From an uncultured Clostridia bacterium (GTDB lineage Bacteria; Bacillota; Clostridia; Oscillospirales; CAG-272), in the NCBI GenBank assembly GCA_947588825.1, contig CANPZU010000006.1:1-64000 (forward strand): a DNA stretch of 64,000 bases, given 5' to 3'. The notes under the pieces are model-generated. The model was not told the origin of the DNA, did not search any database, and saw nothing but the letters and a program-made list of their open reading frames with translations. Every line of letters starts with the position of its first letter. Positions within the stretch are counted from its first letter, which is position 1. Positions 1-64,000 of this stretch are shown one piece after another. A program made the position numbers and the translations under genes.

Positions 1-782
1 TTGTATCGCTCGTTGGAGAGGATGGAGCAGATCGTGGTTTCGCTCCACTTGGATTTCCCACTCGGTGAAGGAATGCCGCTTTTTTCCAGCATTCGGGCAA
101 TCACCTTGTAGCTGTCGCCCGCAAGGAAGCGGTTATAGATCAACCGCACGGTTTCGGCTTCTTCTGGAACGATTTCCGGCTTGCCGTCCGCGCCCCTGCG
201 ATAACCGAGAAAGTTCTTGTATTGAAAATTGACTCTCCCTTCTTTGGCGCTCTGCGCCTTGCCCCAGCGGACGTTGGCGCTGATGTTCTCCGATTCGCTC
301 TGTGCCACGCTCCCATAGATGGTAATGTAAAATTCAGCGCCCGGCTGAATACTGTGAATGCCCTGTTCCTCGAAAAAGACGTCCACGCCCAAGTCTTTGA
401 GCAGGCGGGTGTGCTGCAGGCAGTCTACGGTATTGCGGGAAAAGCGAGCGATGGACTTGGTGATAATCATATCAATCTTGCCCTGCTTGCATTTGCGGAT
501 CATTTTATTGAATTCGTCCCGCTTTTTGACGCTGGTGCCGGTGATGCCTTTGTCCGCAAAGATGCCTACCAGCGTCCAGCCCGGCTCGGCATTGATCCGC
601 TCGGTATAATGCCTGACCTGTACGGCATAGCTGTTCAGTTGTTCTTCCTGTTGGGTGGATACCCGGCAGTAGGCGGCGACCCGAAGCGGTCGGTATTCCT
701 TTTTGACCTTACTTGCCGTGTCGACCGTCGCCGGGATTTGCCGAACTGTTCTCTGCGGCCGTGTCGCTGTCGTTGTTTCCAT
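1..782 (-). CDS. Large serine recombinase, third of triplet (3' end outside window)
   Basis: DNA strand-exchange enzyme of the large serine recombinase family, probably for integration and excision of the element. The visible 260 residues contain the resolvase-type catalytic domain with the start AYCRVSTQQ (catalytic serine), then GIFADKGITGTS, IARFSRNT and the start of the Recombinase domain (FLGYRRGADGKPEIVPEEA). The gene reads leftwards and runs off the window, so the zinc ribbon and coiled coil are not seen. The ATG at 782 lies inside the end of the preceding recombinase-like gene (74-base overlap). Translation from there gives a Thr/Arg-rich leader before the domain, so a later start is possible. 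Family assignment is firm; the role in moving this element is inference. Confidence 0.9.
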   Translation of the reverse strand, partial: METTTATRPQRTVRQIPATVDTASKVKKEYRPLRVAAYCRVSTQQEEQLNSYAVQVRHYTERINAEPGWTLVGIFADKGITGTSVKKRDEFNKMIRKCKQGKIDMIITKSIARFSRNTVDCLQHTRLLKDLGVDVFFEEQGIHSIQPGAEFYITIYGSVAQSESENISANVRWGKAQSAKEGRVNFQYKNFLGYRRGADGKPEIVPEEAETVRLIYNRFLAGDSYKVIARMLEKSGIPSPSGKSKWSETTICSILSNERY

Positions 783-1644
783 TTGGCTTCTCCTTTCCGA
801 TCTCCTGATCGTTTATCAGTAGGATGCCGACCGTTCCATCCCCATGGAAGCGGATCGCTTTTACGGTGCGGTGAAATAGGTCGGCTGAAAAATTTGAGAG
901 CGGCTCCGCATTTGCAAAAACCGCTCTCAATCGTTTGGCTGTATAGATTTCGTTTGGAATGTCTCGATAGACGACCGACACCCGCCGAAGCATGGCCTTC
1001 CGCAAGGCGTCCTTGTCGGTGTTGAAACCTTCCAACATTCTGCCGATTTCATTGTCCAGCTTTCGCACTTCGGCACAGGACCCTTTATCGGTGGCTTCGG
1101 GGACACGGATCATCTCCGGCGCGGAGATCGTCCTGTTCAGTAGCTCTGTGATCTCGCCCAGCAGTTCCTCGTCCGATTTGGCGATCAGTTTTTTGCATTC
1201 GGGATTTTGGCAAGTCCACCGCTGTGTACCGTCTTTAATCCTTGCGTCATATCTGCGGTGCATTTCACAGCCGCAGGACGGGCATTTCACCGGTACGCCG
1301 AGTTGAAAGATGTCTGTGCTGCGGTCGCAATTCTTCTGCGTATTCCGTTCGTTCTTTACCGCTTGCAGAGCATCGTATGTTTTCTGTTCGAGGATGACGG
1401 GATAGGGGTCTCTGCCGAGGTATCGCTCGTCCTCGATGATTCGTTTCAACCTTGCTTTGTTCCAGCCCATAACACCGGGCATATATTCCACGCCGTCTGC
1501 ATTGAGATGCTCTGCGATTTGCAGTAAGGATTTGCCGTCAAGGTAGGCTTTGCAGATCTCCGTGACGGTATCCCGTTCCTGCGGATGGACGGCGACAACG
1601 CCGTCTGTAAATTGGTAGCCGTAAGGAAGCGTCCTCAATTTCAT
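709..1644 (-). CDS. Recombinase-like protein lacking the catalytic domain
   Basis: Middle member of the recombinase triplet. It begins directly in the Recombinase domain (LPYGYQFTDGVVAVHPQE), continues through a zinc-ribbon region with two CxxC-type pairs (CPSCGCEMH and CQNPECKK) and a helical C-terminal part, but has no serine catalytic domain. At about 311 residues it is well short of a full enzyme. The ATG at 1644 overlaps the upstream stop (ATGA), which makes it a better start than the GTG at 1656, where the purine-rich stretch is too close. Catalytically dead partners of this layout accompany active serine recombinases in several Firmicutes elements and probably help bind the attachment sites; that role is inferred. 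Confidence 0.8.
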   Translation of the reverse strand: MKLRTLPYGYQFTDGVVAVHPQERDTVTEICKAYLDGKSLLQIAEHLNADGVEYMPGVMGWNKARLKRIIEDERYLGRDPYPVILEQKTYDALQAVKNERNTQKNCDRSTDIFQLGVPVKCPSCGCEMHRRYDARIKDGTQRWTCQNPECKKLIAKSDEELLGEITELLNRTISAPEMIRVPEATDKGSCAEVRKLDNEIGRMLEGFNTDKDALRKAMLRRVSVVYRDIPNEIYTAKRLRAVFANAEPLSNFSADLFHRTVKAIRFHGDGTVGILLINDQEIGKEKPNGNNDSDTAAENSSANPGDGRHGK

Positions 1645-3197
1645 TTTCGTTTGCACCTGCCTTTCTCGTCGATTTCTTCGGTCAGTTCGATTTCGCCGGT
1701 CAGCTTGAAGGTGATCTGCGTGTTGTCATTGACCATTATGCTGTCTACGATTTGCCCGAACAGTTCTCCATCGAAGCGGCCTGTGGGGAGGTAGCCCTCC
1801 ATAATACCGTTCAATTCTCTGATCTGCTCCAGCCACTCGTCATTTTCGTCCTCTGCCAGTTTCCTGCGCCGCTCGATGCGTAGTTCGTTGATTTTGCTCC
1901 CGATCTCCGCAGTCTGCGCCGAATATGCGGCGGCGGGCAGCACACCGTTTGTGTGAAGCCGGGTGATGACAAGGTTTCTGGCGTTGAGGTCGGCAATCTC
2001 CTTGTCGATCCGTTTGACCGTTTCCTGTGCATCGCTTGTTCGGCTCTGCATGGTTTCTATCTGACGGATCAGCGTTCCCAACAGGTCTTTCCGATTGTTC
2101 TGCAATTTTATGCTCATGCGGGTGAAGGCTTCATACACCATTTCCTCCCGCACACGTCGGGATGCACAGTCGGTTGCGCCGGAAGCTACTCCGGCGCAGA
2201 GCCAATAGGCTCTGCCGTGGATGATTTGTCGCCGGAATGCCCTCCCGCATTCGGGACAACGCAGTTTACCGGACAGTGGCCAATGATTTTTTTGCCTGCC
2301 AACGACTTTTCTCGCCTGCGCCAGCTTCTGTGCAGCGCCGTAGACTTCTCGGCTGACAATGGCAGGGTTGCTGTTCTCCACATAATACTTCGGCATTTGC
2401 CCGGTGTTCATTACTTTGCGGAAGGGCAGTGTCTCGGTGGTGAAAGATTTTTGAAGAAGCGCATCGCCCATGTACCGCTCGTTGTTTAGAATGTACTGAA
2501 CTGTCGTGGCGTGCCACTTGGCTTTTTCGCTTCTCCGAGGGATAGCTTCTTCATTTAGAATGTTAGCGATACGCTGTATTCCAATGCCCTGCAGATAGAG
2601 CCCGAAGATACGCCGCACGACTTCCATTTCGTTTTCCTTCGGAACAAGCTGTCCGTCACACATTTGAAAACCGTATGCGGGATAATTGCAGTTGAATTCG
2701 CCGGATTGCATCCGCTTTTGGTAGCTCCAACGCACATTCCCCGATAGGGACACGCTTTCTTGCTGTGCAGCCATACCGGGGAAGGTAACGATCATCTCCA
2801 TATTCAGTTTGTCGGTGTCGATGCCCTGTTCCTCAAAGTAGACGCTGACGCCGATTTCTTTGAGAAGCCGCAGGGTGATCAGCAGTTCCTCGGTGTTCCG
2901 AGCGAATCGGGAAACTGACTTGACGATGATCCGGTCGATTTTCCCTTTCTTGCAGTCCCGGATCATTCGGTTCTGCTCGTCGCGCTTCTTCATGTCCGTG
3001 CCGCTGAATCCTTCGTCTGCGTAGATATCTACCAACCGGTATTCGGGATGCTTTTTCGTATATTCACCGTAATACCGAATCTGTGCGGCGAAGGAGTGAA
3101 GTTGGTCTTCCGAATCGCTGGATACCCGGCAGTAAGCTGCCAGCCGGATAGGTTCGTCGGTCTTTTGTCTTGGCGTGGTGATTTCCGTAATGTTCAT
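1641..3197 (-). CDS. Large serine recombinase, first of triplet
   Basis: Full-length (518 residues) serine integrase or transposase. Domains in order: catalytic resolvase domain at about residues 15-160 (AAYCRVSSDSEDQ with the nucleophilic serine, YADEGFSGTD, VSRFARNTEELL), Recombinase domain (YGFQMCDGQLVPKENE to NNERYMGD), zinc ribbon (CPECGRAFRR ... WLCAG ... DCASR) and a coiled coil with a C-terminal beta tail. The ATG at 3197 has AAAGGAG eight to nine bases upstream. It is the promoter-proximal member of a tightly overlapping three-gene set. Such sets act as the integration module in some Clostridia and Streptococcus ICEs. The target site cannot be told from this window. Confidence 0.92.
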   Translation of the reverse strand: MNITEITTPRQKTDEPIRLAAYCRVSSDSEDQLHSFAAQIRYYGEYTKKHPEYRLVDIYADEGFSGTDMKKRDEQNRMIRDCKKGKIDRIIVKSVSRFARNTEELLITLRLLKEIGVSVYFEEQGIDTDKLNMEMIVTFPGMAAQQESVSLSGNVRWSYQKRMQSGEFNCNYPAYGFQMCDGQLVPKENEMEVVRRIFGLYLQGIGIQRIANILNEEAIPRRSEKAKWHATTVQYILNNERYMGDALLQKSFTTETLPFRKVMNTGQMPKYYVENSNPAIVSREVYGAAQKLAQARKVVGRQKNHWPLSGKLRCPECGRAFRRQIIHGRAYWLCAGVASGATDCASRRVREEMVYEAFTRMSIKLQNNRKDLLGTLIRQIETMQSRTSDAQETVKRIDKEIADLNARNLVITRLHTNGVLPAAAYSAQTAEIGSKINELRIERRRKLAEDENDEWLEQIRELNGIMEGYLPTGRFDGELFGQIVDSIMVNDNTQITFKLTGEIELTEEIDEKGRCKRK

Positions 3198-3305
3198 TCC
3201 GTTTTCTCCTTTCTGCGGGGGTTTCCCGCCGATTTGCCTTTTGGCAACAGCAACAATACCACGGGAGTTTGAGTCAGTCCAGAGAGAATCGGAAGATTTA
3301 TCAGT

Positions 3306-3455
3306 TCAGACACAAATTTTTTCGGCTTCGTAGTACGTCGCGCTGATGTCTGCGATTTTTTTGAATTCATCCTCTGTAATGAGCTGCATACCGACCAGCA
3401 AACGGAGCAGGTTCAAGCTGTATGCGAAGGAGGCATTTTTCTGATCTCTACTCAT
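3306..3455 (-). CDS. Small SHOCT-like protein
   Basis: A 49-residue protein whose ATG overlaps the stop codon of the MazF-like gene (ATGA), so the two are probably translationally coupled. It ends in a short-C-terminal-domain-like segment, LITEDEFKKIADI, typical of the ITxEEFxxxK core of SHOCT domains, preceded by a hydrophobic helix. SHOCT segments act as small oligomerisation modules. The coupling to mazF raises the possibility that it modulates the toxin, but there is no direct evidence and it does not look like a MazE antitoxin. Confidence 0.6.
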   Translation of the reverse strand: MSRDQKNASFAYSLNLLRLLVGMQLITEDEFKKIADISATYYEAEKICV

Positions 3456-3814
3456 AGCAGCGCCTCCATATATTTGATGCCGAAGCTTGTAATGATGGCG
3501 TGGTCGACTTTGCCCATCGTTTCCTTGTCCAGCCTGCCGACATATTCGGAAAAGCGTTTTTTATCAATTGTCCGTATCTGTTCCAGCAAGACCGTGGATT
3601 TGGTCTTGAGTCCCGCCGCCGTAATATCCACATGGGTGGGAAGCGCCGCTTTTTTCTCTCGGCCGGTGATCGCCGCGACGATGGTGGTGGGGCTGTGCCT
3701 ATTGCCGGTATCGTTTTGTAAAATGAGAACGGGACGGATACCGCCCTGTTCGCTGCCGACTGCCGGGGACAGGTCGGCGTAGTAAATTTCGCCGCGTTTG
3801 ATTTTATCGTTCAT
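3452..3814 (-). CDS. mazF: MazF/PemK-family endoribonuclease toxin
   Basis: Sequence-specific mRNA interferase of the MazF/PemK (CcdB-like fold) family, 120 residues. The family signature is clear: RGEIYYADLSPAVGSEQGG, RPVLILQND, IVAAIT and a C-terminal regulatory helix. The start at 3814 is chosen because AAAGGA lies about eight bases before it; a start further upstream at 3850 has no ribosome site and adds an atypical leader. No MazE-like antitoxin gene lies upstream. Instead a 49-residue SHOCT-like protein overlaps its stop. It sits between the recombinases and the sigma factor, consistent with a maintenance role for the element, which is inference. Confidence 0.88.
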   Translation of the reverse strand: MNDKIKRGEIYYADLSPAVGSEQGGIRPVLILQNDTGNRHSPTTIVAAITGREKKAALPTHVDITAAGLKTKSTVLLEQIRTIDKKRFSEYVGRLDKETMGKVDHAIITSFGIKYMEALL

Positions 3815-3838
3815 TTCAAATTCCTTTCGTAAGTAAAA

Positions 3839-3874
3839 GGGCGGCCGCATATCCTTTCGGGCATACGGCCGCCC
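3839..3874 (-). terminator. Hairpin upstream of mazF
   Basis: Nine-base perfect GC-rich arms, GGGCGGCCG at 3839-3847 and CGGCCGCCC at 3866-3874, with an 18-base loop. On the minus strand the stem is followed by TTTTAC, 25 bases before the mazF start. It may end transcription coming from the sigma-factor gene or act as an attenuator of mazF. Confidence 0.55.
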
Positions 3875-3901
3875 GTTTGCCTTTTCAATCGTTTTGTTCC
3901 A

Positions 3902-3970
3902 TTACCGATATTTGTCCACGACGCCCTCGATAAACGGGAACGCAACCACCGGCCATGCTCTTGGCCTCAT
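3902..3970 (-). CDS. Possible 22-residue mini-protein
   Basis: A short frame reading MRPRAWPVVAFPFIEGVVDK and two more residues, preceded by a strong purine stretch (GGAGGGGTGAG). It is the only hint of coding in the roughly 550-base gap 3875-4453 between mazF and the sigma factor, which otherwise shows only GC-rich sequence without a convincing gene. No function can be given. Confidence 0.25.
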   Translation of the reverse strand: MRPRAWPVVAFPFIEGVVDKYR

Positions 3971-4453
3971 GGGAATCTCACCCCTCCGAGGATCTCTCCG
4001 AGGCGCCCTCCTTTGTTGCGACGGCTCACGGTCGTCGGAGCGGACACCGCTTGCTCGTTTCCGCCTGACGGCGAAAAGCTCGCTTGCTTTGTCGCTCCTC
4101 CTCTCCCCAAAAAGTCTTCCGACTTTTCGGGGACCCCTAAACGGCCGCTTCAACGCTCGACTTTAGGACTGGACGCAAGTATCTTTAATGCCTCTGCCTG
4201 TCATCGCCTTCGTTACGGATCGCCCGTACCGTCAGAGTCTTAAAGGCATCAGACGCGGTTTATATTTGACCGTCTGTGCGATTGCTCTTGTGGCTTGCCG
4301 GTTTTGCCGACAGCAGAGGGAAAGTAATGGTTGCGCTGTACTATTCGGTTGTCAAAGATCGCCCCGCCGCCATGCAGCTTCGGCGTCGGGTGAGAGGATT
4401 ATCTCTTCTCTCACCTGTATAGGAACGAAAATCGAAAAACGAGGGGTCTGTCC

Positions 4454-4903
4454 TCAAATATTTTTCAAATATTTTTTCAACTTCTTTCTCGCCTGCTTTA
4501 GACTTTCCTTTACGCTGTACTCGGACACGCCCTGCATTTCTGCGATTTCAGCGGTCGTCATACCATTTTGAAAGTGAAGAATAAACCGCTCCCGCATCAC
4601 GGCGGACAGTGTACTAAGTCCTTCAAACGCCTTTTGGCGTTTCTGCCTTTCCAGAAGTATCGTTTCCGGATCGTTTTCCCGGTCTATAAACTCATGGAAA
4701 TTCTCATATTCCCCGCCGTCGCCGCCGAGCAAAGCGCTGAACGGAATTTCTCCCGCACGGTGCTTATCTTCGTTTTTGTTGATCCGCCACAGTCCTCGAC
4801 GATATTCGCAGTAGACTTCTTCACTTACTTCCACATCCTCGTAAAGTCCGGTCATGGTGTTGTACACCGTGAGTATGTATGTCTGTTTTTCTTGCTTTTT
4901 CAT
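4454..4903 (-). CDS. Sigma-70 family factor, ICE type
   Basis: A 149-residue protein with sigma region 4 at its C-terminus: LSTLSAVMRERFILHF, then the helix-turn-helix MTTAEIAEMQGVSEYSVKES and a lysine-rich end. The N-terminal half has the YCEYRRGLWRINKNEDKH pattern seen in short sigma-like proteins of Firmicutes conjugative elements; a canonical region 2 is not obvious. It probably controls element genes, either as a factor for RNA polymerase or as an anti-/co-regulator. It stands alone between two non-coding stretches. Confidence 0.8.
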   Translation of the reverse strand: MKKQEKQTYILTVYNTMTGLYEDVEVSEEVYCEYRRGLWRINKNEDKHRAGEIPFSALLGGDGGEYENFHEFIDRENDPETILLERQKRQKAFEGLSTLSAVMRERFILHFQNGMTTAEIAEMQGVSEYSVKESLKQARKKLKKYLKNI

Positions 4904-5001
4904 TTCTGTGAGCTCCTTTTTGAATTTGAATTTTTGGGGTTGGATTCAAATTCGGAGCTCACGGATACGCGGCTATATATGGGAGCCACACATTTCGGGG
5001 C

Positions 5002-5040
5002 ATAAAAAAGTCCTTTCCCGCGCGGGTCGGGAAAGGACTT
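5002..5040 (-). terminator. Intrinsic terminator (minus strand)
   Basis: Thirteen-base perfect stem, AAGTCCTTTCCCG at 5008-5020 and CGGGAAAGGACTT at 5028-5040, with a 7-base loop, followed on the minus strand by a run of six T. It lies downstream of the zinc-ribbon gene and upstream of the sigma-factor gene. Confidence 0.85.
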
Positions 5041-5068
5041 CAAACGCATCGCACAAGTCGGAGAACAA

Positions 5069-5140
5069 AAAAAGCACCGTAAAAGCGAAATCCTGGGGAT
5101 AGGGTTATCCCATCAGATTCCGACCTTGTACGGTGCATGG
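5069..5140 (-). terminator. Branched terminator-like hairpin
   Basis: Outer stem GCACCGTA (5074-5081) with TACGGTGC (5129-5136), enclosing a second inverted repeat around GGGAT...ATCCC, and followed on the minus strand by seven T. It is the first of two tandem terminators after the lexA-immA-zinc-ribbon operon. The inner stem makes it larger than an ordinary terminator. Confidence 0.65.
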
Positions 5141-5212
5141 TAGCCTGATCTTTCGATCTTCTCCGCTCGCGCGATTTTCAGTCAGTTACAATATTCAGTT
5201 TTTTCGGCAAGG

Positions 5213-5470
5213 CTATTTGGCAGAGCCGCCGGCCTTTCGTTTCCCGATTCCTTTTTGCCGCCGGAAGTAGGCAAAGTTCAGAACGACCTGCCGCTTGCAT
5301 TTCTGGCATTTGGCAAGGTAGTGACCGCTCGCGTCGGAAAACACACGGGTAATGATAAAATCACAGTAGGGGCATCGAATGTCCCGCAGCGTCAGCCCTT
5401 CCGCCTCGGACGCACTTAACGCCAAGCGTTTCCTTTTTTCTTCTGCCGACAGCACAACAGCGTTCTTCAT
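5213..5470 (-). CDS. Com-like zinc-ribbon protein
   Basis: An 85-residue protein with a single zinc ribbon of the phage Mu Com type: RCPYCD, a spacer with GHYLAKCQKCKRQVV, and a basic C-terminal tail rich in Lys and Arg. The basic tail suggests nucleic-acid binding. The ATG at 5470 overlaps the stop of the metallopeptidase gene (ATGA) and has GGGAGG nine bases upstream, so it is preferred to a TTG at 5479 that would touch the ribosome site. It is co-transcribed with immA and the lexA-like gene. Its exact role is unknown. Confidence 0.7.
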   Translation of the reverse strand: MKNAVVLSAEEKRKRLALSASEAEGLTLRDIRCPYCDFIITRVFSDASGHYLAKCQKCKRQVVLNFAYFRRQKGIGKRKAGGSAK

Positions 5471-6171
5471 TCGTTGCAACCTCCCGTCTTTTGAAAATAT
5501 TCGATCATGTTACGGTGGGAAAGCAATTCGTATTTGCGAAGCTGAATGAGCATGGCTGTGTAGGATACGCCGATTTCCTCCGCCATTCGGTTCAAAAGCG
5601 GTTTATCCTCCGGCAAAAATACGCATTTGCTGTATACGGGAATGCGTTTGCAGTTGAAATGCCGATAGACAGTTCCCTCAAGCAGTTTTCGCGGCATCAG
5701 CAGTTCCGCCGCCATTACGTTCGCCTGTGTTTCACCGAGGGAGAGCCGCTCCCGAAATTCATGGATGCTGTAGGTTCGCTCCACATCGTACACCCGGTTA
5801 TAGCAGGCGGTGGCGTGCAGTGGGTCGGCGCGGTTCAGCAGGACGTGGCCGATTTCATGCGCCAGCGTGAATCGTCGGCGGCCTTCTTCCTCTTTCCGCA
5901 GCAAAAAACCGTCCAGCACGATCGTGTTCTTCGGATAAACCTGTTTACGACATTCTCCGTTTCGCCGGACGGTCAAAGGCGTTTCACCGTCCGACAGAAA
6001 GCCGATTTTGTCCATGTCCGTTTCTGCGATGGATTCATATACGACGTGCAGACCAAGATACCGTGCGATCCCGTCGACGTCGATTCGGTTCGGCAGGGAT
6101 GTTCCGTACAGGACGTTTACCAGCCCTTCGGCAATTTCCGCTATTTCACGGTTGGAGATATATACTGTCAC
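5467..6171 (-). CDS. ImmA/IrrE-family metallopeptidase
   Basis: A zinc protease of the ImmA/IrrE family, which cleaves or inactivates phage-type or ICE repressors after DNA damage. The HExxH motif is clear in RRFTLAHEIGHVLLN, followed by ETQANVMAAELLMP, which supplies the third zinc ligand region. The GTG at 6171 is chosen because it overlaps the upstream stop (GTGA) and has GGGAGGT seven bases before it; this gives 234 residues. It follows the LexA-like repressor directly, the classic repressor/anti-repressor pairing, so its likely substrate is that repressor. Confidence 0.88.
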   Translation of the reverse strand: MTVYISNREIAEIAEGLVNVLYGTSLPNRIDVDGIARYLGLHVVYESIAETDMDKIGFLSDGETPLTVRRNGECRKQVYPKNTIVLDGFLLRKEEEGRRRFTLAHEIGHVLLNRADPLHATACYNRVYDVERTYSIHEFRERLSLGETQANVMAAELLMPRKLLEGTVYRHFNCKRIPVYSKCVFLPEDKPLLNRMAEEIGVSYTAMLIQLRKYELLSHRNMIEYFQKTGGCNE

Positions 6172-6782
6172 TTTTGCACCTCCCGTAATCGCTTGATCAC
6201 ATGGGACGCTACGCCCTGAATCCTGCAATTTCTGACATAGATATCTTTCATGTCCGGATTTTCCGGATGAAGGCGAATGCGCCGATGCGCTTCGTCCCGG
6301 TAATACCGTTTCAGCGTATTTTCGTTGTTGACAAGCGCCACGACGATATCTCCGTCCTCGGCGTTTTCCTGCTTTCGGACGACTACCAGATCGCCGGGGT
6401 CGATCCCTGCGCCGACCATGGATTCGCCTTTGGCATGGAGCAGAAAGAAGTCTCCGTTTCCGAACACGGCGGTGGGCAGCGCAACGATCTCCTCGAAATT
6501 TTCTTCTTCCATCTGCGGCTCTCAGCAGATCACGCTGCCGAGAATGGGCGACATGACGGCATTCATATCCGTTTTCCGTATGAGCGGTGTGGTGATGCTT
6601 TCCCCGTCGTAGGACAGCATTTCTTTTGCATCCATCTCCCGCAGATATCCGTGCGCCGTGCTTCTCGCACAGCCGACGGCGTCTGCCAGCTCCGTGATGG
6701 ACGGAGAGCGGCGGTATGTAAAATAGAACCGTTCGGTTTCCTTTATGATTTTCTCCATCGTTGCTTCGCTCTTATGTTGCAT
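6168..6782 (-). pseudogene. lexA: LexA-like repressor interrupted by in-frame TGA
   Basis: A LexA-type repressor in one reading frame but split by a TGA at 6522-6524. The N-terminal part (86 residues) is a winged helix (SPSITELADAVGCARSTAHG). The C-terminal part is an S24 peptidase domain with the nucleophile in AKGESM and the catalytic lysine in ENTLKRYY, 37 residues apart as in E. coli LexA. Across the break the sequence reads GSVIC-stop-EPQMEEENFEE, where intact relatives have Cys/Ala-Gly-Glu-Pro; the stop therefore replaces the glycine of the self-cleavage bond (GGA to TGA). The second half has an ATG at 6512 but no good ribosome site. It could be a nonsense mutation, a read error or two working half-proteins. 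Confidence 0.82.
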
Positions 6783-6882
6783 ATCGTCCTCAACTCCGTT
6801 TTTATACTATCCGGAACAATCTGTTCGGGATAGATACAGTATAGCACAAAGACGTGTAATTTGCAATAGGTTGGATAAAAAT

Positions 6883-6922
6883 CGGAGCCGTGATGGGGTG
6901 ATTTCGACCCATCACGGCTCCG
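6883..6922 (-). terminator. Strong hairpin upstream of lexA-like gene
   Basis: Fifteen-base perfect arms, CGGAGCCGTGATGGG (6883-6897) and its complement (6908-6922), with a 10-base loop. On the minus strand it is followed by ATTTTTAT. It lies 100 bases upstream of the lexA-like start and may insulate that operon from the WYL gene or act as an attenuator. Confidence 0.7.
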
Positions 6923-7025
6923 AATGTTAAAGTAGATATGTTCAGTTTTCCCTTGTATGGTGGGCCTTCCGGCTGATTGTGCCGCGTCGGAGAAAATCCT
7001 GACAAAGACGGTTATATTTCGCAAT

Positions 7026-7074
7026 GATAAAACAAAAAGGGACAGGATTTTGCTTGCCTGCATTGTCCTGTCCC
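7026..7074 (-). terminator. Intrinsic terminator after WYL gene
   Basis: Arms GGGACAGGA (7039-7047) and TCCTGTCCC (7066-7074), followed on the minus strand by TTTTTGTTTT, 25 bases past the WYL stop. Confidence 0.85.
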
Positions 7075-7098
7075 TAAGATCGTATGTAAATATCCGTT

Positions 7099-8079
7099 CT
7101 ATCTTTCTTCCCCGAAGCTGCCTCTCACAGCTTCTTCCAGCATCCGGCGATACTGCTCCCGAACACGGTGCGGCGCAAGGATCTGAATATCCCCGCAGAA
7201 CTGGAACACCCAGCCGAAGAAGGTTTGGCTGACCGATACCTCCGCTTCCGCTTGAAAATGAGCGAAGTCCAGCGGCTTTGTGACGACGCTGTCCCCAAAG
7301 CGGTCGAGAATGACCTTCATCATTTCATTCTTACATTTGAGCGTGACGGTCTGCGTCTGCCCGTCGTACATATCGAACACCTCACGGGCAAACTCCGGCA
7401 GACTGAAATCCTGCGGAGGGGGAACGGCGTCACTTTCGAGGATTTCCGGTTCGACGATACGGTCTACCCGGAAGGTGATGATCTTTCCATGCTTTTCGCT
7501 GTAGCCCACCGCATAATAGTGATCTTCGTTCCACATCAGCCCATAAGGAGTGAAGCGGTAACGCTTGCCGTCGTTGCGGTAGACCCGTTTACGCTCGGCG
7601 TTGTATTCAAAGTAGCGGAAGGAGATTTGTTTCTTTCGGTTGATCGCCGTGTTGATACCGTCTACGGTATAGTAGATTTTTTCGTTGAGCGGCTTTACCC
7701 GGTCGGCAATGTACAGGTGGCGGTTCAGTTCCTCCGCCCGGTATTTGCCTGCCAGCGCCATCAGCTTTTCGGCAAGTTCCTCGCTCTTTTTGGCGGTGAT
7801 AAATTTAGAGGCTTCCACCGCGTCGATAAGCAGCTTCAGCTCCGGCAGTTCAAACAGCCTGCCTCCGAGAAAATAACTGTTTTGCGTACCCCGGTGAGAT
7901 ACAATGTCATAACCGAAGTCCTGCAAGGCGGCAATGTCGGCCGAAACGGTCTTGCGGTCTACGACAGCGCCAAGCTCCGAAAAGTGCCTCTCTATATCAG
8001 CGGTCGTGACCTGATGATCTTCGTCTGTCTGTTCATACAGATATTTCAGCAGATACAGAAGTCTTGTTTTTCCATTCAC
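7099..8079 (-). CDS. WYL-domain transcriptional regulator
   Basis: A 326-residue regulator with an N-terminal winged helix (TTADIERHFSELGAVVDRKT, VSADIAALQDFGYDI) and a WYL domain (ISFRYFEYNAERKRVYRN, RFTPYGLMWNEDHYYAVGY, FRVDRI) plus a C-terminal WCX-type extension. WYL proteins sense ligands or nucleic acid and often control phage-defence and mobile-element genes. The start is a GTG with AAGGAG about 13 bases upstream. It is transcribed divergently from the HTH/AlbA_2 pair, making that pair a plausible target. Confidence 0.88.
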   Translation of the reverse strand: MNGKTRLLYLLKYLYEQTDEDHQVTTADIERHFSELGAVVDRKTVSADIAALQDFGYDIVSHRGTQNSYFLGGRLFELPELKLLIDAVEASKFITAKKSEELAEKLMALAGKYRAEELNRHLYIADRVKPLNEKIYYTVDGINTAINRKKQISFRYFEYNAERKRVYRNDGKRYRFTPYGLMWNEDHYYAVGYSEKHGKIITFRVDRIVEPEILESDAVPPPQDFSLPEFAREVFDMYDGQTQTVTLKCKNEMMKVILDRFGDSVVTKPLDFAHFQAEAEVSVSQTFFGWVFQFCGDIQILAPHRVREQYRRMLEEAVRGSFGEER

Positions 8080-8163
8080 CCCATTGTTTTTTCTCCTTGT
8101 CGGATTTATCTTTGACCGATTTTATCCATGAATATTATACAATGTTTTTAGGCTATATTGGGG

Positions 8164-8183
8164 AACAAAATGAAAATATTTTT
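8164..8183 (+). repeat. Direct repeat, left copy
   Basis: Twenty bases (AACAAAATGAAAATATTTTT) identical to 10257-10276. Both copies are preceded by GGG and followed closely by a GG. The pair encloses the HTH and AlbA_2 genes and their promoter. Confidence 0.8.
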
Positions 8184-8266
8184 CGGATTTAGGACGGAGA
8201 TCGACCTTGTTTAGGAGTACCCTGCGACGCGAATTGTAAAATTACGGTGTCTTTTTTCAAAACCTC

Positions 8267-8295
8267 TTGATTTTATTCCTCAAAATGAATATAAT
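8267..8295 (+). promoter_or_regulatory. Sigma-A promoter of the HTH/AlbA_2 pair
   Basis: TTGATT (8267-8272), 17-base spacer, TATAAT (8290-8295). It lies 33 bases before the HTH start and is the only clear promoter in the divergent gap 8080-8327. Confidence 0.75.
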
Positions 8296-8327
8296 ATAAG
8301 TGAGTGCAGATGAGAGGAGTAACGGCA

Positions 8328-8540
8328 ATGGGATTTATATCAACAATCGATGCCGGTAAGAAATGGAACCTATCCAATCGGCGTATCGCGGTTCTTTGTT
8401 CAGAGGGCAGAATAATCGGAGCACAAAAAATCGGCAACACATGGCTCATTCCGGAGGACGCAGAAAAGCCTGCTGACGCACGCATAAAAAACGGAAAATA
8501 TGTAAAGTCAATGTCTAAAACAGAGGAGGAATCAAAATGA
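8328..8540 (+). CDS. Small MerR-like HTH protein
   Basis: A 70-residue DNA-binding protein. GFISTIDAGKKWNLSNRRI, VLCSEGRIIGAQKIGNTWLI is the helix-turn-helix with wing typical of short excisionase/MerR-like regulators in Clostridia. The start at 8328 is preferred because AGGAG precedes it at a good distance; an in-frame ATG at 8304 lies upstream of that site. Its stop overlaps the next start (ATGA). It probably regulates itself and the AlbA_2 gene. Confidence 0.8.
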   Translation: MGFISTIDAGKKWNLSNRRIAVLCSEGRIIGAQKIGNTWLIPEDAEKPADARIKNGKYVKSMSKTEEESK

Positions 8541-10048
8541 TTGACCTTGCGGCTGTATTAACCGACCACGAAAAGGCATCCGTAGAGGTGAAACTTGCTG
8601 CAGGCGGACTGCCGAATAGCCTTTGGGAAACCTACTCTTCTTTCGCCAACACATTTGGCGGAACGATCATCCTCGGAGTCGAAGAAAATATAACAACAGG
8701 AGAGTTTATTCCGGTAGGCATTCAAAATTCGCAGAAGATGCTCTCTGATATTTGGAATACACTGAATAACAGGCAGAAGATCAGCGCCAACATTCTCCTT
8801 GAAAATCATGTTTACAGCATGAACTATGACGGGAAGACCTTTATCGTAATCGAAGTACCTCGCGCCGAACGAAGTGAAAAACCGATTTATGTTGGTCAGG
8901 ATATGTTTAGAGGCACATTCCGCCGGAACCACGAAGGCGACTATCATTGCTCAAAAGAGGAAATAAAGTCAATGCTTCGAGATCAGACCGATACAACTCA
9001 AGATGCGCTTGTGCTTGAGAATTTGTCGATCGAAGATCTGAATCCGGAGTCCATTCGCAGCTATCGGCAGATTTTCAAAAATCTGAAGGATGATCATATT
9101 TGGACAAAACTTGACGATGATGAGTTTCTTATTAAAATCGGTGCAGCTAAGAAAAGTCAAAACGATGGGAGGATCCATCCGACACTCGGCGGGTTGATCT
9201 TCTTTGGAAATTTCATAACCATCGTCGATGAATTGCCAAATTACTTTTTGGATTACCGTGAACATCATTTAGGTAACACACGCTGGTCTGATCGTGTCAG
9301 CTCCGGTGACGGTACTTGGAGTGGCAACATCTTCGATTTTTACTTTAAGGTCATGGACCGTTTGACTGCTGATGTAAAGAAGCCGTTCAAGCTGGACTCG
9401 AATCTGATGCGAATCGATGATACACCTGTTCACAAAGCCCTCAGAGAATGTCTTGCCAACGCTCTGATCCATGCAGATTACTACGGAAGGCGTGGAATTG
9501 TCATAGACAAAGAATTTCGTAAAATTACCATTGCAAATCCCGGCACATTCCGTATCGGCATTGACGAAGCTATTGCCGGTGGAATCAGTGATGCCCGTAA
9601 CGGTAGGATTTTTAATATGTTTTCTCTCATAGATGTCGGTGAACGTTCCGGCATGGGCCTGTGTAATTTGTATAGCGTTTGGAAAGATAATGGATTTAAG
9701 AAACCGAGTTTAGTTGAAACAATCGACCCAGATCGCATTACCCTCACTTTGCAGATTGATTCTGATGGTATAAATGATGGAAGAAATGAGGGTGATGGAA
9801 GAAATGATAGGAGAAATGATGGGAGAAATGATGGGAGAAACGGTAGTGAGTATCCTGATCTAAATAAAACGCAGGTATGTGTACTTGAAGAAATCAGAAG
9901 AAATCCATCGGTGACCGTTGCATCCATTGCTGACACAGTTGGGTTATCCATGCCCACGATTGAACGAGCTATGACTGCACTGAAGAAAAAGGGATATATT
10001 GTCAGAGAAGGATCTACAAAAGCAGGCAAATGGCTTGTTATAAAATAA
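8537..10048 (+). CDS. AlbA_2 / GHKL ATPase-like protein with C-terminal winged helix
   Basis: A 503-residue protein. Residues about 10-140 form an AlbA_2 (Schlafen-like) domain: EVKLAAGGLPNSLWETYSSF, NTFGGTIILGVEE, FRRNHEGDYHCS. The middle resembles a degenerate GHKL ATP-binding region (ALRECLANALIHADYYGRRG, ITIANPGTFR, GERSGMGLCNLY). Near residue 415 is a low-complexity linker of repeated RNDG units, then a C-terminal winged helix (PSVTVASIADTVGLSMPTIE). Proteins of this layout are annotated as ATP-binding transcriptional regulators and are common in defence islands and mobile elements. With the preceding small HTH gene it forms a two-gene plus-strand unit between minus-strand genes. Function unproven. 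Confidence 0.82.
   Translation: MIDLAAVLTDHEKASVEVKLAAGGLPNSLWETYSSFANTFGGTIILGVEENITTGEFIPVGIQNSQKMLSDIWNTLNNRQKISANILLENHVYSMNYDGKTFIVIEVPRAERSEKPIYVGQDMFRGTFRRNHEGDYHCSKEEIKSMLRDQTDTTQDALVLENLSIEDLNPESIRSYRQIFKNLKDDHIWTKLDDDEFLIKIGAAKKSQNDGRIHPTLGGLIFFGNFITIVDELPNYFLDYREHHLGNTRWSDRVSSGDGTWSGNIFDFYFKVMDRLTADVKKPFKLDSNLMRIDDTPVHKALRECLANALIHADYYGRRGIVIDKEFRKITIANPGTFRIGIDEAIAGGISDARNGRIFNMFSLIDVGERSGMGLCNLYSVWKDNGFKKPSLVETIDPDRITLTLQIDSDGINDGRNEGDGRNDRRNDGRNDGRNGSEYPDLNKTQVCVLEEIRRNPSVTVASIADTVGLSMPTIERAMTALKKKGYIVREGSTKAGKWLVIK
9775..9845 (+). repeat. In-frame 12-base tandem repeat in AlbA_2 gene
   Basis: Imperfect repeats of a 12-base unit close to AATGATGGGAGA encode the RNDG-type linker. 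As the unit is a multiple of three, copy-number change would alter linker length without breaking the frame. Confidence 0.8.
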
Positions 10049-10256
10049 AAGGATGATGACCACACTTATTTTCTATCTCAATTCTGTCTGCATCCGAATT
10101 TTAGAATTGGCAATATCAGTAATGATGGTAATCTTGATGGCAATGATGGTAGCCCACTTTGAGTGCCTGAAAGGGAGAACGCAAGTCGCCCAGCATAGGA
10201 AATTTGGAGAAAACGGCAGAATAGTATTCCGTTACTAACGACTTTCTTCTTTGGGA

Positions 10257-10276
10257 AACAAAATGAAAATATTTTT
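10257..10276 (+). repeat. Direct repeat, right copy
   Basis: Second copy of the 20-base repeat seen at 8164-8183. It ends ten bases before the stop of the nucleotidyltransferase-like gene. The gap 10049-10286 holds only this repeat and T/G-rich sequence; no gene is convincing there. Confidence 0.8.
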
Positions 10277-10286
10277 AGGTCGACGG

Positions 10287-11462
10287 TCAATTTCCGTTTA
10301 ATTCAAGCTCACGAAGCAAGCGGGCGATCCCGCTATCTCCACCGTTCGATTTCAGGCTTTGCAGCTCGCACACCGTGCGCTTCATGCGCCCGGTGGCAAT
10401 CATGTCGTACCAGCGGCGAATTTCCATCACGGGCGTCAGCCATTTGTGTCTTTGCAGGATGGGGTAAACATTTTTGATCTTCTCATACGGCATGAACAGT
10501 CGCTTGAATATGTATCTGAGCCGCCCGCCGTCCTGATTCTTCTGCACGGCGACCATGTTTTCGATTTTTCCGTACATTCCGCCGCCGAGAATGTATTGCT
10601 CCAGCCGTTTTGTCAGTTCATCGGGTTCCGCACCGCCAAACCACACCTCGGAAAGGGCCTCGCACCCCTCAGCAAACTTGAGCAGTCCCCCGTCCCGCAG
10701 GAGCGACTCCCGTTTTGCGCAATCGAAGGGCAGTCTGTGATTCAGGATCCACAGATCGAGTAACGGTCGCACCCCGCAGCCGCCGTTTTCAAAGTGTTTC
10801 GCCATGTGGGCAATGTGGTAAAAATAGAACATTTCGTCCGACATCGCATAGCGGCAGGTGTTCTCCTCCGCTTCGGACTTCTCCCAGACGCCGGCCAAAA
10901 TTTCGGACGCTCTCGCCGCCCGGTCGGATTCGACAAGGCTGTGGTGCAGTTCGATATGCACGTTTCCCGGTGCCTTGAAGGAAATATCATGGGGCGTCCG
11001 ACCGGTCTGAACGTAAGACAGCGAAACTTTCAGGCTGTCGACTGCACGGCTCAAATCGCTTTCGTGGACAAGAATGTCCACGTCGCAACTGGTGCGCATC
11101 CACGGTTCGTGGTAATACTGCCGCAGGGCCGCGCCCTTGAGCGGAATGTACGGTATCTGCTCTCGGCCGAATATCTCGCCGATCCGCCCGATCTCATAAT
11201 CCATTTGCACATAGCGGTTGACGGCGCGGTACATGGCCTGTCGGAACGGCTCGACGGTGCGGTCGCCCTTCAGCGTTTCGTCTGCGGTCAACGGCACCGC
11301 GATCAGGTGCGCGAGGTCAAATCGACAGGCAATCTGATAGACAGACGCAATCTGCTCCGCCGTCAGCGCACGCAAAAAACCGTCCGGTAGCGGCCTGTCG
11401 GCGACGACCGAGCGGAGCAGAGCGAGCGTTATCGCCCATATGTTCGATATGCTATTCTCCAT
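10287..11462 (-). CDS. Nucleotidyltransferase-like protein (NTP_transf_5 type)
   Basis: A 391-residue protein of the uncharacterised nucleotidyltransferase group PF14907. The hallmark is visible at residues 105-130: PLKGAALRQYY followed by RTSCDVDILV, the DxD metal-binding pair, with HIELHHSL further on. Members are frequent at the ends of capsule loci but their substrates are not established. The ATG overlaps the stop of the VanZ-like gene. It is the last gene of the polysaccharide locus. Confidence 0.78.
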   Translation of the reverse strand: MENSISNIWAITLALLRSVVADRPLPDGFLRALTAEQIASVYQIACRFDLAHLIAVPLTADETLKGDRTVEPFRQAMYRAVNRYVQMDYEIGRIGEIFGREQIPYIPLKGAALRQYYHEPWMRTSCDVDILVHESDLSRAVDSLKVSLSYVQTGRTPHDISFKAPGNVHIELHHSLVESDRAARASEILAGVWEKSEAEENTCRYAMSDEMFYFYHIAHMAKHFENGGCGVRPLLDLWILNHRLPFDCAKRESLLRDGGLLKFAEGCEALSEVWFGGAEPDELTKRLEQYILGGGMYGKIENMVAVQKNQDGGRLRYIFKRLFMPYEKIKNVYPILQRHKWLTPVMEIRRWYDMIATGRMKRTVCELQSLKSNGGDSGIARLLRELELNGN

Positions 11463-11925
11463 ATTTCATACGATCTTTCGTTGTTTTTATTTTCAAACGG
11501 CGACTTGAAATGAAAGCGGAAATCAACAATAATACAACCGCCGCAGCACACCCGACAAGAAAGCCACCGATGTCGATCCAAATATCCTTGACCTCCGCGC
11601 TTCTTCCGGGGCTGAACAGTTGAATCGTTTCGTCCATCAGCGGAACGAATACCGCGAAAAAGGACAGGCAGAAAACGCGATCCTTTAACCGTCTGACGAC
11701 AGTATTCACAAGCAGGGAAAGGAAAAGCCCCAAAAACAGGAATTCCGTAAAATGTCCCGCCTTGCGAACCGCATACTGCGTGGAGTCGATGCCGAGTATC
11801 TTCTGCACCATGTTGCTTATTTTTTGCGAAATTTCCGCGGGAAGAAGAGAATTCAGCCAGATAAATGCGAGGATGAGGGAGCTTAAAATGATCAGGACAA
11901 TACGCATTGCTCTGTGAATGTGCAT
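11452..11925 (-). CDS. VanZ-like membrane protein
   Basis: A 157-residue protein with four predicted membrane segments and the VanZ-family signatures VRKAGHFTEFLFLGL and DETIQLFSPGRSAEVKDI followed by a glycine-rich helix. VanZ gives low-level teicoplanin resistance in one transposon, but most relatives have unknown envelope roles. GGAAGG precedes the ATG. It overlaps the next gene, so both are likely made together. Confidence 0.85.
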   Translation of the reverse strand: MHIHRAMRIVLIILSSLILAFIWLNSLLPAEISQKISNMVQKILGIDSTQYAVRKAGHFTEFLFLGLFLSLLVNTVVRRLKDRVFCLSFFAVFVPLMDETIQLFSPGRSAEVKDIWIDIGGFLVGCAAAVVLLLISAFISSRRLKIKTTKDRMKYGE

Positions 11926-12027
11926 GGCGATACCTTCCGTATATGTGGGTGAATGGTATGATTTCTTCTTGGGGTATCTTATGTTTTCTTCTCTGTCATT
12001 TTTCTTTTTTGCGAAGTATCTGCGGCG

Positions 12028-13140
12028 TCACAGAGACGCCGTCATTTTTAATGCTTCGGCGACGACTTGGTCCATGTCGTAATACCTGTATTCCGCGAGC
12101 CGACCGCCGAACAGAACGTGCGGCTCTTTTTCGGCAAGGGCGTGGTATTTTGCGTACAAGACGTTGTTTCGCTCGTCGTTAATTGGATAGTACGGCTCTC
12201 CGCCGGGTTTCCACGGTTCGCTGTACTCGCGGCTGACCACCGTTTTTGGCAGGTCGTTGCCGTTTTCGTCCTTGCCAAACGTAAACCACTTGTGTTCGAT
12301 GATCCGCGTCCACGGCGTTTCCCGGTCGGTGTAGTTTACCGCCGCGTTGCCTTGGTAGTTGGGCGTATCGAGTAGTTCCTTTTCAAACCGCACCGAACGG
12401 TATTCCAGAGGACCGAAACAGTATCCGAAGTATGCGTCGATGGGACCGGTATAGACGACCGTATGCGCTAAACTGTCCAGTTCGGCTTTGTGTGCGAGGT
12501 AATCGACGTTCAGCCGCACCTCGATGCCGTCCAACATGTTTTCGACCAACTTCGTGTATCCGCCGACGGGAATCCCCTGATACTTCGCGTCAAAGTAGTT
12601 GTTGTCGAACGTGAAGCGCACGGGCAAGCGTTTGATGATGAACGTGGGAAGGTCTTTACAGTCCCTACCCCATTGCTTTTCCGTGTAGCCCTTGACCAGT
12701 TTTTCGTAGATGTCCGTCCCGACGAGGGAAATCGCCTGTTCCGCAAGGTTTTTCGGCTCGGCAACCCCGGCAGACTTCCGCTGTTCGTCGATCTTTTGTC
12801 TCGCTTCGTCCGGCGTCGTTACGCCCCACATTTTGTTGAACGTGTACATGTTGAACGGGAGGGAGTAGAGCTCGCCTTTGTAATTCGCGACGGGACTGTT
12901 CGTGAAGCGGTTGAACACGGCAAAGCGATTGACGTAATCCCAGACTGCTTCGTCGTTCGTGTGGAAGATATGCGCCCCGTAGCGGTGTACGTCGATGCCC
13001 TCGATGCGTTCGGTATAGACATTCCCGCCGATGTGGTTCCGTCTGTCCACCGCGAGAACGGTTTTCCCGTTTTCCTTCGCCTTTTGCGCGAACGTCGCGC
13101 CGTACAGCCCCATCCCGACGACGAGGTAGTCATATTTCAT
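12028..13140 (-). CDS. glf: UDP-galactopyranose mutase
   Basis: Flavoenzyme (370 residues) converting UDP-galactopyranose to UDP-galactofuranose, the donor for galactofuranose in surface glycans. The N-terminal dinucleotide fold is YLVVGMGLYGATFAQ; NHIGGNVYTE, YGAHIFHTND and the C-terminal PYYPINDERN and FGGRLAEYRYYDMD are all conserved. Length is normal for the family. It implies that the polysaccharide made by the locus contains galactofuranose. Confidence 0.97.
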   Translation of the reverse strand: MKYDYLVVGMGLYGATFAQKAKENGKTVLAVDRRNHIGGNVYTERIEGIDVHRYGAHIFHTNDEAVWDYVNRFAVFNRFTNSPVANYKGELYSLPFNMYTFNKMWGVTTPDEARQKIDEQRKSAGVAEPKNLAEQAISLVGTDIYEKLVKGYTEKQWGRDCKDLPTFIIKRLPVRFTFDNNYFDAKYQGIPVGGYTKLVENMLDGIEVRLNVDYLAHKAELDSLAHTVVYTGPIDAYFGYCFGPLEYRSVRFEKELLDTPNYQGNAAVNYTDRETPWTRIIEHKWFTFGKDENGNDLPKTVVSREYSEPWKPGGEPYYPINDERNNVLYAKYHALAEKEPHVLFGGRLAEYRYYDMDQVVAEALKMTASL

Positions 13141-13145
13141 GCGTC

Positions 13146-13514
13146 CTACCTTCTTCCTGCGAGGTTTGCGACGGTTTGCTCCGGTTTATCCGGTTTCGAA
13201 AGCACTTCGTTTGTCTTCCACTTCAAGATTCCGAGCTCACAAAAAAGCGGGAACAGATAACTTGCGCCGAAGGTTCCGAGCTGCTTTGGTCCGGTCAGCT
13301 TCTCCGTACTAGCAGTCGCACGTCGAAAGGCACGATTGACGGTGGCGCGGGTGATGGATTTTTCTTTTCGATCCACAAGCAGTTCGTTGCCGCGAATGCG
13401 ATAAGTAAACGTCAGACCTTTGACTGTGCAAAGCGGTTCGCCTTCATGCTGACGAATCGCTTCCCACAACTTTATTTCCTCCGGCGTATAGTCTTCTTTG
13501 GCATAGTTCGGCAT
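13146..13514 (-). CDS. Uncharacterised protein
   Basis: A 122-residue soluble protein that I do not recognise beyond resembling conserved hypothetical proteins of Firmicutes. It carries EEIKLWEAIRQHEGEPLCTV, GLTFTYRIRGNELLVDRKEK, SITRATVNRAF and GPKQLGTFGASYLFPLF, a pattern that could be a small helix-rich DNA-binding fold. GAGGG precedes the ATG. It lies just upstream of glf in the same direction. Confidence 0.7.
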   Translation of the reverse strand: MPNYAKEDYTPEEIKLWEAIRQHEGEPLCTVKGLTFTYRIRGNELLVDRKEKSITRATVNRAFRRATASTEKLTGPKQLGTFGASYLFPLFCELGILKWKTNEVLSKPDKPEQTVANLAGRR

Positions 13515-13584
13515 ATCTTATTCCCTCAAAATTGCCGCGGCTGATGCTCGTCTGGTTTGTAAAGCACTATCACCTGCAATCTTA

Positions 13585-13947
13585 TCAACCGTAAGAAACG
13601 AGCTTCAGATAATTGTTCAGCGTCGTGCCGCTGATTTCGTATACAGCCTGTGCGCCGCTGTCCTTGTCGAATATGTACTGCTGCACCGACGGATTGCTGT
13701 ACCCCGCCGCGACATAGACGTGCAGGCGCACCTGCGAGCCGTTCGGAATATTGGAATCCTTTGCGAGATCGACCGAGCGCTCGGCATACTGCAAAATGTC
13801 CCTATATCCGGCGGTGTACCAGCTTTTCCACTCACCGGCAAAGCTGACATTTCCTTGTCCGTCTGTATGGCGTTCGCGGTATTCCATGACAATCTGCGCG
13901 ACGAACGCGCCGTCGTTTTGAAGTTTCAAATAACGTAATGTGTTCAT
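13585..13947 (-). CDS. Small beta-rich protein of unknown function
   Basis: A 120-residue protein with a regular alternation typical of a beta sandwich: LKLQNDGAFVAQIVMEY, WYTAGYRDILQYAERSVDL, GSQVRLHVYVAAGY, YEISGTTLNNYLKLVSYG. There is no signal peptide. AAAAGGAGG precedes the ATG. It directly follows two trypsin-like protease genes, so it may be their substrate or partner; this is only positional. Confidence 0.72.
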   Translation of the reverse strand: MNTLRYLKLQNDGAFVAQIVMEYRERHTDGQGNVSFAGEWKSWYTAGYRDILQYAERSVDLAKDSNIPNGSQVRLHVYVAAGYSNPSVQQYIFDKDSGAQAVYEISGTTLNNYLKLVSYG

Positions 13948-13960
13948 GTTCTGCCTCCTT

Positions 13961-14791
13961 TTACATCAATGTCAGCGCGTACTGATACAGGCTATCGAAT
14001 TCCTTGTCGAACAGCGGCGAGCCGGAATAAAGAATCTCCTTGCCGGATACGGAAACATAGGCATTTAGACCTACCGCCGTCACGTTGTCGTCGAGCACCC
14101 ACGCACCGCCGGACGCGCCCGCGCCCATCTTGCTCCCGAACATCGCCCAATGTCCGTAAATCGGGACGATAAGTCCTTTGACAAACATCATCTGCGCACC
14201 GTCAAAGTAGGCTGTCGGGTAGCCCATCGAGGTGATCTGTTTGTCACGGATTTGGGTGTCGGTGGTGTAGCGCAGAGGCGTGGCGACTTTCGACGGCTTG
14301 TCCAAAATGGCGATAGCGTAATCGTATTTCTCGTTCTTGGTCTGATACCAATTCTCACGCAAAGCCACGGTCTTGAAGGTAAAGTCCTCGGAGGAAAGCT
14401 CGCCCGTGTAGTCGAGCTCAAAGACGTAGTTTTCTCCGATACTGCCCGAATCCTTGTCTTGTATGCAGTGCGCCGCCGTGAGGAGCATATTGTTTTTCAT
14501 GAAAATGTTGCCGCTCGCTACGAAGTCTTTGCCGTTCATGGAGTAGAACAGTTTCCCGCCCGTGGTGAACGGCATTTCGGCGAGATTTGCCTGCACCGGA
14601 TCGGTCGGTGGTGGGGGAGGCGGAGCGTTGTCCGCGCTCGGCATTCTTTTTGAAACAGGTGCTCCGCCTATGACGGGAGTTGCCGCTCTCTTCCGTTCCG
14701 GCGTCCAGTATTCGTGTATGTCATGGGGCGAGTTGTCGATGCTGCCAAGCTGCATTGGCATAAATCGCCCGCCGTTTGGGTTGTTGTTCAT
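13961..14791 (-). CDS. Trypsin/V8-like serine protease, copy 2
   Basis: A 276-residue S1-family protease. The triad is visible: His108 in TAAHC, Asp157 in KYDYAIAIL and Ser227 in GASGGAW. The N-terminus carries YWTPERKRAA at residues 28-37, a motif known from propeptides of V8-like proteases, then a proline-rich linker. No signal peptide or membrane segment is seen, unlike most family members, so secretion route is unclear. It is a close paralogue of the protease gene immediately upstream. Confidence 0.88.
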   Translation of the reverse strand: MNNNPNGGRFMPMQLGSIDNSPHDIHEYWTPERKRAATPVIGGAPVSKRMPSADNAPPPPPPTDPVQANLAEMPFTTGGKLFYSMNGKDFVASGNIFMKNNMLLTAAHCIQDKDSGSIGENYVFELDYTGELSSEDFTFKTVALRENWYQTKNEKYDYAIAILDKPSKVATPLRYTTDTQIRDKQITSMGYPTAYFDGAQMMFVKGLIVPIYGHWAMFGSKMGAGASGGAWVLDDNVTAVGLNAYVSVSGKEILYSGSPLFDKEFDSLYQYALTLM

Positions 14792-14807
14792 CTGCGTCCC
14801 TCCTTCG

Positions 14808-15644
14808 TTACAGCAGTGTTAAAACGTAGTTATAGAGCTTGTCAAATTCCGCGTCGAATTTCGGCGAACCGATATAGGGCACGCCTTTTGCGGTCGTTCC
14901 GCTGAAAGAGTTCAGTCCCACAACCGTCTCGCCGTCCTCCAGCACCCATGCGCCGCCCGAAGCGCCGTTTGACAGCTTGCCGCCGCGGATCATCCACGAA
15001 TCTGGTCTTTCATCGACCGCGCCGATTATGTACATCATCTGTGCGCCGTCGAAAATATCCGTGGGGTAGCCCGATGCGGTTACAGTCCTGCCGAGAAGAT
15101 TTTCGATTTTGTATTGCAGCGGCTTTTCGACAGTGGAGTCCCGGTTCAGAACGGCAATGGCGTAGTCCCATTTGTTGTCCTTTTCGGTGTACCACTGCTC
15201 TTTGAGCGCGACCGTGCGGAACGTGAAATCCTCCGTGGAAAGCTCGCCCGTGTAGCAACGCTCGAACACGAAGTTCTCGGCGAGGTGTCCCGTGTTGTCA
15301 TCCTGCACGCAATGCGCCGCCGTCAGCAGCAAATTGTTTTTCATGAAAATGTTTCCGCTGGCGACGTAATCCACGCCGTCGAGGGTGAAGAATAACTTGC
15401 CGCCCGTAATGAACGGCATTTTGCTCAGGTCAGCCTGCTTTGGGTCGGTCGTGGGGGCGGCATTGGAACCGTCGTGCGGTGTCATGTCAGGTGCATCTGC
15501 CGTGTTCGCTCCCGTATCAGCTCCATGCGCGGGGATCGCCGCCCTCTTTCGCTCGGGTGTCCAGTACGCCCGAACGTCCTGCGGCGATTTGTCGAGGATA
15601 TTTCTCTGAAACGCGAGAAAATCGCTGTTGCCTGTAGAATCCAT
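14808..15644 (-). CDS. Trypsin/V8-like serine protease, copy 1
   Basis: A 278-residue paralogue of the following gene, sharing YWTPERKRAA, KMPFITGGKLFF, YVASGNIFMKN, LLTAAHC, WDYAIAVL and GASGGAWV, so the His-Asp-Ser triad is intact. The start at 15644 has GGAGGG at the right distance; a longer frame back to 15797 would add an Arg-rich leader that is merely the other frame of the upstream gene. No signal peptide. The pair probably arose by tandem duplication. Confidence 0.88.
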   Translation of the reverse strand: MDSTGNSDFLAFQRNILDKSPQDVRAYWTPERKRAAIPAHGADTGANTADAPDMTPHDGSNAAPTTDPKQADLSKMPFITGGKLFFTLDGVDYVASGNIFMKNNLLLTAAHCVQDDNTGHLAENFVFERCYTGELSTEDFTFRTVALKEQWYTEKDNKWDYAIAVLNRDSTVEKPLQYKIENLLGRTVTASGYPTDIFDGAQMMYIIGAVDERPDSWMIRGGKLSNGASGGAWVLEDGETVVGLNSFSGTTAKGVPYIGSPKFDAEFDKLYNYVLTLL

Positions 15645-15673
15645 TTCAAGCCCTCCTTTGAAATGTTTTTTCG

Positions 15674-17398
15674 TTACACGCCGTCCGCCTGCACGGTCAT
15701 GGCGGGCAGCGGTTCGGTGACGGATTTGCGGGTCACGACGCGAACATCGCCCGTGACGCGCAGGAAATCCACCTCTCCATTTACCGGTTTCATCCATTCG
15801 GACGCGGCGTTTACCGTACCGGGGACATACAGCGCATATTCCTGATCCTCTGCGGTATTTGTCACCGTGATTTCGTTGCCGATTCTGCGAAGGTCGCTTG
15901 CTTGTACACGCTGTAAGGTCGGAATTTGCATTGTCTCGTCCTTTGCTTGCGGGAAGGCGGCGGCGTCCGCTTGCTCGGATGGGAAGGGACGCGGACGAGC
16001 CGCGATGCCCACTTGATCCTTGGGGATATTGGTCTCAATACGCATGAAATAGAGGTCTTTCGGCGCGGGAACGAAATCGTTAACCTGCCCGGTCCGCTTG
16101 TCCACCGTGGCGTATTCCGCAAACTCGGAAACCGGATCGATTTTTATCAAGGTTTTCGGTCTGCCGCGCTGCGGGTTGTCGCCGATGGTGATATTCTTCC
16201 CGGTAGACGGAACCTGAAGCAGTTCGGAACGGACTACGGTGCCGTCGTCCATACGAGTGACCATGTAGTATTTTCCTCCCGGCGGCACACGGAAGCGAAT
16301 CTGATTGCCGACCGCGGGAGTCGCATAAAAGCCCCACTCGTTGACGGTCACGGTCATACCCTTGTCTATATCATCTGTGTCCGCTGTAACGCTCCAGAAT
16401 ATCTTTTCCTTTTCCGTCAGAATCTCGCCGTTCTCCTTTGCGATGGCGTATGCAAAGCCCTCTGTCGTTTCTATGATCAGAAGTCCCTGACCGGTTCGCT
16501 CATCGAAGCCGGTCTTGGTATTTGCCGGGTCTGCGCCGGGAATCAGCATAAGACGCGACGGGACAATGCGTCCCGCGTTATAATCTTTCGCACGGGTCAC
16601 CGCCATCAAAGGCTCTGTCGGGAAGGTTTCGTAATCGAAGCCGAGGTCGCCTCCGTTGCCGTCTATCCACATATATACGGGATAGCCTGTTTTCAGATTG
16701 ATAAGGGCGTACTGCTCTGTAACCGAGGTGCGGCGAATCACCAATGTGTTGCCGGTTCGCACCACGGCGGATGGAATAACGGGACGCATGATGTAGAACT
16801 GCTCCGAGCCGGGTGCAACCACCTTGACGCCCCTGCCGGCGTTGAATCGCTGTGCAGGCGTACTGGTTTGCGATTCGACCGCGCCGTCCGAGGTGACGAC
16901 GAACGCCGCGCCGAAAAGAATCGGGAACGTAACCTTGCCGTCCTTCGGTTTATACCAGCCGCGCTCCGGAATGTCCGTCGCAAGTCTCGTATTCACGTTA
17001 TAGTCCGCGACGCCGTAGCGGTAGTCGAGGCTTGTATCGACTTTCTTGATCGTCAGGCGGTAGGACGCAAAGCTGCCGGTCGGAGCGATAAAAAGGTCGC
17101 GATAGGTGAAGCCGTCCGGGCGTACAGGCTGTTCCACGCTATGCGCCGGGTCGATTTCAATAATCGGACCGGGCTCTCCGAACGGGTTCTCCGACGTGGC
17201 AAACGGGTTCTGCGCACCTACGAGGGGTCTACCCGGTTTGGGTTCGGAAGGGGTAGGTTTCGGTTGCGCGGCTTCATCCGGCGTAGGTTCTACGGCAGAT
17301 GGTGGGTTTTTCCTGCACTTCTTCCGACACAGGACAAACGCAACACCTGACGCAGCCGCAAATCCGGCAAGGAAGGAAAGCATGAGTTTGCCTGTCAT
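15674..17398 (-). CDS. Membrane-anchored protein with repeated beta domains
   Basis: A 574-residue protein with an N-terminal membrane segment (LMLSFLAGFAAASGVAFVL), a stop-transfer KKCRK, a proline-rich spacer and then a large beta-rich region. At least two stretches are related to each other: the one with WYKPKDGKVTFPILFGAAFV near residue 155 and the one with WMKPVNGEVDFLRVTGDVRV near the end, each preceded by a YxYxV strand. I do not recognise a known family. It is followed by two proteases and a small beta protein in the same direction, suggesting a functional group. Confidence 0.78.
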   Translation of the reverse strand: MTGKLMLSFLAGFAAASGVAFVLCRKKCRKNPPSAVEPTPDEAAQPKPTPSEPKPGRPLVGAQNPFATSENPFGEPGPIIEIDPAHSVEQPVRPDGFTYRDLFIAPTGSFASYRLTIKKVDTSLDYRYGVADYNVNTRLATDIPERGWYKPKDGKVTFPILFGAAFVVTSDGAVESQTSTPAQRFNAGRGVKVVAPGSEQFYIMRPVIPSAVVRTGNTLVIRRTSVTEQYALINLKTGYPVYMWIDGNGGDLGFDYETFPTEPLMAVTRAKDYNAGRIVPSRLMLIPGADPANTKTGFDERTGQGLLIIETTEGFAYAIAKENGEILTEKEKIFWSVTADTDDIDKGMTVTVNEWGFYATPAVGNQIRFRVPPGGKYYMVTRMDDGTVVRSELLQVPSTGKNITIGDNPQRGRPKTLIKIDPVSEFAEYATVDKRTGQVNDFVPAPKDLYFMRIETNIPKDQVGIAARPRPFPSEQADAAAFPQAKDETMQIPTLQRVQASDLRRIGNEITVTNTAEDQEYALYVPGTVNAASEWMKPVNGEVDFLRVTGDVRVVTRKSVTEPLPAMTVQADGV

Positions 17399-17442
17399 CT
17401 TAACTGAGTCCTTTCTATTATATTTCTATATTTCTGTGTATC

Positions 17443-18830
17443 TCAAAATTGAAAATAAACAAATGGAGCTTCCCCCGTAAACGCAAGTGCGACAAGCATA
17501 CCACAAGCAATAAAGAATGCAACAAGTCCCCAAAAGCTGTTTAAGCTAACAATAGGATAATATCCATTTACTGTTGCTTCTTTTTTCTTTGATTTTAATA
17601 CTGCAAATGCTGTTGCGATCACAATAAACAGGATTGAAACATACGACCACATGAAATTTTGAACAATTCCGCTCTGCAACGTAAAAATACCCTTGATCAC
17701 GCTCCATGCCGTCCCAAAAGTATCCGCACGGAAGAATATCCAAGTAAATGTTATAAAACAATATGTAGTAGCTATACCCACTATTTTTCCAAATATAGTA
17801 GAAGCATTTCTTTTTCGAAGTTTATCCAAACATAATGCCAAGCCGTTTAAGGCGCCCCAAAATACAAATGTCCAGTTTGCTCCATGCCAAAGACCACCCA
17901 AAAGCATAGTAACAAAGAGATTAAAATACTGTCTCGCTTTTCCCTTCCGATTCCCGCCGAGAGGTATATATAAATATTCTTTCAGCCATGTAGATAGACT
18001 AATGTGCCATCTGCGCCAGAACTCTGTAACATTTTGAGAAATATACGGAAGATTAAAATTGGGCAAGAAATCATATCCAAAACATTTTGCGCAACCGATC
18101 GCAATATCTGAGTAACCCGAAAAATCAAAATAAATTTGCAAGGAATACGAAACAATCGCCAAAATAAGCGTCCCCCAGCTGTATGCTGTCGGTGCATGAA
18201 AGATGTCGTCCACAAATACCGAAATATGATCCGCAAGGACGATTTTCTTGAAGAGTCCGAATACCATCAGCTGTACGCCGTATTCGAGTCCTTTGAGAGT
18301 AACTTTTCTGTCCTCGTCCAATTGTGGTAAAAAATCCTTTGCTTTGACAATCGGTCCGGCTACAAGTTGCGGGAAGAAACTGATATACAGCGCGAGCTTT
18401 ACAAAATCCTTTTCTGCCGCTATTTTTTCTCTTTTAACATCAATAACATAGCTTAGTGCTTGAAATGTGTAAAATGATATTCCTACGGGAAGAATAATAT
18501 TTAATACTCCTGTACCCCCCCCGCAAATATTTTTGCAAATGAGGAAATAAAGAAATTAAAATATTTGAAAATCCCAAGAACCACAAGCGGAACAGTTACG
18601 CCCGCAACGAAAGCGAATTTCTTCCTTACAAAAATTGCTGTAAAGTATGCCGTGACCGTTACAAACATAAGCAGGAAGCAGAAACGCCAATCCCAATAGC
18701 CATAGAAAAAATAACTTGCAATCAGCAAAAAAACATGCTTGGGAGTATTGCTTTTCGCTTTTTGCAGAACTATCGTGCCAAGTAATACAACGAGAAAAAA
18801 CAGGATAAAATCTATTGATGCAAACGACAT
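17443..18830 (-). pseudogene. MBOAT O-acyltransferase, out of frame at a G tract
   Basis: Membrane-bound O-acyltransferase of the AlgI/DltB type, used to acylate surface glycans. The 5' part (start 18830, AGAGG upstream) encodes the first helices up to KYFNFFISSFAKIFAGG, then the frame fails at a run of eight G (minus strand) and stops at 18501. In another frame the protein continues without loss: TGVLNIILPVGISFYTFQAL, QLVAGPIVKAKDFLPQL and the catalytic LWHGANWTFVFWG, to 17443. Nine or six G would restore a protein of about 460 residues. This is the pattern of slipped-strand phase variation, present state OFF. Its partner SGNH gene lies just upstream. Confidence 0.88.
18515..18522. repeat. 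Poly-C/G tract (8) in MBOAT gene
   Basis: Eight C on the plus strand at the exact point where the MBOAT frame breaks. Minus-strand context is TTTGC-G8-TACAGG. Confidence 0.95.
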
Positions 18831-18843
18831 TCGATTAACCTCT

Positions 18844-19839
18844 TTATTGTTCGATAATTTTATAAAGTTCTTCAGCAATCATCTCATGCCCGAATTTATT
18901 AAGATGTCCGCTTCCAACAGATGAATTACAGAATCCGTGCGGAAGAATGTGTTTTGTGTTATATTCTTGTTGGAACCGATCCGTCATATCCAAAAATATT
19001 ATCCCGTTATTTTCGCATAAATCTGAAAATACTTTTCTATCCTCCATGTTGTCCGGTAGCAACAAACTTCCGTCTGAATTGATTTGCGTGGTCGGATGAT
19101 AGCAAATGATAATATTGGTTTCATTTTCTGACGCAATATTTGCAATATATGACAACACATTATCGAGAAGTAAATTATCTACTGTATTCCCAAAAGACTT
19201 GTTTGAAATGTCAGCTTCTTTCTTATCACCGCCCTGTTCCAAAAATCCCTTAATTTGATAGTAGGTTAATCTCAAAAATTGATTTTTAGAAAGCATAGCG
19301 AGTATTCCTTCCGAATGATCGGCGAGTTCCGAAATAGAACCGTCCAATATAGAATTTAATTCATCATCAGTAAAATCCAGTTTAGATGTTTCAATAACAA
19401 CATATTCAGATGGATGATAATACATTAAGGCGGATTCAAGGTTGTTACAGCATATTGGAAATGTATGTCCGGATATTCCAATATTATAAGCTGTATTACT
19501 GCCAAGCAAAGCATTTAATTTTGAAACTGTTGATTCTGACATAAGCACATTGCCCGCTTCCATATGTGATGAGCCCATAATGAGAACATTGATATTCATT
19601 CTAGTTTCATAATCAAAGGAATTCGCAAACCCTTCATTATTCGTCTTGCCATTCGAAATTCCCTCTCTGCATTGGGAATAAAACGTATTTGGTGTCCAAA
19701 TATGATCAGTAGCTCCGCTTGAATTAGGGAAATGGACGGGCGAATTATAATAAAACATACAGAAGAATGTCATCGCGAAAAAGGCAAAACATCCCGCGAA
19801 AAAGGCTTTGATAAACCATTTTAAACATTTTTTACACAT
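18844..19839 (-). CDS. SGNH-like protein partner of MBOAT
   Basis: A 331-residue protein with an N-terminal signal anchor (FIKAFFAGCFAFFAMTFFC) and an extracytoplasmic domain with SGNH-type features: VLIMGSSHMEAGN (nucleophile block), NIGISGHTFP, and SGHLNKFGHEMIAEEL near the end (His block). Such proteins work with MBOAT enzymes to pass acyl groups to glycans on the outside, as DltD or AlgX/AlgJ do. The start at 19839 has GAGGAG six bases before it. Stop and next start are 13 bases apart, so it is co-transcribed with the MBOAT gene. Confidence 0.75.
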   Translation of the reverse strand: MCKKCLKWFIKAFFAGCFAFFAMTFFCMFYYNSPVHFPNSSGATDHIWTPNTFYSQCREGISNGKTNNEGFANSFDYETRMNINVLIMGSSHMEAGNVLMSESTVSKLNALLGSNTAYNIGISGHTFPICCNNLESALMYYHPSEYVVIETSKLDFTDDELNSILDGSISELADHSEGILAMLSKNQFLRLTYYQIKGFLEQGGDKKEADISNKSFGNTVDNLLLDNVLSYIANIASENETNIIICYHPTTQINSDGSLLLPDNMEDRKVFSDLCENNGIIFLDMTDRFQQEYNTKHILPHGFCNSSVGSGHLNKFGHEMIAEELYKIIEQ

Positions 19840-19990
19840 ATTATCTCCTCGCATAGTTATTTCATTAACTCAATCCATTTTTTATAATGCCATGATCCTT
19901 GTTTCAAAAGGTTAAAGCCACTAAAAAGACGTTTTTTTATGTACTTTGATATGATATGCTTTCAGATAACCGCCGAAGTAGATTCGACGT

Positions 19991-21223
19991 TCAGTCCCTT
20001 CTAAATAAGTCGCGTGTGTAGACTTTATCCGCGACGTCGTCGAGCACAGGTTCATACCGATTTGCGATAATGGCGTCGCTCTCATGCTTGAAACGCTCGA
20101 TATCGTTCACGACAACGCTCCCAAAGAAGGTCGTGCCGTCCTCCAGCGTCGGTTCGTAGATGATGACCGTCGCGCCCTTTGCCTTGATGCGTTTCATAAC
20201 GCCTTGGATCGAGGACTGACGGAAGTTGTCGCTACCCGTTTTCATGGTCAGGCGATAAACTCCAACCGTGACATTTCGTTCTTTTTCACGATTATAGCTT
20301 TCGCTGTTTTCGTATGCCCCCGCCATTTTCAATACCCGGTCGGCAATGAAATCCTTGCGGGTGCGGTTGCTTTCGACGATGGCGGACATCATGTTCTGCG
20401 GCACGTCACGGTAGTTTGCAAGGAGCTGTTTCGTGTCTTTCGGCAGGCAGTAGCCTCCGTAGCCGAAGGAAGGGTTGTTGTAGAAATCGCCGATACGCGG
20501 GTCAAGGCAGACGCCGCGGATGATGTCCGCCGTGTTCAGCCCCTTCATCTCGGCGTATGTGTCAAGCTCGTTAAAGTAGCTGACACGCAGGGCGAGGTAG
20601 GTGTTGGCGAACAGCTTGACTGCCTCCGCCTCGGTGAAGCCCATGATGATGGTGTCGATGTTTTCTTTGAGAGCGCCTTCCTTGAGAAGTCCCGCGAAGG
20701 TGTTTGCCGCTTTCGTAAGGCGGTCGTTTTGCAGATCCGTGCCGACGATAATGCGGCTGGGATACAGGTTGTCGTAAAGCGCTTTGGACTCGCGCAGAAA
20801 TTCCGGGCTGAACAGAATGCGGTCGGTGTGATACTTCTCCCGCATTTTCTCGGTGTATCCCACGGGAATCGTGGACTTGATCACCATGATCGCACTGTCC
20901 GAGTTTTCAAGCACCAGTTCGATCACCGATTCCACGGCGGAGCAGTCGAAATAGTCCTTCTGCGGGTCATAATTGGTTGGCGCGGCGATGATGACGAAGT
21001 CCGCGTCGCGGTATGCCGACGCACCGTCGAGGGTCGCGGTTAGATCGAGGTCTTTCTCGGCGAGGTATTTCTCTATGTATTCGTCCTGAATCGGACTCTT
21101 GCGGTGATTTATCAATTCCACCTTTTCGGGGATGATGTCTACCGCCTTGACGCGGTTGTGCTGCGCCAGAAGCACAGCCATGGATAAGCCGACATAGCCT
21201 GTACCGGCAATTGCGATGTTCAT
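19991..21223 (-). CDS. ugd: UDP-glucose 6-dehydrogenase
   Basis: NAD-dependent oxidation of UDP-glucose to UDP-glucuronate. The 410-residue protein has the N-terminal NAD fold ([19 protein letters not shown]), [33 protein letters not shown] and the catalytic cysteine in [14 protein letters not shown]. Length and motifs match the short bacterial Ugd group. The next gene is a uronate epimerase, so the two provide UDP-GlcA and UDP-GalA for the polysaccharide. GAGG precedes the ATG. Confidence 0.94.
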
Positions 21224-21233
21224 TTTTTATCCC

Positions 21234-22304
21234 TCACACTTTGTAAAATTCTTTATACCACTCGGCAAATTTCCGAAGTCCGTCGCGAAGGCTTGTCTGC
21301 GGTTTGAAGCCGAAATCCCGTTCCAATGCGCTTGTGTCGGCATAGGTCACGGGAACGTCTCCCGGCTGCATCGGGACAAGCTTTTTGTGGGCTTCGAAAT
21401 CGTAGTCTCTCGGCAAAACCTCGGCACGGATAAGCTCCTGCTGCAAAATGTCCACGAAGTCCAAAAGGTTCTCCGGGTGGTTGTTGCCGATGTTATATAT
21501 CTTGTACGGAGGAACGGGAAGCCCGTCCTCGCCGGTCGTTTTTTTCGGGGGCGACTGCATCACACGAATGACGCCCTCCACGATGTCGTCCACATAGGTA
21601 AAATCCCGCTTGCAGTTGCCGTAATTGAAGATTTCGATGGTCTCGCCCTTCAGGAGCTTGTTTGTAAATCCGAAATACGCCATGTCCGGGCGTCCGGCGG
21701 GACCGTAGACCGTGAAGAAGCGAAGTCCGGTGGAGGGGATGTTGTAGAGCTTTGAGTAGGCGTGTGCCAGAAGCTCGTTGCTCTTTTTGGTTGCCGCATA
21801 GAGCGAAACAGGGTTGTCCACCTTATCGTCGGTCGAGTACGGCACTTTTTTGTTGGAGCCGTAGACACTTGACGAACTTGCGTACACCAAATGCTCAACG
21901 GGATTGTGGCGGCAGGCTTCAAGAATGTTGTAGAAGCCGATGATGTTAGACTCTATGTACGCGTCGGGGTGAGAGATCGAGTAGCGCACACCCGCCTGCG
22001 CCGCAAGATTCACGACGATTTGGGGCTTGTACTGCGCGAAAATACCGTCGATCAGCGCCTTGTCTGCGAGGTTACCCTTGATGAAAGTGTGTTTAACAGG
22101 GCTGGTCGCGGCAACTTTTTCGATCTCTGCAAGGCGGTACTCCTTCAGCGAGACGTCGTAGTAGTCATTCATACTGTCGAGGCCGATGATGTGCCCGGAC
22201 GGGAGATCGCGCAAAAGGCGCGTAACGAGGTTTGCGCCAATGAATCCGGGCGAGCCGGTGACGAGGATTGTTTTGGTATTGAATGCAACATTTTGATTTG
22301 TCAT
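21234..22304 (-). CDS. UDP-glucuronate 4-epimerase-like enzyme
   Basis: NAD-dependent short-chain epimerase (about 356 residues) with ILVTGSPGFIGANLV (cofactor loop, one Ala replaced by Ser), YASSSSVYGSNKKVPYS and the catalytic Tyr/Lys in SLYAATKKSNELLAH. LRFFTVYGPAGRPDMAYFGF is typical of the UDP-glucuronate 4-epimerase group (LspL/Cap1J). The TTG at 22310 would also be in frame but ATG 22304 has AAGGA at better spacing. It lies 11 bases from ugd, which makes the product UDP-galacturonate likely. Confidence 0.88.
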   Translation of the reverse strand: MTNQNVAFNTKTILVTGSPGFIGANLVTRLLRDLPSGHIIGLDSMNDYYDVSLKEYRLAEIEKVAATSPVKHTFIKGNLADKALIDGIFAQYKPQIVVNLAAQAGVRYSISHPDAYIESNIIGFYNILEACRHNPVEHLVYASSSSVYGSNKKVPYSTDDKVDNPVSLYAATKKSNELLAHAYSKLYNIPSTGLRFFTVYGPAGRPDMAYFGFTNKLLKGETIEIFNYGNCKRDFTYVDDIVEGVIRVMQSPPKKTTGEDGLPVPPYKIYNIGNNHPENLLDFVDILQQELIRAEVLPRDYDFEAHKKLVPMQPGDVPVTYADTSALERDFGFKPQTSLRDGLRKFAEWYKEFYKV

Positions 22305-22448
22305 ATGCAATATCCTTATGTTTAAAATTGAATTATATCTTGAACTGTCTTTGACCTTTAGAATGGGGCCAATTATTTGCCCATATAACAGTTAATAACC
22401 ATTCCTTTTTGTATGGATACAGTTCCATTTCAAGGATGTTTTTTATCT

Positions 22449-24056
22449 TTATTTCAGAGCTTTTATATACGGTAATGCATAGGCAAATATAAAGAACAAG
22501 CCTATAGCTACGCCATATAAAATATAAACATACATGAGCTTGTGGGTTTTTCTGTCTTCAATCGCATTGCATTCGCTTTCAGGCCGAATATGTAACCGTT
22601 CATATCGCTCTATATCACTTTCTGTCGGTTTCTTAATTCTGTTTCCTACTAATAAACCAATCAGACTTAACACCATACCAATAATAAACGGATCCAAATA
22701 CATTGGCAGCGTCACCTCCATTAATGCCGAAACGCTTTTGGGTATCACGCATCCTAAAAAGCCAAACAGCATGCCCAGAAAAGCACCCAGTTCGCTCATT
22801 TTTTTCGACCAAATAGAAGCCAGTGCAACAATTCCCCACGAGCTGGCAATCACAGTACCGCCAAAGTACATAATCCAGAATATCTGCGGAGGATTAAAGA
22901 ACGCTAATGCTAAAGCAATAAGGCTTACGATTGCCATGCCAATTCTCGAAACGGTAAGAGATTTCTTCTCTGTAGTATCTCTGTATTTTGTGAATACATC
23001 ATTCGTCAGCGATGAACCTATCAGCGAAAGGAATGTCGAGGCTGAAGAAATTCCTGCTGAAAGAATACCTGTCAGCATGACTACTCCAACCAAAACCGGC
23101 ATAACATTCATTGCCGCCCAAATAATGCTACTGCTTGCATCACTCAAATCCGGGTTGATTTTATACACAAATGCAGCGGTGAAATAAAGCGACATCGTCA
23201 CCGTTGCTACACCGATGGATGCCCAAATTGATGAGCGAACAACAGTATGCTCATTTTTAGCCATCAGATATCTGCTTGTCTGCCACGGACTGACCATTAC
23301 AACAACTGCCCAGACAAAGCCGTAAACAATAGCCCAAACCAGATTTTCTGCACCGGTAGGATAGAGATAATCCAGATTATTTGTCCACGAAATGATACCG
23401 GGACGGGTTACAGACTGCGCCAGTTCCGTTATAGCGGTATTCCATCCTCCTGCCGCTTTGACTACAAACGGGATTCCGATAAGAGCTGCAACCAGGAAAA
23501 CAAGGAACATTACAGTATCTGTAATCAGAACGCCTTTGGAACCGGAATAAACCGTAAAAATGGTAAATGACGCCCATGCAATCAGAACGCACCACTTATA
23601 TTCGAGTCCCGTGATAGAAGTCATTAGCGTAGATACGCCCTGAATTGCAGAGAGCAAATAAGCCGTAACGCCAAACATCAGTGTAATAGATGCCAGTTTT
23701 CTCATGCGGTTTGAAGCAAATCTCATTCCGAAATACTCCGGAACCGTATTAGCTTGACTTCTTCTTATGTACTTGCCGAATAATGTTGCTCCGTAAACAT
23801 AGCCTAACGACTGCATTATTCCGACAATAACAATTCCCATGAAGAAACCGCTGTAAACTTCACCGGTATCTCCGAGAAAAGCGCCTGTTGAAAGGAAGGA
23901 AGCGATCAGCGATCCTACAATCAGAATTACCGGGGCACGTCGACCTGCAACATAGTAATCGTTCGTGTTCTTTACTTTGCGTCCGGCAATTATACCTATA
24001 AGTATAAAGACTATAACTGCTACTATGGTACCAATCAAATAAATGCTGAAGCTCAT
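22449..24056 (-). CDS. Sodium/solute symporter (SSS family), copy 1
   Basis: A 535-residue secondary transporter with 12-14 membrane segments. Family hallmarks: GRKVKNTNDYYVAGR near the N-terminus, SLIASFLSTGAFLGDTGEVY, and the sodium-site helix GILSAGISSASTFLSLIGSS. The substrate cannot be read from sequence; relatives carry proline, pantothenate, carboxylates or sugars. It is paralogous to the symporter at 30.5-32.1 kb. Its start overlaps a 31-residue one-helix protein gene. A transporter inside a capsule locus suggests import of a building block or modifier. Confidence 0.88.
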   Translation of the reverse strand: MSFSIYLIGTIVAVIVFILIGIIAGRKVKNTNDYYVAGRRAPVILIVGSLIASFLSTGAFLGDTGEVYSGFFMGIVIVGIMQSLGYVYGATLFGKYIRRSQANTVPEYFGMRFASNRMRKLASITLMFGVTAYLLSAIQGVSTLMTSITGLEYKWCVLIAWASFTIFTVYSGSKGVLITDTVMFLVFLVAALIGIPFVVKAAGGWNTAITELAQSVTRPGIISWTNNLDYLYPTGAENLVWAIVYGFVWAVVVMVSPWQTSRYLMAKNEHTVVRSSIWASIGVATVTMSLYFTAAFVYKINPDLSDASSSIIWAAMNVMPVLVGVVMLTGILSAGISSASTFLSLIGSSLTNDVFTKYRDTTEKKSLTVSRIGMAIVSLIALALAFFNPPQIFWIMYFGGTVIASSWGIVALASIWSKKMSELGAFLGMLFGFLGCVIPKSVSALMEVTLPMYLDPFIIGMVLSLIGLLVGNRIKKPTESDIERYERLHIRPESECNAIEDRKTHKLMYVYILYGVAIGLFFIFAYALPYIKALK

Positions 24057-24148
24057 TTGTCTTTCCTCCTGTCGCTTGTCATGTACCCGTAAAAGAGTGC
24101 CGAGATAATAAACAACACCCCAAATGCGATTGAAAGTACTAATTCCAT
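24053..24148 (-). CDS. One-helix accessory protein of symporter 1
   Basis: A 31-residue protein, MELVLSIAFGVLFIISALFY followed by a short charged tail. It is one membrane helix; the stop overlaps the symporter ATG (ATGA) and GGAGG precedes its own ATG. A matching protein precedes the second symporter, so it is probably a small subunit, similar in idea to the YhdT-PanF pair. Confidence 0.75.
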   Translation of the reverse strand: MELVLSIAFGVLFIISALFYGYMTSDRRKDK

Positions 24149-24149
24149 A

Positions 24150-25079
24150 TTATTTCCTCCGTTCCGGCAGCTCAATCCAGCTGCCAAGTTTTATATCCCA
24201 CTCTTGTGGATTAATAACAGCCAAACCAGAATTATGGTAGAAAGTTAATTCTCCAAAATAAATGTTGTCATTGCAAAGATATAAGTCTACTCGTACTTGC
24301 GGTATGCCTTCTGCAAGCTTTTCAGCAAGTTCAATCATTTTATCCATCTGTTTAGGACGTTCAAGTTCACCTTCTGAATTTGGATTTAACGAAGTAAACG
24401 GAAATCTGTTAAGATCCAGATCGCAATAATCGTTTGTTCTCCCGGCACCGTGTGCTTTCCCCTTGCAAACCAAAATCATTTTTGCCTTTCCGTTAAAGCA
24501 AAAAATTTTGTATTCCTCTAAATTACCACACTTCTGATTACTCATTAATTCCTCATCAGAATTATTCGATATGAACTTTTCTGCAAAAATTTGAGGTTTA
24601 ATATCTCTATATTGTGGTTCACGTCCGTACCAATAAAAGTTGACCTTCATTGATTTTTTAAACTTTGTTTTGGCAGTTGCTTTGTCTAACTCATTTTTGT
24701 TCTTTACAACAATAACACTACCACTATCATGATTAGTCTTTAATACGAACTCATTCGGAAGACTATCGAAATCAATATCATCGAAACAATCCCATACTCC
24801 AATTGTTGGAATAATATATTGCTCACCAATTTTAGATGCGATTATATCCTTTGCCTGAATTTTATCAGTTAATTTTGTATACAATGGGTTAAAGAAATCC
24901 GCGTTATAAAGCTTCAACCATTGAAGTTTTTCGTTAAACGTTTGTGGATCATTCAGATTTAATTTTCTTCCCGTGTATATTCTGTACTTTAATTTTAGAA
25001 ATAAGGGAGAAGGCATCCAACGCAAAAAGCCTCTGTAGGACAAAATACTGAATAGATCTTTAGCAGTTATTTTTCTCAT
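24150..25079 (-). CDS. TupA-like ATP-grasp protein
   Basis: A 309-residue protein of the TupA-like ATP-grasp group (PF14305), often annotated as a glycosyltransferase in capsule loci. Features are LNDPQTFNEKLQWLKLY, EFVLKTNHDSGSVIVVKNK, NLEEYKIFCFNGKAKMIL and QVRVDLYLCNDNIYFGELTF with the metal-binding Asp/Glu. The group takes its name from teichuronopeptide synthesis, so ATP-dependent ligation of an amino acid or acid to a uronic acid is a fair guess. The ATG overlaps the flippase stop. Confidence 0.8.
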   Translation of the reverse strand: MRKITAKDLFSILSYRGFLRWMPSPLFLKLKYRIYTGRKLNLNDPQTFNEKLQWLKLYNADFFNPLYTKLTDKIQAKDIIASKIGEQYIIPTIGVWDCFDDIDFDSLPNEFVLKTNHDSGSVIVVKNKNELDKATAKTKFKKSMKVNFYWYGREPQYRDIKPQIFAEKFISNNSDEELMSNQKCGNLEEYKIFCFNGKAKMILVCKGKAHGAGRTNDYCDLDLNRFPFTSLNPNSEGELERPKQMDKMIELAEKLAEGIPQVRVDLYLCNDNIYFGELTFYHNSGLAVINPQEWDIKLGSWIELPERRK

Positions 25080-26581
25080 ATTTTACTCCTTTGCTTTTTA
25101 AACATAAGATCTATGCTGTTCTTTACCATTTTCCTGTAAAAAACAGTATTAAGCAAAACCGATTCCATAAAGGCAATTACTGTTACTTTAATAGCCATCC
25201 ATATCCATGATATCCAACTTTCGCTACCAAGTGCGATCCATCTTGTGCTGAACCAAATGCAAAGCACAACAAGAATATCCACTAACATGTGTTTTACATA
25301 AATACTAAATTGACGTTTAAGAATGTGCGAACGTAAATACCACGCAAGATATATTGTCCTGTACAGCATCGCAATTAAAGTTCCAAGTGCAACGCCAACA
25401 AGGCCAAATCGTCGTACCAAAAGAACGGATATAATCACATTAATACATGCCTCAAGAATTGCACTGGTTTGTGTTTCTCTGAAATGGCCTGCCGCATGTA
25501 TCATAGCGTTATAAGGCATTCTCAAGCAATATGCAGCATTAGCTACTACTATAAGTATTGAAAAAACAGGAACGATATAATTTGCATCTCTTATTCCCTT
25601 TGTATATACTGCGACAAACGGCAAAATAAGAACAGCTGCCACACTGTATAGGAATGTCACCAAGCAGTGTATAATAAGTTCATACACCGAAAATGTGTCT
25701 TGCAATGTCTTTTCTTCTTTACGAGCATACATATCTCCGAGCAAAGATGAGACTCCAACGGTAACCGTCTCAATCAACTGCTGAAGACCATTTGTTACAA
25801 GGTGATAAACATAATAAATTGAAACATTTTCCAAAGTGGAAAACCACGTCAATATAAGCGTGTCTGTATGTTTAAGAATGTATGTCGAAATATGTTGAGC
25901 CAAGCCATTCCACTTTTGTTTAATCGGTTCTTCTGTCAATTTTAGTTTAAAGTTTAAATCATAGTGCCGATTAACATAAATTTTCAGCAAAAGAGGATTC
26001 AATATAAAAACACACGCCGCGACCAATTTAACAATCTCTATCGATACGCCGATTTTTATTAAAACAACGCTTGCGATCGTATTCAGAATCGTTGTAAATA
26101 TAGATATTCCGTATTCAATATAGGCCAGTTGATCAGCATTCAACAACTGTCGGTAAGTAATACCCATCATATAGTTTGCTATAGACTGAAAAGCAATAGC
26201 AACAACAAGAATAGCAGTAGATATGTAACCTATTCCGTGATCAACAGCTAAAGGAAAATATACCATCAGTATCACTGAATAGCCGCAAAGCAGTAACCCT
26301 ATTTTTTGAAAATATTTTTTTGATGAGATTAATATTTTACTGACATTTTCATAATTATTTTCCGCAAGAGGCTTATACAGCGCAGCTCGTACTACAGCTC
26401 CAACCCCCATTTCCATCATAGAAAAGAAAGCAAGGAACTGTGTTATAGACGAAACAAGACCATTTACCTCGGAACCGTAATGCCCTATTATAAGCCGTGG
26501 TAGAATAAAACCACTTATTAAAGTTACAAGTTGAGCTAATAAAGCCGTTCCGGTATTAAACAATAATTTTTTTCTTCGCAT
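25076..26581 (-). CDS. Wzx-type oligosaccharide flippase
   Basis: A 501-residue integral membrane protein of the polysaccharide-export MOP superfamily with about 14 helices (LLFNTGTALLAQLVTLISGF, LPRLIIGHYGSEVNGLVSS, FSMMEMGVGAVVRAALYKPL). It moves the lipid-linked repeat unit to the outer face, where the EpsG-like polymerase acts. Presence of both marks a Wzx/Wzy pathway. No chain-length regulator (Wzz/Wzd) is present in the window. Confidence 0.9.
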   Translation of the reverse strand: MRRKKLLFNTGTALLAQLVTLISGFILPRLIIGHYGSEVNGLVSSITQFLAFFSMMEMGVGAVVRAALYKPLAENNYENVSKILISSKKYFQKIGLLLCGYSVILMVYFPLAVDHGIGYISTAILVVAIAFQSIANYMMGITYRQLLNADQLAYIEYGISIFTTILNTIASVVLIKIGVSIEIVKLVAACVFILNPLLLKIYVNRHYDLNFKLKLTEEPIKQKWNGLAQHISTYILKHTDTLILTWFSTLENVSIYYVYHLVTNGLQQLIETVTVGVSSLLGDMYARKEEKTLQDTFSVYELIIHCLVTFLYSVAAVLILPFVAVYTKGIRDANYIVPVFSILIVVANAAYCLRMPYNAMIHAAGHFRETQTSAILEACINVIISVLLVRRFGLVGVALGTLIAMLYRTIYLAWYLRSHILKRQFSIYVKHMLVDILVVLCIWFSTRWIALGSESWISWIWMAIKVTVIAFMESVLLNTVFYRKMVKNSIDLMFKKQRSKI

Positions 26582-26625
26582 TTGCTTCGCCCTAGTAACT
26601 CCTTAATTTCATAAAACCATATAAG

Positions 26626-27804
26626 TTATTTCAAGAGCGTCTGCCAATCAGCCGTGATTTTTTGAGGTGTAAAATCAGCAATTCTCTCAAGACTTTTACG
26701 GTGGTAATGCTTTTTAAGTTCTGAATCTCTTAACAGTAGCTCAATTGCCTTAACAAGTTGCAGCTCCGCCTTTGTCAACGGACTCGTCGCGTCAAATTCT
26801 CCCATTCCACAAACTGAAGTTAAAATTCCATACTCGCACATCTCTATATCTTCGAGATGTTCTTTTATATTTGTACCCGGGTTAAGTATTTCTCTAGAAC
26901 CCGAATAACAGTCAGTGGAAATACATGGAAGGCCAAAAGCCATCGCTTCAAGCAGGGCATTCGATAGACCCTCAAATTCGGAGGATAAAACGAATGCATC
27001 ACAAAACTTAAAACAAGCATGTGGCGCTTCGACATAGCCAAGAAACTTTATATTGTTTTCAAGGCTCAAATTCTTAACAAGACATTTAAGTCGCTCTTCC
27101 AACTGTCCTTCACCTAAAACATATAATTTAATATCAGGAATAGTCTTTTTAACTTCGGCGATGGCTCTTATCAGATGCCATTGACCTTTTTGTTCTGTTA
27201 GACGTCCCATAGTTATTAATCCATGTCCGGTTTCAAGAACAATGCTATTATTTTCAGCTTTTTTAAAAAGAATTTCATAGTTACATGGATTATGTATTGT
27301 TACTACCTTGTCAGCGGGAATTCCGTATGCAGCTTTAAGATCGTTTTCAACCCCTATAGAAGGGGTTACTACTTTATATGATTTATTGCCAACAAACCTC
27401 ATCAACTTTTCTTCTACATAACCTCCGATGCCCTTTGCCGGATTTCGAGATTTTGACATTTGATTACGAACTGATGTGATCACTTTTTCGTCGACATATG
27501 ATAAAACGTTTACAAGATTGGGACCCATCAATAAACTGATAGAATAATCAAAGTGATGTTCCTTTTTGATAGTTTTTACGACATTTACTCGCTTAAAAAA
27601 CGTAATCAATTTATTAAATAGGCCATCCTTTGAGGGCATATGAAGATCGTACAATGTCCCTGCATATGGGTAGGCAATATCCCGCCCATCGAAAACAATC
27701 AGGTGAACATTATATGATTCTTTTAGGAACATAGATAAATTAGCTGCCGTTCGTTCCGCTCCACCCCCATTTAGCGTTGGAACTATAATTACTATGTTTT
27801 TCAT
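26626..27804 (-). CDS. Family-4-type glycosyltransferase
   Basis: A 392-residue GT-B enzyme. The N-terminus has VPTLNGGGAERTAANL (glycine-rich acceptor loop) and the C-terminal donor domain has TMGRLTEQKGQWHLIRA, LGEGQLEERLK, and SSEFEGLSNALLEAMAFGLP with the E-x7-E motif of family GT4. Acts in the cytoplasm on the lipid-linked repeat unit; the sugar cannot be predicted. AAGGAG precedes the ATG. Confidence 0.9.
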   Translation of the reverse strand: MKNIVIIVPTLNGGGAERTAANLSMFLKESYNVHLIVFDGRDIAYPYAGTLYDLHMPSKDGLFNKLITFFKRVNVVKTIKKEHHFDYSISLLMGPNLVNVLSYVDEKVITSVRNQMSKSRNPAKGIGGYVEEKLMRFVGNKSYKVVTPSIGVENDLKAAYGIPADKVVTIHNPCNYEILFKKAENNSIVLETGHGLITMGRLTEQKGQWHLIRAIAEVKKTIPDIKLYVLGEGQLEERLKCLVKNLSLENNIKFLGYVEAPHACFKFCDAFVLSSEFEGLSNALLEAMAFGLPCISTDCYSGSREILNPGTNIKEHLEDIEMCEYGILTSVCGMGEFDATSPLTKAELQLVKAIELLLRDSELKKHYHRKSLERIADFTPQKITADWQTLLK

Positions 27805-27887
27805 ACGGTTTCTCCTTGTATAATGCTATCGGTTTAAAGGCTCCTTGAAAATTTGCTTCTATAAACTTCTATAAAATAATTGTTAGA

Positions 27888-28922
27888 TTACCACATAAAT
27901 TTATATGGAACCGTTCCATTCATATTTGAAAGGGAATAAACATAAAATGCGAAAGATAATATCATCATAATAATTATAACAATACTTTGGCTCTTCTTTT
28001 CAAAAGCTTTGGCTGTATTTGGTAGCATAATAAACATCGGAATTGAAAAGAATTCGCCTAATCTATTGAGTATTGTTATTGTTAGTGCAAAACTTTGACA
28101 AACAACAGAGCCTACCGCCAATAGTGTAAGCAATTGCAGTTTTGGATTTATTTCTTCGGAACGCATGAATAGGAACCAGACATAACAAAATACCAGAAAA
28201 TAAACAAGTAGCAATGATCCTCCTGATCCGGGTTTGAGATCAGCATACCGTGAATAGCCTAAATAGGAAACCATGCTCCTTATCAACGGCGCAGAAAACA
28301 ATGATGTTACAAGTGTAACAATGGTAAACCCCAAAAGAAGATACTTATTGATTTGCTTGTTTATTCTTTTCCCATGAAGAAATGGATATATTAAAACCGC
28401 TATTAAAGCTGTACGATGAAATAGTGATGCCAAAATAATCAAGAAAATAAACTTCCAAAATTTCTTTTCTTGGGCATATTTATAAGCAATCAAAACAATA
28501 CTAATCGCAATAGCTTGCCTTAATCTAGTGAATGTTGACTGATAAAAACCCATTGAAATATATAGCCATATGCTGATAATAGGAAAGGATGCATTTCTTT
28601 TTATAAAATGAATTACGCCGATTATTGATAGAAAACTACAAACTGCGAGTAGCCACTGGTAATTGTTTGTGAAAATAGAGATAATTTTATTAAGTAAAAT
28701 GTATCCTCTCTCCACATCAGCATAGGATGAAAACCACTCTGCTCGTGAAAATATTTCAAAAAATGATTTATAAGAATAATAATCCGCTCCTACGCCTTCT
28801 CCTTTAAGAGCGCCTAACATAAACAGCCAAATGAATATTACAATGTACATCAGCCTTTTGTTTTTTCGCAAAACACAAGCTGTCAGTGATATGAGAAACA
28901 AATTTACAATATAAAACAGCAC
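27888..28922 (-). CDS. EpsG-like polysaccharide polymerase (Wzy)
   Basis: A 344-residue membrane protein with about ten helices, of the EpsG family. VGADYYSYKSFFE and RGYILLNKIISIF near residues 45-80, WLYISMGFYQSTFTRLRQAI in the middle and FHRTALIAVLIYPFL are characteristic. It polymerises repeat units outside the membrane. The start is a GTG with GGAGGGG upstream. Confidence 0.87.
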   Translation of the reverse strand: MLFYIVNLFLISLTACVLRKNKRLMYIVIFIWLFMLGALKGEGVGADYYSYKSFFEIFSRAEWFSSYADVERGYILLNKIISIFTNNYQWLLAVCSFLSIIGVIHFIKRNASFPIISIWLYISMGFYQSTFTRLRQAIAISIVLIAYKYAQEKKFWKFIFLIILASLFHRTALIAVLIYPFLHGKRINKQINKYLLLGFTIVTLVTSLFSAPLIRSMVSYLGYSRYADLKPGSGGSLLLVYFLVFCYVWFLFMRSEEINPKLQLLTLLAVGSVVCQSFALTITILNRLGEFFSIPMFIMLPNTAKAFEKKSQSIVIIIMMILSFAFYVYSLSNMNGTVPYKFMW

Positions 28923-29016
28923 TTTGTTCGGTTCCCCTCCGTCTTCAATTTCTATAATAAACTCGTTAAAGTAAAATATAAGGCGCTTCTATAAAAATAG
29001 AATTTAGAAGGTCACT

Positions 29017-30087
29017 TTACAATGTTTTATTAGTTGAACCATAGAGAATTACATCTTCCCATTTTTTTAGAACATTCTCCGACATATATTTTTGAGAAGA
29101 GTTTATTGCACCTTCGCTGAGCCGCTTACAGGCAAAGCTGTCATTTAATAAAAATTCAATCTTTTCGGCCAGAGCCATTGAATCATTTTGAGGAACTAAT
29201 ATGCCATTGTAACCGTCACTAATTATTTCATCTGCACCGGGATAGGCGGTACATATACATGGCAAGCCTAACATCATGGCTTCTATCAAAACATTCGAGG
29301 CGCCTTCGTACAGAGACGTAAGTACAAACATTGTTGCACTGTTTATACAGTCATGTATATTCGTTTTATTTCCCATCAATCTCACGGCCCCAGTCAAATT
29401 CCATGCGTCTATTCTTTCATTTAATTCATCTTTAAGTGCTCCCTCTCCATATATTTCAAAGACCAAATTTTTATGGTCTTTTTGCAATATATGCGCGGCA
29501 TCGATAAACATCGTCTGATTTTTTTGAGCACATAAACGCCCTACTGTTACAACTCTATTCTTTTCCCTTTCTATAGGCATCGATTTGACTGTAACAGGAT
29601 TTGGAATAATCTCGCTATGATTTTTCAACGAATTAGAAAAGCAATTTTCCTGATACTTTGTTTGGAAGATAACAGTTGAGGCTCGTTTGTATAACAAATC
29701 ACAGATTTTTAACATTAATTTGCTTCTTCCATCATTCTGGGGATCGTTTCTTTCTGATACAATAATAGTGTTTTTTAACCCAAAACTTGCAAACAACACA
29801 AGCGCATTAATCCTCCCAACAAAGGAAATCACTCTATCCGGTTTACTTGTTTTTAGATACTTTCTTATGTTTTTGCACCAAAACAAGATATTTTTATAAT
29901 ATGATTTGTATTTGCCATGCAAATCAATAATTCTTACATCATCATTCAATTTATATTCAACAGTATTATCAAGTAAAAGAACTATATCGACATTCCACCC
30001 TAAATCAGAAAAATGGTTAGATAAATGCGATATGACTCTTTCGGCTCCGCCCATCCCCATACTACCTATAAAAAAAGTGATTTTCAT
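29017..30087 (-). CDS. Family-4-type glycosyltransferase
   Basis: A 356-residue GT-B enzyme: MKITFFIGSMGMGGAERVIS at the start, VTVGRLCAQKNQTMFIDAA, EIYGEGALKDEL and TSLYEGASNVLIEAMMLGLP (E-x7-E) in the donor domain. The ATG at 30087 has GGGAG at good spacing and overlaps the stop of the ATP-grasp remnant; an upstream in-frame start at 30102 would include the ribosome site. Confidence 0.9.
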   Translation of the reverse strand: MKITFFIGSMGMGGAERVISHLSNHFSDLGWNVDIVLLLDNTVEYKLNDDVRIIDLHGKYKSYYKNILFWCKNIRKYLKTSKPDRVISFVGRINALVLFASFGLKNTIIVSERNDPQNDGRSKLMLKICDLLYKRASTVIFQTKYQENCFSNSLKNHSEIIPNPVTVKSMPIEREKNRVVTVGRLCAQKNQTMFIDAAHILQKDHKNLVFEIYGEGALKDELNERIDAWNLTGAVRLMGNKTNIHDCINSATMFVLTSLYEGASNVLIEAMMLGLPCICTAYPGADEIISDGYNGILVPQNDSMALAEKIEFLLNDSFACKRLSEGAINSSQKYMSENVLKKWEDVILYGSTNKTL

Positions 30088-30543
30088 GTTAATTTCTCCC
30101 AATTCCGCATCATAGTAAAATACGGTTCCAAATCATCCTTGTCGTAATAATACTTCACATCCGCATCCTTGAAATCCGCAAGCCATTTTGCCGAGGAGAT
30201 TTTGCAGGTATCGATGCGCTTGCCGTAGTCGATTGGATCAACCAAAGCGGTGAAGTCATCGGGAATAGTTCGGTAAATTCTTTTCGGAACCTTACCGGAT
30301 GTCACCGTTTCGCTCGAGAGATGGGGAAGATTCATACTCGCCACGGTGGAAGCCCAGCTCCAAGTTGATACCCTGAAATTGATTTCGCTAAAATACAGGT
30401 CGGCGTTCTCGTCGATCAGGAATTCCACGCTGATCACTCCGTCCAAGCTGACGTCAGAAGAAATTTTCTACGGTTCTTTATATTCCTGCTCTTTTTCAAA
30501 TCTTTTGACCGTCATATATGGGCTGAAATAGCCTTTGATCAAA
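30084..30543 (-). pseudogene. ATP-grasp enzyme remnant
   Basis: C-terminal third of an ATP-grasp enzyme related to the intact copy at 32.2-33.4 kb. It retains GVISVEFLIDENADLYFSEI and NFRVSTWSWASTVASMNLP, equal to EFEFMVGEDGKLYFLEINFR in the intact gene. Upstream in the same frame KGYFSPYMTVKRFEKEQEYK can still be read but a TAG interrupts, and the N-terminal part is missing because symporter 2 ends there. The gene is dead or makes only a fragment. Confidence 0.8.
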
Positions 30544-32124
30544 TTACCGAATTGCCACCGGAATTGCCCAAACAACAAGTAGCACGGCCGCAATTACTCC
30601 ACCGAGAGCTATTCCAGCAATAAGGTATTTATGCGTTCTCTTAACCTCTGCCGGATTCTTTTCCGATTCGGGTACAACAAACAGTTGCGCCCTTGCCGTC
30701 TTTTCTTCTTCCGTCACCTTTGTAAAGGCAGACCCGATCACAATTCCGATTAAGTTCAATATAATTCCTATAATCACCGGATCGCATACTGCCGGAAGAG
30801 TAACGTCGAAAATATTCGAATATAACTTCAAGGCGAAGCAGCCGCAGAAACCGACAAGCATCCCAACAAATGCGCCCGTTTTTGTCACCCTTTTGGAAAG
30901 GACGCTTGCAAGAGCAACCGGCATCCATGCACTGGCAACGATAGCACCGCCAAAATACATAATCCACAAAATCTGTGGGGGATTAAACACAGCAAGCAGG
31001 AGTACGACAATGCTCACGATAACCATTGCAATTCTGCCGATTCGTATGGAATTTCCCTTCTTACGGAACATATCATTGGCTACAGAAGAGCCTACGAGAG
31101 ACAAAAACGTTGTCGCAGATGAAATCCCAGCCGCCAGAACACCTGTAAGCAGTAAAACGCCGAGGAATTTAGGCAATATGTTCATAGATGCCCAGATTAA
31201 AACGTGCGATGGGCTTTCCATATCCGGTTCAAAAAGATTAACCGTGACGGCTGCCATACCTGCCAAAAGCTGGAGAGCAAAAATTCCGAATGCCGAAAAC
31301 AGTGACGAGCGTACAACCGTATGCTCATTTTTAGCCATCTGGTAGCGGCTGGATTGCCAAGGCCCCACCATACATACGGAAAACCAAACGATTCCGTAAA
31401 CAATGCCCCAAACTACATTTTCAACACCATTGGCATACATGTAGTCGGGATTGCCGCCCCATGACAATAAACCTTTAACTTCAAAATTATTGAGCCTTTC
31501 CACCACCGTGTACCAACCGCCGGCTTTCCCGGTAATGACGAATACGGAAATCACAAGCGCAATTGTAAAAATGCTGAACATCAGCGTATCTGTAATCAAC
31601 ACGCCGCGCGAGCCGGACGCCACTGTCACGATGCAAAAAACGATAACCGCCAATACAATGCACAGCCTATAGTCCACGCCAGTAACAACGTGCATCAGCG
31701 TGCCGACGCCCTGCACCACGGACAGCAGATAAACCGTCATGGTAACGACAGCAGTAATTGTGGCAAGCTTATGCAGCTTTTCAGAGCAGAATCTTTTGCC
31801 GAAGAATTCAGGGATGGTCATCACTTGCGACCTTCTCAGATACCGCCCGAAAAATACCGCTCCGATTATGTATCCCGCGACCTGCATGGTCGCAAGTATT
31901 GTCATCGGTGAGAAAATACCGCTGTAATACTCACCGGCGTCGCCCATGAACATACCCGTACTAACGTAAGAGGCTATCATGGAACCAACAATCAGGAAAA
32001 CCGGCGCATTTCTGCCCGCAACGTAAAAATCATTGGCATTTTTCACTTTGCGGCTAACGATGAAACCAATCAACAAATAGATGATGAAGGATATTGCCAT
32101 CCCGATAAAATATATGTTATTCAC
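30544..32124 (-). CDS. Sodium/solute symporter (SSS family), copy 2
   Basis: A 526-residue paralogue of the symporter at 22.4-24.1 kb with the same hallmarks: SRKVKNANDFYVAGRNAPVF, SMIASYVSTGMFMGDAGEYY and GVLAAGISSATTFLSLVGSS. The start is a GTG that overlaps the stop of a 34-residue one-helix gene (GTGA). It stands between an intact ATP-grasp gene and an ATP-grasp remnant, which suggests that transporter and ligase travel together. Substrate unknown. Confidence 0.88.
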   Translation of the reverse strand: MNNIYFIGMAISFIIYLLIGFIVSRKVKNANDFYVAGRNAPVFLIVGSMIASYVSTGMFMGDAGEYYSGIFSPMTILATMQVAGYIIGAVFFGRYLRRSQVMTIPEFFGKRFCSEKLHKLATITAVVTMTVYLLSVVQGVGTLMHVVTGVDYRLCIVLAVIVFCIVTVASGSRGVLITDTLMFSIFTIALVISVFVITGKAGGWYTVVERLNNFEVKGLLSWGGNPDYMYANGVENVVWGIVYGIVWFSVCMVGPWQSSRYQMAKNEHTVVRSSLFSAFGIFALQLLAGMAAVTVNLFEPDMESPSHVLIWASMNILPKFLGVLLLTGVLAAGISSATTFLSLVGSSVANDMFRKKGNSIRIGRIAMVIVSIVVLLLAVFNPPQILWIMYFGGAIVASAWMPVALASVLSKRVTKTGAFVGMLVGFCGCFALKLYSNIFDVTLPAVCDPVIIGIILNLIGIVIGSAFTKVTEEEKTARAQLFVVPESEKNPAEVKRTHKYLIAGIALGGVIAAVLLVVWAIPVAIR

Positions 32125-32225
32125 TTTTTGTTTTCCCTCTTATCGTCGTTTTTCATATAAATATAGCTGAGTATGCCGGACAGCATTACCCATACACCGA
32201 GACTGATTGAAATGACTATTTCCAT
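32121..32225 (-). CDS. One-helix accessory protein of symporter 2
   Basis: A 34-residue protein beginning MEIVISISLGVWVMLSGILS, with a single helix and a Lys/Asp-rich tail. It resembles the small protein before symporter 1 in length, start (MExVxSI), position and overlap. GGAGAG precedes the ATG. Confidence 0.75.
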   Translation of the reverse strand: MEIVISISLGVWVMLSGILSYIYMKNDDKRENKK

Positions 32226-32235
32226 GTTTCTCTCC

Positions 32236-33366
32236 TTACTTTCTGTTCATTTTTGTGAGCTTATACCACATAAAAGACAGAAACGGTATGAAATCATGTC
32301 GACCGCGGTAGAGCTTTGCATCAGCATTTTTATACTGCTTCAGCCACTCCTTCTTGCTGATCATTCCTGACTTAACCCGTAAATCATAATCATAACATTC
32401 TGCCATTGTAGTAAATCCAATCGGAATTGGTTTATAGCAATCTTTAGGAATTACACCATTCAGCATGGAATTACACCATAACATTACACTTGGCATCCCT
32501 GCTACAGTCGTTGACCAGCCGTTAACGGTATTTCTGAAATTGATTTCCAAAAAATACAGTTTGCCGTCTTCACCGACCATGAATTCAAACTCAAAGATTC
32601 CTTCAAGCCCGATTTCTTCAAGCATCTTGGATGCACGCTCAGTAAAATATTTATCATCTACATTTTTATTTTTCCAGTACAGAGCATATTTGTCAGGTAT
32701 ATGATAAATCTCATTATTTTGCATGATGTAAAAAACATCTTTTCCTCTATTTACGCTTATTCCCTCATATGACTGCTCGTCCGCTTTCTGAATATATTTT
32801 TGAAGAAGTATATATTCGCTCTTTATATTCCTATACGCCTCTTTAAGTTCGTCCTCATTATGGCAAATCGAAACAATGCTCTTCCACTCGGCGCTGTACG
32901 AATTTATCGCCTTCGTTATGATTGGATACTCAATATCCTCAGGTATTTCGCCGACTTTCACTTTCCATGTCTTCGCTACGTTAAATCCGTGCTTTTCGGC
33001 AAGCTCGCACAGAATATCCTTACTCATGTAGTGCTTGATTCTGCCCGTTTCGCCGGCGTTGAAAAAGTAGAAATAATCCTTCAGCTCGTCATAGTGACTG
33101 TCGAGCGCCATAACGCTGACGTCATCTCCGGTCAGTATAAAGGACTTTTCGGTTTTGCTTTTTGCGTATTCAGACAAAATAAGCCGTATGCCTTCTTCGG
33201 GAGAGGACACGATGTGCTTTTTCTTTGTATATTTGCTGACAGTCGCCATCGGCGGATCATTATGTACCGCTATAACAACCGGTCGGATACCCGCCTCGCC
33301 TAAGGTTCTTACAATTCCGCAATGGTTATAGTGGTCATGATTGCATAGGACGATATATTCTCTCAT
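32236..33366 (-). CDS. ATP-grasp ligase
   Basis: A 376-residue ATP-grasp enzyme related to carboxylate-amine ligases. The N-terminal pre-ATP domain starts YIVLCNHDHYNHCGIVRTL; YPIITKAINSYSAEWKSI and EYILLQKYI belong to the ATP-binding lobe; EFEFMVGEDGKLYFLEINFR carries the metal-binding Glu/Asn. Such enzymes in capsule loci form amide or ester links between an amino acid and a sugar acid. A uronic-acid pathway is present (ugd and epimerase), which fits but does not prove that role. Confidence 0.82.
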   Translation of the reverse strand: MREYIVLCNHDHYNHCGIVRTLGEAGIRPVVIAVHNDPPMATVSKYTKKKHIVSSPEEGIRLILSEYAKSKTEKSFILTGDDVSVMALDSHYDELKDYFYFFNAGETGRIKHYMSKDILCELAEKHGFNVAKTWKVKVGEIPEDIEYPIITKAINSYSAEWKSIVSICHNEDELKEAYRNIKSEYILLQKYIQKADEQSYEGISVNRGKDVFYIMQNNEIYHIPDKYALYWKNKNVDDKYFTERASKMLEEIGLEGIFEFEFMVGEDGKLYFLEINFRNTVNGWSTTVAGMPSVMLWCNSMLNGVIPKDCYKPIPIGFTTMAECYDYDLRVKSGMISKKEWLKQYKNADAKLYRGRHDFIPFLSFMWYKLTKMNRK

Positions 33367-33390
33367 TGTTTAGCCTCCGAACAAAATCCA

Positions 33391-34053
33391 TCACAAAGAG
33401 AAGCCGCTGTCAAAGCTCATTTCTTCCCTTAATATTTCAAACGCCTCTGCGTATTTTTTTCCAATCTCGTATCCTCTGAACCCGCATCTGCTATGTACGC
33501 CGACGATCCAATCCTCGGCTCCGAACTTGTTATACTCAGACTTATGCTCTCGCAGTGAAGCGATTTTCAGATCAATCGTACTCTCAATATCAACATAGAG
33601 CTGCGGCCTGAACGCGACATACGAGCGACCGGAGGGAGTGATAGGCTCATAGAAAAACACGGTATTCTTTCTTCGCGCTGCCGCTATAGTCGAATTGCTC
33701 ACGCCGACGTGCGCTTGATGGGTGTCAAACGGGTGGTGGGTAAAGATGATGTCCGGATGATACTCGGTGATACAAACGTCGATGGCATTGACGATGTCGG
33801 AGCGGAAAGGAATGTCCTTCGTCGGAAAGTCGAGGATCTCGATGTCCTGTATGCCGAGGGTATGGAGCGCGTTCGTTCCCTCCTGCACCGCAATATCGTC
33901 CGAGCGCTGAACCTTGCCGGAGATGTTCGTATAACCCGATTTGCTCATGATGAGCACTTTTACCTGATGCCCGCTCCGAATCGCCTTTGCAAGCGTTCCG
34001 CCGCAGGCGATTTCGATGTCGTCCAAGTGCGCGCCTACTGCTAAAATTTTCAT
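33391..34053 (-). CDS. PIG-L/LmbE-family deacetylase
   Basis: A 220-residue zinc-dependent N-deacetylase. The metal site is clear: GAHLDDIEIACGGTL (His-x-Asp-Asp) and THHPFDTHQAHVGVSN (HxxH-type). Substrates in the family are N-acetylated sugars on nucleotide, lipid or glycan carriers, so it may expose an amino group that an acyltransferase then modifies. It begins one base after the preceding glycosyltransferase ends. Confidence 0.88.
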   Translation of the reverse strand: MKILAVGAHLDDIEIACGGTLAKAIRSGHQVKVLIMSKSGYTNISGKVQRSDDIAVQEGTNALHTLGIQDIEILDFPTKDIPFRSDIVNAIDVCITEYHPDIIFTHHPFDTHQAHVGVSNSTIAAARRKNTVFFYEPITPSGRSYVAFRPQLYVDIESTIDLKIASLREHKSEYNKFGAEDWIVGVHSRCGFRGYEIGKKYAEAFEILREEMSFDSGFSL

Positions 34054-35193
34054 TTAATTCGATTCCTCTATTTCTTCATATATTTCTTTCATTCGCCCGA
34101 TCACCGCCGATTTTTCACGCGGCAGCAGACGCGAATAGTTATCTTCGATAATCTCGTTGCGCTCTTCTTTACTCATTTTTTCAACATTGTGTATCGCCTG
34201 TATGAGTTCATCGACGGAACGATAATCGAACAAACAACGCTTGTCCTTGACAAGATCGGTGTTGCCGCGAGAAGCTGAACATATGGTCATCACTTTTGAA
34301 GCGATGGCTTCCATAACCGCGACTGGCAGACCTTCAAAATTCGTAAGATGGACGAAATCATCTGCAATTTGAAGTATTTCGGATATATCGGTTCTGAATC
34401 CGAGAAACTTTACACTATTTTCAAGGCCGTTCTCTTGAAGGTATTTTTCATGTTCTTCCTTCAAGGGACCGCTGCCGCAAACTATATATTTATAATTGCT
34501 GTTGCATAACTTTTGCAGAGCTTTCATCATTAAAATATGATTTTTATCTTTGTTGACCTCGCCGACGGATACAAAAACTCTGTCAGTAACACTTAACCCT
34601 AACGATGCTCGTTTTGCTGCCTTTTCTTCTTCTGTCATTTTGTTGGGAGCAAACTTACTTAGGTCAATACCAACCCCGGGCACATACTCTATTCGTTTTG
34701 CGTGCATATGTTTTTTTGCAAGAGCGTAATCTTCCTCGTTGATGGTTATGAGGACATCTGTCCAATGAGCAAGCAACCATTCAACGGGATAATATAGCAA
34801 CCAGTTTTTTAATGGCGCGTTCTTGCAGAAATGGAAGCCATGAGCCTGATATATGATTTTTCCGACTTTACACTTTTTTCCCGCGAGCCGTCCAATAACC
34901 CCACCAATCGGGGTATTGCAATGTATAATATCAAATTTCTCCTTGTTAATAAGTTGAACGACTTGCTTATATGCCTTAATATTTCTTAAGTTAAAAGGAT
35001 TTCTGATAAAGTCATTCTGGTGAATTTTAATACCATACTTTTCTTCATCATTCTCCCTATCCTTAATATCATCATATCCCGACCAAGAAGCAGCTATATG
35101 AAATTCTATTCCTAATTCTTTGGCGGCTGCAGAACTCGAATAAGAAAAATTACTAAATCGATACCCGACATTTCCTATATACAAAATTTTCAC
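34054..35193 (-). CDS. Family-4-type glycosyltransferase
   Basis: A roughly 379-residue GT-B enzyme: VKILYIGNVGYRFSNF at the start, NTPIGGVIGRLAG, YQAHGFHFCKN, FVSVGEVNKDKNHILMMKAL and LTNFEGLPVAVMEAIASKV (E-x7-E). The Fuc4NAc/CapM-like features in the N-terminal half suggest transfer of an amino or acetamido sugar, weakly. The GTG at 35193 is preferred to a TTG at 35214 because its distance from the GGGGG stretch is more usual. Confidence 0.88.
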   Translation of the reverse strand: MKILYIGNVGYRFSNFSYSSSAAAKELGIEFHIAASWSGYDDIKDRENDEEKYGIKIHQNDFIRNPFNLRNIKAYKQVVQLINKEKFDIIHCNTPIGGVIGRLAGKKCKVGKIIYQAHGFHFCKNAPLKNWLLYYPVEWLLAHWTDVLITINEEDYALAKKHMHAKRIEYVPGVGIDLSKFAPNKMTEEEKAAKRASLGLSVTDRVFVSVGEVNKDKNHILMMKALQKLCNSNYKYIVCGSGPLKEEHEKYLQENGLENSVKFLGFRTDISEILQIADDFVHLTNFEGLPVAVMEAIASKVMTICSASRGNTDLVKDKRCLFDYRSVDELIQAIHNVEKMSKEERNEIIEDNYSRLLPREKSAVIGRMKEIYEEIEESN

Positions 35194-35242
35194 AGTTATG
35201 AATTCCCCCAGCAATTATCGTTTACTATCAAAGGATTCGATT

Positions 35243-36205
35243 CTATCCATTTTTTATTAGGCTCAGAACACTCCTTGTATTCTCCACCGCATCAAAGAAT
35301 CCTCTATATTCCTCCGACGCCCATTTTTCCCGAATTCGCTGTTGCACGCCTGATGGACCGACAACCGAAGGCACGGACAGCGCAACTCCACGGCAACCGT
35401 GTTCGCCCATGAGTACTGAACTCACCGACGCTATCGTAGGACGCTGGTTTATGATTGCATCGGCCAACTGACACACGCAAACAGCAATTCCGTAGTGCGT
35501 TCTGCCCTTTGCCGAAATGATTTCAGAGCCCATACGCTTGGTTTTTTGAGATATCTCTTGCCTTATCTCGTCATTCCATGGCAAGTTTACTTCTTCGCAA
35601 TACTCGGCAATAGGGATCCCGCCAATGGTCGTATGGCTCCACACAGGTACCTGCCCGTCGCCATGCTCTCCGACTATGTAGCCATTTACGACGCCTGTAT
35701 GTAGACCGACGTAATCGGCTATGATTCTCACAAATCTGGAACTGTCGAGGATCGTTCCGGATCCGAACACCATTCCATTCGGAAGCCCCATCCATTCCGC
35801 CGCCTTGTAGGTCAAAATATCGACGGGGTTGGAAATCACTAAAATGATTCCTCTGGTATAATATTTTTGAATCTCCGAGATGACCGACCTCATAATTTTT
35901 ACATTCTCTCCGACGAGGTCGATTCGTGATTCGCCATCCTTGCGTCCTCTTCCCGCGGTGATAATAATCAAATCGCAGTCGGCGCAGTCGGGATAATCGC
36001 CTGCATATAAATCTGCAGTTCCCAGTGCGGGAATTCCGTGTCTTATATCCTTTGCTTCTCCGTCTGTCTTTTCGTTATTGACGTCGATCAAAACGATTTC
36101 TCTTGCGATGTCCCGAATCGTCAGAGCAAAAGCTATAGATGAGCCGACATACCCGGCACCGATAATCGCAACCTTTCGATTGCCGACTGTATATTTTCTG
36201 TTCAT
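35243..36205 (-). CDS. Lactate/malate dehydrogenase-like enzyme with Arg at the specificity site
   Basis: A 320-residue NAD-dependent 2-hydroxyacid dehydrogenase. NAD fold VAIIGAGYVGSSIAFAL, catalytic His in IVGEHGDGQVPVW, and ILDSSRF carrying the Asp and Arg of the active site. In lactate dehydrogenases the mobile loop reads AGxxQKPGETR; here it is TAGRGRKDGESR, so the substrate-determining Gln (position 102) is Arg, the residue used by malate dehydrogenases. Reduction of oxaloacetate or a similar acid is therefore more likely than of pyruvate. It lies in the acyl-handling cluster and overlaps the LuxC start region by an ATGA, suggesting it supplies a hydroxyacid there. Confidence 0.85.
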   Translation of the reverse strand: MNRKYTVGNRKVAIIGAGYVGSSIAFALTIRDIAREIVLIDVNNEKTDGEAKDIRHGIPALGTADLYAGDYPDCADCDLIIITAGRGRKDGESRIDLVGENVKIMRSVISEIQKYYTRGIILVISNPVDILTYKAAEWMGLPNGMVFGSGTILDSSRFVRIIADYVGLHTGVVNGYIVGEHGDGQVPVWSHTTIGGIPIAEYCEEVNLPWNDEIRQEISQKTKRMGSEIISAKGRTHYGIAVCVCQLADAIINQRPTIASVSSVLMGEHGCRGVALSVPSVVGPSGVQQRIREKWASEEYRGFFDAVENTRSVLSLIKNG

Positions 36206-37422
36206 GTTTTTTCCACTACAACTGTTCTAGTCAGGCTTTCCGCAAGGTTATATCCGTCCCAAATCAAATCAAAATCCATTGTTTTTCCAATCGGAACGAC
36301 TCTGTCAATGCCCTTTGGCGATGAATCCAAAAGCGGCTGAATGATGCCGGAATCTCCGAGCAGCGCGACGGTCTGACATCTCTTGTCGTCACATAACGGG
36401 CGTAGCGTAAGAATGTTATCGCAATCGAATTCAAAGAAATAGCCGCTGTTATCCTTGAAATCCATCAAATTTTCCGCGATTGCCGGGACTTTTACCCGCA
36501 CAATGAGATTGTCCTTGTGTTTTTCTATCATGGTATCGGGGACTTTCACGGCGGCAAGATAGCTGCTTGTGAGCTTGTTGACGCCCTGTATTGGCTGGAA
36601 CGTATACCTGCGTTCGGCAATGTTGTGAAGTTCATCCCAGAACCGCGCTTTGGCCTCGTCTTTATTCTGACCGAGCCATACAACAAGCCTTGGACTTGTA
36701 CAAGCGTTCTGGTCGGTGAGATAGGTATCGTTGTAGAAATCCTGCGCTACGCCGGCTTTGTTATCCGAGGAAAGATACGCATCGCCGTCAATTACCGCAA
36801 TGGAAAATCTATCTGCAAATGTGATCTCCGTGCTTCTTGGAGGCAGCTCGGACTTTCTCAGCTCCGAAATCGTAGCGTCGCCGCCCCATACCACACGGGT
36901 ATCCGCCATTCCCGATAAAATATCGTTGATAGACTTGTCACGCGCATACCGAATCAGCGCGATATATCCGCGCATCTCCGACATTTTATCAAGAGCCTTT
37001 GAAAACGAATCCGCGATCACATCGACCTGCGGAAACGCCTTGGTCGGCACGCGGACGATGTTGGCGTTTCCTGTCAAAAGTCCTGCCGCGAGGCTGTAGG
37101 CGAAGTTGACGGGAACGTTGGACGGCGCGATATGAAACACAACGCCTCTTCCAAAGTGGCAGTTGCCGTCGTCAAATTCAAACCGCTCGCGTAGCTTTAA
37201 GGTCGATGCCTTTCTAAGCCAGAACGCCAAAGTTATCACATCCGAATATGCCTTGCTCCTTGGGTCTTTCATCAGATTCTTGGAAACATTGTTTAGAAAT
37301 TCCAGTGTGTTATCCTCGAAAGGGACTTTAGCAGGAACAGCGGGCATATGCAAAAGCGTTTTTTCGTCACCGACGAGATAGGCAATGCTCCGCAGCGCCG
37401 CTTTATCAAAATTTTGCTGCAT
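36202..37422 (-). CDS. LuxC-like acyl reductase
   Basis: About 406 residues of the LuxC family (PF05893), which reduces an activated acyl group to an aldehyde with NADPH. Visible family blocks: GRGVVFHIAPSNVPVNFAYS, LLTGNANIVRVPTKAFPQVD, ADTRVVWGGDATI and YLTDQNACTSPRLVVW with the acyl-accepting cysteine. The frame extends upstream to 37638 but this part is only the opposite reading of luxE; the ATG at 37422 overlaps the luxE end by 17 bases and is preceded by GGGGG. It is paired with LuxE as in bacterial luciferase operons, but no luciferase is present. Confidence 0.85.
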   Translation of the reverse strand: MQQNFDKAALRSIAYLVGDEKTLLHMPAVPAKVPFEDNTLEFLNNVSKNLMKDPRSKAYSDVITLAFWLRKASTLKLRERFEFDDGNCHFGRGVVFHIAPSNVPVNFAYSLAAGLLTGNANIVRVPTKAFPQVDVIADSFSKALDKMSEMRGYIALIRYARDKSINDILSGMADTRVVWGGDATISELRKSELPPRSTEITFADRFSIAVIDGDAYLSSDNKAGVAQDFYNDTYLTDQNACTSPRLVVWLGQNKDEAKARFWDELHNIAERRYTFQPIQGVNKLTSSYLAAVKVPDTMIEKHKDNLIVRVKVPAIAENLMDFKDNSGYFFEFDCDNILTLRPLCDDKRCQTVALLGDSGIIQPLLDSSPKGIDRVVPIGKTMDFDLIWDGYNLAESLTRTVVVEKT

Positions 37423-38497
37423 AGGTATCGCTACACCCCCTGATCTCGGCATTCTGCAATCTTCCCGTGACGGTAAAATATTTTCCGAGCCGTCCGCACG
37501 GGCAGTCGTCCTCGCCGAGCAGTATTCCTTCGTCCTCCGTAAGCAAAGAGTGACCGGGATAGGACTCCGGTATCGTGGAAACCACCTGAATGATCCCTTT
37601 TTCGCCTTGCTGCAAAACGCGGAAGTCATACGGATCACGAATGATCACATCGGAGAATATACTTGCGTGAAGATGTCCGCATTCGCACTGCATATAGATG
37701 CTTCCGGTCTGTTCCACCATTCCGTAATAGTCGTGAACATCATGCAGTCCGCACACATCGGTGAGACATTTCTTAAACTGCTCCTGCGACACCGCTTCGC
37801 TGACGAGCTTTTTCCAACCGCCGCCGTGGATAAGTATCCCGTTTGACAAATCAAAGGTTTTCCCCGTTTCGTCACGCAATCTTACGAGTTCCCTGTAAAA
37901 GTGCTGCCAAATCATAAATGTAAAGCCGAAAAGCAGGATTCGCTCGCCGCTGTGTTTTTCGAGAAATTTTTCGACAGTCTCGATATCAAGCTGCATATCG
38001 TCGTTTAAGGCGTACTGCCTGTCCGAACCGAATATGGAGAAGCCGAGGATCCCAGCGCCGCGCGCGGAAAACATCGCTCTGTTTTTGATGACCGATGGGC
38101 AATCGATGATCAGCATAGGCATACGGCCAGAACCGGTAAACGAAGATACGATTTTGACAAGGACTTTCTGCTGATTTGACGAGGTCACACGGTCGAGATA
38201 TATTTTTGATACAGCCTGACCTGTCGTGCCCGATGACGTCATAGTTTTGACAACTTCTTCCTTCGGAACGGATCTAAGCTCCAATTCCTTGAACAACCGT
38301 ACCGGCAGAAAGGGAATCTCGGAATAGTTAGAAATTTTGCTTTCGTCAAAGCCGATACTTTTGAGCATTGCATCATATTCCGGACAGTTTGCTCTGTGCA
38401 AGCGGGTAAGTTCGGTAAGTCTTTGTGTCAGTAAAGTTTCCTTTTTGGTTCTGTCAAGAGAATACGGAGGAATATTTAATATCCCTTCAAATGTCAT
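37406..38497 (-). CDS. LuxE-like acyl-protein synthetase
   Basis: A 363-residue acyl-activating enzyme of the LuxE family (PF04443). It has the AMP-binding signature MTSSGTTGQAVSKIYLD, IHGGGWKKL and YGMVEQTGSIYMQCECGHLH in the usual places. LuxE activates a fatty or other acid and passes the acyl group to LuxC. Here the substrate may instead be an acyl group on the nearby carrier protein. It overlaps the thioesterase gene by 11 bases. Confidence 0.87.
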   Translation of the reverse strand: MTFEGILNIPPYSLDRTKKETLLTQRLTELTRLHRANCPEYDAMLKSIGFDESKISNYSEIPFLPVRLFKELELRSVPKEEVVKTMTSSGTTGQAVSKIYLDRVTSSNQQKVLVKIVSSFTGSGRMPMLIIDCPSVIKNRAMFSARGAGILGFSIFGSDRQYALNDDMQLDIETVEKFLEKHSGERILLFGFTFMIWQHFYRELVRLRDETGKTFDLSNGILIHGGGWKKLVSEAVSQEQFKKCLTDVCGLHDVHDYYGMVEQTGSIYMQCECGHLHASIFSDVIIRDPYDFRVLQQGEKGIIQVVSTIPESYPGHSLLTEDEGILLGEDDCPCGRLGKYFTVTGRLQNAEIRGCSDTYAAKF

Positions 38498-39203
38498 TTT
38501 CCTTTCCTCCCATACATTTTTCTATGATTATCTCTGTCATCTCGGTGTGATGCGTCTGAATGAAAAAGTGTGTGCCTTCGTACTCATAAAACGTGCAGTC
38601 GCCGGTAAAATATTTTTTCCAAAGTTCCATGTCAGTCCTTGGCGTATCAGTTTCGGAATAAAATACCGTCGCAGGGATTGTCGTTTTAAGCGATAGATTC
38701 TCAAAGCTATACTTGCCGATCAAGCTGTAATCCGCACGGTATATCGGGAGGTACATTCTCCAGAAACTCTGATTGTTTATCAGCGTTTCCGGCACGGCGC
38801 CAAACCGAACGGTTCTGTCTTTGACCCAATCATCCAACTTTTCTTCACTATATCCAAATAATTCTGTTTTGGAATGCGGCTCATGAGCGGCAAGAAATAC
38901 ATGACAGGGGTTATTCATCCTTGAGTCGGAAAGGATTCTTTTCAAAACTTCAACAAGTGTAATCGTCCCCATGCTGTATCCGAAAAGCGCATATCGCTCA
39001 CCGGAATATTGCTCTTTCAGCAATCGGAACATATCATCGGACAGTTCATCAAAACTCCGATAGAACGGTTCCTTATGTCTGGTTCCGTGTCCCGCGTATT
39101 CCGGCTTAACGACTTCCATTTCCGGCAAATCCTTTTCTATCACATTGAAAAACGATGCGTTGCCGCCGGCATACGTGAAGCAAAACAGCTGCGGTCTACT
39201 CAT
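38487..39203 (-). CDS. Type II thioesterase
   Basis: A 238-residue alpha/beta hydrolase of the GrsT/SrfD kind that releases wrong acyl groups from carrier proteins. FCFTYAGGNASFF, KPEYAGHGTRHKEPFY and the nucleophile elbow FGYSMGT are typical, with the catalytic His in YEGTHFFIQTH. Its place beside an acyl carrier protein and an acyl ligase indicates a proof-reading role in that small assembly line. Confidence 0.88.
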   Translation of the reverse strand: MSRPQLFCFTYAGGNASFFNVIEKDLPEMEVVKPEYAGHGTRHKEPFYRSFDELSDDMFRLLKEQYSGERYALFGYSMGTITLVEVLKRILSDSRMNNPCHVFLAAHEPHSKTELFGYSEEKLDDWVKDRTVRFGAVPETLINNQSFWRMYLPIYRADYSLIGKYSFENLSLKTTIPATVFYSETDTPRTDMELWKKYFTGDCTFYEYEGTHFFIQTHHTEMTEIIIEKCMGGKENDI

Positions 39204-40611
39204 AATACTTGGTCAATTCTTTATATAACGTCTTTCCGGCGTCGTTTTTCGGAATTTCATCAATCACCTTGACCTGAAAAGCTACGGGATTGAGTTTAGT
39301 TTTCTTGATTACAAACTCGCGTACCTGCTCGGCAAGCGTTCCATTGGTCAGGAAGATATACATGTGGTCGTCAACGCCTGCGCTTGCCGCTTCAACTCCG
39401 AATTCGCCCTTGATCATACGGTCTACCTCGTCGAGATTGACGCGGTTTCCGTATATCTTCAAGAAACGCTTTTTGCGGCCCACGATATAGTAATAGCCGT
39501 CGTCATCGAACTGCGCCATATCGCCGGTTTCAAGCCTACCGTGCCTTTCGTCGCCAAGGATCAGGTCATCGCCTCTCTTGGCATATCCGAGCGTTACGTT
39601 TCTGCCTTCATACACAAGTTCGCCGGTCGTATGCGGTTCGGTGATGATCCGACCCTCGGCGTCGATAAGACTGAATTTCCCACCGGGAATGGCGATCCCC
39701 ATGGAACCTTTCTTCTCTACCGCCTTTTCCGGGGGCAGATACCCCATCCGGGCGGTCGCCTCGCATTGACCGTACATCACCACAAATTCCCTGCCGTTTT
39801 CCTCGGCATATTTCGCAAACTTTTCGTGAAGCTCCGGGAGTATCTTTCCTCCTGCCTGCGTCATCGTGCGGAGCGAAGGCAACTTCATCCGGTAAAAACG
39901 GAGTTTGTCCAGCATCTCATAAGTATAGGGAACACCGCCGAAGGAGGTCGCCCCTTCATCTTTGAAAAAGCTCCAGAATTCTTTTTGCATGAGCGTTTTC
40001 TCAGTCACAAGGATCGTCGCACCGACAAGCAGATGACTGTTGATGATGGAAAGTCCGTAGGTATAATTCATCGGCAGCGTTGTGATTGGCCGCTCGGTTT
40101 CGTCAAGGTGCAGATATTGCACAATGGACCCCGCATTGTCGAAGATGTTTTCATACGACTGACGGACAAATTTCGGAGAACCCGTTGAGCCGGAGGTGGT
40201 GAGCAAAAGTCCTAATTCGTCATAAAGCGGATAATCCTTGCCGTATCCGGTTTCCAAAAGGCAGTAGTGATAGGACGAATAAACCGCTTTCATCCCCTGA
40301 AATCTTTTCTGCATATCTTCAGGAACCCACAGATACTTCGGAGAATAGGTGTCCAAAAGATTCCGGAGCAGATCATCCTCCAGATGGCTGTTCAGTAGAA
40401 CAGGAACAATCCCGTTGCGAATAAAAGCCGTGTATCCAACGACCGAGCCGATTTCGTTTCTGCAAAGGGAAAACACCAGACAGCGCTGCCCGATGCTTTC
40501 GGCAATCCGATCCGTTTCTTCGGCAAGACGGCGATATGTAACCGATTGTCCGTTATCCTCTTTCAGAGCAATGTTCTCCGCAAAGCTCTCAAGATCCCAA
40601 CTTTTTCCCAT
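39196..40611 (-). CDS. Acyl-AMP/acyl-CoA ligase
   Basis: A 471-residue ANL-superfamily adenylating enzyme. P-loop LLLTTSGSTGSPKFVRQ, A5-type VMYGQCEATARMGYL, TGDMAQFDDDGYYYIVGRKK and the C-terminal lysine in KNDAGKTLYKEL are all present. It stops where the carrier-protein gene ends, so it most likely loads an organic acid on that carrier. The acid cannot be predicted from sequence. Confidence 0.88.
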   Translation of the reverse strand: MGKSWDLESFAENIALKEDNGQSVTYRRLAEETDRIAESIGQRCLVFSLCRNEIGSVVGYTAFIRNGIVPVLLNSHLEDDLLRNLLDTYSPKYLWVPEDMQKRFQGMKAVYSSYHYCLLETGYGKDYPLYDELGLLLTTSGSTGSPKFVRQSYENIFDNAGSIVQYLHLDETERPITTLPMNYTYGLSIINSHLLVGATILVTEKTLMQKEFWSFFKDEGATSFGGVPYTYEMLDKLRFYRMKLPSLRTMTQAGGKILPELHEKFAKYAEENGREFVVMYGQCEATARMGYLPPEKAVEKKGSMGIAIPGGKFSLIDAEGRIITEPHTTGELVYEGRNVTLGYAKRGDDLILGDERHGRLETGDMAQFDDDGYYYIVGRKKRFLKIYGNRVNLDEVDRMIKGEFGVEAASAGVDDHMYIFLTNGTLAEQVREFVIKKTKLNPVAFQVKVIDEIPKNDAGKTLYKELTKYYE

Positions 40612-40853
40612 CAGAATTTTACCCCATATTCCTCTTTTGAAAGGATCTCTTTGCCTTTTTCGTAGGAATTGAAGTCAATAATGTCGTCGGTGTCCATCAT
40701 AATGTCGAATGCGTCCTCAAGGGCGGCAATTAAGCCCATGTGACCGACGGAATCCCATGCTTCGATGTCCTGATATTTCAGTCCTGCAAGCTGTTCTTCG
40801 GTGATTTCAAACGTTGTGATAAATGCGCTATTGTACTTTTCGAGGTTGGTCAT
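40611..40853 (-). CDS. Stand-alone acyl carrier protein
   Basis: An 80-residue carrier protein with the phosphopantetheine attachment serine in EAWDSVGHMGLIAALED and helices of the usual length. Too divergent for the fatty-acid synthase ACP (DSL), it belongs to dedicated pathways. It sits between a split transketolase and the acyl ligase. A phosphopantetheinyl transferase is not in the window and must come from elsewhere. Confidence 0.88.
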   Translation of the reverse strand: MTNLEKYNSAFITTFEITEEQLAGLKYQDIEAWDSVGHMGLIAALEDAFDIMMDTDDIIDFNSYEKGKEILSKEEYGVKF

Positions 40854-40854
40854 T

Positions 40855-41835
40855 TCAGATTTCTCCTTTATTCATGTGCTTAATAACTTTATCCGCGATT
40901 CTTTCCGCAGTAAGACCGCTTTCCTTCATTTGATATGAATAACTGCCGGAATGGACAAAAACATCACTAATGCCGAATGGGATCACCGGCTTATGCTGTC
41001 TCTCTTTGCACAACACCTCTGCGACCGCTCCGTAAAGACCGCCAATAACGCTGTGTTCTTCTGCGGTAACAAGAAGCCTGTGCTTTTCACTAGCTTTCAT
41101 TATTGCTTGCATGTCTAACGGCTTAATTGTATGCATATTCAAAACTGTACAAGAAACACCCTTGTTTTCCATAAGTTTTGCTGCCTGTATAGCATGGGAT
41201 ACCATAGAACCAGTTGCAATTATGCAAACATCCTCTCCCTCTTGAATTGTTACAGCTTTTCCTATTTGGAAGTCGTAATCTTCAGAATATACAATTGGTG
41301 TGTTCTGTGGTCCGGTCAATCTAATATAAGTTGGTTCATCCGTTTCAGAAGCAGCAAGCATAGCCTTTATTATTTCTGTACAATCGGCCGGTGAAATAAT
41401 AGTGATATTCGGCAGAGCACGCATAAATGCAATATCTTCAACGCTCATATGAGTCGCGCCCAAAATACCTGCGGCATATCCTGCTGTCAGGCCAATCAAC
41501 TTGATAGGTAGCTTCATGTAGGACATATTAACTCTTACTTGGTCGGCACATCTGGATGTGCAAAAACTTGCATAAGTGTTGGCGAATGGAATAAAACCTT
41601 CTTTCGCCAAACCTGCCGCGGCTCCAATCATATTCTGTTCCGCGATTCCGAAATTATATAATCTATCCGGATAAGCTACCTTAAATCTTTCCAACCCGGA
41701 AAAAAAACATAAATCGGCTGTCAGCATCAGTACATTGGGATTTCTCTCCGCCAACTCAAGTGCTGCTATCCCATGAGCCCCGCTGGGGCCTAGAAGTGAC
41801 CATTTTCTGATATTTCTTTTTGTATATTCAATCAC
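40855..41835 (-). CDS. Transketolase, C-terminal subunit
   Basis: A 326-residue pyrimidine-binding plus C-terminal domain subunit of a split transketolase: LTADLCFFSGLERF, NFGIAEQNMIGAAAGLA (the Glu that activates thiamine diphosphate), THMSVEDIAFMRALPNI and VTAEEHSVIGGLYGAV. It overlaps the N-terminal subunit gene (ATGA). Split transketolases of this kind often serve secondary metabolism rather than the pentose phosphate route. Confidence 0.92.
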   Translation of the reverse strand: MIEYTKRNIRKWSLLGPSGAHGIAALELAERNPNVLMLTADLCFFSGLERFKVAYPDRLYNFGIAEQNMIGAAAGLAKEGFIPFANTYASFCTSRCADQVRVNMSYMKLPIKLIGLTAGYAAGILGATHMSVEDIAFMRALPNITIISPADCTEIIKAMLAASETDEPTYIRLTGPQNTPIVYSEDYDFQIGKAVTIQEGEDVCIIATGSMVSHAIQAAKLMENKGVSCTVLNMHTIKPLDMQAIMKASEKHRLLVTAEEHSVIGGLYGAVAEVLCKERQHKPVIPFGISDVFVHSGSYSYQMKESGLTAERIADKVIKHMNKGEI

Positions 41836-42662
41836 TTGGCGACCTCCAGTTCCTCTAACGCTTGCTCATAAAGCTTCTTGGTAAGACTGGCGTTGTGGTA
41901 TTTCCAATTATTTTCCATAAAAGAAACGCCTCTCCCTTTGATCGTATGAGCCAATATTGCAAGTGGTCTCTCTCCAACATAATTATAAGCTTCAAGAATG
42001 GAGCCTATATCATGGCCATCAATAGAAACAGTTTTCCATCCGAAATCTCTCCATTTGTTTTCAAACGGATTCAAATTCAAGATTTCGTTGGTGTCCCCGT
42101 CATATTGAATCCCGTTGACGTCTACAATGGCGACCAGATTGTTCAGATGGAAATGTGCGGCACTTGCCGCCGCTTCCCAAACCGAGCCCTCATCACATTC
42201 GCCGTCGCCGAGAAAAACATAGACGCGCGACTCTGCATTGCCTTTTCGACGCAGCCCAAGGCAAGTACCTACTCCTAATGAAAGCCCTTGCCCTAAACTG
42301 CCGCTTGCAAATTCAATCCCCGGAAGGCCATTTAATGAGGGGTGTCCTCCAAGGCGACTGCTGTCTTTCTTAAATGTTATAAGTTCCTCAGTCTCAATAG
42401 CGCCAACCTCAGCCAATGTAGCATAAAGTGCCATTGCCGCATGTCCTTTGCTGAGAATTACTCTGTCGCGGCTTTCCCAGCACGGGTTTTGAGGATCATA
42501 TCGAATACAGCCCAGATAAAGACAAGCCAGAAGCTCTACCATAGAAAGACTGCCACCAATATGCGCTCCTGCATTTCCTGTCTCATATGTCATTTTCAAA
42601 ATTTCACGCCGGATCCTTGCTGAAGCTTCTGTACATCGTCTTACGGTATCCTCGTTTGCCAT
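41832..42662 (-). CDS. Transketolase, N-terminal subunit
   Basis: A 276-residue thiamine-diphosphate-binding subunit. GGSLSMVELLACLYLG, SKGHAAMALYATLAE, GSLGQGLSLGVGTCLG and the cofactor motif FLGDGECDEGSVWEAA are conserved. Together with the following gene it forms a complete enzyme that transfers two-carbon ketol units. The start at 42662 has GGAGG at proper distance. Confidence 0.92.
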   Translation of the reverse strand: MANEDTVRRCTEASARIRREILKMTYETGNAGAHIGGSLSMVELLACLYLGCIRYDPQNPCWESRDRVILSKGHAAMALYATLAEVGAIETEELITFKKDSSRLGGHPSLNGLPGIEFASGSLGQGLSLGVGTCLGLRRKGNAESRVYVFLGDGECDEGSVWEAAASAAHFHLNNLVAIVDVNGIQYDGDTNEILNLNPFENKWRDFGWKTVSIDGHDIGSILEAYNYVGERPLAILAHTIKGRGVSFMENNWKYHNASLTKKLYEQALEELEVAK

Positions 42663-42663
42663 T

Positions 42664-43410
42664 TTATATTCCTCCATCCACACGGATCACCTGACCTGTA
42701 ATATAGCTTGCCAAATCACTTGACAGAAAAGCGCATACATTAGCTACTTCTCTCGGCGTTCCTACTCGTTTCATAATAACCTTTGCAATTATTTCATCTT
42801 TTAACGCGGGATCGATTTTTCCGCCCATATCCGTATCAATGATTCCGGGAGCAACAGCGTTGACTCTGATGTTGTAAGCTGCTAACTCTCTTGCCAACTT
42901 TTTTGTTCCGCCAATAACCGCCGCTTTGCTTGCCGCATATTCATATTGCGCCGGAGTCCCGTCAAGAGCAGCTATGGAAGATATATTTACAATACTGCCG
43001 TGATTTTGGCTTATCATAATTCTTGAAATATATTGCGTAAGCTGTGTCAGAGAAAAGAAGTTTATGTCGAAAACTTTTTTCATTTTATCGATTGTCGTCA
43101 TACTGAAACTGGTACTTTCTTCTGCAATGCCTGCAACGTTTACTAAAATGTCAACCGGCAGCCCGGTTTTTCTGATATCCCGCACGGCTGCTTTTATCTC
43201 CTGCGAATCAAACAAATCAAAATAAATCGGAAATATGTTTACGTGGTTTTCTTCACTGATAGCAGCAAGCTCACATTCAAACTGATCACTCTGCTTTCTA
43301 GCACAGGCGAAAATATTCGCTCCATTCTCTGCAAAAACTCTTACAGTTTCTTTTCCGATCCCTCTGTTGGTGCCGGTAATAACTGCTGTTTTGCCCATCA
43401 ATCCGCACAC
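42664..43410 (-). CDS. Short-chain dehydrogenase/reductase
   Basis: A 248-residue classical SDR: cofactor motif VITGTNRGIGKE, NVAGIA (a variant of NNAG with Val for the second Asn), catalytic Ser in IVNISSIAALDG and YEYAASKAAV, and the C-terminal ITGQVIRVDGGI. It resembles FabG-like ketoreductases, so reduction of a keto group on a carrier-bound acyl or a sugar is plausible. GTG at 43410 has AGAGG upstream; ATG at 43398 is also possible. It ends one base before the transketolase start. Confidence 0.88.
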   Translation of the reverse strand: MCGLMGKTAVITGTNRGIGKETVRVFAENGANIFACARKQSDQFECELAAISEENHVNIFPIYFDLFDSQEIKAAVRDIRKTGLPVDILVNVAGIAEESTSFSMTTIDKMKKVFDINFFSLTQLTQYISRIMISQNHGSIVNISSIAALDGTPAQYEYAASKAAVIGGTKKLARELAAYNIRVNAVAPGIIDTDMGGKIDPALKDEIIAKVIMKRVGTPREVANVCAFLSSDLASYITGQVIRVDGGI

Positions 43411-43437
43411 ATTAAATACCTCTCAAAAAAATTTTAG

Positions 43438-43978
43438 CTACACAGTATATCCTCCGTCAACTCGCATGATCTGTCCACGAATTGATGGATGATCCAAAAA
43501 ATGCTACAGCATTAACTACGTCTATCACATTGCCATGCTGTCTTAATGATGTCTTTTGCACAATATTATGAATTAAGGCTTCCGGCTTATCTGCATTTAT
43601 ATCTGTCGGAATATATCCGGGAGCTACTACATTAACGGAAATATTATAATGACACAGTTCTTTAGCCATAACCTTCGTGGCATATATCAAGGAGGCTTTT
43701 GACGCTCCGTAGAGAATGTTTCCTTCTTCTATTTCTATTTCCATGTCTCTTACAGACGCTATGTTTACGATTTGCCCCTCTTTTTGTCCTGCCATGTGCC
43801 TCGCAACATATTGAGTAAACAATAGCGTTCCAAAAAAATTTACATCAAAAATCTTACGCATTTGTTTCGTAGAAGCCATCAAAAAGGTACTGTTTCCGGT
43901 TACACCCGCATTATTGATGGAGCATCAGTACCCCCCCCCGAGAATGTTTCTCTAACACACTCCTTTAATGTTTTTCAT
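43438..43978 (-). pseudogene. Broken SDR gene with G tract
   Basis: A second SDR, paralogous to the next gene but decayed. The likely start (ATG at 43978 with AAAGGA before it) gives only MKNIKGVC and a stop. The cofactor region, about 75 residues, is missing; after a run of nine G the frame resumes at INNAGVTGNSTFLMAS and goes through YGASKASLIYATKV. Near the 3' end a six-T run shifts the frame, so the natural end RGQIMRVDGGYTV lies out of frame. At least two independent lesions are therefore present. Confidence 0.82.
43931..43939. repeat. Poly-C/G tract (9) at the SDR deletion point
   Basis: Nine C on the plus strand (43931-43939), followed on the minus strand by TACTGATG. It marks the join where the N-terminal part of the SDR gene is lost. 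Confidence 0.9.
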
Positions 43979-43980
43979 AA

Positions 43981-44718
43981 CTATTGATTCCTTTGCTCAT
44001 GTTTTATCAAAGCATACGATGTATCGACCGTCTTAAAACCAAACATCTCATGTATTTTCAAAATCGGCAGATTGTTGGAAGATACTCCAGTGATCATTTT
44101 TTTATAGCCGAGCTTTTGGGAAGCCTCAATTGCTAAATATAGCGGTGCAAAGCCAAAACCTTTGTTAGCGAATTCCGGTAAGACGCCTCCTAAAAATGCT
44201 TCTACAATGTCCTCCCCGTGATTCACCAGAATATCAAAGCCGACGGTCATTCCTTTGTATTTTGCAAGCATCATTTTGGCACCGGATTGAATCACGTCCA
44301 TGGACCAAAGCGAATACCTTCTTCCAGCCATTTGGGGCCCAAAATAAGGATCAACCGAAACTTTATCGGTGGTGAACATTGTTCCTGTTTCCACTATCGA
44401 CAATACTTCTTCAACTTGTTTCTCATCTGCAAATGTATATGATATATGAGGTATAAATCTATCGAATATTTTGGGGACAGTTAATACCGACAATTCTGCC
44501 CTCAATTGAATATTCATTTCTACAAAGGCAAAGCCATCCCTTTGAGCCCCTGTTAACGCATCTGTATTTCCGCTTTCTATATGAAGAACTTTATATTCCG
44601 CTGGATGGCATAAGATGGATTCTCTTATGGAATCCCAAGATTCATTTCTATCAACATAGAATTCGCATCCAACTACATTAAGGTTTCTTTGTTCCCACGG
44701 GGCTTCTTTGATCTTCAT
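43981..44718 (-). CDS. GNAT-family acyltransferase
   Basis: A 245-residue protein whose C-terminal half is a GNAT fold: MLAKYKGMTVGFDILVNHG, EAFLGGVLPEFANKGFGFAP, YLAIEASQKLGYKKMITG and VSSNNLPILKIHEMFGFKTV. The N-terminal half resembles WecD/FdtC-like sugar N-acyltransferases. The neighbouring aminotransferase and PglC-like transferase suggest that it acylates the amino group of a 4-amino sugar; the acyl cluster downstream may make its donor. The start region overlaps the PGT gene by 41 bases. Confidence 0.8.
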   Translation of the reverse strand: MKIKEAPWEQRNLNVVGCEFYVDRNESWDSIRESILCHPAEYKVLHIESGNTDALTGAQRDGFAFVEMNIQLRAELSVLTVPKIFDRFIPHISYTFADEKQVEEVLSIVETGTMFTTDKVSVDPYFGPQMAGRRYSLWSMDVIQSGAKMMLAKYKGMTVGFDILVNHGEDIVEAFLGGVLPEFANKGFGFAPLYLAIEASQKLGYKKMITGVSSNNLPILKIHEMFGFKTVDTSYALIKHEQRNQ

Positions 44719-45367
44719 CGTTATTCACCTGGCTCTTTTCAATAATTTTCTTTCCATCTTCATCACGATATACACCCGTTCCTAATAATACCGTTTTTAT
44801 CGTCATTACAATGATTTTGACATCCAGCATAAAGGATACGTTTTCTGCGTAATAAACATCCTCTTGATATCTGTCATGTATTTCAATTAGATTCCTATGA
44901 TAAGCCTGACTATAGCCAGTTATTCCCGGCAAAACGGTCAGTTTCTTTTTTTCATAATCTGTCATTGCAGATATTGCAGCAGGCAAATCCGGTCTTGGCC
45001 CCACAAAACTCATATTTCCTATTAAAACATTGATAATCTGCATTAACTCGTCTATACTCGTTTTCCTGAGCCAACGCCCTGTCCTTGTTACTCTTGGATC
45101 ATCCTCGGCATTATATGTCGTTCCGTCCTCATTCCTGAGATCGGGGGCATTTACTTTCATTGACCTGAATTTATACATCGTGAATACTTTTCCGTTTTTT
45201 CCAAGTCGCGGAGCGTTATAAAATACAGGACCTTTATCTTCTAATACGATGATTGGAGCAACAATAATAAATACCACAAGTAAAATAGGAAGAGCCAAAA
45301 TTGAAAAGAAAATATCCAATAGTCGTTTTATATACTTTCTGTATATTCCTATACTTCTTTTCTTCAT
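44678..45367 (-). CDS. PglC-like phosphoglycosyl transferase
   Basis: A 229-residue monotopic sugar-phosphate transferase that starts repeat-unit assembly on undecaprenyl phosphate. One N-terminal hydrophobic hairpin (LLDIFFSILALPILLVVFII), then FRSMKVNAPD, EDDPRVTRTGRWLRKTSIDE with the catalytic Asp/Glu pair, and FVGPRPDLPAAI. The short form is the PglC/WcaJ-C type, which often takes a 4-amino-6-deoxy sugar. It fits the aminotransferase directly upstream. Confidence 0.92.
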   Translation of the reverse strand: MKKRSIGIYRKYIKRLLDIFFSILALPILLVVFIIVAPIIVLEDKGPVFYNAPRLGKNGKVFTMYKFRSMKVNAPDLRNEDGTTYNAEDDPRVTRTGRWLRKTSIDELMQIINVLIGNMSFVGPRPDLPAAISAMTDYEKKKLTVLPGITGYSQAYHRNLIEIHDRYQEDVYYAENVSFMLDVKIIVMTIKTVLLGTGVYRDEDGKKIIEKSQVNNDEDQRSPVGTKKP

Positions 45368-46584
45368 ATGTATTCCTTTAGAATTTCTGTGTACTGTTTA
45401 ATCACATACTCCACATCCTCATCGGAAAGACAAGTATGCAGCGGTAGAGTAATCTCGTTCGCATACTGTCCATACGCGGTTGTATAGTCCTTAATGTCAA
45501 AGCCGATCTTTTTGTACGCCGTGTGCATGGGCAGTGGTTTATAGTGAACATTTGTCGCAACGCCTTGTTCCGCCATCTTGATGATGATTTCATTCCGCTG
45601 TTCTGGCGTGATACCCGGCACTCGTGTGATGTAAAGATGCCCCGACGATTCGTATTTATCAGTATAGTGATTGAGCGTTTGAATCCCCAGCGGGCGGAAT
45701 GCTTCGTCGTAACGGCGGATGATCTCTTTACGGCGCTCAAGCATTCCCGGATAGCGTTCGAGTTGTTTCAGGCCGATTGCACCCATGATGTCGGTCATAT
45801 TGCATTTATAGTAGGTGCCGACAATGTCGTACTCCCACGCACCGAGCTTTGTTTTCGCGAGCGCGTCTTTGGACTGCCCGTGAAGGCTGAGAAGTTGAAG
45901 CTGGTGGTATATTTCCTCATCGTCGATACCGTCGATTGTTCGCCAAGTCAGCGCACCGCCCTCGCCGGTAGTAAGATTTTTCACCGCGTGGAAGCTGAAG
46001 CTGGAAAAGTCGGCGATACTGCCCACCATCCTGCCATGCCACTTCGCACCGAAGGCGTGGGCGGTGTCCGCACAGACGGCGATTCTACCTATTGCGGCTT
46101 GAATATCGTTAGACGGCTTGAACAGGTGCTTCTTGTTGTTTACTATCTCAAATATCCTGTCATAGTCGCACGGTACGCCGCCGAGGTCGACGGGAATGAT
46201 CGCCTTTGTCCTCTCGGTAATCGCCCTTTCAACGGCGTCATAGTCCATCTCCAAGCCGTCGGGCTGTGTGTCGATCAAAATCAGCTTCGCTCCGACATGG
46301 CAGACCACCGACGCGGTGGCGGTGTAGGTATATGCCGAAGTGATGACCTCATCGCCCTCGCCGATTCCCAATATTCTAAGAGCCATCTCTGCGCAGGCGG
46401 TCTGGGAATTGAGGCAACACGCCTTGCTCACGCCTATGTAATCGGCTATTCTTCTCTCAAGTTCCTTGACTCTCGGTCCCGTCGTGATCCAGCCAGATCG
46501 AAGTGCTTCGGCAACCTCTTCTATTTCAAGCTCGCCCACGTCCGGCGGACTGAACGGAATGATTCGTTGTTGTGTTTCTATCAT
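45364..46584 (-). CDS. DegT/DnrJ/EryC1-family sugar aminotransferase
   Basis: A 406-residue PLP enzyme that converts a nucleotide 4-keto sugar to a 4-amino sugar. SGWITTGPRVKELERRIADY, SAYTYTATASVV, CADTAHAFGAKWHGR and the PLP lysine in SFHAVKNLTTGEGG are typical. The 4,6-dehydratase it would need is not in the window. GGAAG precedes the ATG and its end overlaps the PGT gene. Confidence 0.92.
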   Translation of the reverse strand: MIETQQRIIPFSPPDVGELEIEEVAEALRSGWITTGPRVKELERRIADYIGVSKACCLNSQTACAEMALRILGIGEGDEVITSAYTYTATASVVCHVGAKLILIDTQPDGLEMDYDAVERAITERTKAIIPVDLGGVPCDYDRIFEIVNNKKHLFKPSNDIQAAIGRIAVCADTAHAFGAKWHGRMVGSIADFSSFSFHAVKNLTTGEGGALTWRTIDGIDDEEIYHQLQLLSLHGQSKDALAKTKLGAWEYDIVGTYYKCNMTDIMGAIGLKQLERYPGMLERRKEIIRRYDEAFRPLGIQTLNHYTDKYESSGHLYITRVPGITPEQRNEIIIKMAEQGVATNVHYKPLPMHTAYKKIGFDIKDYTTAYGQYANEITLPLHTCLSDEDVEYVIKQYTEILKEYI

Positions 46585-46626
46585 GAAAGCATACTTCCTG
46601 TTTACTATTCTTTATTTCCCATATTT

Positions 46627-46887
46627 TCAGAAGAAGCTCGGCTCCGCGCCGTTCTTTTCTGCATATTCCTTCGCCCATTCGGAGTTTAAGTCTGCGATAG
46701 GTACTCGCCATGGGGTCAATTCAAGCACAAGCTTTCCGTCCTGAACAGAGATAGAGGATACGGTGTGATTTGTATATAGTCCTGCCTTTTCAAGATCTTC
46801 CTTGCACTTGAAAATCTTCTTTTCTCCGTCTGTCACACAGACAAACTCGCCGCAAAGCAACGGCAGTATTTCTTCGATTCTCGTCAT
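46627..46887 (-). CDS. Uncharacterised small protein
   Basis: An 86-residue protein I do not recognise: EILPLLCGEFVCVTDGEKKI, YTNHTVSSISVQDGKLVLEL, then a charged C-terminal helix. GGAGGGG precedes the ATG. It is the first gene of the polysaccharide operon proper. Confidence 0.65.
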   Translation of the reverse strand: MTRIEEILPLLCGEFVCVTDGEKKIFKCKEDLEKAGLYTNHTVSSISVQDGKLVLELTPWRVPIADLNSEWAKEYAEKNGAEPSFF

Positions 46888-46960
46888 ATTTCCCCCTCCT
46901 TTTTATTTTGCTTTTAAAACGGTTATATAGAAGGCTCGTATTGCGTAGGACACACCCGAA

Positions 46961-47086
46961 TCAATGCACGCCAAAAAGACCGCCATAAATCGGAATTTTA
47001 TGCCGATCAATTTGTTCAATTGTTGAGATAATCTTTTTTTCAATCCGTACATCCGGGGTTTTGGGGTATCGTTTCTTTTCTTCCAT
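46961..47086 (-). CDS. Possible 41-residue protein
   Basis: Reads MEEKKRYPKTPDVRIEKKII and 21 further residues, ending IYGGLFGVH. GGGAGAG lies upstream at slightly long spacing. It may be a remnant or a leader peptide. It is the only coding hint in the gap 46888-47193, which otherwise holds a 9-base G tract and a small hairpin (CCTACT...AGTAGG) on the minus strand. Confidence 0.35.
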   Translation of the reverse strand: MEEKKRYPKTPDVRIEKKIISTIEQIDRHKIPIYGGLFGVH

Positions 47087-47143
47087 CAGAATCTTTCTCT
47101 CCCTAAAATCATCCTACTCTTTGTCAGAGAGAAGTAGGTTTTA

Positions 47144-47152
47144 CCCCCCCCC
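47144..47152. repeat. Poly-C/G tract (9) upstream of the polysaccharide operon
   Basis: Nine C on the plus strand. On the minus strand the context TTTTGC-G9-TA is nearly the same as in the MBOAT gene. It lies 41 bases past the stop of the second helicase and before the operon. Confidence 0.9.
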
Positions 47153-47193
47153 GCAAAAAAATTAGAAATTTTTTGTCGGTCTGTTTTATCGAT

Positions 47194-50100
47194 TTATACC
47201 GCTACGGACCGTATTCCGGCGGAACTGTCGTCTTTTTTGATCAAGACGGGGGATTCGTTCCAATCCATGCCGATAGCGTTCAGTCTGTTGATTTGATTCC
47301 CGTTTGCGCCGGAAGTTTTTAACTTGCTTTTTTCTTCCCGCTGTTTTTTTATCCATGCGCCGAGAGCAAAATCACCGAGACGGTAATCTTCCGGAACGTC
47401 AAGATCTCCGTGGTCTGCAAAATAGGCCTTTGCCGCGGCAAATCCTTCCTCCCATTTCCGTTCCATCGGGAACAGCCAGTCCATGCCGATCTTGTCCAGC
47501 TTTTGTTTGTATTCGTCCGAAAGCTCGCCTTTACGGTGTTTTTCACGCTGCGCATACACCCACGAACCGAGCCGAAAACCGTTTTTTGCCTTGTATATGC
47601 CCGAAACATGCAGATTTCCGTTCATACGGTAATAGTCGGCGGCTAACTGATATGCTGTATTCCAGTCATTGTCGTATTTGCTCCATACCATCCCGATTTT
47701 CTCAAGGCGCTCCGTCTGTTCGACGGTGAGATTATGGTGCTTTGTCGGATGATTATGATTGTTGCGCTGATTTAAGATCCAACTTCCAAGCGTATATCCG
47801 TCCGCGCATATGTATTTGTACGGGACAAGCAGATCGCCGTTCAGCTTCCGATATTCTTCGGCGTGTGCGAATCCGACCTCCCATGTGTCGGCAATCTCAA
47901 ACACCATACCGATGAGATCCAGTTTTTTGATTTGCTCATCGGTCAGTTTCCCTTCCCGATAATACCTGCGCTGAACAGTCATCCATAAGGCGAGGGTTTT
48001 TCCGTCATTTCCGTCGGAGAGAACCGTATCTTTCGGAACGTCAATATTTCCATGCTCGTCAAAATACGTTTTCAGCGCCGCATAGCGCCGATCCCAAATG
48101 GCTTCGTTTTTTGTTTTCCACTCGATCCCGATGGCTTCTAAACGCCGAATTTGTTCTTCCGTCAGCTTCTGCTTGCGATTTCCGTAATACATCTGCCGTT
48201 GGTCGCTCAACCATTTACTGAGATCTATGCCTTCCGTGTTAAACCTTGCCGGCACCCGCAAATGCCCATGCTCTTTGAAATACGCTTCCGCAAGAGAAAA
48301 GCGGTATTCCCACGGATCGACCCGTTCCCATTGCATGCCGATCGCATTCAATCGGTCATAACACTCGCGCGGCAGTTTGCCGACGTTCTGTTTTTCCCAC
48401 TGATGATAAACCCATTTCCCCAACGCATAGCCGGATTCCGTTTTATACAGCCCGGATATATTCAAATCGCCGTGCTTTTCATAATACGATTTTGCGGCGG
48501 CATATCCGGTTTCCCACTGCAATTCATTTTTGTTGCCCCAAACCATACCGAGTTCGTCCAACGCGGCGATCTGGTTCTCCGTTAAAGTGCAGCATCCTCG
48601 TTTACGTCTGGATCGCTGATTGTTCATCCATGCACCGAGGCGCACACCGTTGGGGGCGACGTATGCCGCAGGCACATTCAAGTTTCCGTGTTCCCGGTGG
48701 TACTCCATGGCGGTGGAGAAGTTGCGTTCCCAGAGATAATCGGGCACAGTCCAGACCATGCCGATGGCGTCTAATTTTGCAATCCGCTCCTTCGTGAGAT
48801 AGGCGTTTCGAATCCCGCTTTTGCGGTCAGTCCGCAGATTCGCGATCCACATGCCCAAGCCGGGCATCGTTGCGGGCACAAGCAGATCTCCGTTTTTTTC
48901 GTAATACTTTTTTGCCTCGGCGTAGTTTTTCTCCCACGCCACGTCGCGCACACTTTCCCATCTCATACCGAGCGCGTCCAGCTTTGCGATCCTGTCTTTA
49001 CCCAAGATCCCGTTGCTCGTCCCGTTCCGAATTTTGCGCTGTGTGCTAAGCCAGATCCCCAGCGAGTAGCCGTCCTCCGTTTTATAGTGTTGCGGAACCT
49101 CCAGATTGCCGTGCCGGTCGTAATATTCTTTCGCATAGGCATACATGGTATCCCATGAAGCAGTCAGTGTGTCGTTGAGTTTCTCGAACAGCTCGCGGCA
49201 GTCGCGGAGCTCGTCGATAACCTGAAATTGCTCGTTTACCACAAAGGACGACTCGCCCCAAGAGCGGTAGTAGGTCATAGCGATCTGCATTTCTTCCTGT
49301 ACGGAATCAATGCTGTACAGGTTTTCGATGTTCATCACAATGTCGAAGATGACCGGCTCTTTCGACTTACTTGCCGACAGCGCGCGACCGATCTGCTGTT
49401 TGTATATGATCGGCGAAATCGTCGGACGAAGCAAGATGACCCCGCTGACGTTCTCAACGTGAATTCCCTCGTTGAGCGCGTCGATGCAATAAAGCAGGCG
49501 GAGATGGGAGCTGTCGCTGTCGGATTTGAAATCGGCGAAAGCCTTCGACGCACCGGGGTCGTCGGCGTAAACAGAATAGACGTGCGGATGTTTGTCCACC
49601 CGTGCGAACCATTCGCCGGTTTTCTCCATCATCTCGTTCATATGTTCCTTGTTGGCACAGAAGACGATGTATTTGCCCGTGCGGTCGGTCATGTGCTTGT
49701 CGAAGATCACGTCCAGCCCGTCCGCTTTTTCAAGAGCACGACGCAGGGCTTCGAGGTATTTCTCGGCGGCGTCGCGGATAGCGCGGTTTTTGGCGGTTCT
49801 GACCCGGCGCTCATATTTTTCGAGGTCTTTCTGATAAGCGAAAACCGACAGTACATACTTCGGTGGGTTCAAAATTCCGCGAACAATTGCCTCGCCGAGC
49901 GTCATCTCGCTTGCGACGTTGCCGTCGAACAGTTCCTCCGACATATCCCGCTGATTGTCCAGATACCGGATCGCCGTCGCCGTAAGACCAAGGATCGGTA
50001 CGTCGGGGAACAGCTTCAAAAATCGCTGTACGCCCAACTGCCATTGGGAAGCGCCTGCTCTGTGATATTCGTCGCACACACAGAGTGCGGGCCAGATTTC

Positions 50101-50388
50101 CGCGATTTCGTCCTCGCTCATGTTCATGAGTTTGGCGTAAGTGTAGAATCTGATGTTTCGCGGTTCGTCCCCACCCGCCGCTTTGAGATTTTCAATCTGA
50201 GTCTTAAAGATATACTCCGAGGGCGACAGCCATAAAACCGTCTTATCCAGATTATCCTCACACAGCTTAAAGCCGATGAAGGACTTACCCGTTCCGGTGG
50301 GGTGGACAATCGCCGCCTTTCCGGTTTCACGAAGCATGGAAACGGCGGAGTCATACGCTATTCGGTTGTGTTCGTACAGCTCGATCAT
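47194..50388 (-). CDS. DEAD/DEAH-type helicase with nine helicase-associated repeats
   Basis: A 1064-residue superfamily 2 helicase. Motif I is HPTGTGKSFIGF, motif II CDEYHRAG, motif III LTATAIRYLD and motif VI YKQQIGRALS, within about the first 420 residues. The rest consists of nine tandem helicase-associated (HA, PF03457) units of about 65-70 residues, each with a pattern like WExxYAxAKxYYEKHGDL-x-VP and ending in a GMxW. The ATG at 50388 has GGAG upstream, 20 bases after the paralogue's stop. HA repeats are thought to bind nucleic acid. Tandem multi-HA helicases have no settled role; a defence function is possible. Confidence 0.9.
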   Translation of the reverse strand: MIELYEHNRIAYDSAVSMLRETGKAAIVHPTGTGKSFIGFKLCEDNLDKTVLWLSPSEYIFKTQIENLKAAGGDEPRNIRFYTYAKLMNMSEDEIAEIWPALCVCDEYHRAGASQWQLGVQRFLKLFPDVPILGLTATAIRYLDNQRDMSEELFDGNVASEMTLGEAIVRGILNPPKYVLSVFAYQKDLEKYERRVRTAKNRAIRDAAEKYLEALRRALEKADGLDVIFDKHMTDRTGKYIVFCANKEHMNEMMEKTGEWFARVDKHPHVYSVYADDPGASKAFADFKSDSDSSHLRLLYCIDALNEGIHVENVSGVILLRPTISPIIYKQQIGRALSASKSKEPVIFDIVMNIENLYSIDSVQEEMQIAMTYYRSWGESSFVVNEQFQVIDELRDCRELFEKLNDTLTASWDTMYAYAKEYYDRHGNLEVPQHYKTEDGYSLGIWLSTQRKIRNGTSNGILGKDRIAKLDALGMRWESVRDVAWEKNYAEAKKYYEKNGDLLVPATMPGLGMWIANLRTDRKSGIRNAYLTKERIAKLDAIGMVWTVPDYLWERNFSTAMEYHREHGNLNVPAAYVAPNGVRLGAWMNNQRSRRKRGCCTLTENQIAALDELGMVWGNKNELQWETGYAAAKSYYEKHGDLNISGLYKTESGYALGKWVYHQWEKQNVGKLPRECYDRLNAIGMQWERVDPWEYRFSLAEAYFKEHGHLRVPARFNTEGIDLSKWLSDQRQMYYGNRKQKLTEEQIRRLEAIGIEWKTKNEAIWDRRYAALKTYFDEHGNIDVPKDTVLSDGNDGKTLALWMTVQRRYYREGKLTDEQIKKLDLIGMVFEIADTWEVGFAHAEEYRKLNGDLLVPYKYICADGYTLGSWILNQRNNHNHPTKHHNLTVEQTERLEKIGMVWSKYDNDWNTAYQLAADYYRMNGNLHVSGIYKAKNGFRLGSWVYAQREKHRKGELSDEYKQKLDKIGMDWLFPMERKWEEGFAAAKAYFADHGDLDVPEDYRLGDFALGAWIKKQREEKSKLKTSGANGNQINRLNAIGMDWNESPVLIKKDDSSAGIRSVAV

Positions 50389-50407
50389 CTCGCCGTCTCC
50401 TTTCTTT

Positions 50408-52927
50408 TTATATGGCAATGACGCCGATTTCCGACAAAAGTTTCTTCCTTTCGGCGCTCATCTTGCCATGCTTTGCGACTTGTTTTTGGTTGGACAGCCA
50501 AACGTACAGGTTTTCTCCCTGCGAATCGGTATACCTGACAGGCAACCGGCAGTCGCCGTGTTCATCGAAATATTCCTTTAACTCCGCATATTTTCTGTTC
50601 CATCTGTTTTCACTGTTCAAATTCTGCGTGAACCCGATGGAACGGAGTTTTTCGATTTGTTCCTCCGTGAGGGTTTTCCCCTCGCGGTTGCCGATCAGAA
50701 TCTGTCGCTGTTCGTTCAGCCATTTATTCAGCCAAACGCCGTCGGCGACGTAATCGGGCGGGACGTCAAGGTTTCCGTGCTCCCGGAAATATGTCCGTGC
50801 CATTTCAAAGCAGTCGTACCAGTCGTTTTTGCGGGATTTGTTCCACACCATTCCGATGGCGTTGAGCCTTTTGATCTCCGCCTCGCCTAGCTTGCCTTTG
50901 ACATATTTCTCTCTGCATTTGCTCAAGAATACGCCGAGCTTGTAGCCATCCTCCGTGACATAGAAGAGCGGAGCGTCCGCCGCGCCGTGTGCGGCGGAGT
51001 ACACCTTTGCGTAGGAGTAGCCTTTCTCGAAAGCGAGGTTTTTCTTGGATTCCCAACGCATACCGAGTTCGTCCATCTGTGCAATCTGCTCGTCGTCCAG
51101 CTTGCCGCGAATATTCGGATCGTGCCGATATTTCTTCCGTAGATCATTCAGCCAATTGCCCAGCTTCACGCCGTCTTGAATACACCCTTTCGGTACTTCA
51201 AGGTCGCCGTGTTCACTAAAGTACGCTTTTGCCGCGTCGTAGTTGCGCTGCCACAGATAATCGTTCGTGTCCCAGATCATGCCGAGATCGACGAGCATCT
51301 GCTCGCGTTCCGGGGTGAAGTAATTGCTCTTAATTCCATAACGGCGATAGTTGCGGACAGAAATGATCCACTTGCCGAGCGTCAATCCGTCTTTCGTCAC
51401 ATAATCGCCGGGGACGTTCAGGTCGCCGTGTTCGGCATGATATGCCTTGCAAGCGGCGTAGTGGCGTTCCCATGACACGTCGTTGACGCTCTCCCACCGC
51501 ATTCCCAGCGCGTCCAGCTTCGCAATTCTGTCCTCGCCGAGGACACCGATTGCTTTTCCTGCGCGGACCATCCTCTGTGTCCGTAGCCACGCGCCGAGCG
51601 TATAGCCCTCCGGCGTTTTGTAATCAACGGGTACATAGAGGTTGCCGTACTCTTTGTGATATGCCTTTGCACAAGCGTACATGGTGTCCCACGAGTTGGT
51701 CAGCGTTTCCTCCAGTTGATTAAACAGCGTCCGGCAGTCGCGCACCTCGTCGATCACCTTGAACCGGTCGGCTACGATTTGCTCCCCGTCGCCGAAGTAG
51801 TTGTAGTAGGTGATGGCGGCACGCATTTCCTCTTCGATGGAGCCGATGCTGTAGAGGTTTTCAAAATTGTTCACGATGTCGAAAATGACCGGCGTATTGG
51901 ATTTCCCGGACGAAAGCGCGCGACCGATCTGCTGCTTGTAGACGATGGGCGAAACCGTGGGACGGAACAAAATCACGCCGTCCACGTCGTCCACGTGAAT
52001 GCCTTCATTCAGCGCGTCGATGCAGAAGAGGAGTTTCAAATGCGACGTGTCGGTGTCGGCTTTGAACTCGTCAAACGACTTCAAAGTCTCCCGGTCAAGG
52101 GAGTAGAGCGAATACACGTGCGGGGCTTTGTCCACCTTGCCGAACCACTCGGAAACATGGCTCATACACTCGCGCATCGCGTCGATATTAGACGTAAACA
52201 CAAGATATTTGCCCGTGCGTTTCTCCATGTGCTTGTCAAAGATAACGTCGAGTCCGTCGGCCTTTTCAAGAGCGCGACGCAGGGCCTCGTAATACTTTTC
52301 AGCCGCATCGCGGACAGCCTTGTTGCGGTGCGAATCGATTTTCTTCTTCAGTCTGTCAAGCTCATTCTGGTAGACAAAGGCCGCCATGACATACTTCGGC
52401 GCGGGAAGAATCCCCCGCACAATGGCCTCGCCGAGGGTCATCTCACTTGCGACGTTGCCGTCGAACAGCTCCTCCGCCATATCCCGCTGACCGTCGAGAT
52501 AGCGGATCGCCGTCGCGGACAGTCCGAGGACGGGGACATTCGGGAACAGTCTCAAGAATTCAAGAATATTCTTTTGCCAAATTCGCGCGCCTACGCGATG
52601 GAATTCATCGGCTACCAGCCCGTCAAATTGCATCGACGCAATTTCATCGTCGGTATACAAAGAGAATTTTTTGTAGGTGGCAAAGGTAATATTATCAAGT
52701 TGCCCTCCGCCGGCCGCCTTGTAGTTTTCGATTTGCGTCTTGAAGATATATTCGCTCGGCGACAGCCAAAGGATTTTCTTGTCCGGGTTGTCCTCGCAGT
52801 ATTTGAATCCGATGAACGACTTCCCGGTGCCGGTGGGATGGACAATTGCCGCTTTCCCGGTTTCCGCAAGCATAGAAAGAGCCGACTCGTAGGCGACTCT
52901 GTTGTGTTCGTACAGCATGATTGACAT
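50408..52927 (-). CDS. DEAD/DEAH-type helicase with six helicase-associated repeats
   Basis: An 839-residue paralogue of the next gene with the same helicase core (HPTGTGKSFIGFKYCEDN, ADEFHRVG, LSATAIRYLD, YKQQIGRALSSG) followed by six HA repeats such as SWERHYAACKAYHAEHGDLN. The two genes are co-directional with a 19-base gap and clearly arose by duplication. GGGAG lies 13 bases before the ATG. The gene starts about 157 bases beyond an inverted repeat that bounds a recombinase gene and promoter. Confidence 0.9.
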   Translation of the reverse strand: MSIMLYEHNRVAYESALSMLAETGKAAIVHPTGTGKSFIGFKYCEDNPDKKILWLSPSEYIFKTQIENYKAAGGGQLDNITFATYKKFSLYTDDEIASMQFDGLVADEFHRVGARIWQKNILEFLRLFPNVPVLGLSATAIRYLDGQRDMAEELFDGNVASEMTLGEAIVRGILPAPKYVMAAFVYQNELDRLKKKIDSHRNKAVRDAAEKYYEALRRALEKADGLDVIFDKHMEKRTGKYLVFTSNIDAMRECMSHVSEWFGKVDKAPHVYSLYSLDRETLKSFDEFKADTDTSHLKLLFCIDALNEGIHVDDVDGVILFRPTVSPIVYKQQIGRALSSGKSNTPVIFDIVNNFENLYSIGSIEEEMRAAITYYNYFGDGEQIVADRFKVIDEVRDCRTLFNQLEETLTNSWDTMYACAKAYHKEYGNLYVPVDYKTPEGYTLGAWLRTQRMVRAGKAIGVLGEDRIAKLDALGMRWESVNDVSWERHYAACKAYHAEHGDLNVPGDYVTKDGLTLGKWIISVRNYRRYGIKSNYFTPEREQMLVDLGMIWDTNDYLWQRNYDAAKAYFSEHGDLEVPKGCIQDGVKLGNWLNDLRKKYRHDPNIRGKLDDEQIAQMDELGMRWESKKNLAFEKGYSYAKVYSAAHGAADAPLFYVTEDGYKLGVFLSKCREKYVKGKLGEAEIKRLNAIGMVWNKSRKNDWYDCFEMARTYFREHGNLDVPPDYVADGVWLNKWLNEQRQILIGNREGKTLTEEQIEKLRSIGFTQNLNSENRWNRKYAELKEYFDEHGDCRLPVRYTDSQGENLYVWLSNQKQVAKHGKMSAERKKLLSEIGVIAI

Positions 52928-53083
52928 CCTGCGCGTCGGCTCCCTTCAGTTTTTTAATTTTTTATACGACAAGAAATCCAGCGTTGCTTCCGGATTGGCG
53001 AAGACAATATATTCAATGATTTCGGAAATACTACAAGGTATCCGAAACGCGACATTGCCACGAGAAGCGGCAGAATCAAAAAA

Positions 53084-53113
53084 TCTTGCGTAGAACAACT
53101 TATTCTTAACCAC
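53084..53113 (+). repeat. Inverted repeat, left arm (30 bp)
   Basis: A 30-base sequence beginning TCTTGCGTAGAACAAC and ending TTCTTAACCAC, the perfect reverse complement of 54677-54706. The two arms enclose the tyrosine recombinase gene and a consensus promoter. Confidence 0.95.
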
Positions 53114-53157
53114 AAAGGCGGAAAAGTCCCGAATCTACGGGATTTCTCCGCCTTTTT
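53114..53157. terminator. Hairpin between int and left inverted repeat
   Basis: AAAGGCGGA (53114-53122) with TCCGCCTTT (53147-53155) forms the outer stem, with a second paired part CCCG/CGGG inside. On the plus strand it is followed by TT, giving a T-rich end; it can also stop minus-strand transcripts leaving the int gene. Confidence 0.65.
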
Positions 53158-53180
53158 GACCATAATTTTGACCACTATAA
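53153..53180 (+). repeat. TTTGACCA repeat pair, left
   Basis: Two copies of TTTTGACCA (first at 53154, second at 53166) just past the int stop. Two further copies in the same orientation lie upstream of int at 54478-54506. They resemble arm-type binding sites of tyrosine integrases. Confidence 0.6.
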
Positions 53181-53183
53181 AAT

Positions 53184-54302
53184 TCAGGCGTGAAGCAGTT
53201 CAAGCTGCTCCCGCTTGCGTTCCATGGAGGAATGAACGTAGGTATTCAGCGTAATGCCGACGTTGGCATGACCCAAAATTTCGCTCAGCGATTTCACGTC
53301 CATCCCGGACTCCACGCATCGGGTAGCGAAGGTATGTCGGAGTGCATGGTAGTTGATCTGTCGGATGCCGCTTTCCTCGAGCAGATGGTGAAACCTGTAC
53401 TCATAAGTCCGCGGACTCATGAAATTTTCTTTTCCCGACGTGAGATACCCCGTCGGATTTTCCCGCCGCAGTTCGATCAGATACGGGATCAACGCGGAAG
53501 CGATGGGAATATCTCTTACGGACGAGGGCGTTTTCGGAACGTCGATGATCAGTTGGGTTGCCGATGGTCTTTCGGAATCCTCTCTTCTCACACGGGCGAC
53601 GGTGTGGCGAATGTGGATGACTTTACCGTTAAGATCAACGTCCTCCCAAGACAGGGCGCAAACTTCTCCGATTCGAAGGCCGGCGTACAAAGAAATCAGG
53701 ATGCCTGTTGAAATCGAATCGGTGTGTACGGAAAGGTATTCTTCCAAGCAATCCTGTTCTTCTCTGCTGAGGATAGAAAGATCTTTCTTTTCAAGATGAG
53801 GTTTGTATATATCGGTTTTCAGCGGTTTGCAGTATTCCTCGTTTGCCGCGAACTGCATGGCGGACTGAATAATCTGCGCCATCGCTCGGATATAGGCCGG
53901 AGATAGCGTGTTTTTTCCACCGCGCTTTGCGGTTCTCATTTTTCGTGAAAGGAAGGAATTGATCGTTACCGACGTGATTGCGGTTACGGGAAGCGCTCCA
54001 AGCTCCGGTTCTATGTGACGTTCGATGACCGTTCGATACCTATGTTCCGTCGCGCCTTTCAGATGTAGACACTTGTTATCGAGCCAGAGACGTAAAATCT
54101 CCGAAAAAGATTTTTCCTTGCCATGCTTTTCGGGCGGCAAAGAGTTGGCGATTGCATCAAGTAGTTTGTTTTTGGCTTCCATGTAATTTTTCCCGTAGAC
54201 CGATGCGTAACGGATAAAACCGTTCTCATAGAAGCCGGTGCGATACCGCCCCTCCCAACGTCCGTCTTTTCTTTTGTGAATGTTTAAGCCTTTTTTTGAC
54301 AT
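53184..54302 (-). CDS. Tyrosine recombinase/integrase
   Basis: A 372-residue tyrosine recombinase. N-terminal AP2-like arm-binding domain (KRKDGRWEGRYRTGF), SAM-like core-binding domain (SFSEILRLWLDNKCLHLKGA), and catalytic domain with Arg in YAGLRIGEVCALSWED, HxxR in NYHALRHTFATRCVES, His in LGHANVGITLNTY and the nucleophilic Tyr in the same segment. The start at 54302 has GGGAG nine bases upstream; a longer frame from 54347 would include that site. It lies inside 30-bp inverted repeats, unlike an integrase of an ordinary integrated element. Confidence 0.93.
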   Translation of the reverse strand: MSKKGLNIHKRKDGRWEGRYRTGFYENGFIRYASVYGKNYMEAKNKLLDAIANSLPPEKHGKEKSFSEILRLWLDNKCLHLKGATEHRYRTVIERHIEPELGALPVTAITSVTINSFLSRKMRTAKRGGKNTLSPAYIRAMAQIIQSAMQFAANEEYCKPLKTDIYKPHLEKKDLSILSREEQDCLEEYLSVHTDSISTGILISLYAGLRIGEVCALSWEDVDLNGKVIHIRHTVARVRREDSERPSATQLIIDVPKTPSSVRDIPIASALIPYLIELRRENPTGYLTSGKENFMSPRTYEYRFHHLLEESGIRQINYHALRHTFATRCVESGMDVKSLSEILGHANVGITLNTYVHSSMERKREQLELLHA

Positions 54303-54477
54303 AATCAGTTCTCCCTTCGGAATATATTGGTTCTTGAAATAGTCCATTATTTATGATAGAATACTTTTTGCATGAAGTGATGAATTTTGCATCGTCGCCA
54401 AGCGCGTGCGAATGAAATTGCCGACATAGCCGCCATTTAATCAAGAAGAGTCAATTTCTTGAAATGGCGAAGCTATG

Positions 54478-54506
54478 TTTTTTGACCACTATTTGACCAC
54501 TATAAA
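54478..54506 (+). repeat. TTTGACCACTAT repeat pair, right
   Basis: Two tandem copies of TTTGACCACTAT (from 54481 and 54492) upstream of int, in the same orientation as the pair at 53153-53180. Likely integrase arm sites. Confidence 0.6.
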
Positions 54507-54613
54507 TGGGAAATAAACGAAAAAAAGCCGCACAAATTCATTTCATGAATGATTTGCTTGCGAGAAATTTAGCAAATTTCCATGAACTTTGGCGGCGATG
54601 TTCGTTGTAGTAC

Positions 54614-54642
54614 TTGACAAATCAATATTTTTGTAGTATAAT
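54614..54642 (+). promoter_or_regulatory. Consensus sigma-A promoter inside the inverted repeats
   Basis: TTGACA (54614-54619), a 17-base spacer and TATAAT (54637-54642), a perfect consensus. It points right, out through the right inverted repeat, with the next open sequence ending in a terminator at 54722-54757. No gene starts between. If the segment were inverted it would point left into the helicases. Confidence 0.92.
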
Positions 54643-54676
54643 GAGCTATCAGCGCGGTCTACGCGGCTGTTTAAAC

Positions 54677-54706
54677 GTGGTTAAGAATAAGTTGTTCTAC
54701 GCAAGA
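54677..54706 (-). repeat. Inverted repeat, right arm (30 bp)
   Basis: Perfect reverse complement of 53084-53113, beginning GTGGTTAAGAATAAG on the plus strand. It lies 34 bases past the TATAAT box. Confidence 0.95.
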
Positions 54707-54721
54707 AATGCGTATATTTAG

Positions 54722-54757
54722 ACACAGACGGAACTTGATTTTCTGTCTGTGTTTTTC
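54722..54757 (+). terminator. Intrinsic terminator (plus strand)
   Basis: Stem ACACAGAC (54722-54729) with GTCTGTGT (54745-54752), followed by TTTTCTTTTT. It lies just outside the right inverted repeat and stops the transcript from the promoter at 54614-54642. Confidence 0.85.
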
Positions 54758-54799
54758 TTTTTCTGCTGTATATTTCTCTTAAAGTGGGTTGTTCTTGGG

Positions 54800-54881
54800 G
54801 GTTCACGGTGAACCACCCCTCGGTTCACCGTTTAGGCAGACTTCCCCCTCGGTTCACCGTTTAGGCAGACTTCCCCCTCGG
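54800..54881 (+). repeat. Palindrome and 29-bp direct repeats
   Basis: GGTTCACGGTGAACC (54800-54814), a palindrome around one base, is followed by two perfect copies of a 29-base unit (54816-54844 and 54845-54873) and the first eight bases of a third. Each unit holds CGGTTCACCG. They lie just past the last gene of the transfer operon and may be binding sites for a regulator or replication protein. Confidence 0.85.
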
Positions 54882-54898
54882 CGGCGAAGATATATTTT

Positions 54899-55159
54899 TC
54901 AGTCGATCAAAAAATAGCGGTTGGATGTCGTACCGCCGTTCTCCCGGCAATGCGGCTCTTTTCGGATCAGCCCGGCCTTTTCGAGATCGCGGATCGCCCG
55001 CTTCACCGTAGAACGGGACAGCGACAGATCCGCCGCCATCCGTTTGATCCCCGGCCATGCTTTCTGCTCGGCGTCGCACCGGTCGTGCAGATAGAGATAG
55101 ACCAGCTTCGCTCGACCCAGCAATTCTCCGTTTCGGTATAGCTTTTCAAAATAGGACAA
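54899..55159 (-). CDS. Winged-helix regulator at end of transfer operon
   Basis: An 86-residue protein with a winged helix-turn-helix: AWPGIKRMAADLSLSRSTVK, RAIRDLEKAGLIRKE. It resembles replication-initiator-like HTH proteins found beside coupling-protein genes in Clostridia elements. The start is a TTG with GGAGGTGAG directly upstream at good spacing. The repeats at 54800-54881 lie 18 bases past its stop and could be its target. Confidence 0.8.
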   Translation of the reverse strand: MSYFEKLYRNGELLGRAKLVYLYLHDRCDAEQKAWPGIKRMAADLSLSRSTVKRAIRDLEKAGLIRKEPHCRENGGTTSNRYFLID

Positions 55160-55170
55160 ACGCTCACCTC

Positions 55171-56979
55171 CTATGGCGTCCGCAGTTTGTTGTGCGGTCT
55201 TGGCGGTTCGTTCTGTTCGCTCATGACGGTCCCGCCCGACGAGCTTTCCGTTTTCGGCTTTTTCTTGGGCTTCGGTTTTTCCTCCGGTATATCGAGCGGT
55301 TCGGGAACGCCGCCGCAGATGGCGGTTTCAATGATCTCCTTGCCGGTGTATTCTACCTTGCGGGAGCCTTTGTCGGCAACGGTATAGGGCTTTTTGTCAA
55401 AGTCGATGCCCCATTTGGTGAACAGCTTCAGCTTGGAGATAAACGGGTGCGTCCCGGTTTTCATGACAATGAACGACCCCTTCTTCATGGATTTCAGCTC
55501 GTCCGCCGTCATCAGCGGCCGCTCGGTCATTTGCAGACTTTGGGACGGGTCGTTCTTGCTTCGACTGACCGAGCCGGTCATCACCGTGCGGGAGCCAAGC
55601 GCCTTGGAAATGACTTCGGCGGTTTCAGAGGTCGGCGCAAAGCCGCCCGCAATGGTCACTTGGCAGTTGTCTTGGATGATGGCCGCGCCCTCCGCGCCGT
55701 AGTTTTTCTGTAATTGCTGGTAGCTTTGGATAATAGACACGATGCTCATTTTTCTTGACCGGCTGGCAGAGTACATAACCTCCGCAGAACTGATGGGCGG
55801 CAGAGAGCCGAACTCGTCGCAGTAAAACATGACGCGGTTTTCCAGCGCACCGCCGTTTTCATCGGCCACGGTCAGTATTTCACGATACATCTGTTGGATC
55901 AGTAGCGACACCATGAAGAAGGTGTTGGGATTTTCCTCCGGCAATACCACGAACACCGCACACTTCTGCGAACAGAACTTCTCCGCGTCGATAGCGGTAT
56001 CGAAACAGAGGATTTGTTCCAGTTCGCTATCGAGGAAAGCATTCAGACGGGACATCGCCGTGGACATGACCGATTGCATGGCTTGGTCAGATGTGTTGAG
56101 AGCCGCTCCCGCAAACCACAGTGCCTTGTGTTCGGGCGGCAGGCGTTCCATGAGAAGCTGGAACTGATTTTTTCCTTTGATATCGGAGGGAGCCAACAGG
56201 TCTTGGATCAGCTTGAACACCGACACGATGTGCCGCCGGGCGGGCGGAGCATACTCGGCAATCAGCAGGATTACCGCCGTGAGCAGTCCTTCGGCGGCGT
56301 CATAGAAGAAAGCGTTCTGTCCGTAGGCCGAGGCGTCGCCGTCGTTGTAGATCAGCGTCTTGGCGATGATCTTGGCGTATTTCTCTGCCTTTGCCCGGTA
56401 TGCGAGGTTGTCGGGATGCTCCTTGCTCAAATCCATATACTTGTTGACAAGGTGCAGAAGGTTGTTGCCGTCCGACTTGGTGGGATTCCGTAAATCAATC
56501 ACGGCAACGGAATAGCCGTATTGCTCTTTTGCAATATTTCCGTAATTGCGGTAGAGGTCGCCCTTGGTATCGGTCGTGAGAAAGGACATTCCTGCCGCAC
56601 AAGCATATTCAAGGTTCGGATACAGCCAGAAGGCGGTCTTACCGCAGCCCGCCGCACCGATCATCATGGTGTGGACGTCTCCGGTATCCACCAGCGCCAC
56701 GGTCTGTCCGTGCTTATTCTGACAGCCGACGATCACGCCTTGGGGCAGATGGAGGTCGTGACCTTTAGCGGCTCTCCATGTTTTCGGCTCGAACGGCACA
56801 AACTTGTATATGCGGTGCAGCTCTCCCTTGGACGAAAACCTTGCCGTTCCGTGCTGACCGTCGCCGACTGTCTTGCTTTTGATTCCGTTGAGGTTATATA
56901 GGTGCGAGGCGAGCGTCAGTCCGCCGATGACGGCGAACATTGTCGCCGCAATGATAATTAAGAGAATCGGATTTCCCAT
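55171..56979 (-). CDS. VirD4/TraG-type coupling ATPase
   Basis: A 602-residue type IV coupling protein that links the relaxosome to the transfer channel. One N-terminal membrane segment is seen (ILLIIIAATMFAVIGGLTLA), then Walker A GAAGCGKT at residues 108-115, TTDTKGDLYRNYG, and Walker B VMFYCDEFGSLPP with QSYQQLQKNYG and a C-terminal Lys/Pro-rich tail. The ATG at 56979 has GGAGG upstream and overlaps the primase stop by 22 bases. Its presence means active conjugation machinery should continue beyond the window. Confidence 0.93.
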   Translation of the reverse strand: MGNPILLIIIAATMFAVIGGLTLASHLYNLNGIKSKTVGDGQHGTARFSSKGELHRIYKFVPFEPKTWRAAKGHDLHLPQGVIVGCQNKHGQTVALVDTGDVHTMMIGAAGCGKTAFWLYPNLEYACAAGMSFLTTDTKGDLYRNYGNIAKEQYGYSVAVIDLRNPTKSDGNNLLHLVNKYMDLSKEHPDNLAYRAKAEKYAKIIAKTLIYNDGDASAYGQNAFFYDAAEGLLTAVILLIAEYAPPARRHIVSVFKLIQDLLAPSDIKGKNQFQLLMERLPPEHKALWFAGAALNTSDQAMQSVMSTAMSRLNAFLDSELEQILCFDTAIDAEKFCSQKCAVFVVLPEENPNTFFMVSLLIQQMYREILTVADENGGALENRVMFYCDEFGSLPPISSAEVMYSASRSRKMSIVSIIQSYQQLQKNYGAEGAAIIQDNCQVTIAGGFAPTSETAEVISKALGSRTVMTGSVSRSKNDPSQSLQMTERPLMTADELKSMKKGSFIVMKTGTHPFISKLKLFTKWGIDFDKKPYTVADKGSRKVEYTGKEIIETAICGGVPEPLDIPEEKPKPKKKPKTESSSGGTVMSEQNEPPRPHNKLRTP

Positions 56980-57884
56980 GCTTCTTCCTCCGTTTCTGTT
57001 GGTTCTTCGGGCGGACGGCACAAATCCTCGTTCCAGTCCTTGCCCTGTGGGATTTCAATTTCGTATTTGTATCCGCCGGTGAACAGCTTCTCGGCAATTC
57101 TTCGGGCGGCGGCTTGCCCCGGTTCGTCGCTGTCGAGGCAGAGGTGAACTTCGTTTAGATGTGGGTGCTGTTTGAGAGTATAAAAAAGCGCCCGATCCGC
57201 GACCGAGCAGAGGGCAACATAGGAATGCTCTTTCCAATTTTCCTTGTGCATGGAGATATACGAAAGCATATCTATCGGGGCTTCAAAAACATAGAGTCGA
57301 TTGCTTTTCCCGATGTGGTGGAAGCTGTACTCCGGTTCGCTGCCGGCCTCGTTGCCCTTGTAAGTGCTTTCCGTACCGGAGCCGCGCTTGGAGATATGCC
57401 GTATCTTTCCCGTTTCATCTGTTCCCACGAATACGACATTGTGGTACTTGGCATCCTCGTAGATCAGCCCGGCATGGGCAAAATGGTTCAGCACATCCCG
57501 GTCAATGCCTCGGTGTTTGAGCAGATACGCATACACCCGGCGCATATTGCCGTTCCGCTCCGGCTGGACGAGCGGTTTTTGCTCCTTGACCACAGGCGGC
57601 GAGGCGGCCAAGATGCCGCTGCTTTCCCCCAGCAGATAGTCCATTGCCTCCTGATAGGTCTTGTTGTAAAAACGCCGCACAAAGTCGATGGCGTCGCCAC
57701 CCTCCCGCTCGTATTGGTGATACCACAGGTTGCCTCGGATCGTCACTTTCTGCCCGCCGTCCCGCCATTCGTACTCCTTGCCGGAGCGTTTGAGGGTTTC
57801 CCCTTGGGAGCGGAGCAGCTCGGCAATGTCGGTCTGTCTGGCTCGCTCCTTTTGTTCGTCTGTATAACGGATATAGGTTGACAT
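56958..57884 (-). CDS. Toprim-type DNA primase of mobile elements
   Basis: A 308-residue primase-like protein. The N-terminal part has the CHC2-like fold without all cysteines (KRSGKEYEWRDGGQKVTIRG, WYHQYEREGGDAIDFVRRFY) and the C-terminal part is a toprim domain (NRLYVFEAPIDMLSYISM, EVHLCLDSDEPGQAAARRIA). It is the DUF3991-toprim type often found between relaxase and coupling protein in Firmicutes elements, where it primes the transferred strand. The ATG at 57884 has AAAGGAG upstream; the long upstream frame is only the other strand phase of the relaxase. Confidence 0.87.
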   Translation of the reverse strand: MSTYIRYTDEQKERARQTDIAELLRSQGETLKRSGKEYEWRDGGQKVTIRGNLWYHQYEREGGDAIDFVRRFYNKTYQEAMDYLLGESSGILAASPPVVKEQKPLVQPERNGNMRRVYAYLLKHRGIDRDVLNHFAHAGLIYEDAKYHNVVFVGTDETGKIRHISKRGSGTESTYKGNEAGSEPEYSFHHIGKSNRLYVFEAPIDMLSYISMHKENWKEHSYVALCSVADRALFYTLKQHPHLNEVHLCLDSDEPGQAAARRIAEKLFTGGYKYEIEIPQGKDWNEDLCRPPEEPTETEEEAWEIRFS

Positions 57885-57901
57885 GATTTCTCCTTTCTCG
57901 G

Positions 57902-60100
57902 TCATCCCATCTTCTGACCGTGCAGTTCCATTTTCTCCGCAATCTTCTGCCGCAGCTTCTTCTCGATATGCCTGCGGCCGTTTTCCTCTCGCCGCAAATC
58001 GTCCCGGAAGATCTGCGAGAGCCGGGCAATCAGCCGCAGAGCAGTAAGGCCGATCGGCGCTCTGTTTGCTCCGGGGCGGTAGTGTTCCAACACATAACGG
58101 GCGTAGGGATTGCCCTGATCGGCGGAGGCCGTCAGCAGTTGAACGGCCAGGTTGTAATCCCGCTCCACTTCCTGACCGTAAAGATACATTTTTCCAAGCT
58201 GATATTGGGCGTACTGATTTTCTTTCTCCGCCGCTTGCCACAGCCAATAAAGCGCCTGCGGCACGTTTTTCGGAATGCCATCGCCGGAGAGGTAAAGCCT
58301 CCCCAGCAGATACATTGCCTGATCGTTTCTTTTCTCCGCCGCCGAGGTGAGCAGACGCTCCGCTTCGGCGGTATCTTTTTCGGTCAGTTCACCCCGCATG
58401 AGGAGCTTGCCGAGCAGATACGCCGCCCACACATTGCCACGGTCGGCGGACTCCCGTAAAAGAAAAAGCGCCTTGCCGGTATCGGGATGCTCCGCAAGAC
58501 CGTCGAGGTGCATTTTTGCGAGTGAATATTTTGCGTAGGAATTTCCTTGCCGGGACGCTTTTTCAAATAATTCCTCGGCTTTGGAAAAGTCGGCATATAC
58601 ATCCTCGCCCTTGAGATAGGTTTTGCCCAATAGGTACTGTGCATATTGATTGTTCTTCGCTTCCGCCTGCCACAGCCAATGCAGGGCTGTGGCAACGTCC
58701 TTTTCGATTTCCTCTCCACGCAAAAATAATTTTCCGAGTCGGTATGCGGCGATATCCAACCCTTGATTTGCCGCCAATGTCAGCAGGTGGACGGCTTCTG
58801 CGGGATCGTACTGCTCCGTATCCCGGTCGAGGTAATCTTTGGCTTTGAAATACTGTTTCCACGCATTGGGGCGGTTGTCCTGCCGGTCGCTTCTTTTGTG
58901 GAGAGGCCTCGGCTCGGTTTCCGCATCGGAAATCTCCGGCGCCGGTTCGTCATTTTCTTCCGGCGATTCCTCGAAGGTCACGTCGTCGGAAAGCAGATGC
59001 ATCGCTTCCCGGATCACGGCGTTCCGCACCGATTTGAACTCCTTGTTCTGTGAGAGTGGTATCCGCTTCGGCATGGTATCGGTGTAGGTACGGATGATTT
59101 CCTCCCGTTGCTCGTACCACAGGTCATATAGATCGGCGATGCGGCTGTCCTTCGCCAGCTCGTCCACGATCCCGTTCACAAGATTTTTGGCTCTTTGCGG
59201 AAGGTAGCCGTATACCTTTTTACCCTTCGTGCGGGAGAGCGCATCGGCCAGTTCCTTCAGCATCAACTCTACGGTTTCGTTGTCGTAACTGCCGGCGCTG
59301 ATCCGCTCCACGATCTCCGAGAGCATATCCCGGCTCTCTTTTTTCAATGCATTCCGATGCTCGGTCTGCCGGTCGTAGACTTGCAGAAGGTCTTGCTTGA
59401 AGATTTCACGGGCGAAGGAGGATTTCAGCCGGTGCAAACCCTGCTCGGTCATATACGGTTTTTTGCCGGTGGAGTAGGCCACGATATGCACATGAGGATG
59501 ATGGGATTCGTTGTGGAAAGCGGCGTACCACTTGAGGTCCGTCAGCGGGATCTTCATCGCCTCTGCCATTTCTTTTGTGTGGCTGCGGAGCAGATCCCGC
59601 CATGCGGAGCCATGGTCATAGCCAAGTCTTGCCGCATCTTCCCGGCGAAGGGAGAGGACTTCGGTGAACACCACGCCCGGATGTTCCGCCACTTCCTTCG
59701 CCACAGCGGAGAGATGGATCGGCACGTCGCTGTCTGTAAACAGTCCGTGCGCGCCGGCCTTTTCCACATGAGGACGCATGGCAATGTAGCCCACATAGTT
59801 TTCTCGCTTGCCGATCAGGTCAACCTTGTCCTCGATGGCGCGAGAGATGAACTCGGACGCCGCGCCTTTGGTTTTCGTTTTTGCATAGTCTGTATACTCG
59901 AAGCTGTCTCTTGTGTCGGGGAAGTCCGAGAGGATTTGACCGATCAACTTCTCCTGCGCTTTGGTTGCGGGGAGCGACTTCCACGAGTCGTCCAGCTTCT
60001 CCACGCCATCCCGTGTGGCGATATACCTGACGAGGTTTTCCGAATGTTTTCCCGCTGCGTTCGCCTTGAGGTAGCGCCACTTGAAGATTATTTTTGCCAT
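57902..60100 (-). CDS. Relaxase fused to Sel1-like repeats
   Basis: A 732-residue relaxase of the MobP3-like group. The N-terminal half starts MAKIIFKWRYLK and holds the histidine triad in FHNESHHPHVHIVAYS near residues 195-210, with RDGVEKLDDSW before it. From about residue 430 to 670 there are about seven Sel1-like repeats (AAYRLGKLFLRGEEIEKDVA, AQYLLGKTYLKGED and so on), then a basic tail. It cuts oriT and leads the strand. The repeats probably mediate contacts with other proteins. GGGAG is not clear before the start, but ATG 60100 lies 4 bases past the MobC-like stop. Confidence 0.9.
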   Translation of the reverse strand: MAKIIFKWRYLKANAAGKHSENLVRYIATRDGVEKLDDSWKSLPATKAQEKLIGQILSDFPDTRDSFEYTDYAKTKTKGAASEFISRAIEDKVDLIGKRENYVGYIAMRPHVEKAGAHGLFTDSDVPIHLSAVAKEVAEHPGVVFTEVLSLRREDAARLGYDHGSAWRDLLRSHTKEMAEAMKIPLTDLKWYAAFHNESHHPHVHIVAYSTGKKPYMTEQGLHRLKSSFAREIFKQDLLQVYDRQTEHRNALKKESRDMLSEIVERISAGSYDNETVELMLKELADALSRTKGKKVYGYLPQRAKNLVNGIVDELAKDSRIADLYDLWYEQREEIIRTYTDTMPKRIPLSQNKEFKSVRNAVIREAMHLLSDDVTFEESPEENDEPAPEISDAETEPRPLHKRSDRQDNRPNAWKQYFKAKDYLDRDTEQYDPAEAVHLLTLAANQGLDIAAYRLGKLFLRGEEIEKDVATALHWLWQAEAKNNQYAQYLLGKTYLKGEDVYADFSKAEELFEKASRQGNSYAKYSLAKMHLDGLAEHPDTGKALFLLRESADRGNVWAAYLLGKLLMRGELTEKDTAEAERLLTSAAEKRNDQAMYLLGRLYLSGDGIPKNVPQALYWLWQAAEKENQYAQYQLGKMYLYGQEVERDYNLAVQLLTASADQGNPYARYVLEHYRPGANRAPIGLTALRLIARLSQIFRDDLRREENGRRHIEKKLRQKIAEKMELHGQKMG

Positions 60101-60103
60101 CGG

Positions 60104-60508
60104 TTAAGAGCCTTTCTGAAATTTCACGGCGTCCTCCATGCGCACCGATCCGTGCAGGCGCTTGACTTCTTCTACACACATCCCCCGCAGACGGGAGAGG
60201 GTGTCGGCGTCGATCTCGCTGTTCGCCGCCGTGACGTGGAGGTTCATCGACAGCTCCACCGCCAACTTGAAGAGCAGATTTGCCATTCGGTTTTCGAGAC
60301 TGTCCAGCGTTCCTTTCATCGTGGAGACGATGACGTTCGGAAAATATCCTCTGTAATCGTTCGCCGTCAGGTAGCCTGCATAGAATAAAATCGCCTTTTC
60401 AATAAACTCCGCGCGGCTTTTGCAGTCGTCGTCCCGGTACAACTTCTCCACCTTTTTGAGGGTGTCCGGCTGTACCCACAGCGCAAATTTCTGTTTGTTT
60501 CCGTCCAC
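60104..60508 (-). CDS. MobC-like relaxosome protein
   Basis: A 134-residue accessory protein with a ribbon-helix-helix N-terminus (KFALWVQPDTLKKVEKLYRD, KSRAEFIEKAILFYAGYLT). Such proteins bind oriT and help the relaxase. It overlaps no gene but is only 3 bases from the relaxase. GGGAGAG precedes the ATG. Confidence 0.8.
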   Translation of the reverse strand: MDGNKQKFALWVQPDTLKKVEKLYRDDDCKSRAEFIEKAILFYAGYLTANDYRGYFPNVIVSTMKGTLDSLENRMANLLFKLAVELSMNLHVTAANSEIDADTLSRLRGMCVEEVKRLHGSVRMEDAVKFQKGS

Positions 60509-61242
60509 TTTTTCTCTCCCTTCCGCCGTGTATCACGGCAATTTTCGTGCCAAAATTTTCGGCTGACAACGCCCCGAAAACCCGCATGGTATAAGGCTTT
60601 TTCAGCCCTCGGAGGTTTGTGCTAAAATATATGCGAAACCTCCTTTTTCGGGGCGCAGCGCCTATGAAAAGCCTTGTGCTGTCGGCACACTTCGTACCTC
60701 TGACCCCAACGGGCGAAAATCGGGTGAATTCTGACCCCTATACGGAAAGATGCGAAAACCCCTTGTGCGGTCGGCGTTGCCGTCCGCTGTGAGCCTGGGG
60801 CTGTAAAAAAACAGGCCAAAAAAATCCGAGGTTCACTAAAGGAAGTGAATCTCGGATGTTTTTGGCCTGTTTTTTTACAGCCCCTGGGTGCGGGCTTCTG
60901 CCCGCAAAATCCGCATCGGGAGGGTCGGCGGCATAAGCCGACGACCAGTCGAATGCGATGCTCGCACTCTCCCCAAAGGGAGAGTACAAAGCCCCTCCGT
61001 CCGTCTTTTTCCGTATTCGCCGCACACGGGGCGAAACAGGGCGGGAATGCTGCGCGGTGGGTGTTTTCCCGTGCTTGCCCGAAAAAGCCGACACGGGGCG
61101 TTCTGTGGGCGACAGGGGCGTTACCGTTCGTCCGCTCCGTTTTCTGTGCTGATTTGGGGACTGTCACCGACAGAGCAAAGAAGAATGCAACAATGCAGAA
61201 CAGTCCCTATCTGGAAAAGAACACACTGCAATGTTTCCTTCT
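60509..61242. other. Gene-free gap, candidate oriT region
   Basis: No convincing gene in 730 bases. It holds a long hairpin (60794-60887), two similar stretches with CTTGTGC-GTCGGC (about 60666 and 60762), two CTGACCCC motifs (about 60702 and 60731), and a further inverted repeat GGGACTGT...ACAGTCCC (about 61157-61206). A position directly upstream of mobC and relaxase genes is the usual place for oriT, which is inference here. Confidence 0.5.
60794..60887. repeat. Very long inverted repeat upstream of mobC
   Basis: Arms of about 40 bases (60797-60836 and 60844-60884) with very few mismatches: GGGGCTGTAAAAAAACAGG on the left and CCTGTTTTTTTACAGCCCC on the right, with TCCGAG/CTCGGA and TTCACT/AGTGAA nearer the centre. 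It can act as a terminator on both strands or as a cruciform. It lies in the gene-free gap 60509-61242. Confidence 0.9.
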
Positions 61243-62211
61243 TCATCGGGGGAGAGACCATACCCAACTTCGTCCCGCTTTTCGAGTAACGACGCCGGGG
61301 ATATTTTTCTTCGCTTCGTTTACGGTGCGGCGGGAGATACCCTTCTGCTGCGCTATGCGGAAAATTTCTTCGCAGGGGATTTCCGTTCCGCTCTCCAACA
61401 TCGCGCAGATCAGTTCCTCTGCCGCCGAAGTTTTTGTTTCCGATACCGATCCGCACAGCAGCTCTGCGGAGGTGACATCCCCATAACCGTCGAGCCACAA
61501 AAAGCCCGCGTCCGTTCCGAGAGAAAACGCAAGGGATTTTCCCTCCGGCGCGAGTGAGGATTTGTCGTGTACCACAATGCGGGTGTGCGGTTCTTTCCTG
61601 AGCCGTCCGACCAACAGAACGCTCCGCGCCGCCGCACGAAAATCTATCGAGCCGAGTCCGCGATAGGAACTGTTGGCGCCCTGCGCTTTGTTCAGATGTC
61701 CAACGAGGACGATGGCACACTTTGTCCGCTCCGCAACGGCGGAGACCTTTTTCAGTACCGAGCGAATTTCATTGGCACGGTTCATATCCACCTTATCTCC
61801 GAGATAGCCCTGCACCGGATCGAGGATCATCAGTCCCGCGCCGGTCTGAACGATGGCGGACTCGATGCGTTCGTCCAGCAGAGAGAGGCACCGTCCGCTT
61901 TCATCGATGCAGAAGATTTTGCTTTCGTCTGCGCCGGCTTCGGCAAGCCGGGGCTTGACGGTATCTCCGAGTCCGTCCTCCGCTGTCTGATACAGTACCG
62001 GAAACGGTTCATGCGTCTTTGCTCCGGGGAGCGGCGCTCCTGCGGAACAGGCAGCCGCAAGGCGAAGAGCCAGCGTCGTTTTTCCTTCGCCGGGGTCGCC
62101 TTGGATCATGGTGATTTTTCCGAAAGGCAGATACGGATACCACAGCCAATCCACCGGCTGCAGCTCCACCTCCGACATTCGGATCAGTTTTACTTTCTTT
62201 TCTTCCGTCAT
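61243..62211 (-). CDS. RepA-like hexameric AAA ATPase
   Basis: A 322-residue RecA-fold ATPase of the RepA/DnaB-like helicase group. Walker A is QGDPGEGKTT at residues 37-46, with GLMILDPVQGYLG (Walker B), IVLVGHLNKAQGANSSYRGL and a C-terminal winged-helix tail (KGISRRTVNEAKKNIPGVVT). It probably unwinds element DNA in replication or transfer. The ATG at 62211 has GGAAGG upstream and overlaps the stop of a small frame. Confidence 0.87.
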   Translation of the reverse strand: MTEEKKVKLIRMSEVELQPVDWLWYPYLPFGKITMIQGDPGEGKTTLALRLAAACSAGAPLPGAKTHEPFPVLYQTAEDGLGDTVKPRLAEAGADESKIFCIDESGRCLSLLDERIESAIVQTGAGLMILDPVQGYLGDKVDMNRANEIRSVLKKVSAVAERTKCAIVLVGHLNKAQGANSSYRGLGSIDFRAAARSVLLVGRLRKEPHTRIVVHDKSSLAPEGKSLAFSLGTDAGFLWLDGYGDVTSAELLCGSVSETKTSAAEELICAMLESGTEIPCEEIFRIAQQKGISRRTVNEAKKNIPGVVTRKAGRSWVWSLPR

Positions 62212-62432
62212 GGATACCTTCCTTCCATTGGTTTTGATTTTGATGCAAGCACAGTCAATCTGTTCATCCTCTCCTTTGCATGATTCGGCGCAGCATCGGT
62301 TTGGAAACGGAATCCGATTGCGCCTATGTAAGCCGATGAATGTTCTTCCATATGTATCGGAATGAAATTTGCGCTTTGATAGCATCCGATTTTGCTTTTC
62401 ACTTTGTATTCCACAATTTTTCCGGATTTCAC
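62208..62432 (-). CDS. Possible small protein upstream of RepA-like gene
   Basis: A 74-residue frame, starting with GTG, which reads KSGKIVEYKVKSKIGCYQSA and HMEEHSSAYIGAIGFRFQTD. Base composition by codon position looks like coding, and the stop overlaps the ATG of the next gene (ATGA), but no ribosome site is clear. No family recognised. Confidence 0.4.
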   Translation of the reverse strand: MKSGKIVEYKVKSKIGCYQSANFIPIHMEEHSSAYIGAIGFRFQTDAAPNHAKERMNRLTVLASKSKPMEGRYP

Positions 62433-62483
62433 AACCGGCAGAAATAGAAAATGCCCTCGCTTTCCTTTCGGAAAATGAGAGCA

Positions 62484-62524
62484 TAAAAAAGCGCCGGCAG
62501 TTCACCATGCGGTGTGTCGGCGGT
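62484..62524 (-). terminator. Intrinsic terminator after sortase
   Basis: Arms around GCGCCGGCA...CACC and GGTG...TGTCGGCGG on the plus strand, followed on the minus strand by six T. It lies 18 bases past the sortase stop. Confidence 0.82.
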
Positions 62525-62541
62525 TTCGTAAGTATTTTATT

Positions 62542-63321
62542 TTAGTTGGTTCGCACCCCACGCACAAAAAGGCGGTGGGTATTGGAGCCGCTCGGCGTAC
62601 AGGTGACCAGCGTACAGATTTCCTTGCCTTCCTCGACCTTATCGTCGGCGTAATCCTCAAAGCTGTTGGGATCAACCACACGAACATTGTCCACCTCGAA
62701 GGTTACGGTGTCTTTTAAGACCGTGACGGAGAAGGTATCTCCCTCTTTCAGCTTATCCAAATGCTCGAAGGTAACGGCAGTCGCCATATTTCGATGGGAC
62801 AGAAGAACATAGTGTCCATCCGTGCCGCCGATGGGCAGCGAAGCGTATTCCAAATGACCACAGCCTCGGCTTAGGTTTTTGTCGGAGGAATAGTGGTAGA
62901 TGGGCAACCGGACGTCAATGGAGGGAATTTCGATATATCCGATCACCTCCGTCCCCGGCACGCTCAATTCGGTCGGATAATCCTGCTCGAACTGATCGAA
63001 CAGCTCTCCCCAAATATACGGATGGGCAAGAGCATATTTTTTGTTGTATTCAATGGCGTTTGTTTCAATCTCCGCCAATTCCTCGTCGGTCAGACGGTTT
63101 ACGGCCGCTATGTATTCCTCGATGGCGTCCTCATGCTGCCGGTTGGTGATCCAAGTCCCTACCGGACGGGAGAGGAGGGCGGCAAGTCCGGCAAGAGCGC
63201 AAAGGATCAGAGCGGCGTCGATCAGCTTGTCCCACAGCGTTCGCTTTTTCTTTCCTGCCGGTTTGTTCTCCTGCGCGGATGGAACAGACTCTGTTTCCGG
63301 CTTTTTCTTTGTAGCTTGCAT
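62542..63321 (-). CDS. Sortase (class C-like)
   Basis: A 259-residue transpeptidase with an N-terminal membrane segment (KLIDAALILCALAGLAALLS). The catalytic His lies in YVLLSHRNM, the Cys in CTLVTCTPSGSNTHRLFVRG, with the Arg in the same block. PSIDVRLPIYHYSSDKNLSR and GHLEYASLPIGG resemble pilus-type sortases. It anchors or polymerises surface proteins and lies 102 bases past the likely substrate gene. Confidence 0.92.
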   Translation of the reverse strand: MQATKKKPETESVPSAQENKPAGKKKRTLWDKLIDAALILCALAGLAALLSRPVGTWITNRQHEDAIEEYIAAVNRLTDEELAEIETNAIEYNKKYALAHPYIWGELFDQFEQDYPTELSVPGTEVIGYIEIPSIDVRLPIYHYSSDKNLSRGCGHLEYASLPIGGTDGHYVLLSHRNMATAVTFEHLDKLKEGDTFSVTVLKDTVTFEVDNVRVVDPNSFEDYADDKVEEGKEICTLVTCTPSGSNTHRLFVRGVRTN

Positions 63322-63352
63322 TTTTCATTCCTCATCTGTCGGGTAAAAGGTA

Positions 63353-63385
63353 GGTGCGGGCGGGCTTTTGGCCGGCGCCCGCACC
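63353..63385 (-). terminator. GC-rich hairpin between surface protein and sortase
   Basis: GGTGCGGGCG (63353-63362) with CGCCCGCACC (63376-63385). On the minus strand followed only by TACCTTTT, so it may weaken rather than stop transcription into the sortase gene. Confidence 0.55.
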
Positions 63386-63423
63386 CGCGGTTTATCGGTT
63401 TTCTTTTTTTGGCTGCTCCGCTG

Positions 63424-64000
63424 TTACTTTACACGGACACGGCGCTTTTTGCAGAAGCACATAAAGACGATCCCGGAAATGATCAAAGCTCCGCCAAGCA
63501 GATAGAACAGTCCGACGCCGCCGCTACCGCTGAACGGCAGGAACGGGGGCTTGGCGTTTACAAAGAGCCAGTTCGCCTGCGGATGTTCTTCTGTGATCTC
63601 ACCGTTTGTGCTGAAGTCTGTCGGATGGATGAAGTTGTCGGGATTGGTGATGTCAGGAGTCTCAATCACATTGACCACATATTCGAGATTGTATCCATCT
63701 CGGCCGGTTTCCTTCACGGTGTACTTTGTATCCATCGGAATGCCGCTTATGACGAAGCGTTCTCCGTGCATCAGCTTGATTTCGGCGGTAAGAACGGTTT
63801 TACCATCCACTACGGTCGAATTCCAAGAAACAGATTTCGTAATATCTTCGCTTGTTTCGCCTCCGGCTTCCGTTTTTTTGTACTTCGTCACGGTAAGAGT
63901 TTCGGCATTCAATGTTTTCTCCCCGCCCGCGGTCAGCGTTACGGTAAAGGTGAAGGTCTTATCCACTTCCCACTTGTCGTCATCGTGGATTTGCTTTTCT
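63424..64000 (-). CDS. Sortase-anchored surface protein (5' end outside window)
   Basis: The visible 192 residues are the C-terminal end of a pilin- or adhesin-like protein. A Cna-B/SpaA-like beta domain (FTFTVTLTAGGEKTLNAETL, FVISGIPMDTKYTVKETG, ANWLFVNAKPP) is followed by a sorting signal, LPFSGSGG with a hydrophobic helix and KKRRVRVK tail. LPFSG departs from the usual LPxTG by Ser for Thr. The frame is open at the right window edge. It probably is the substrate of the adjacent sortase and may promote cell contact in conjugation. Confidence 0.85.
   Translation of the reverse strand, partial: EKQIHDDDKWEVDKTFTFTVTLTAGGEKTLNAETLTVTKYKKTEAGGETSEDITKSVSWNSTVVDGKTVLTAEIKLMHGERFVISGIPMDTKYTVKETGRDGYNLEYVVNVIETPDITNPDNFIHPTDFSTNGEITEEHPQANWLFVNAKPPFLPFSGSGGVGLFYLLGGALIISGIVFMCFCKKRRVRVK

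Follow-up and report, generated by a model that had tools for sequence, protein, structure and literature searches.

An MBOAT acyltransferase gene interrupted at a G8 tract in an uncultured Clostridia bacterium: a probable phase-variable switch in a surface-polysaccharide locus

In the window, the 64-kb stretch of DNA that was analysed as a whole, an MBOAT acyltransferase gene goes out of frame at a run of eight G, and the rest of the protein is encoded, intact, in another frame. We consider it probable that this G8 tract is a poly-G contingency locus that varies by slipped-strand mispairing, and that the assembled copy is in the OFF state. An on/off switch is the most likely reading because long G runs are over-represented in the genome and because several others lie in sugar-coat genes. 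The slippage, its reversibility, the acyl group and the acceptor of that group are all matters that we infer. The features on which the argument turns are the following.

17443 to 18514, minus strand: rest of the MBOAT protein, 356 residues in the other frame, with FWRRWH and GGLWHG (Pfam, DltB model, alignment with the L059 protein, pN/pS)
18501 to 18830, minus strand: N-terminal part of the MBOAT gene, about 103 residues ahead of the tract (aligns with the N-terminus of the intact L059 and L215 proteins)
18515 to 18522, minus strand: G8 homopolymer within the MBOAT reading frame (read from the sequence; C8 on the plus strand)
18844 to 19854, minus strand: membrane-anchored SGNH-hydrolase-fold protein, upstream neighbour of the MBOAT gene (conserved pair; AlphaFold and Foldseek)

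The minus strand around the tract reads ...AAATATTTGC-GGGGGGGG-TACAGGAGTATTAAATATT..., with the eight G at 18515-18522. Translated from the ATG at 18830, the upstream frame (MSFASIDF...FNFFISSFAKIFA, also given as MSFASIDFILFF...YFNFFISSFAKIFA) runs into the tract and reaches a stop 3 codons past it. The frame that is open downstream, which begins TGVLNIILPVGISFYTFQ... (also given as TGVLNIILPVGISFYTFQALSYVIDV...), comprises 356 residues and has its natural end at 17443. After the tract, two frames are closed by stops at 3 and 24 codons and the third is open for 356 codons; gain or loss of a unit at the tract would shift the gene between open and early-stop frames, as in contingency loci. The tract is the sole point at which the frame breaks: the 1.4 kb contain no second lesion, no sequence is missing around the tract, and each half can be aligned over its whole length with unbroken relatives. 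The product of the assembled G8 allele is a peptide of about 109 residues that lacks the catalytic core.

The downstream part of the protein matched the Pfam MBOAT family (PF03062, E 7e-36), and the GGLWHG and RRWH motifs, including the conserved histidine of the WHG motif, are kept in its relatives. With the DltB equivalog model (TIGR04091) the protein scored 157 bits, far under the cut-off of 375, and is therefore not named DltB; its intact relative in L059, the locus of an uncultured Clostridia MAG, matched the DltB structure 6bug in the PDB with an E of 3e-23. The initial annotation had identified the gene as an MBOAT gene, which the Pfam match and the conserved motifs support well, and had the frame failing at eight G and continuing in the next frame without loss, which the frame translations and the alignment to relatives confirm. 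It also had nine or six G restoring the frame, and the in-frame join does match the intact L059 and L140/L215 proteins. Further decay downstream, which it had named as grounds for giving up the idea, was looked for, and the gene shows no decay beyond the tract. Finally, the description of the assembled copy as OFF is upheld by the closure of the frame 3 codons past the G run.

Identity to unbroken homologues ranged from 51 to 71%. The L059 protein (71%) and that of genome G078 (L140/L215), both at about 70%, were the closer ones, and those of L060 and of genome G025 (L141/L216) were at about 51-57%. The G run is absent from these unbroken relatives, in which the corresponding loop reads, for example, VIGKDPGALRIILPVGISFYTF or IVNKDIETLTIILPVGISFYTF. 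The loop length in L059 and L140/L215 equals that of the six-G reading, and the nine-G reading is longer by one residue. Since the intact relatives are devoid of the tract, the G run is a derived trait, located in a loop whose sequence varies. This loop tolerates glycines, and an AlphaFold model of the MBOAT protein (pLDDT 50) predicts a break between helices at the position of the tract. In comparisons with L059 and L215, pN/pS was 0.27-0.32 for the part ahead of the tract and 0.21-0.26 for the part that follows it. Both halves have thus evolved as protein; with synonymous sites near saturation, these values reflect the history of the gene and not its latest generations. Orthologues from the same species or genus were ruled out for this comparison, as the MBOATs of the genus are all distant, at about 42-44% identity, and other families supply the best matches. 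That the closest matches come from outside the family suggests that the pair of genes may have been acquired horizontally.

The neighbouring gene product at 18844-19854 gave no match in Pfam or NCBIfam. Its AlphaFold model (pLDDT 68.5), however, found as best Foldseek matches in the PDB SGNH/GDSL esterases and PatB peptidoglycan O-acetyltransferases, with E down to 1e-6. In the four sequences compared, G-S-S (residues 94-96) and G-H-x-N (residues 316-319) are invariant, and they are candidates for the Ser and His of a putative SGNH Ser-Asp-His catalytic triad. L059 and L060 carry the same pair, in the order SGNH gene and then MBOAT gene. Enzyme systems that acylate glycans outside the cell usually combine an MBOAT with an SGNH partner, as established for the Pat, Dlt and alginate systems. 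The same two-protein layout is present here, with an adjacent membrane-anchored SGNH-fold protein and a conserved pairing. The SGNH-fold protein is thus, to judge from its model, the probable partner that would hand the acyl group from the MBOAT to the acceptor.

A surface-polysaccharide gene block, spanning 19991 to 30102 on the minus strand, adjoins the MBOAT operon, and a further sugar gene lies in the same neighbourhood.

12028 to 13140, minus strand: UDP-galactopyranose mutase (Pfam GLF, E 2e-81)
19991, minus strand: UDP-glucose dehydrogenase (Pfam, ORFs)
21234, minus strand: epimerase (Pfam, ORFs)
24150, minus strand: TupA-like ATP-grasp protein (Pfam, ORFs)
25076, minus strand: probable flippase (named by sequence inspection, with no Pfam match)
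26626, minus strand: glycosyltransferase (Pfam, ORFs)
27888, minus strand: EpsG (Pfam, ORFs)
29017, minus strand: further glycosyltransferase (named by sequence inspection)

The conserved SGNH partner, together with the EPS/capsule neighbourhood, makes an envelope glycan the likely acceptor, and within that class an extracellular polysaccharide is the likely substrate. The acceptor may, however, be an envelope polymer other than the polysaccharide encoded in the neighbourhood, so that the initial annotation, which had the polysaccharide acylated, is supported only in part here. The switch would then operate as follows. Slippage of DNA polymerase on copying the tract would change the number of G. 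One length class in three would join the MBOAT halves (ON), and the other two would end the protein no more than 24 codons past the tract (OFF). With the gene ON, an acyl group would be carried through the membrane by the MBOAT and then transferred by the co-encoded SGNH-fold protein to a glycan outside the cell, which is most likely the capsule or exopolysaccharide that the surrounding genes produce.

The window contains 27 G/C runs of five bases; runs of six or seven are absent, and the longer ones comprise a single run of eight and two of nine. Overlapping 8-mer matches numbered 5 against 1.16 in shuffles, with 3 of 100 shuffles reaching 5. The assembly is a draft of 2.67 Mb in 95 contigs (a bin 96% complete and 0.17% contaminated), and holds 122 exact G6 runs, 5 of G7, 4 of G8 and 11 of at least nine. 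By geometric extrapolation from G6 (q=0.20), 24 runs would be expected for length 7, 4.9 for length 8 and 1.2 for at least nine. Thus, G7 is depleted (P about 2e-6) and runs of at least nine are in excess (P about 7e-8), whereas the G8 class is not (4 found against about 4.9 expected). The MBOAT tract is one of 15 G/C runs of eight or more in the assembly, and 8 of the 15 come from contigs C14 and C61, where they lie in sequence that is of mobile type or unclassified. When these two contigs were set aside, six runs of at least nine remained against 1.2 expected (P about 0.002). Most of the 196 genomes of the family have 0-2 such runs; the source genome has 11, the congener G004 has 7 and a few others have from 13 to 52.

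The long runs of the source genome outside C14 and C61, apart from the MBOAT tract, are these.

C39:14168: short-chain dehydrogenase (SDR), G9, in frame
C43:3067: GT4 glycosyltransferase, G10, in frame
C43:14419: sugar-transfer-associated ATP-grasp protein, G10, in frame
C44:6733: hexapeptide acyltransferase, G9, in frame
43931 to 43939 of the window, minus strand: second window tract, G9, in a truncated SDR pseudogene (43437-43980)
47144 to 47152 of the window, minus strand: third window tract, G9, intergenic, about 40 bases past the stop of the gene at 47194-50418

The first four are in surface-sugar/EPS-type genes. The SDR pseudogene has a start codon, is missing its N-terminal domain at the G9 and carries a second frameshift close to its end. 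Its tract sits in a plainly decayed gene, so that not every long G run is a working switch. The 11 bases to the left of this tract are repeated 218 bases downstream, where they are followed by TAC with no G run. Two short regions, C14 (29494-33708) and C61 (797-7976), hold eight G runs of 8-10 in genes for phage-type DNA methyltransferases or PAPS-reductase-like proteins, or in unclassified sequence. Perhaps these regions are phages or mobile elements that carry their own phase-variable methyltransferases. Near-identical copies that might differ in tract length were sought: contig C61 had no megablast match among phages, and scans of viral contigs for the exact flanks of the MBOAT tract and of two methyltransferase tracts were empty.

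In G004, the long runs were found in the following places.

G004:C8:15170-15179 (L175:6066-7757): GT4 glycosyltransferase, G10, in frame
DUF1919 gene: G10; the gene is split, and the break is not clearly at the tract
Secreted protein: G9, in frame, with the tract within the signal peptide
Two BspA-like lipoproteins: G9 right after the lipobox cysteine, out of frame
Large predicted secreted protein: run on the opposite strand
Gene for a 2238-residue protein: run just upstream of the promoter-like sequence that precedes it

The two lipoprotein copies showed no difference in tract length, both being G9. In both genomes, the coding tracts are followed by one long frame, the other two being soon closed, and one long frame with two early-closing ones is the anatomy of a contingency locus. 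Taken together, the tracts of the source genome and of G004 are mainly in surface or modification genes and are a mixture of ON and OFF. Multiple tracts in surface or defence genes, another mark of contingency loci, are thus found in the source genome and its congener. An unusually long homopolymer in a coding frame, a third such mark, is provided by the MBOAT G8, though the G8 class itself is not in excess. The initial annotation had regarded the tract as one of the switch type. In part this is well supported, as long G runs are over-represented as a class and members of that class are found in several surface genes of the source genome and of one congener.

Some of these findings count against a switch. 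A tract of eight G would be a short one among homopolymer switches, and 9-10 G are present in the remaining tracts of surface genes; the viral-contig scans revealed no length variation; the G8 runs are at their expected number; the 43931 tract is in a decayed gene; and more than half of the long runs are those on C14 and C61. The foremost alternative, itself unlikely, is an assembly or sequencing error, in which case the real tract would keep the frame and the MBOAT would be intact and ON in most cells; slippage during library amplification can likewise leave the consensus of such a run one base off. Homopolymers are the commonest site of indel errors, the source is a 95-contig draft, and eight is one below the other in-frame runs of 9 and 10. 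However, the remaining long runs in surface genes of the assembly are in frame, which indicates that G runs were not corrupted across the board, and a long G run in the MBOAT gene would remain a candidate switch anyway. It also seems improbable that the gene is a recent, ordinary pseudogene, created by a one-time indel of one base in a G-rich stretch with no selected switching. G runs are mutation-prone regardless, the SDR gene at 43931 shows that gene decay occurs in the same locus, and the unexceptional number of G8 runs fits this view. Conversely, the 1.4 kb with no second lesion, the intact motifs and the pN/pS of about 0.21-0.26 past the tract speak against pseudogenisation, and the excess of runs of at least nine with a deficit of G7, together with the similar tracts in surface genes, would not be expected of random indels. 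We give assembly error and simple pseudogenisation together about a quarter of the probability. Slippage of polymerase or ribosome on long homopolymers is established in other bacteria and G8 is long enough for it to be considered, but transcriptional slippage or ribosomal frameshifting, yielding a steady full-length fraction from a G8 template with the DNA unchanged, is very unlikely here, as the relatives have no conserved tract and the site is not a conserved programmed one.

In other bacteria, the repeat is a G run in Neisseria pglI, a TA tract rather than G in Streptococcus pneumoniae wciZ, and poly-A in wbeL and manA, the phase-variable O-antigen genes of Vibrio cholerae O1. The pglI product, an O-acetyltransferase of protein glycosylation, was phase-variable in 41% of paired carriage isolates (PMC5445459). 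Like the putative switch described here, it is a phase-variable acyltransferase decorating a surface glycan, but it belongs to another lineage and acts on a glycoprotein glycan, its switching is documented by sequencing of isolates, and the source implies no MBOAT-SGNH pair (PMC5445459). The reversible 15B/15C capsule switching of S. pneumoniae occurs by slipped-strand mispairing in wciZ, a switched capsule O-acetyltransferase gene in a Gram-positive organism; there, switching and its antigenic effect were shown by experiment (PMC4432689). In V. cholerae O1, homopolymer switching of polysaccharide genes makes the O antigen heterogeneous within a strain (PMC3441752). The likeness lies in homopolymer tracts in surface-polysaccharide genes; the genes there concern biosynthesis and not acylation, and effects on phage sensitivity were shown (PMC3441752). 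With DltB/DltD and PatA/PatB, the present pair shares an MBOAT homologous to DltB and an adjoining PatB-like SGNH-fold protein, but the window MBOAT lies in a polysaccharide locus and not in a dlt operon, and scores below the DltB cut-off. No poly-G switch was described for these or similar MBOAT-SGNH pairs in the literature surveyed.

Clostridia were one of the groups in a survey that examined homopolymer tracts across 99 prokaryotic chromosomes (PMC2831843). We found no report of poly-G or slipped-strand phase variation in gut Clostridia, Ruminococcaceae or uncultured Clostridiales in the open-access literature searched, which is not proof of absence. With pglI and wciZ already known, what would be new is the lineage and not the mechanism. 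If the switch reading is correct, an uncultured bacterium, probably of the Clostridia, would have a small set of G-tract switches acting on its surface coat, as do Campylobacter, Helicobacter and Neisseria. Such switches determine which phages and antibodies recognise a cell, and with them a gene that looks broken in a draft assembly may still be working in some cells of the population.

The long G runs share a sequence context. In the source genome and G004, the base that follows the run is T in 18 of 22 cases, as against 18 of 100 for ordinary G6 runs, and the base that precedes it is C in 15 of 22; in the source genome alone, T follows in 11 of 15 (Fisher P 3e-5). Part of the T bias may stem from a TAA or TAG that directly follows the run in one of the frames. 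The repeated C-Gn-TA flank and the 11-base copy at 43931 prompted the idea that the G run is inserted as an element at C/TA sites. As a general explanation this was ruled out, since removal of the whole run at C43:14419 breaks the frame; the presence of the flank bias in unrelated long G runs of the family weakens it further.

The GT4 genes at C43:3067-3076 (L169) of the source genome and at L175 of G004 have the same layout: a complete GT4, the G10 and a second, complete donor-binding GT4 C-domain with no N-domain. In both proteins Glycos_transf_1 matched twice, and the G10 joins the parts in frame, although the two enzymes do not look related. A stop codon lies directly behind the GT4 tracts in one frame. 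The SDR pseudogene at 43931 likewise has its tract where an N-domain is missing. Such tracts might favour rearrangements of this sort, or they might gate a second domain. It is a doubtful proposal, but poly-G tracts of the genus might also alter the architecture of GT4 enzymes, between a normal and a two-C-domain form, and might be a major unreported source of surface diversity in the family; slippage at these tracts would then perhaps alter the donor sugar of the enzyme.

Elsewhere in the family, genome G190 (loci L217-L236) contains 52 G runs of at least nine. Many of those that were read encode, on the opposite strand, Pro-Pro-Pro linkers just past the lipobox of lipoproteins of about 450-500 residues, and nearly all the linker runs are of exactly nine and in frame. 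The G9 runs of G190 were left uncounted as evidence for switches, as they may be such linkers. A role of the MBOAT tract as a promoter spacer was ruled out, because the tract is inside the coding frame; a candidate of this kind in L022 belongs to another species. That candidate (G034:C56:63182-63193, minus strand) consists of TTGACA, 17 bases that include a G9, and TATAAT, and in L037 (G009:C3:12550-12558) a G9 lies in or at a promoter-like sequence; these two promoter-like G9 runs would be spacer-length switches.
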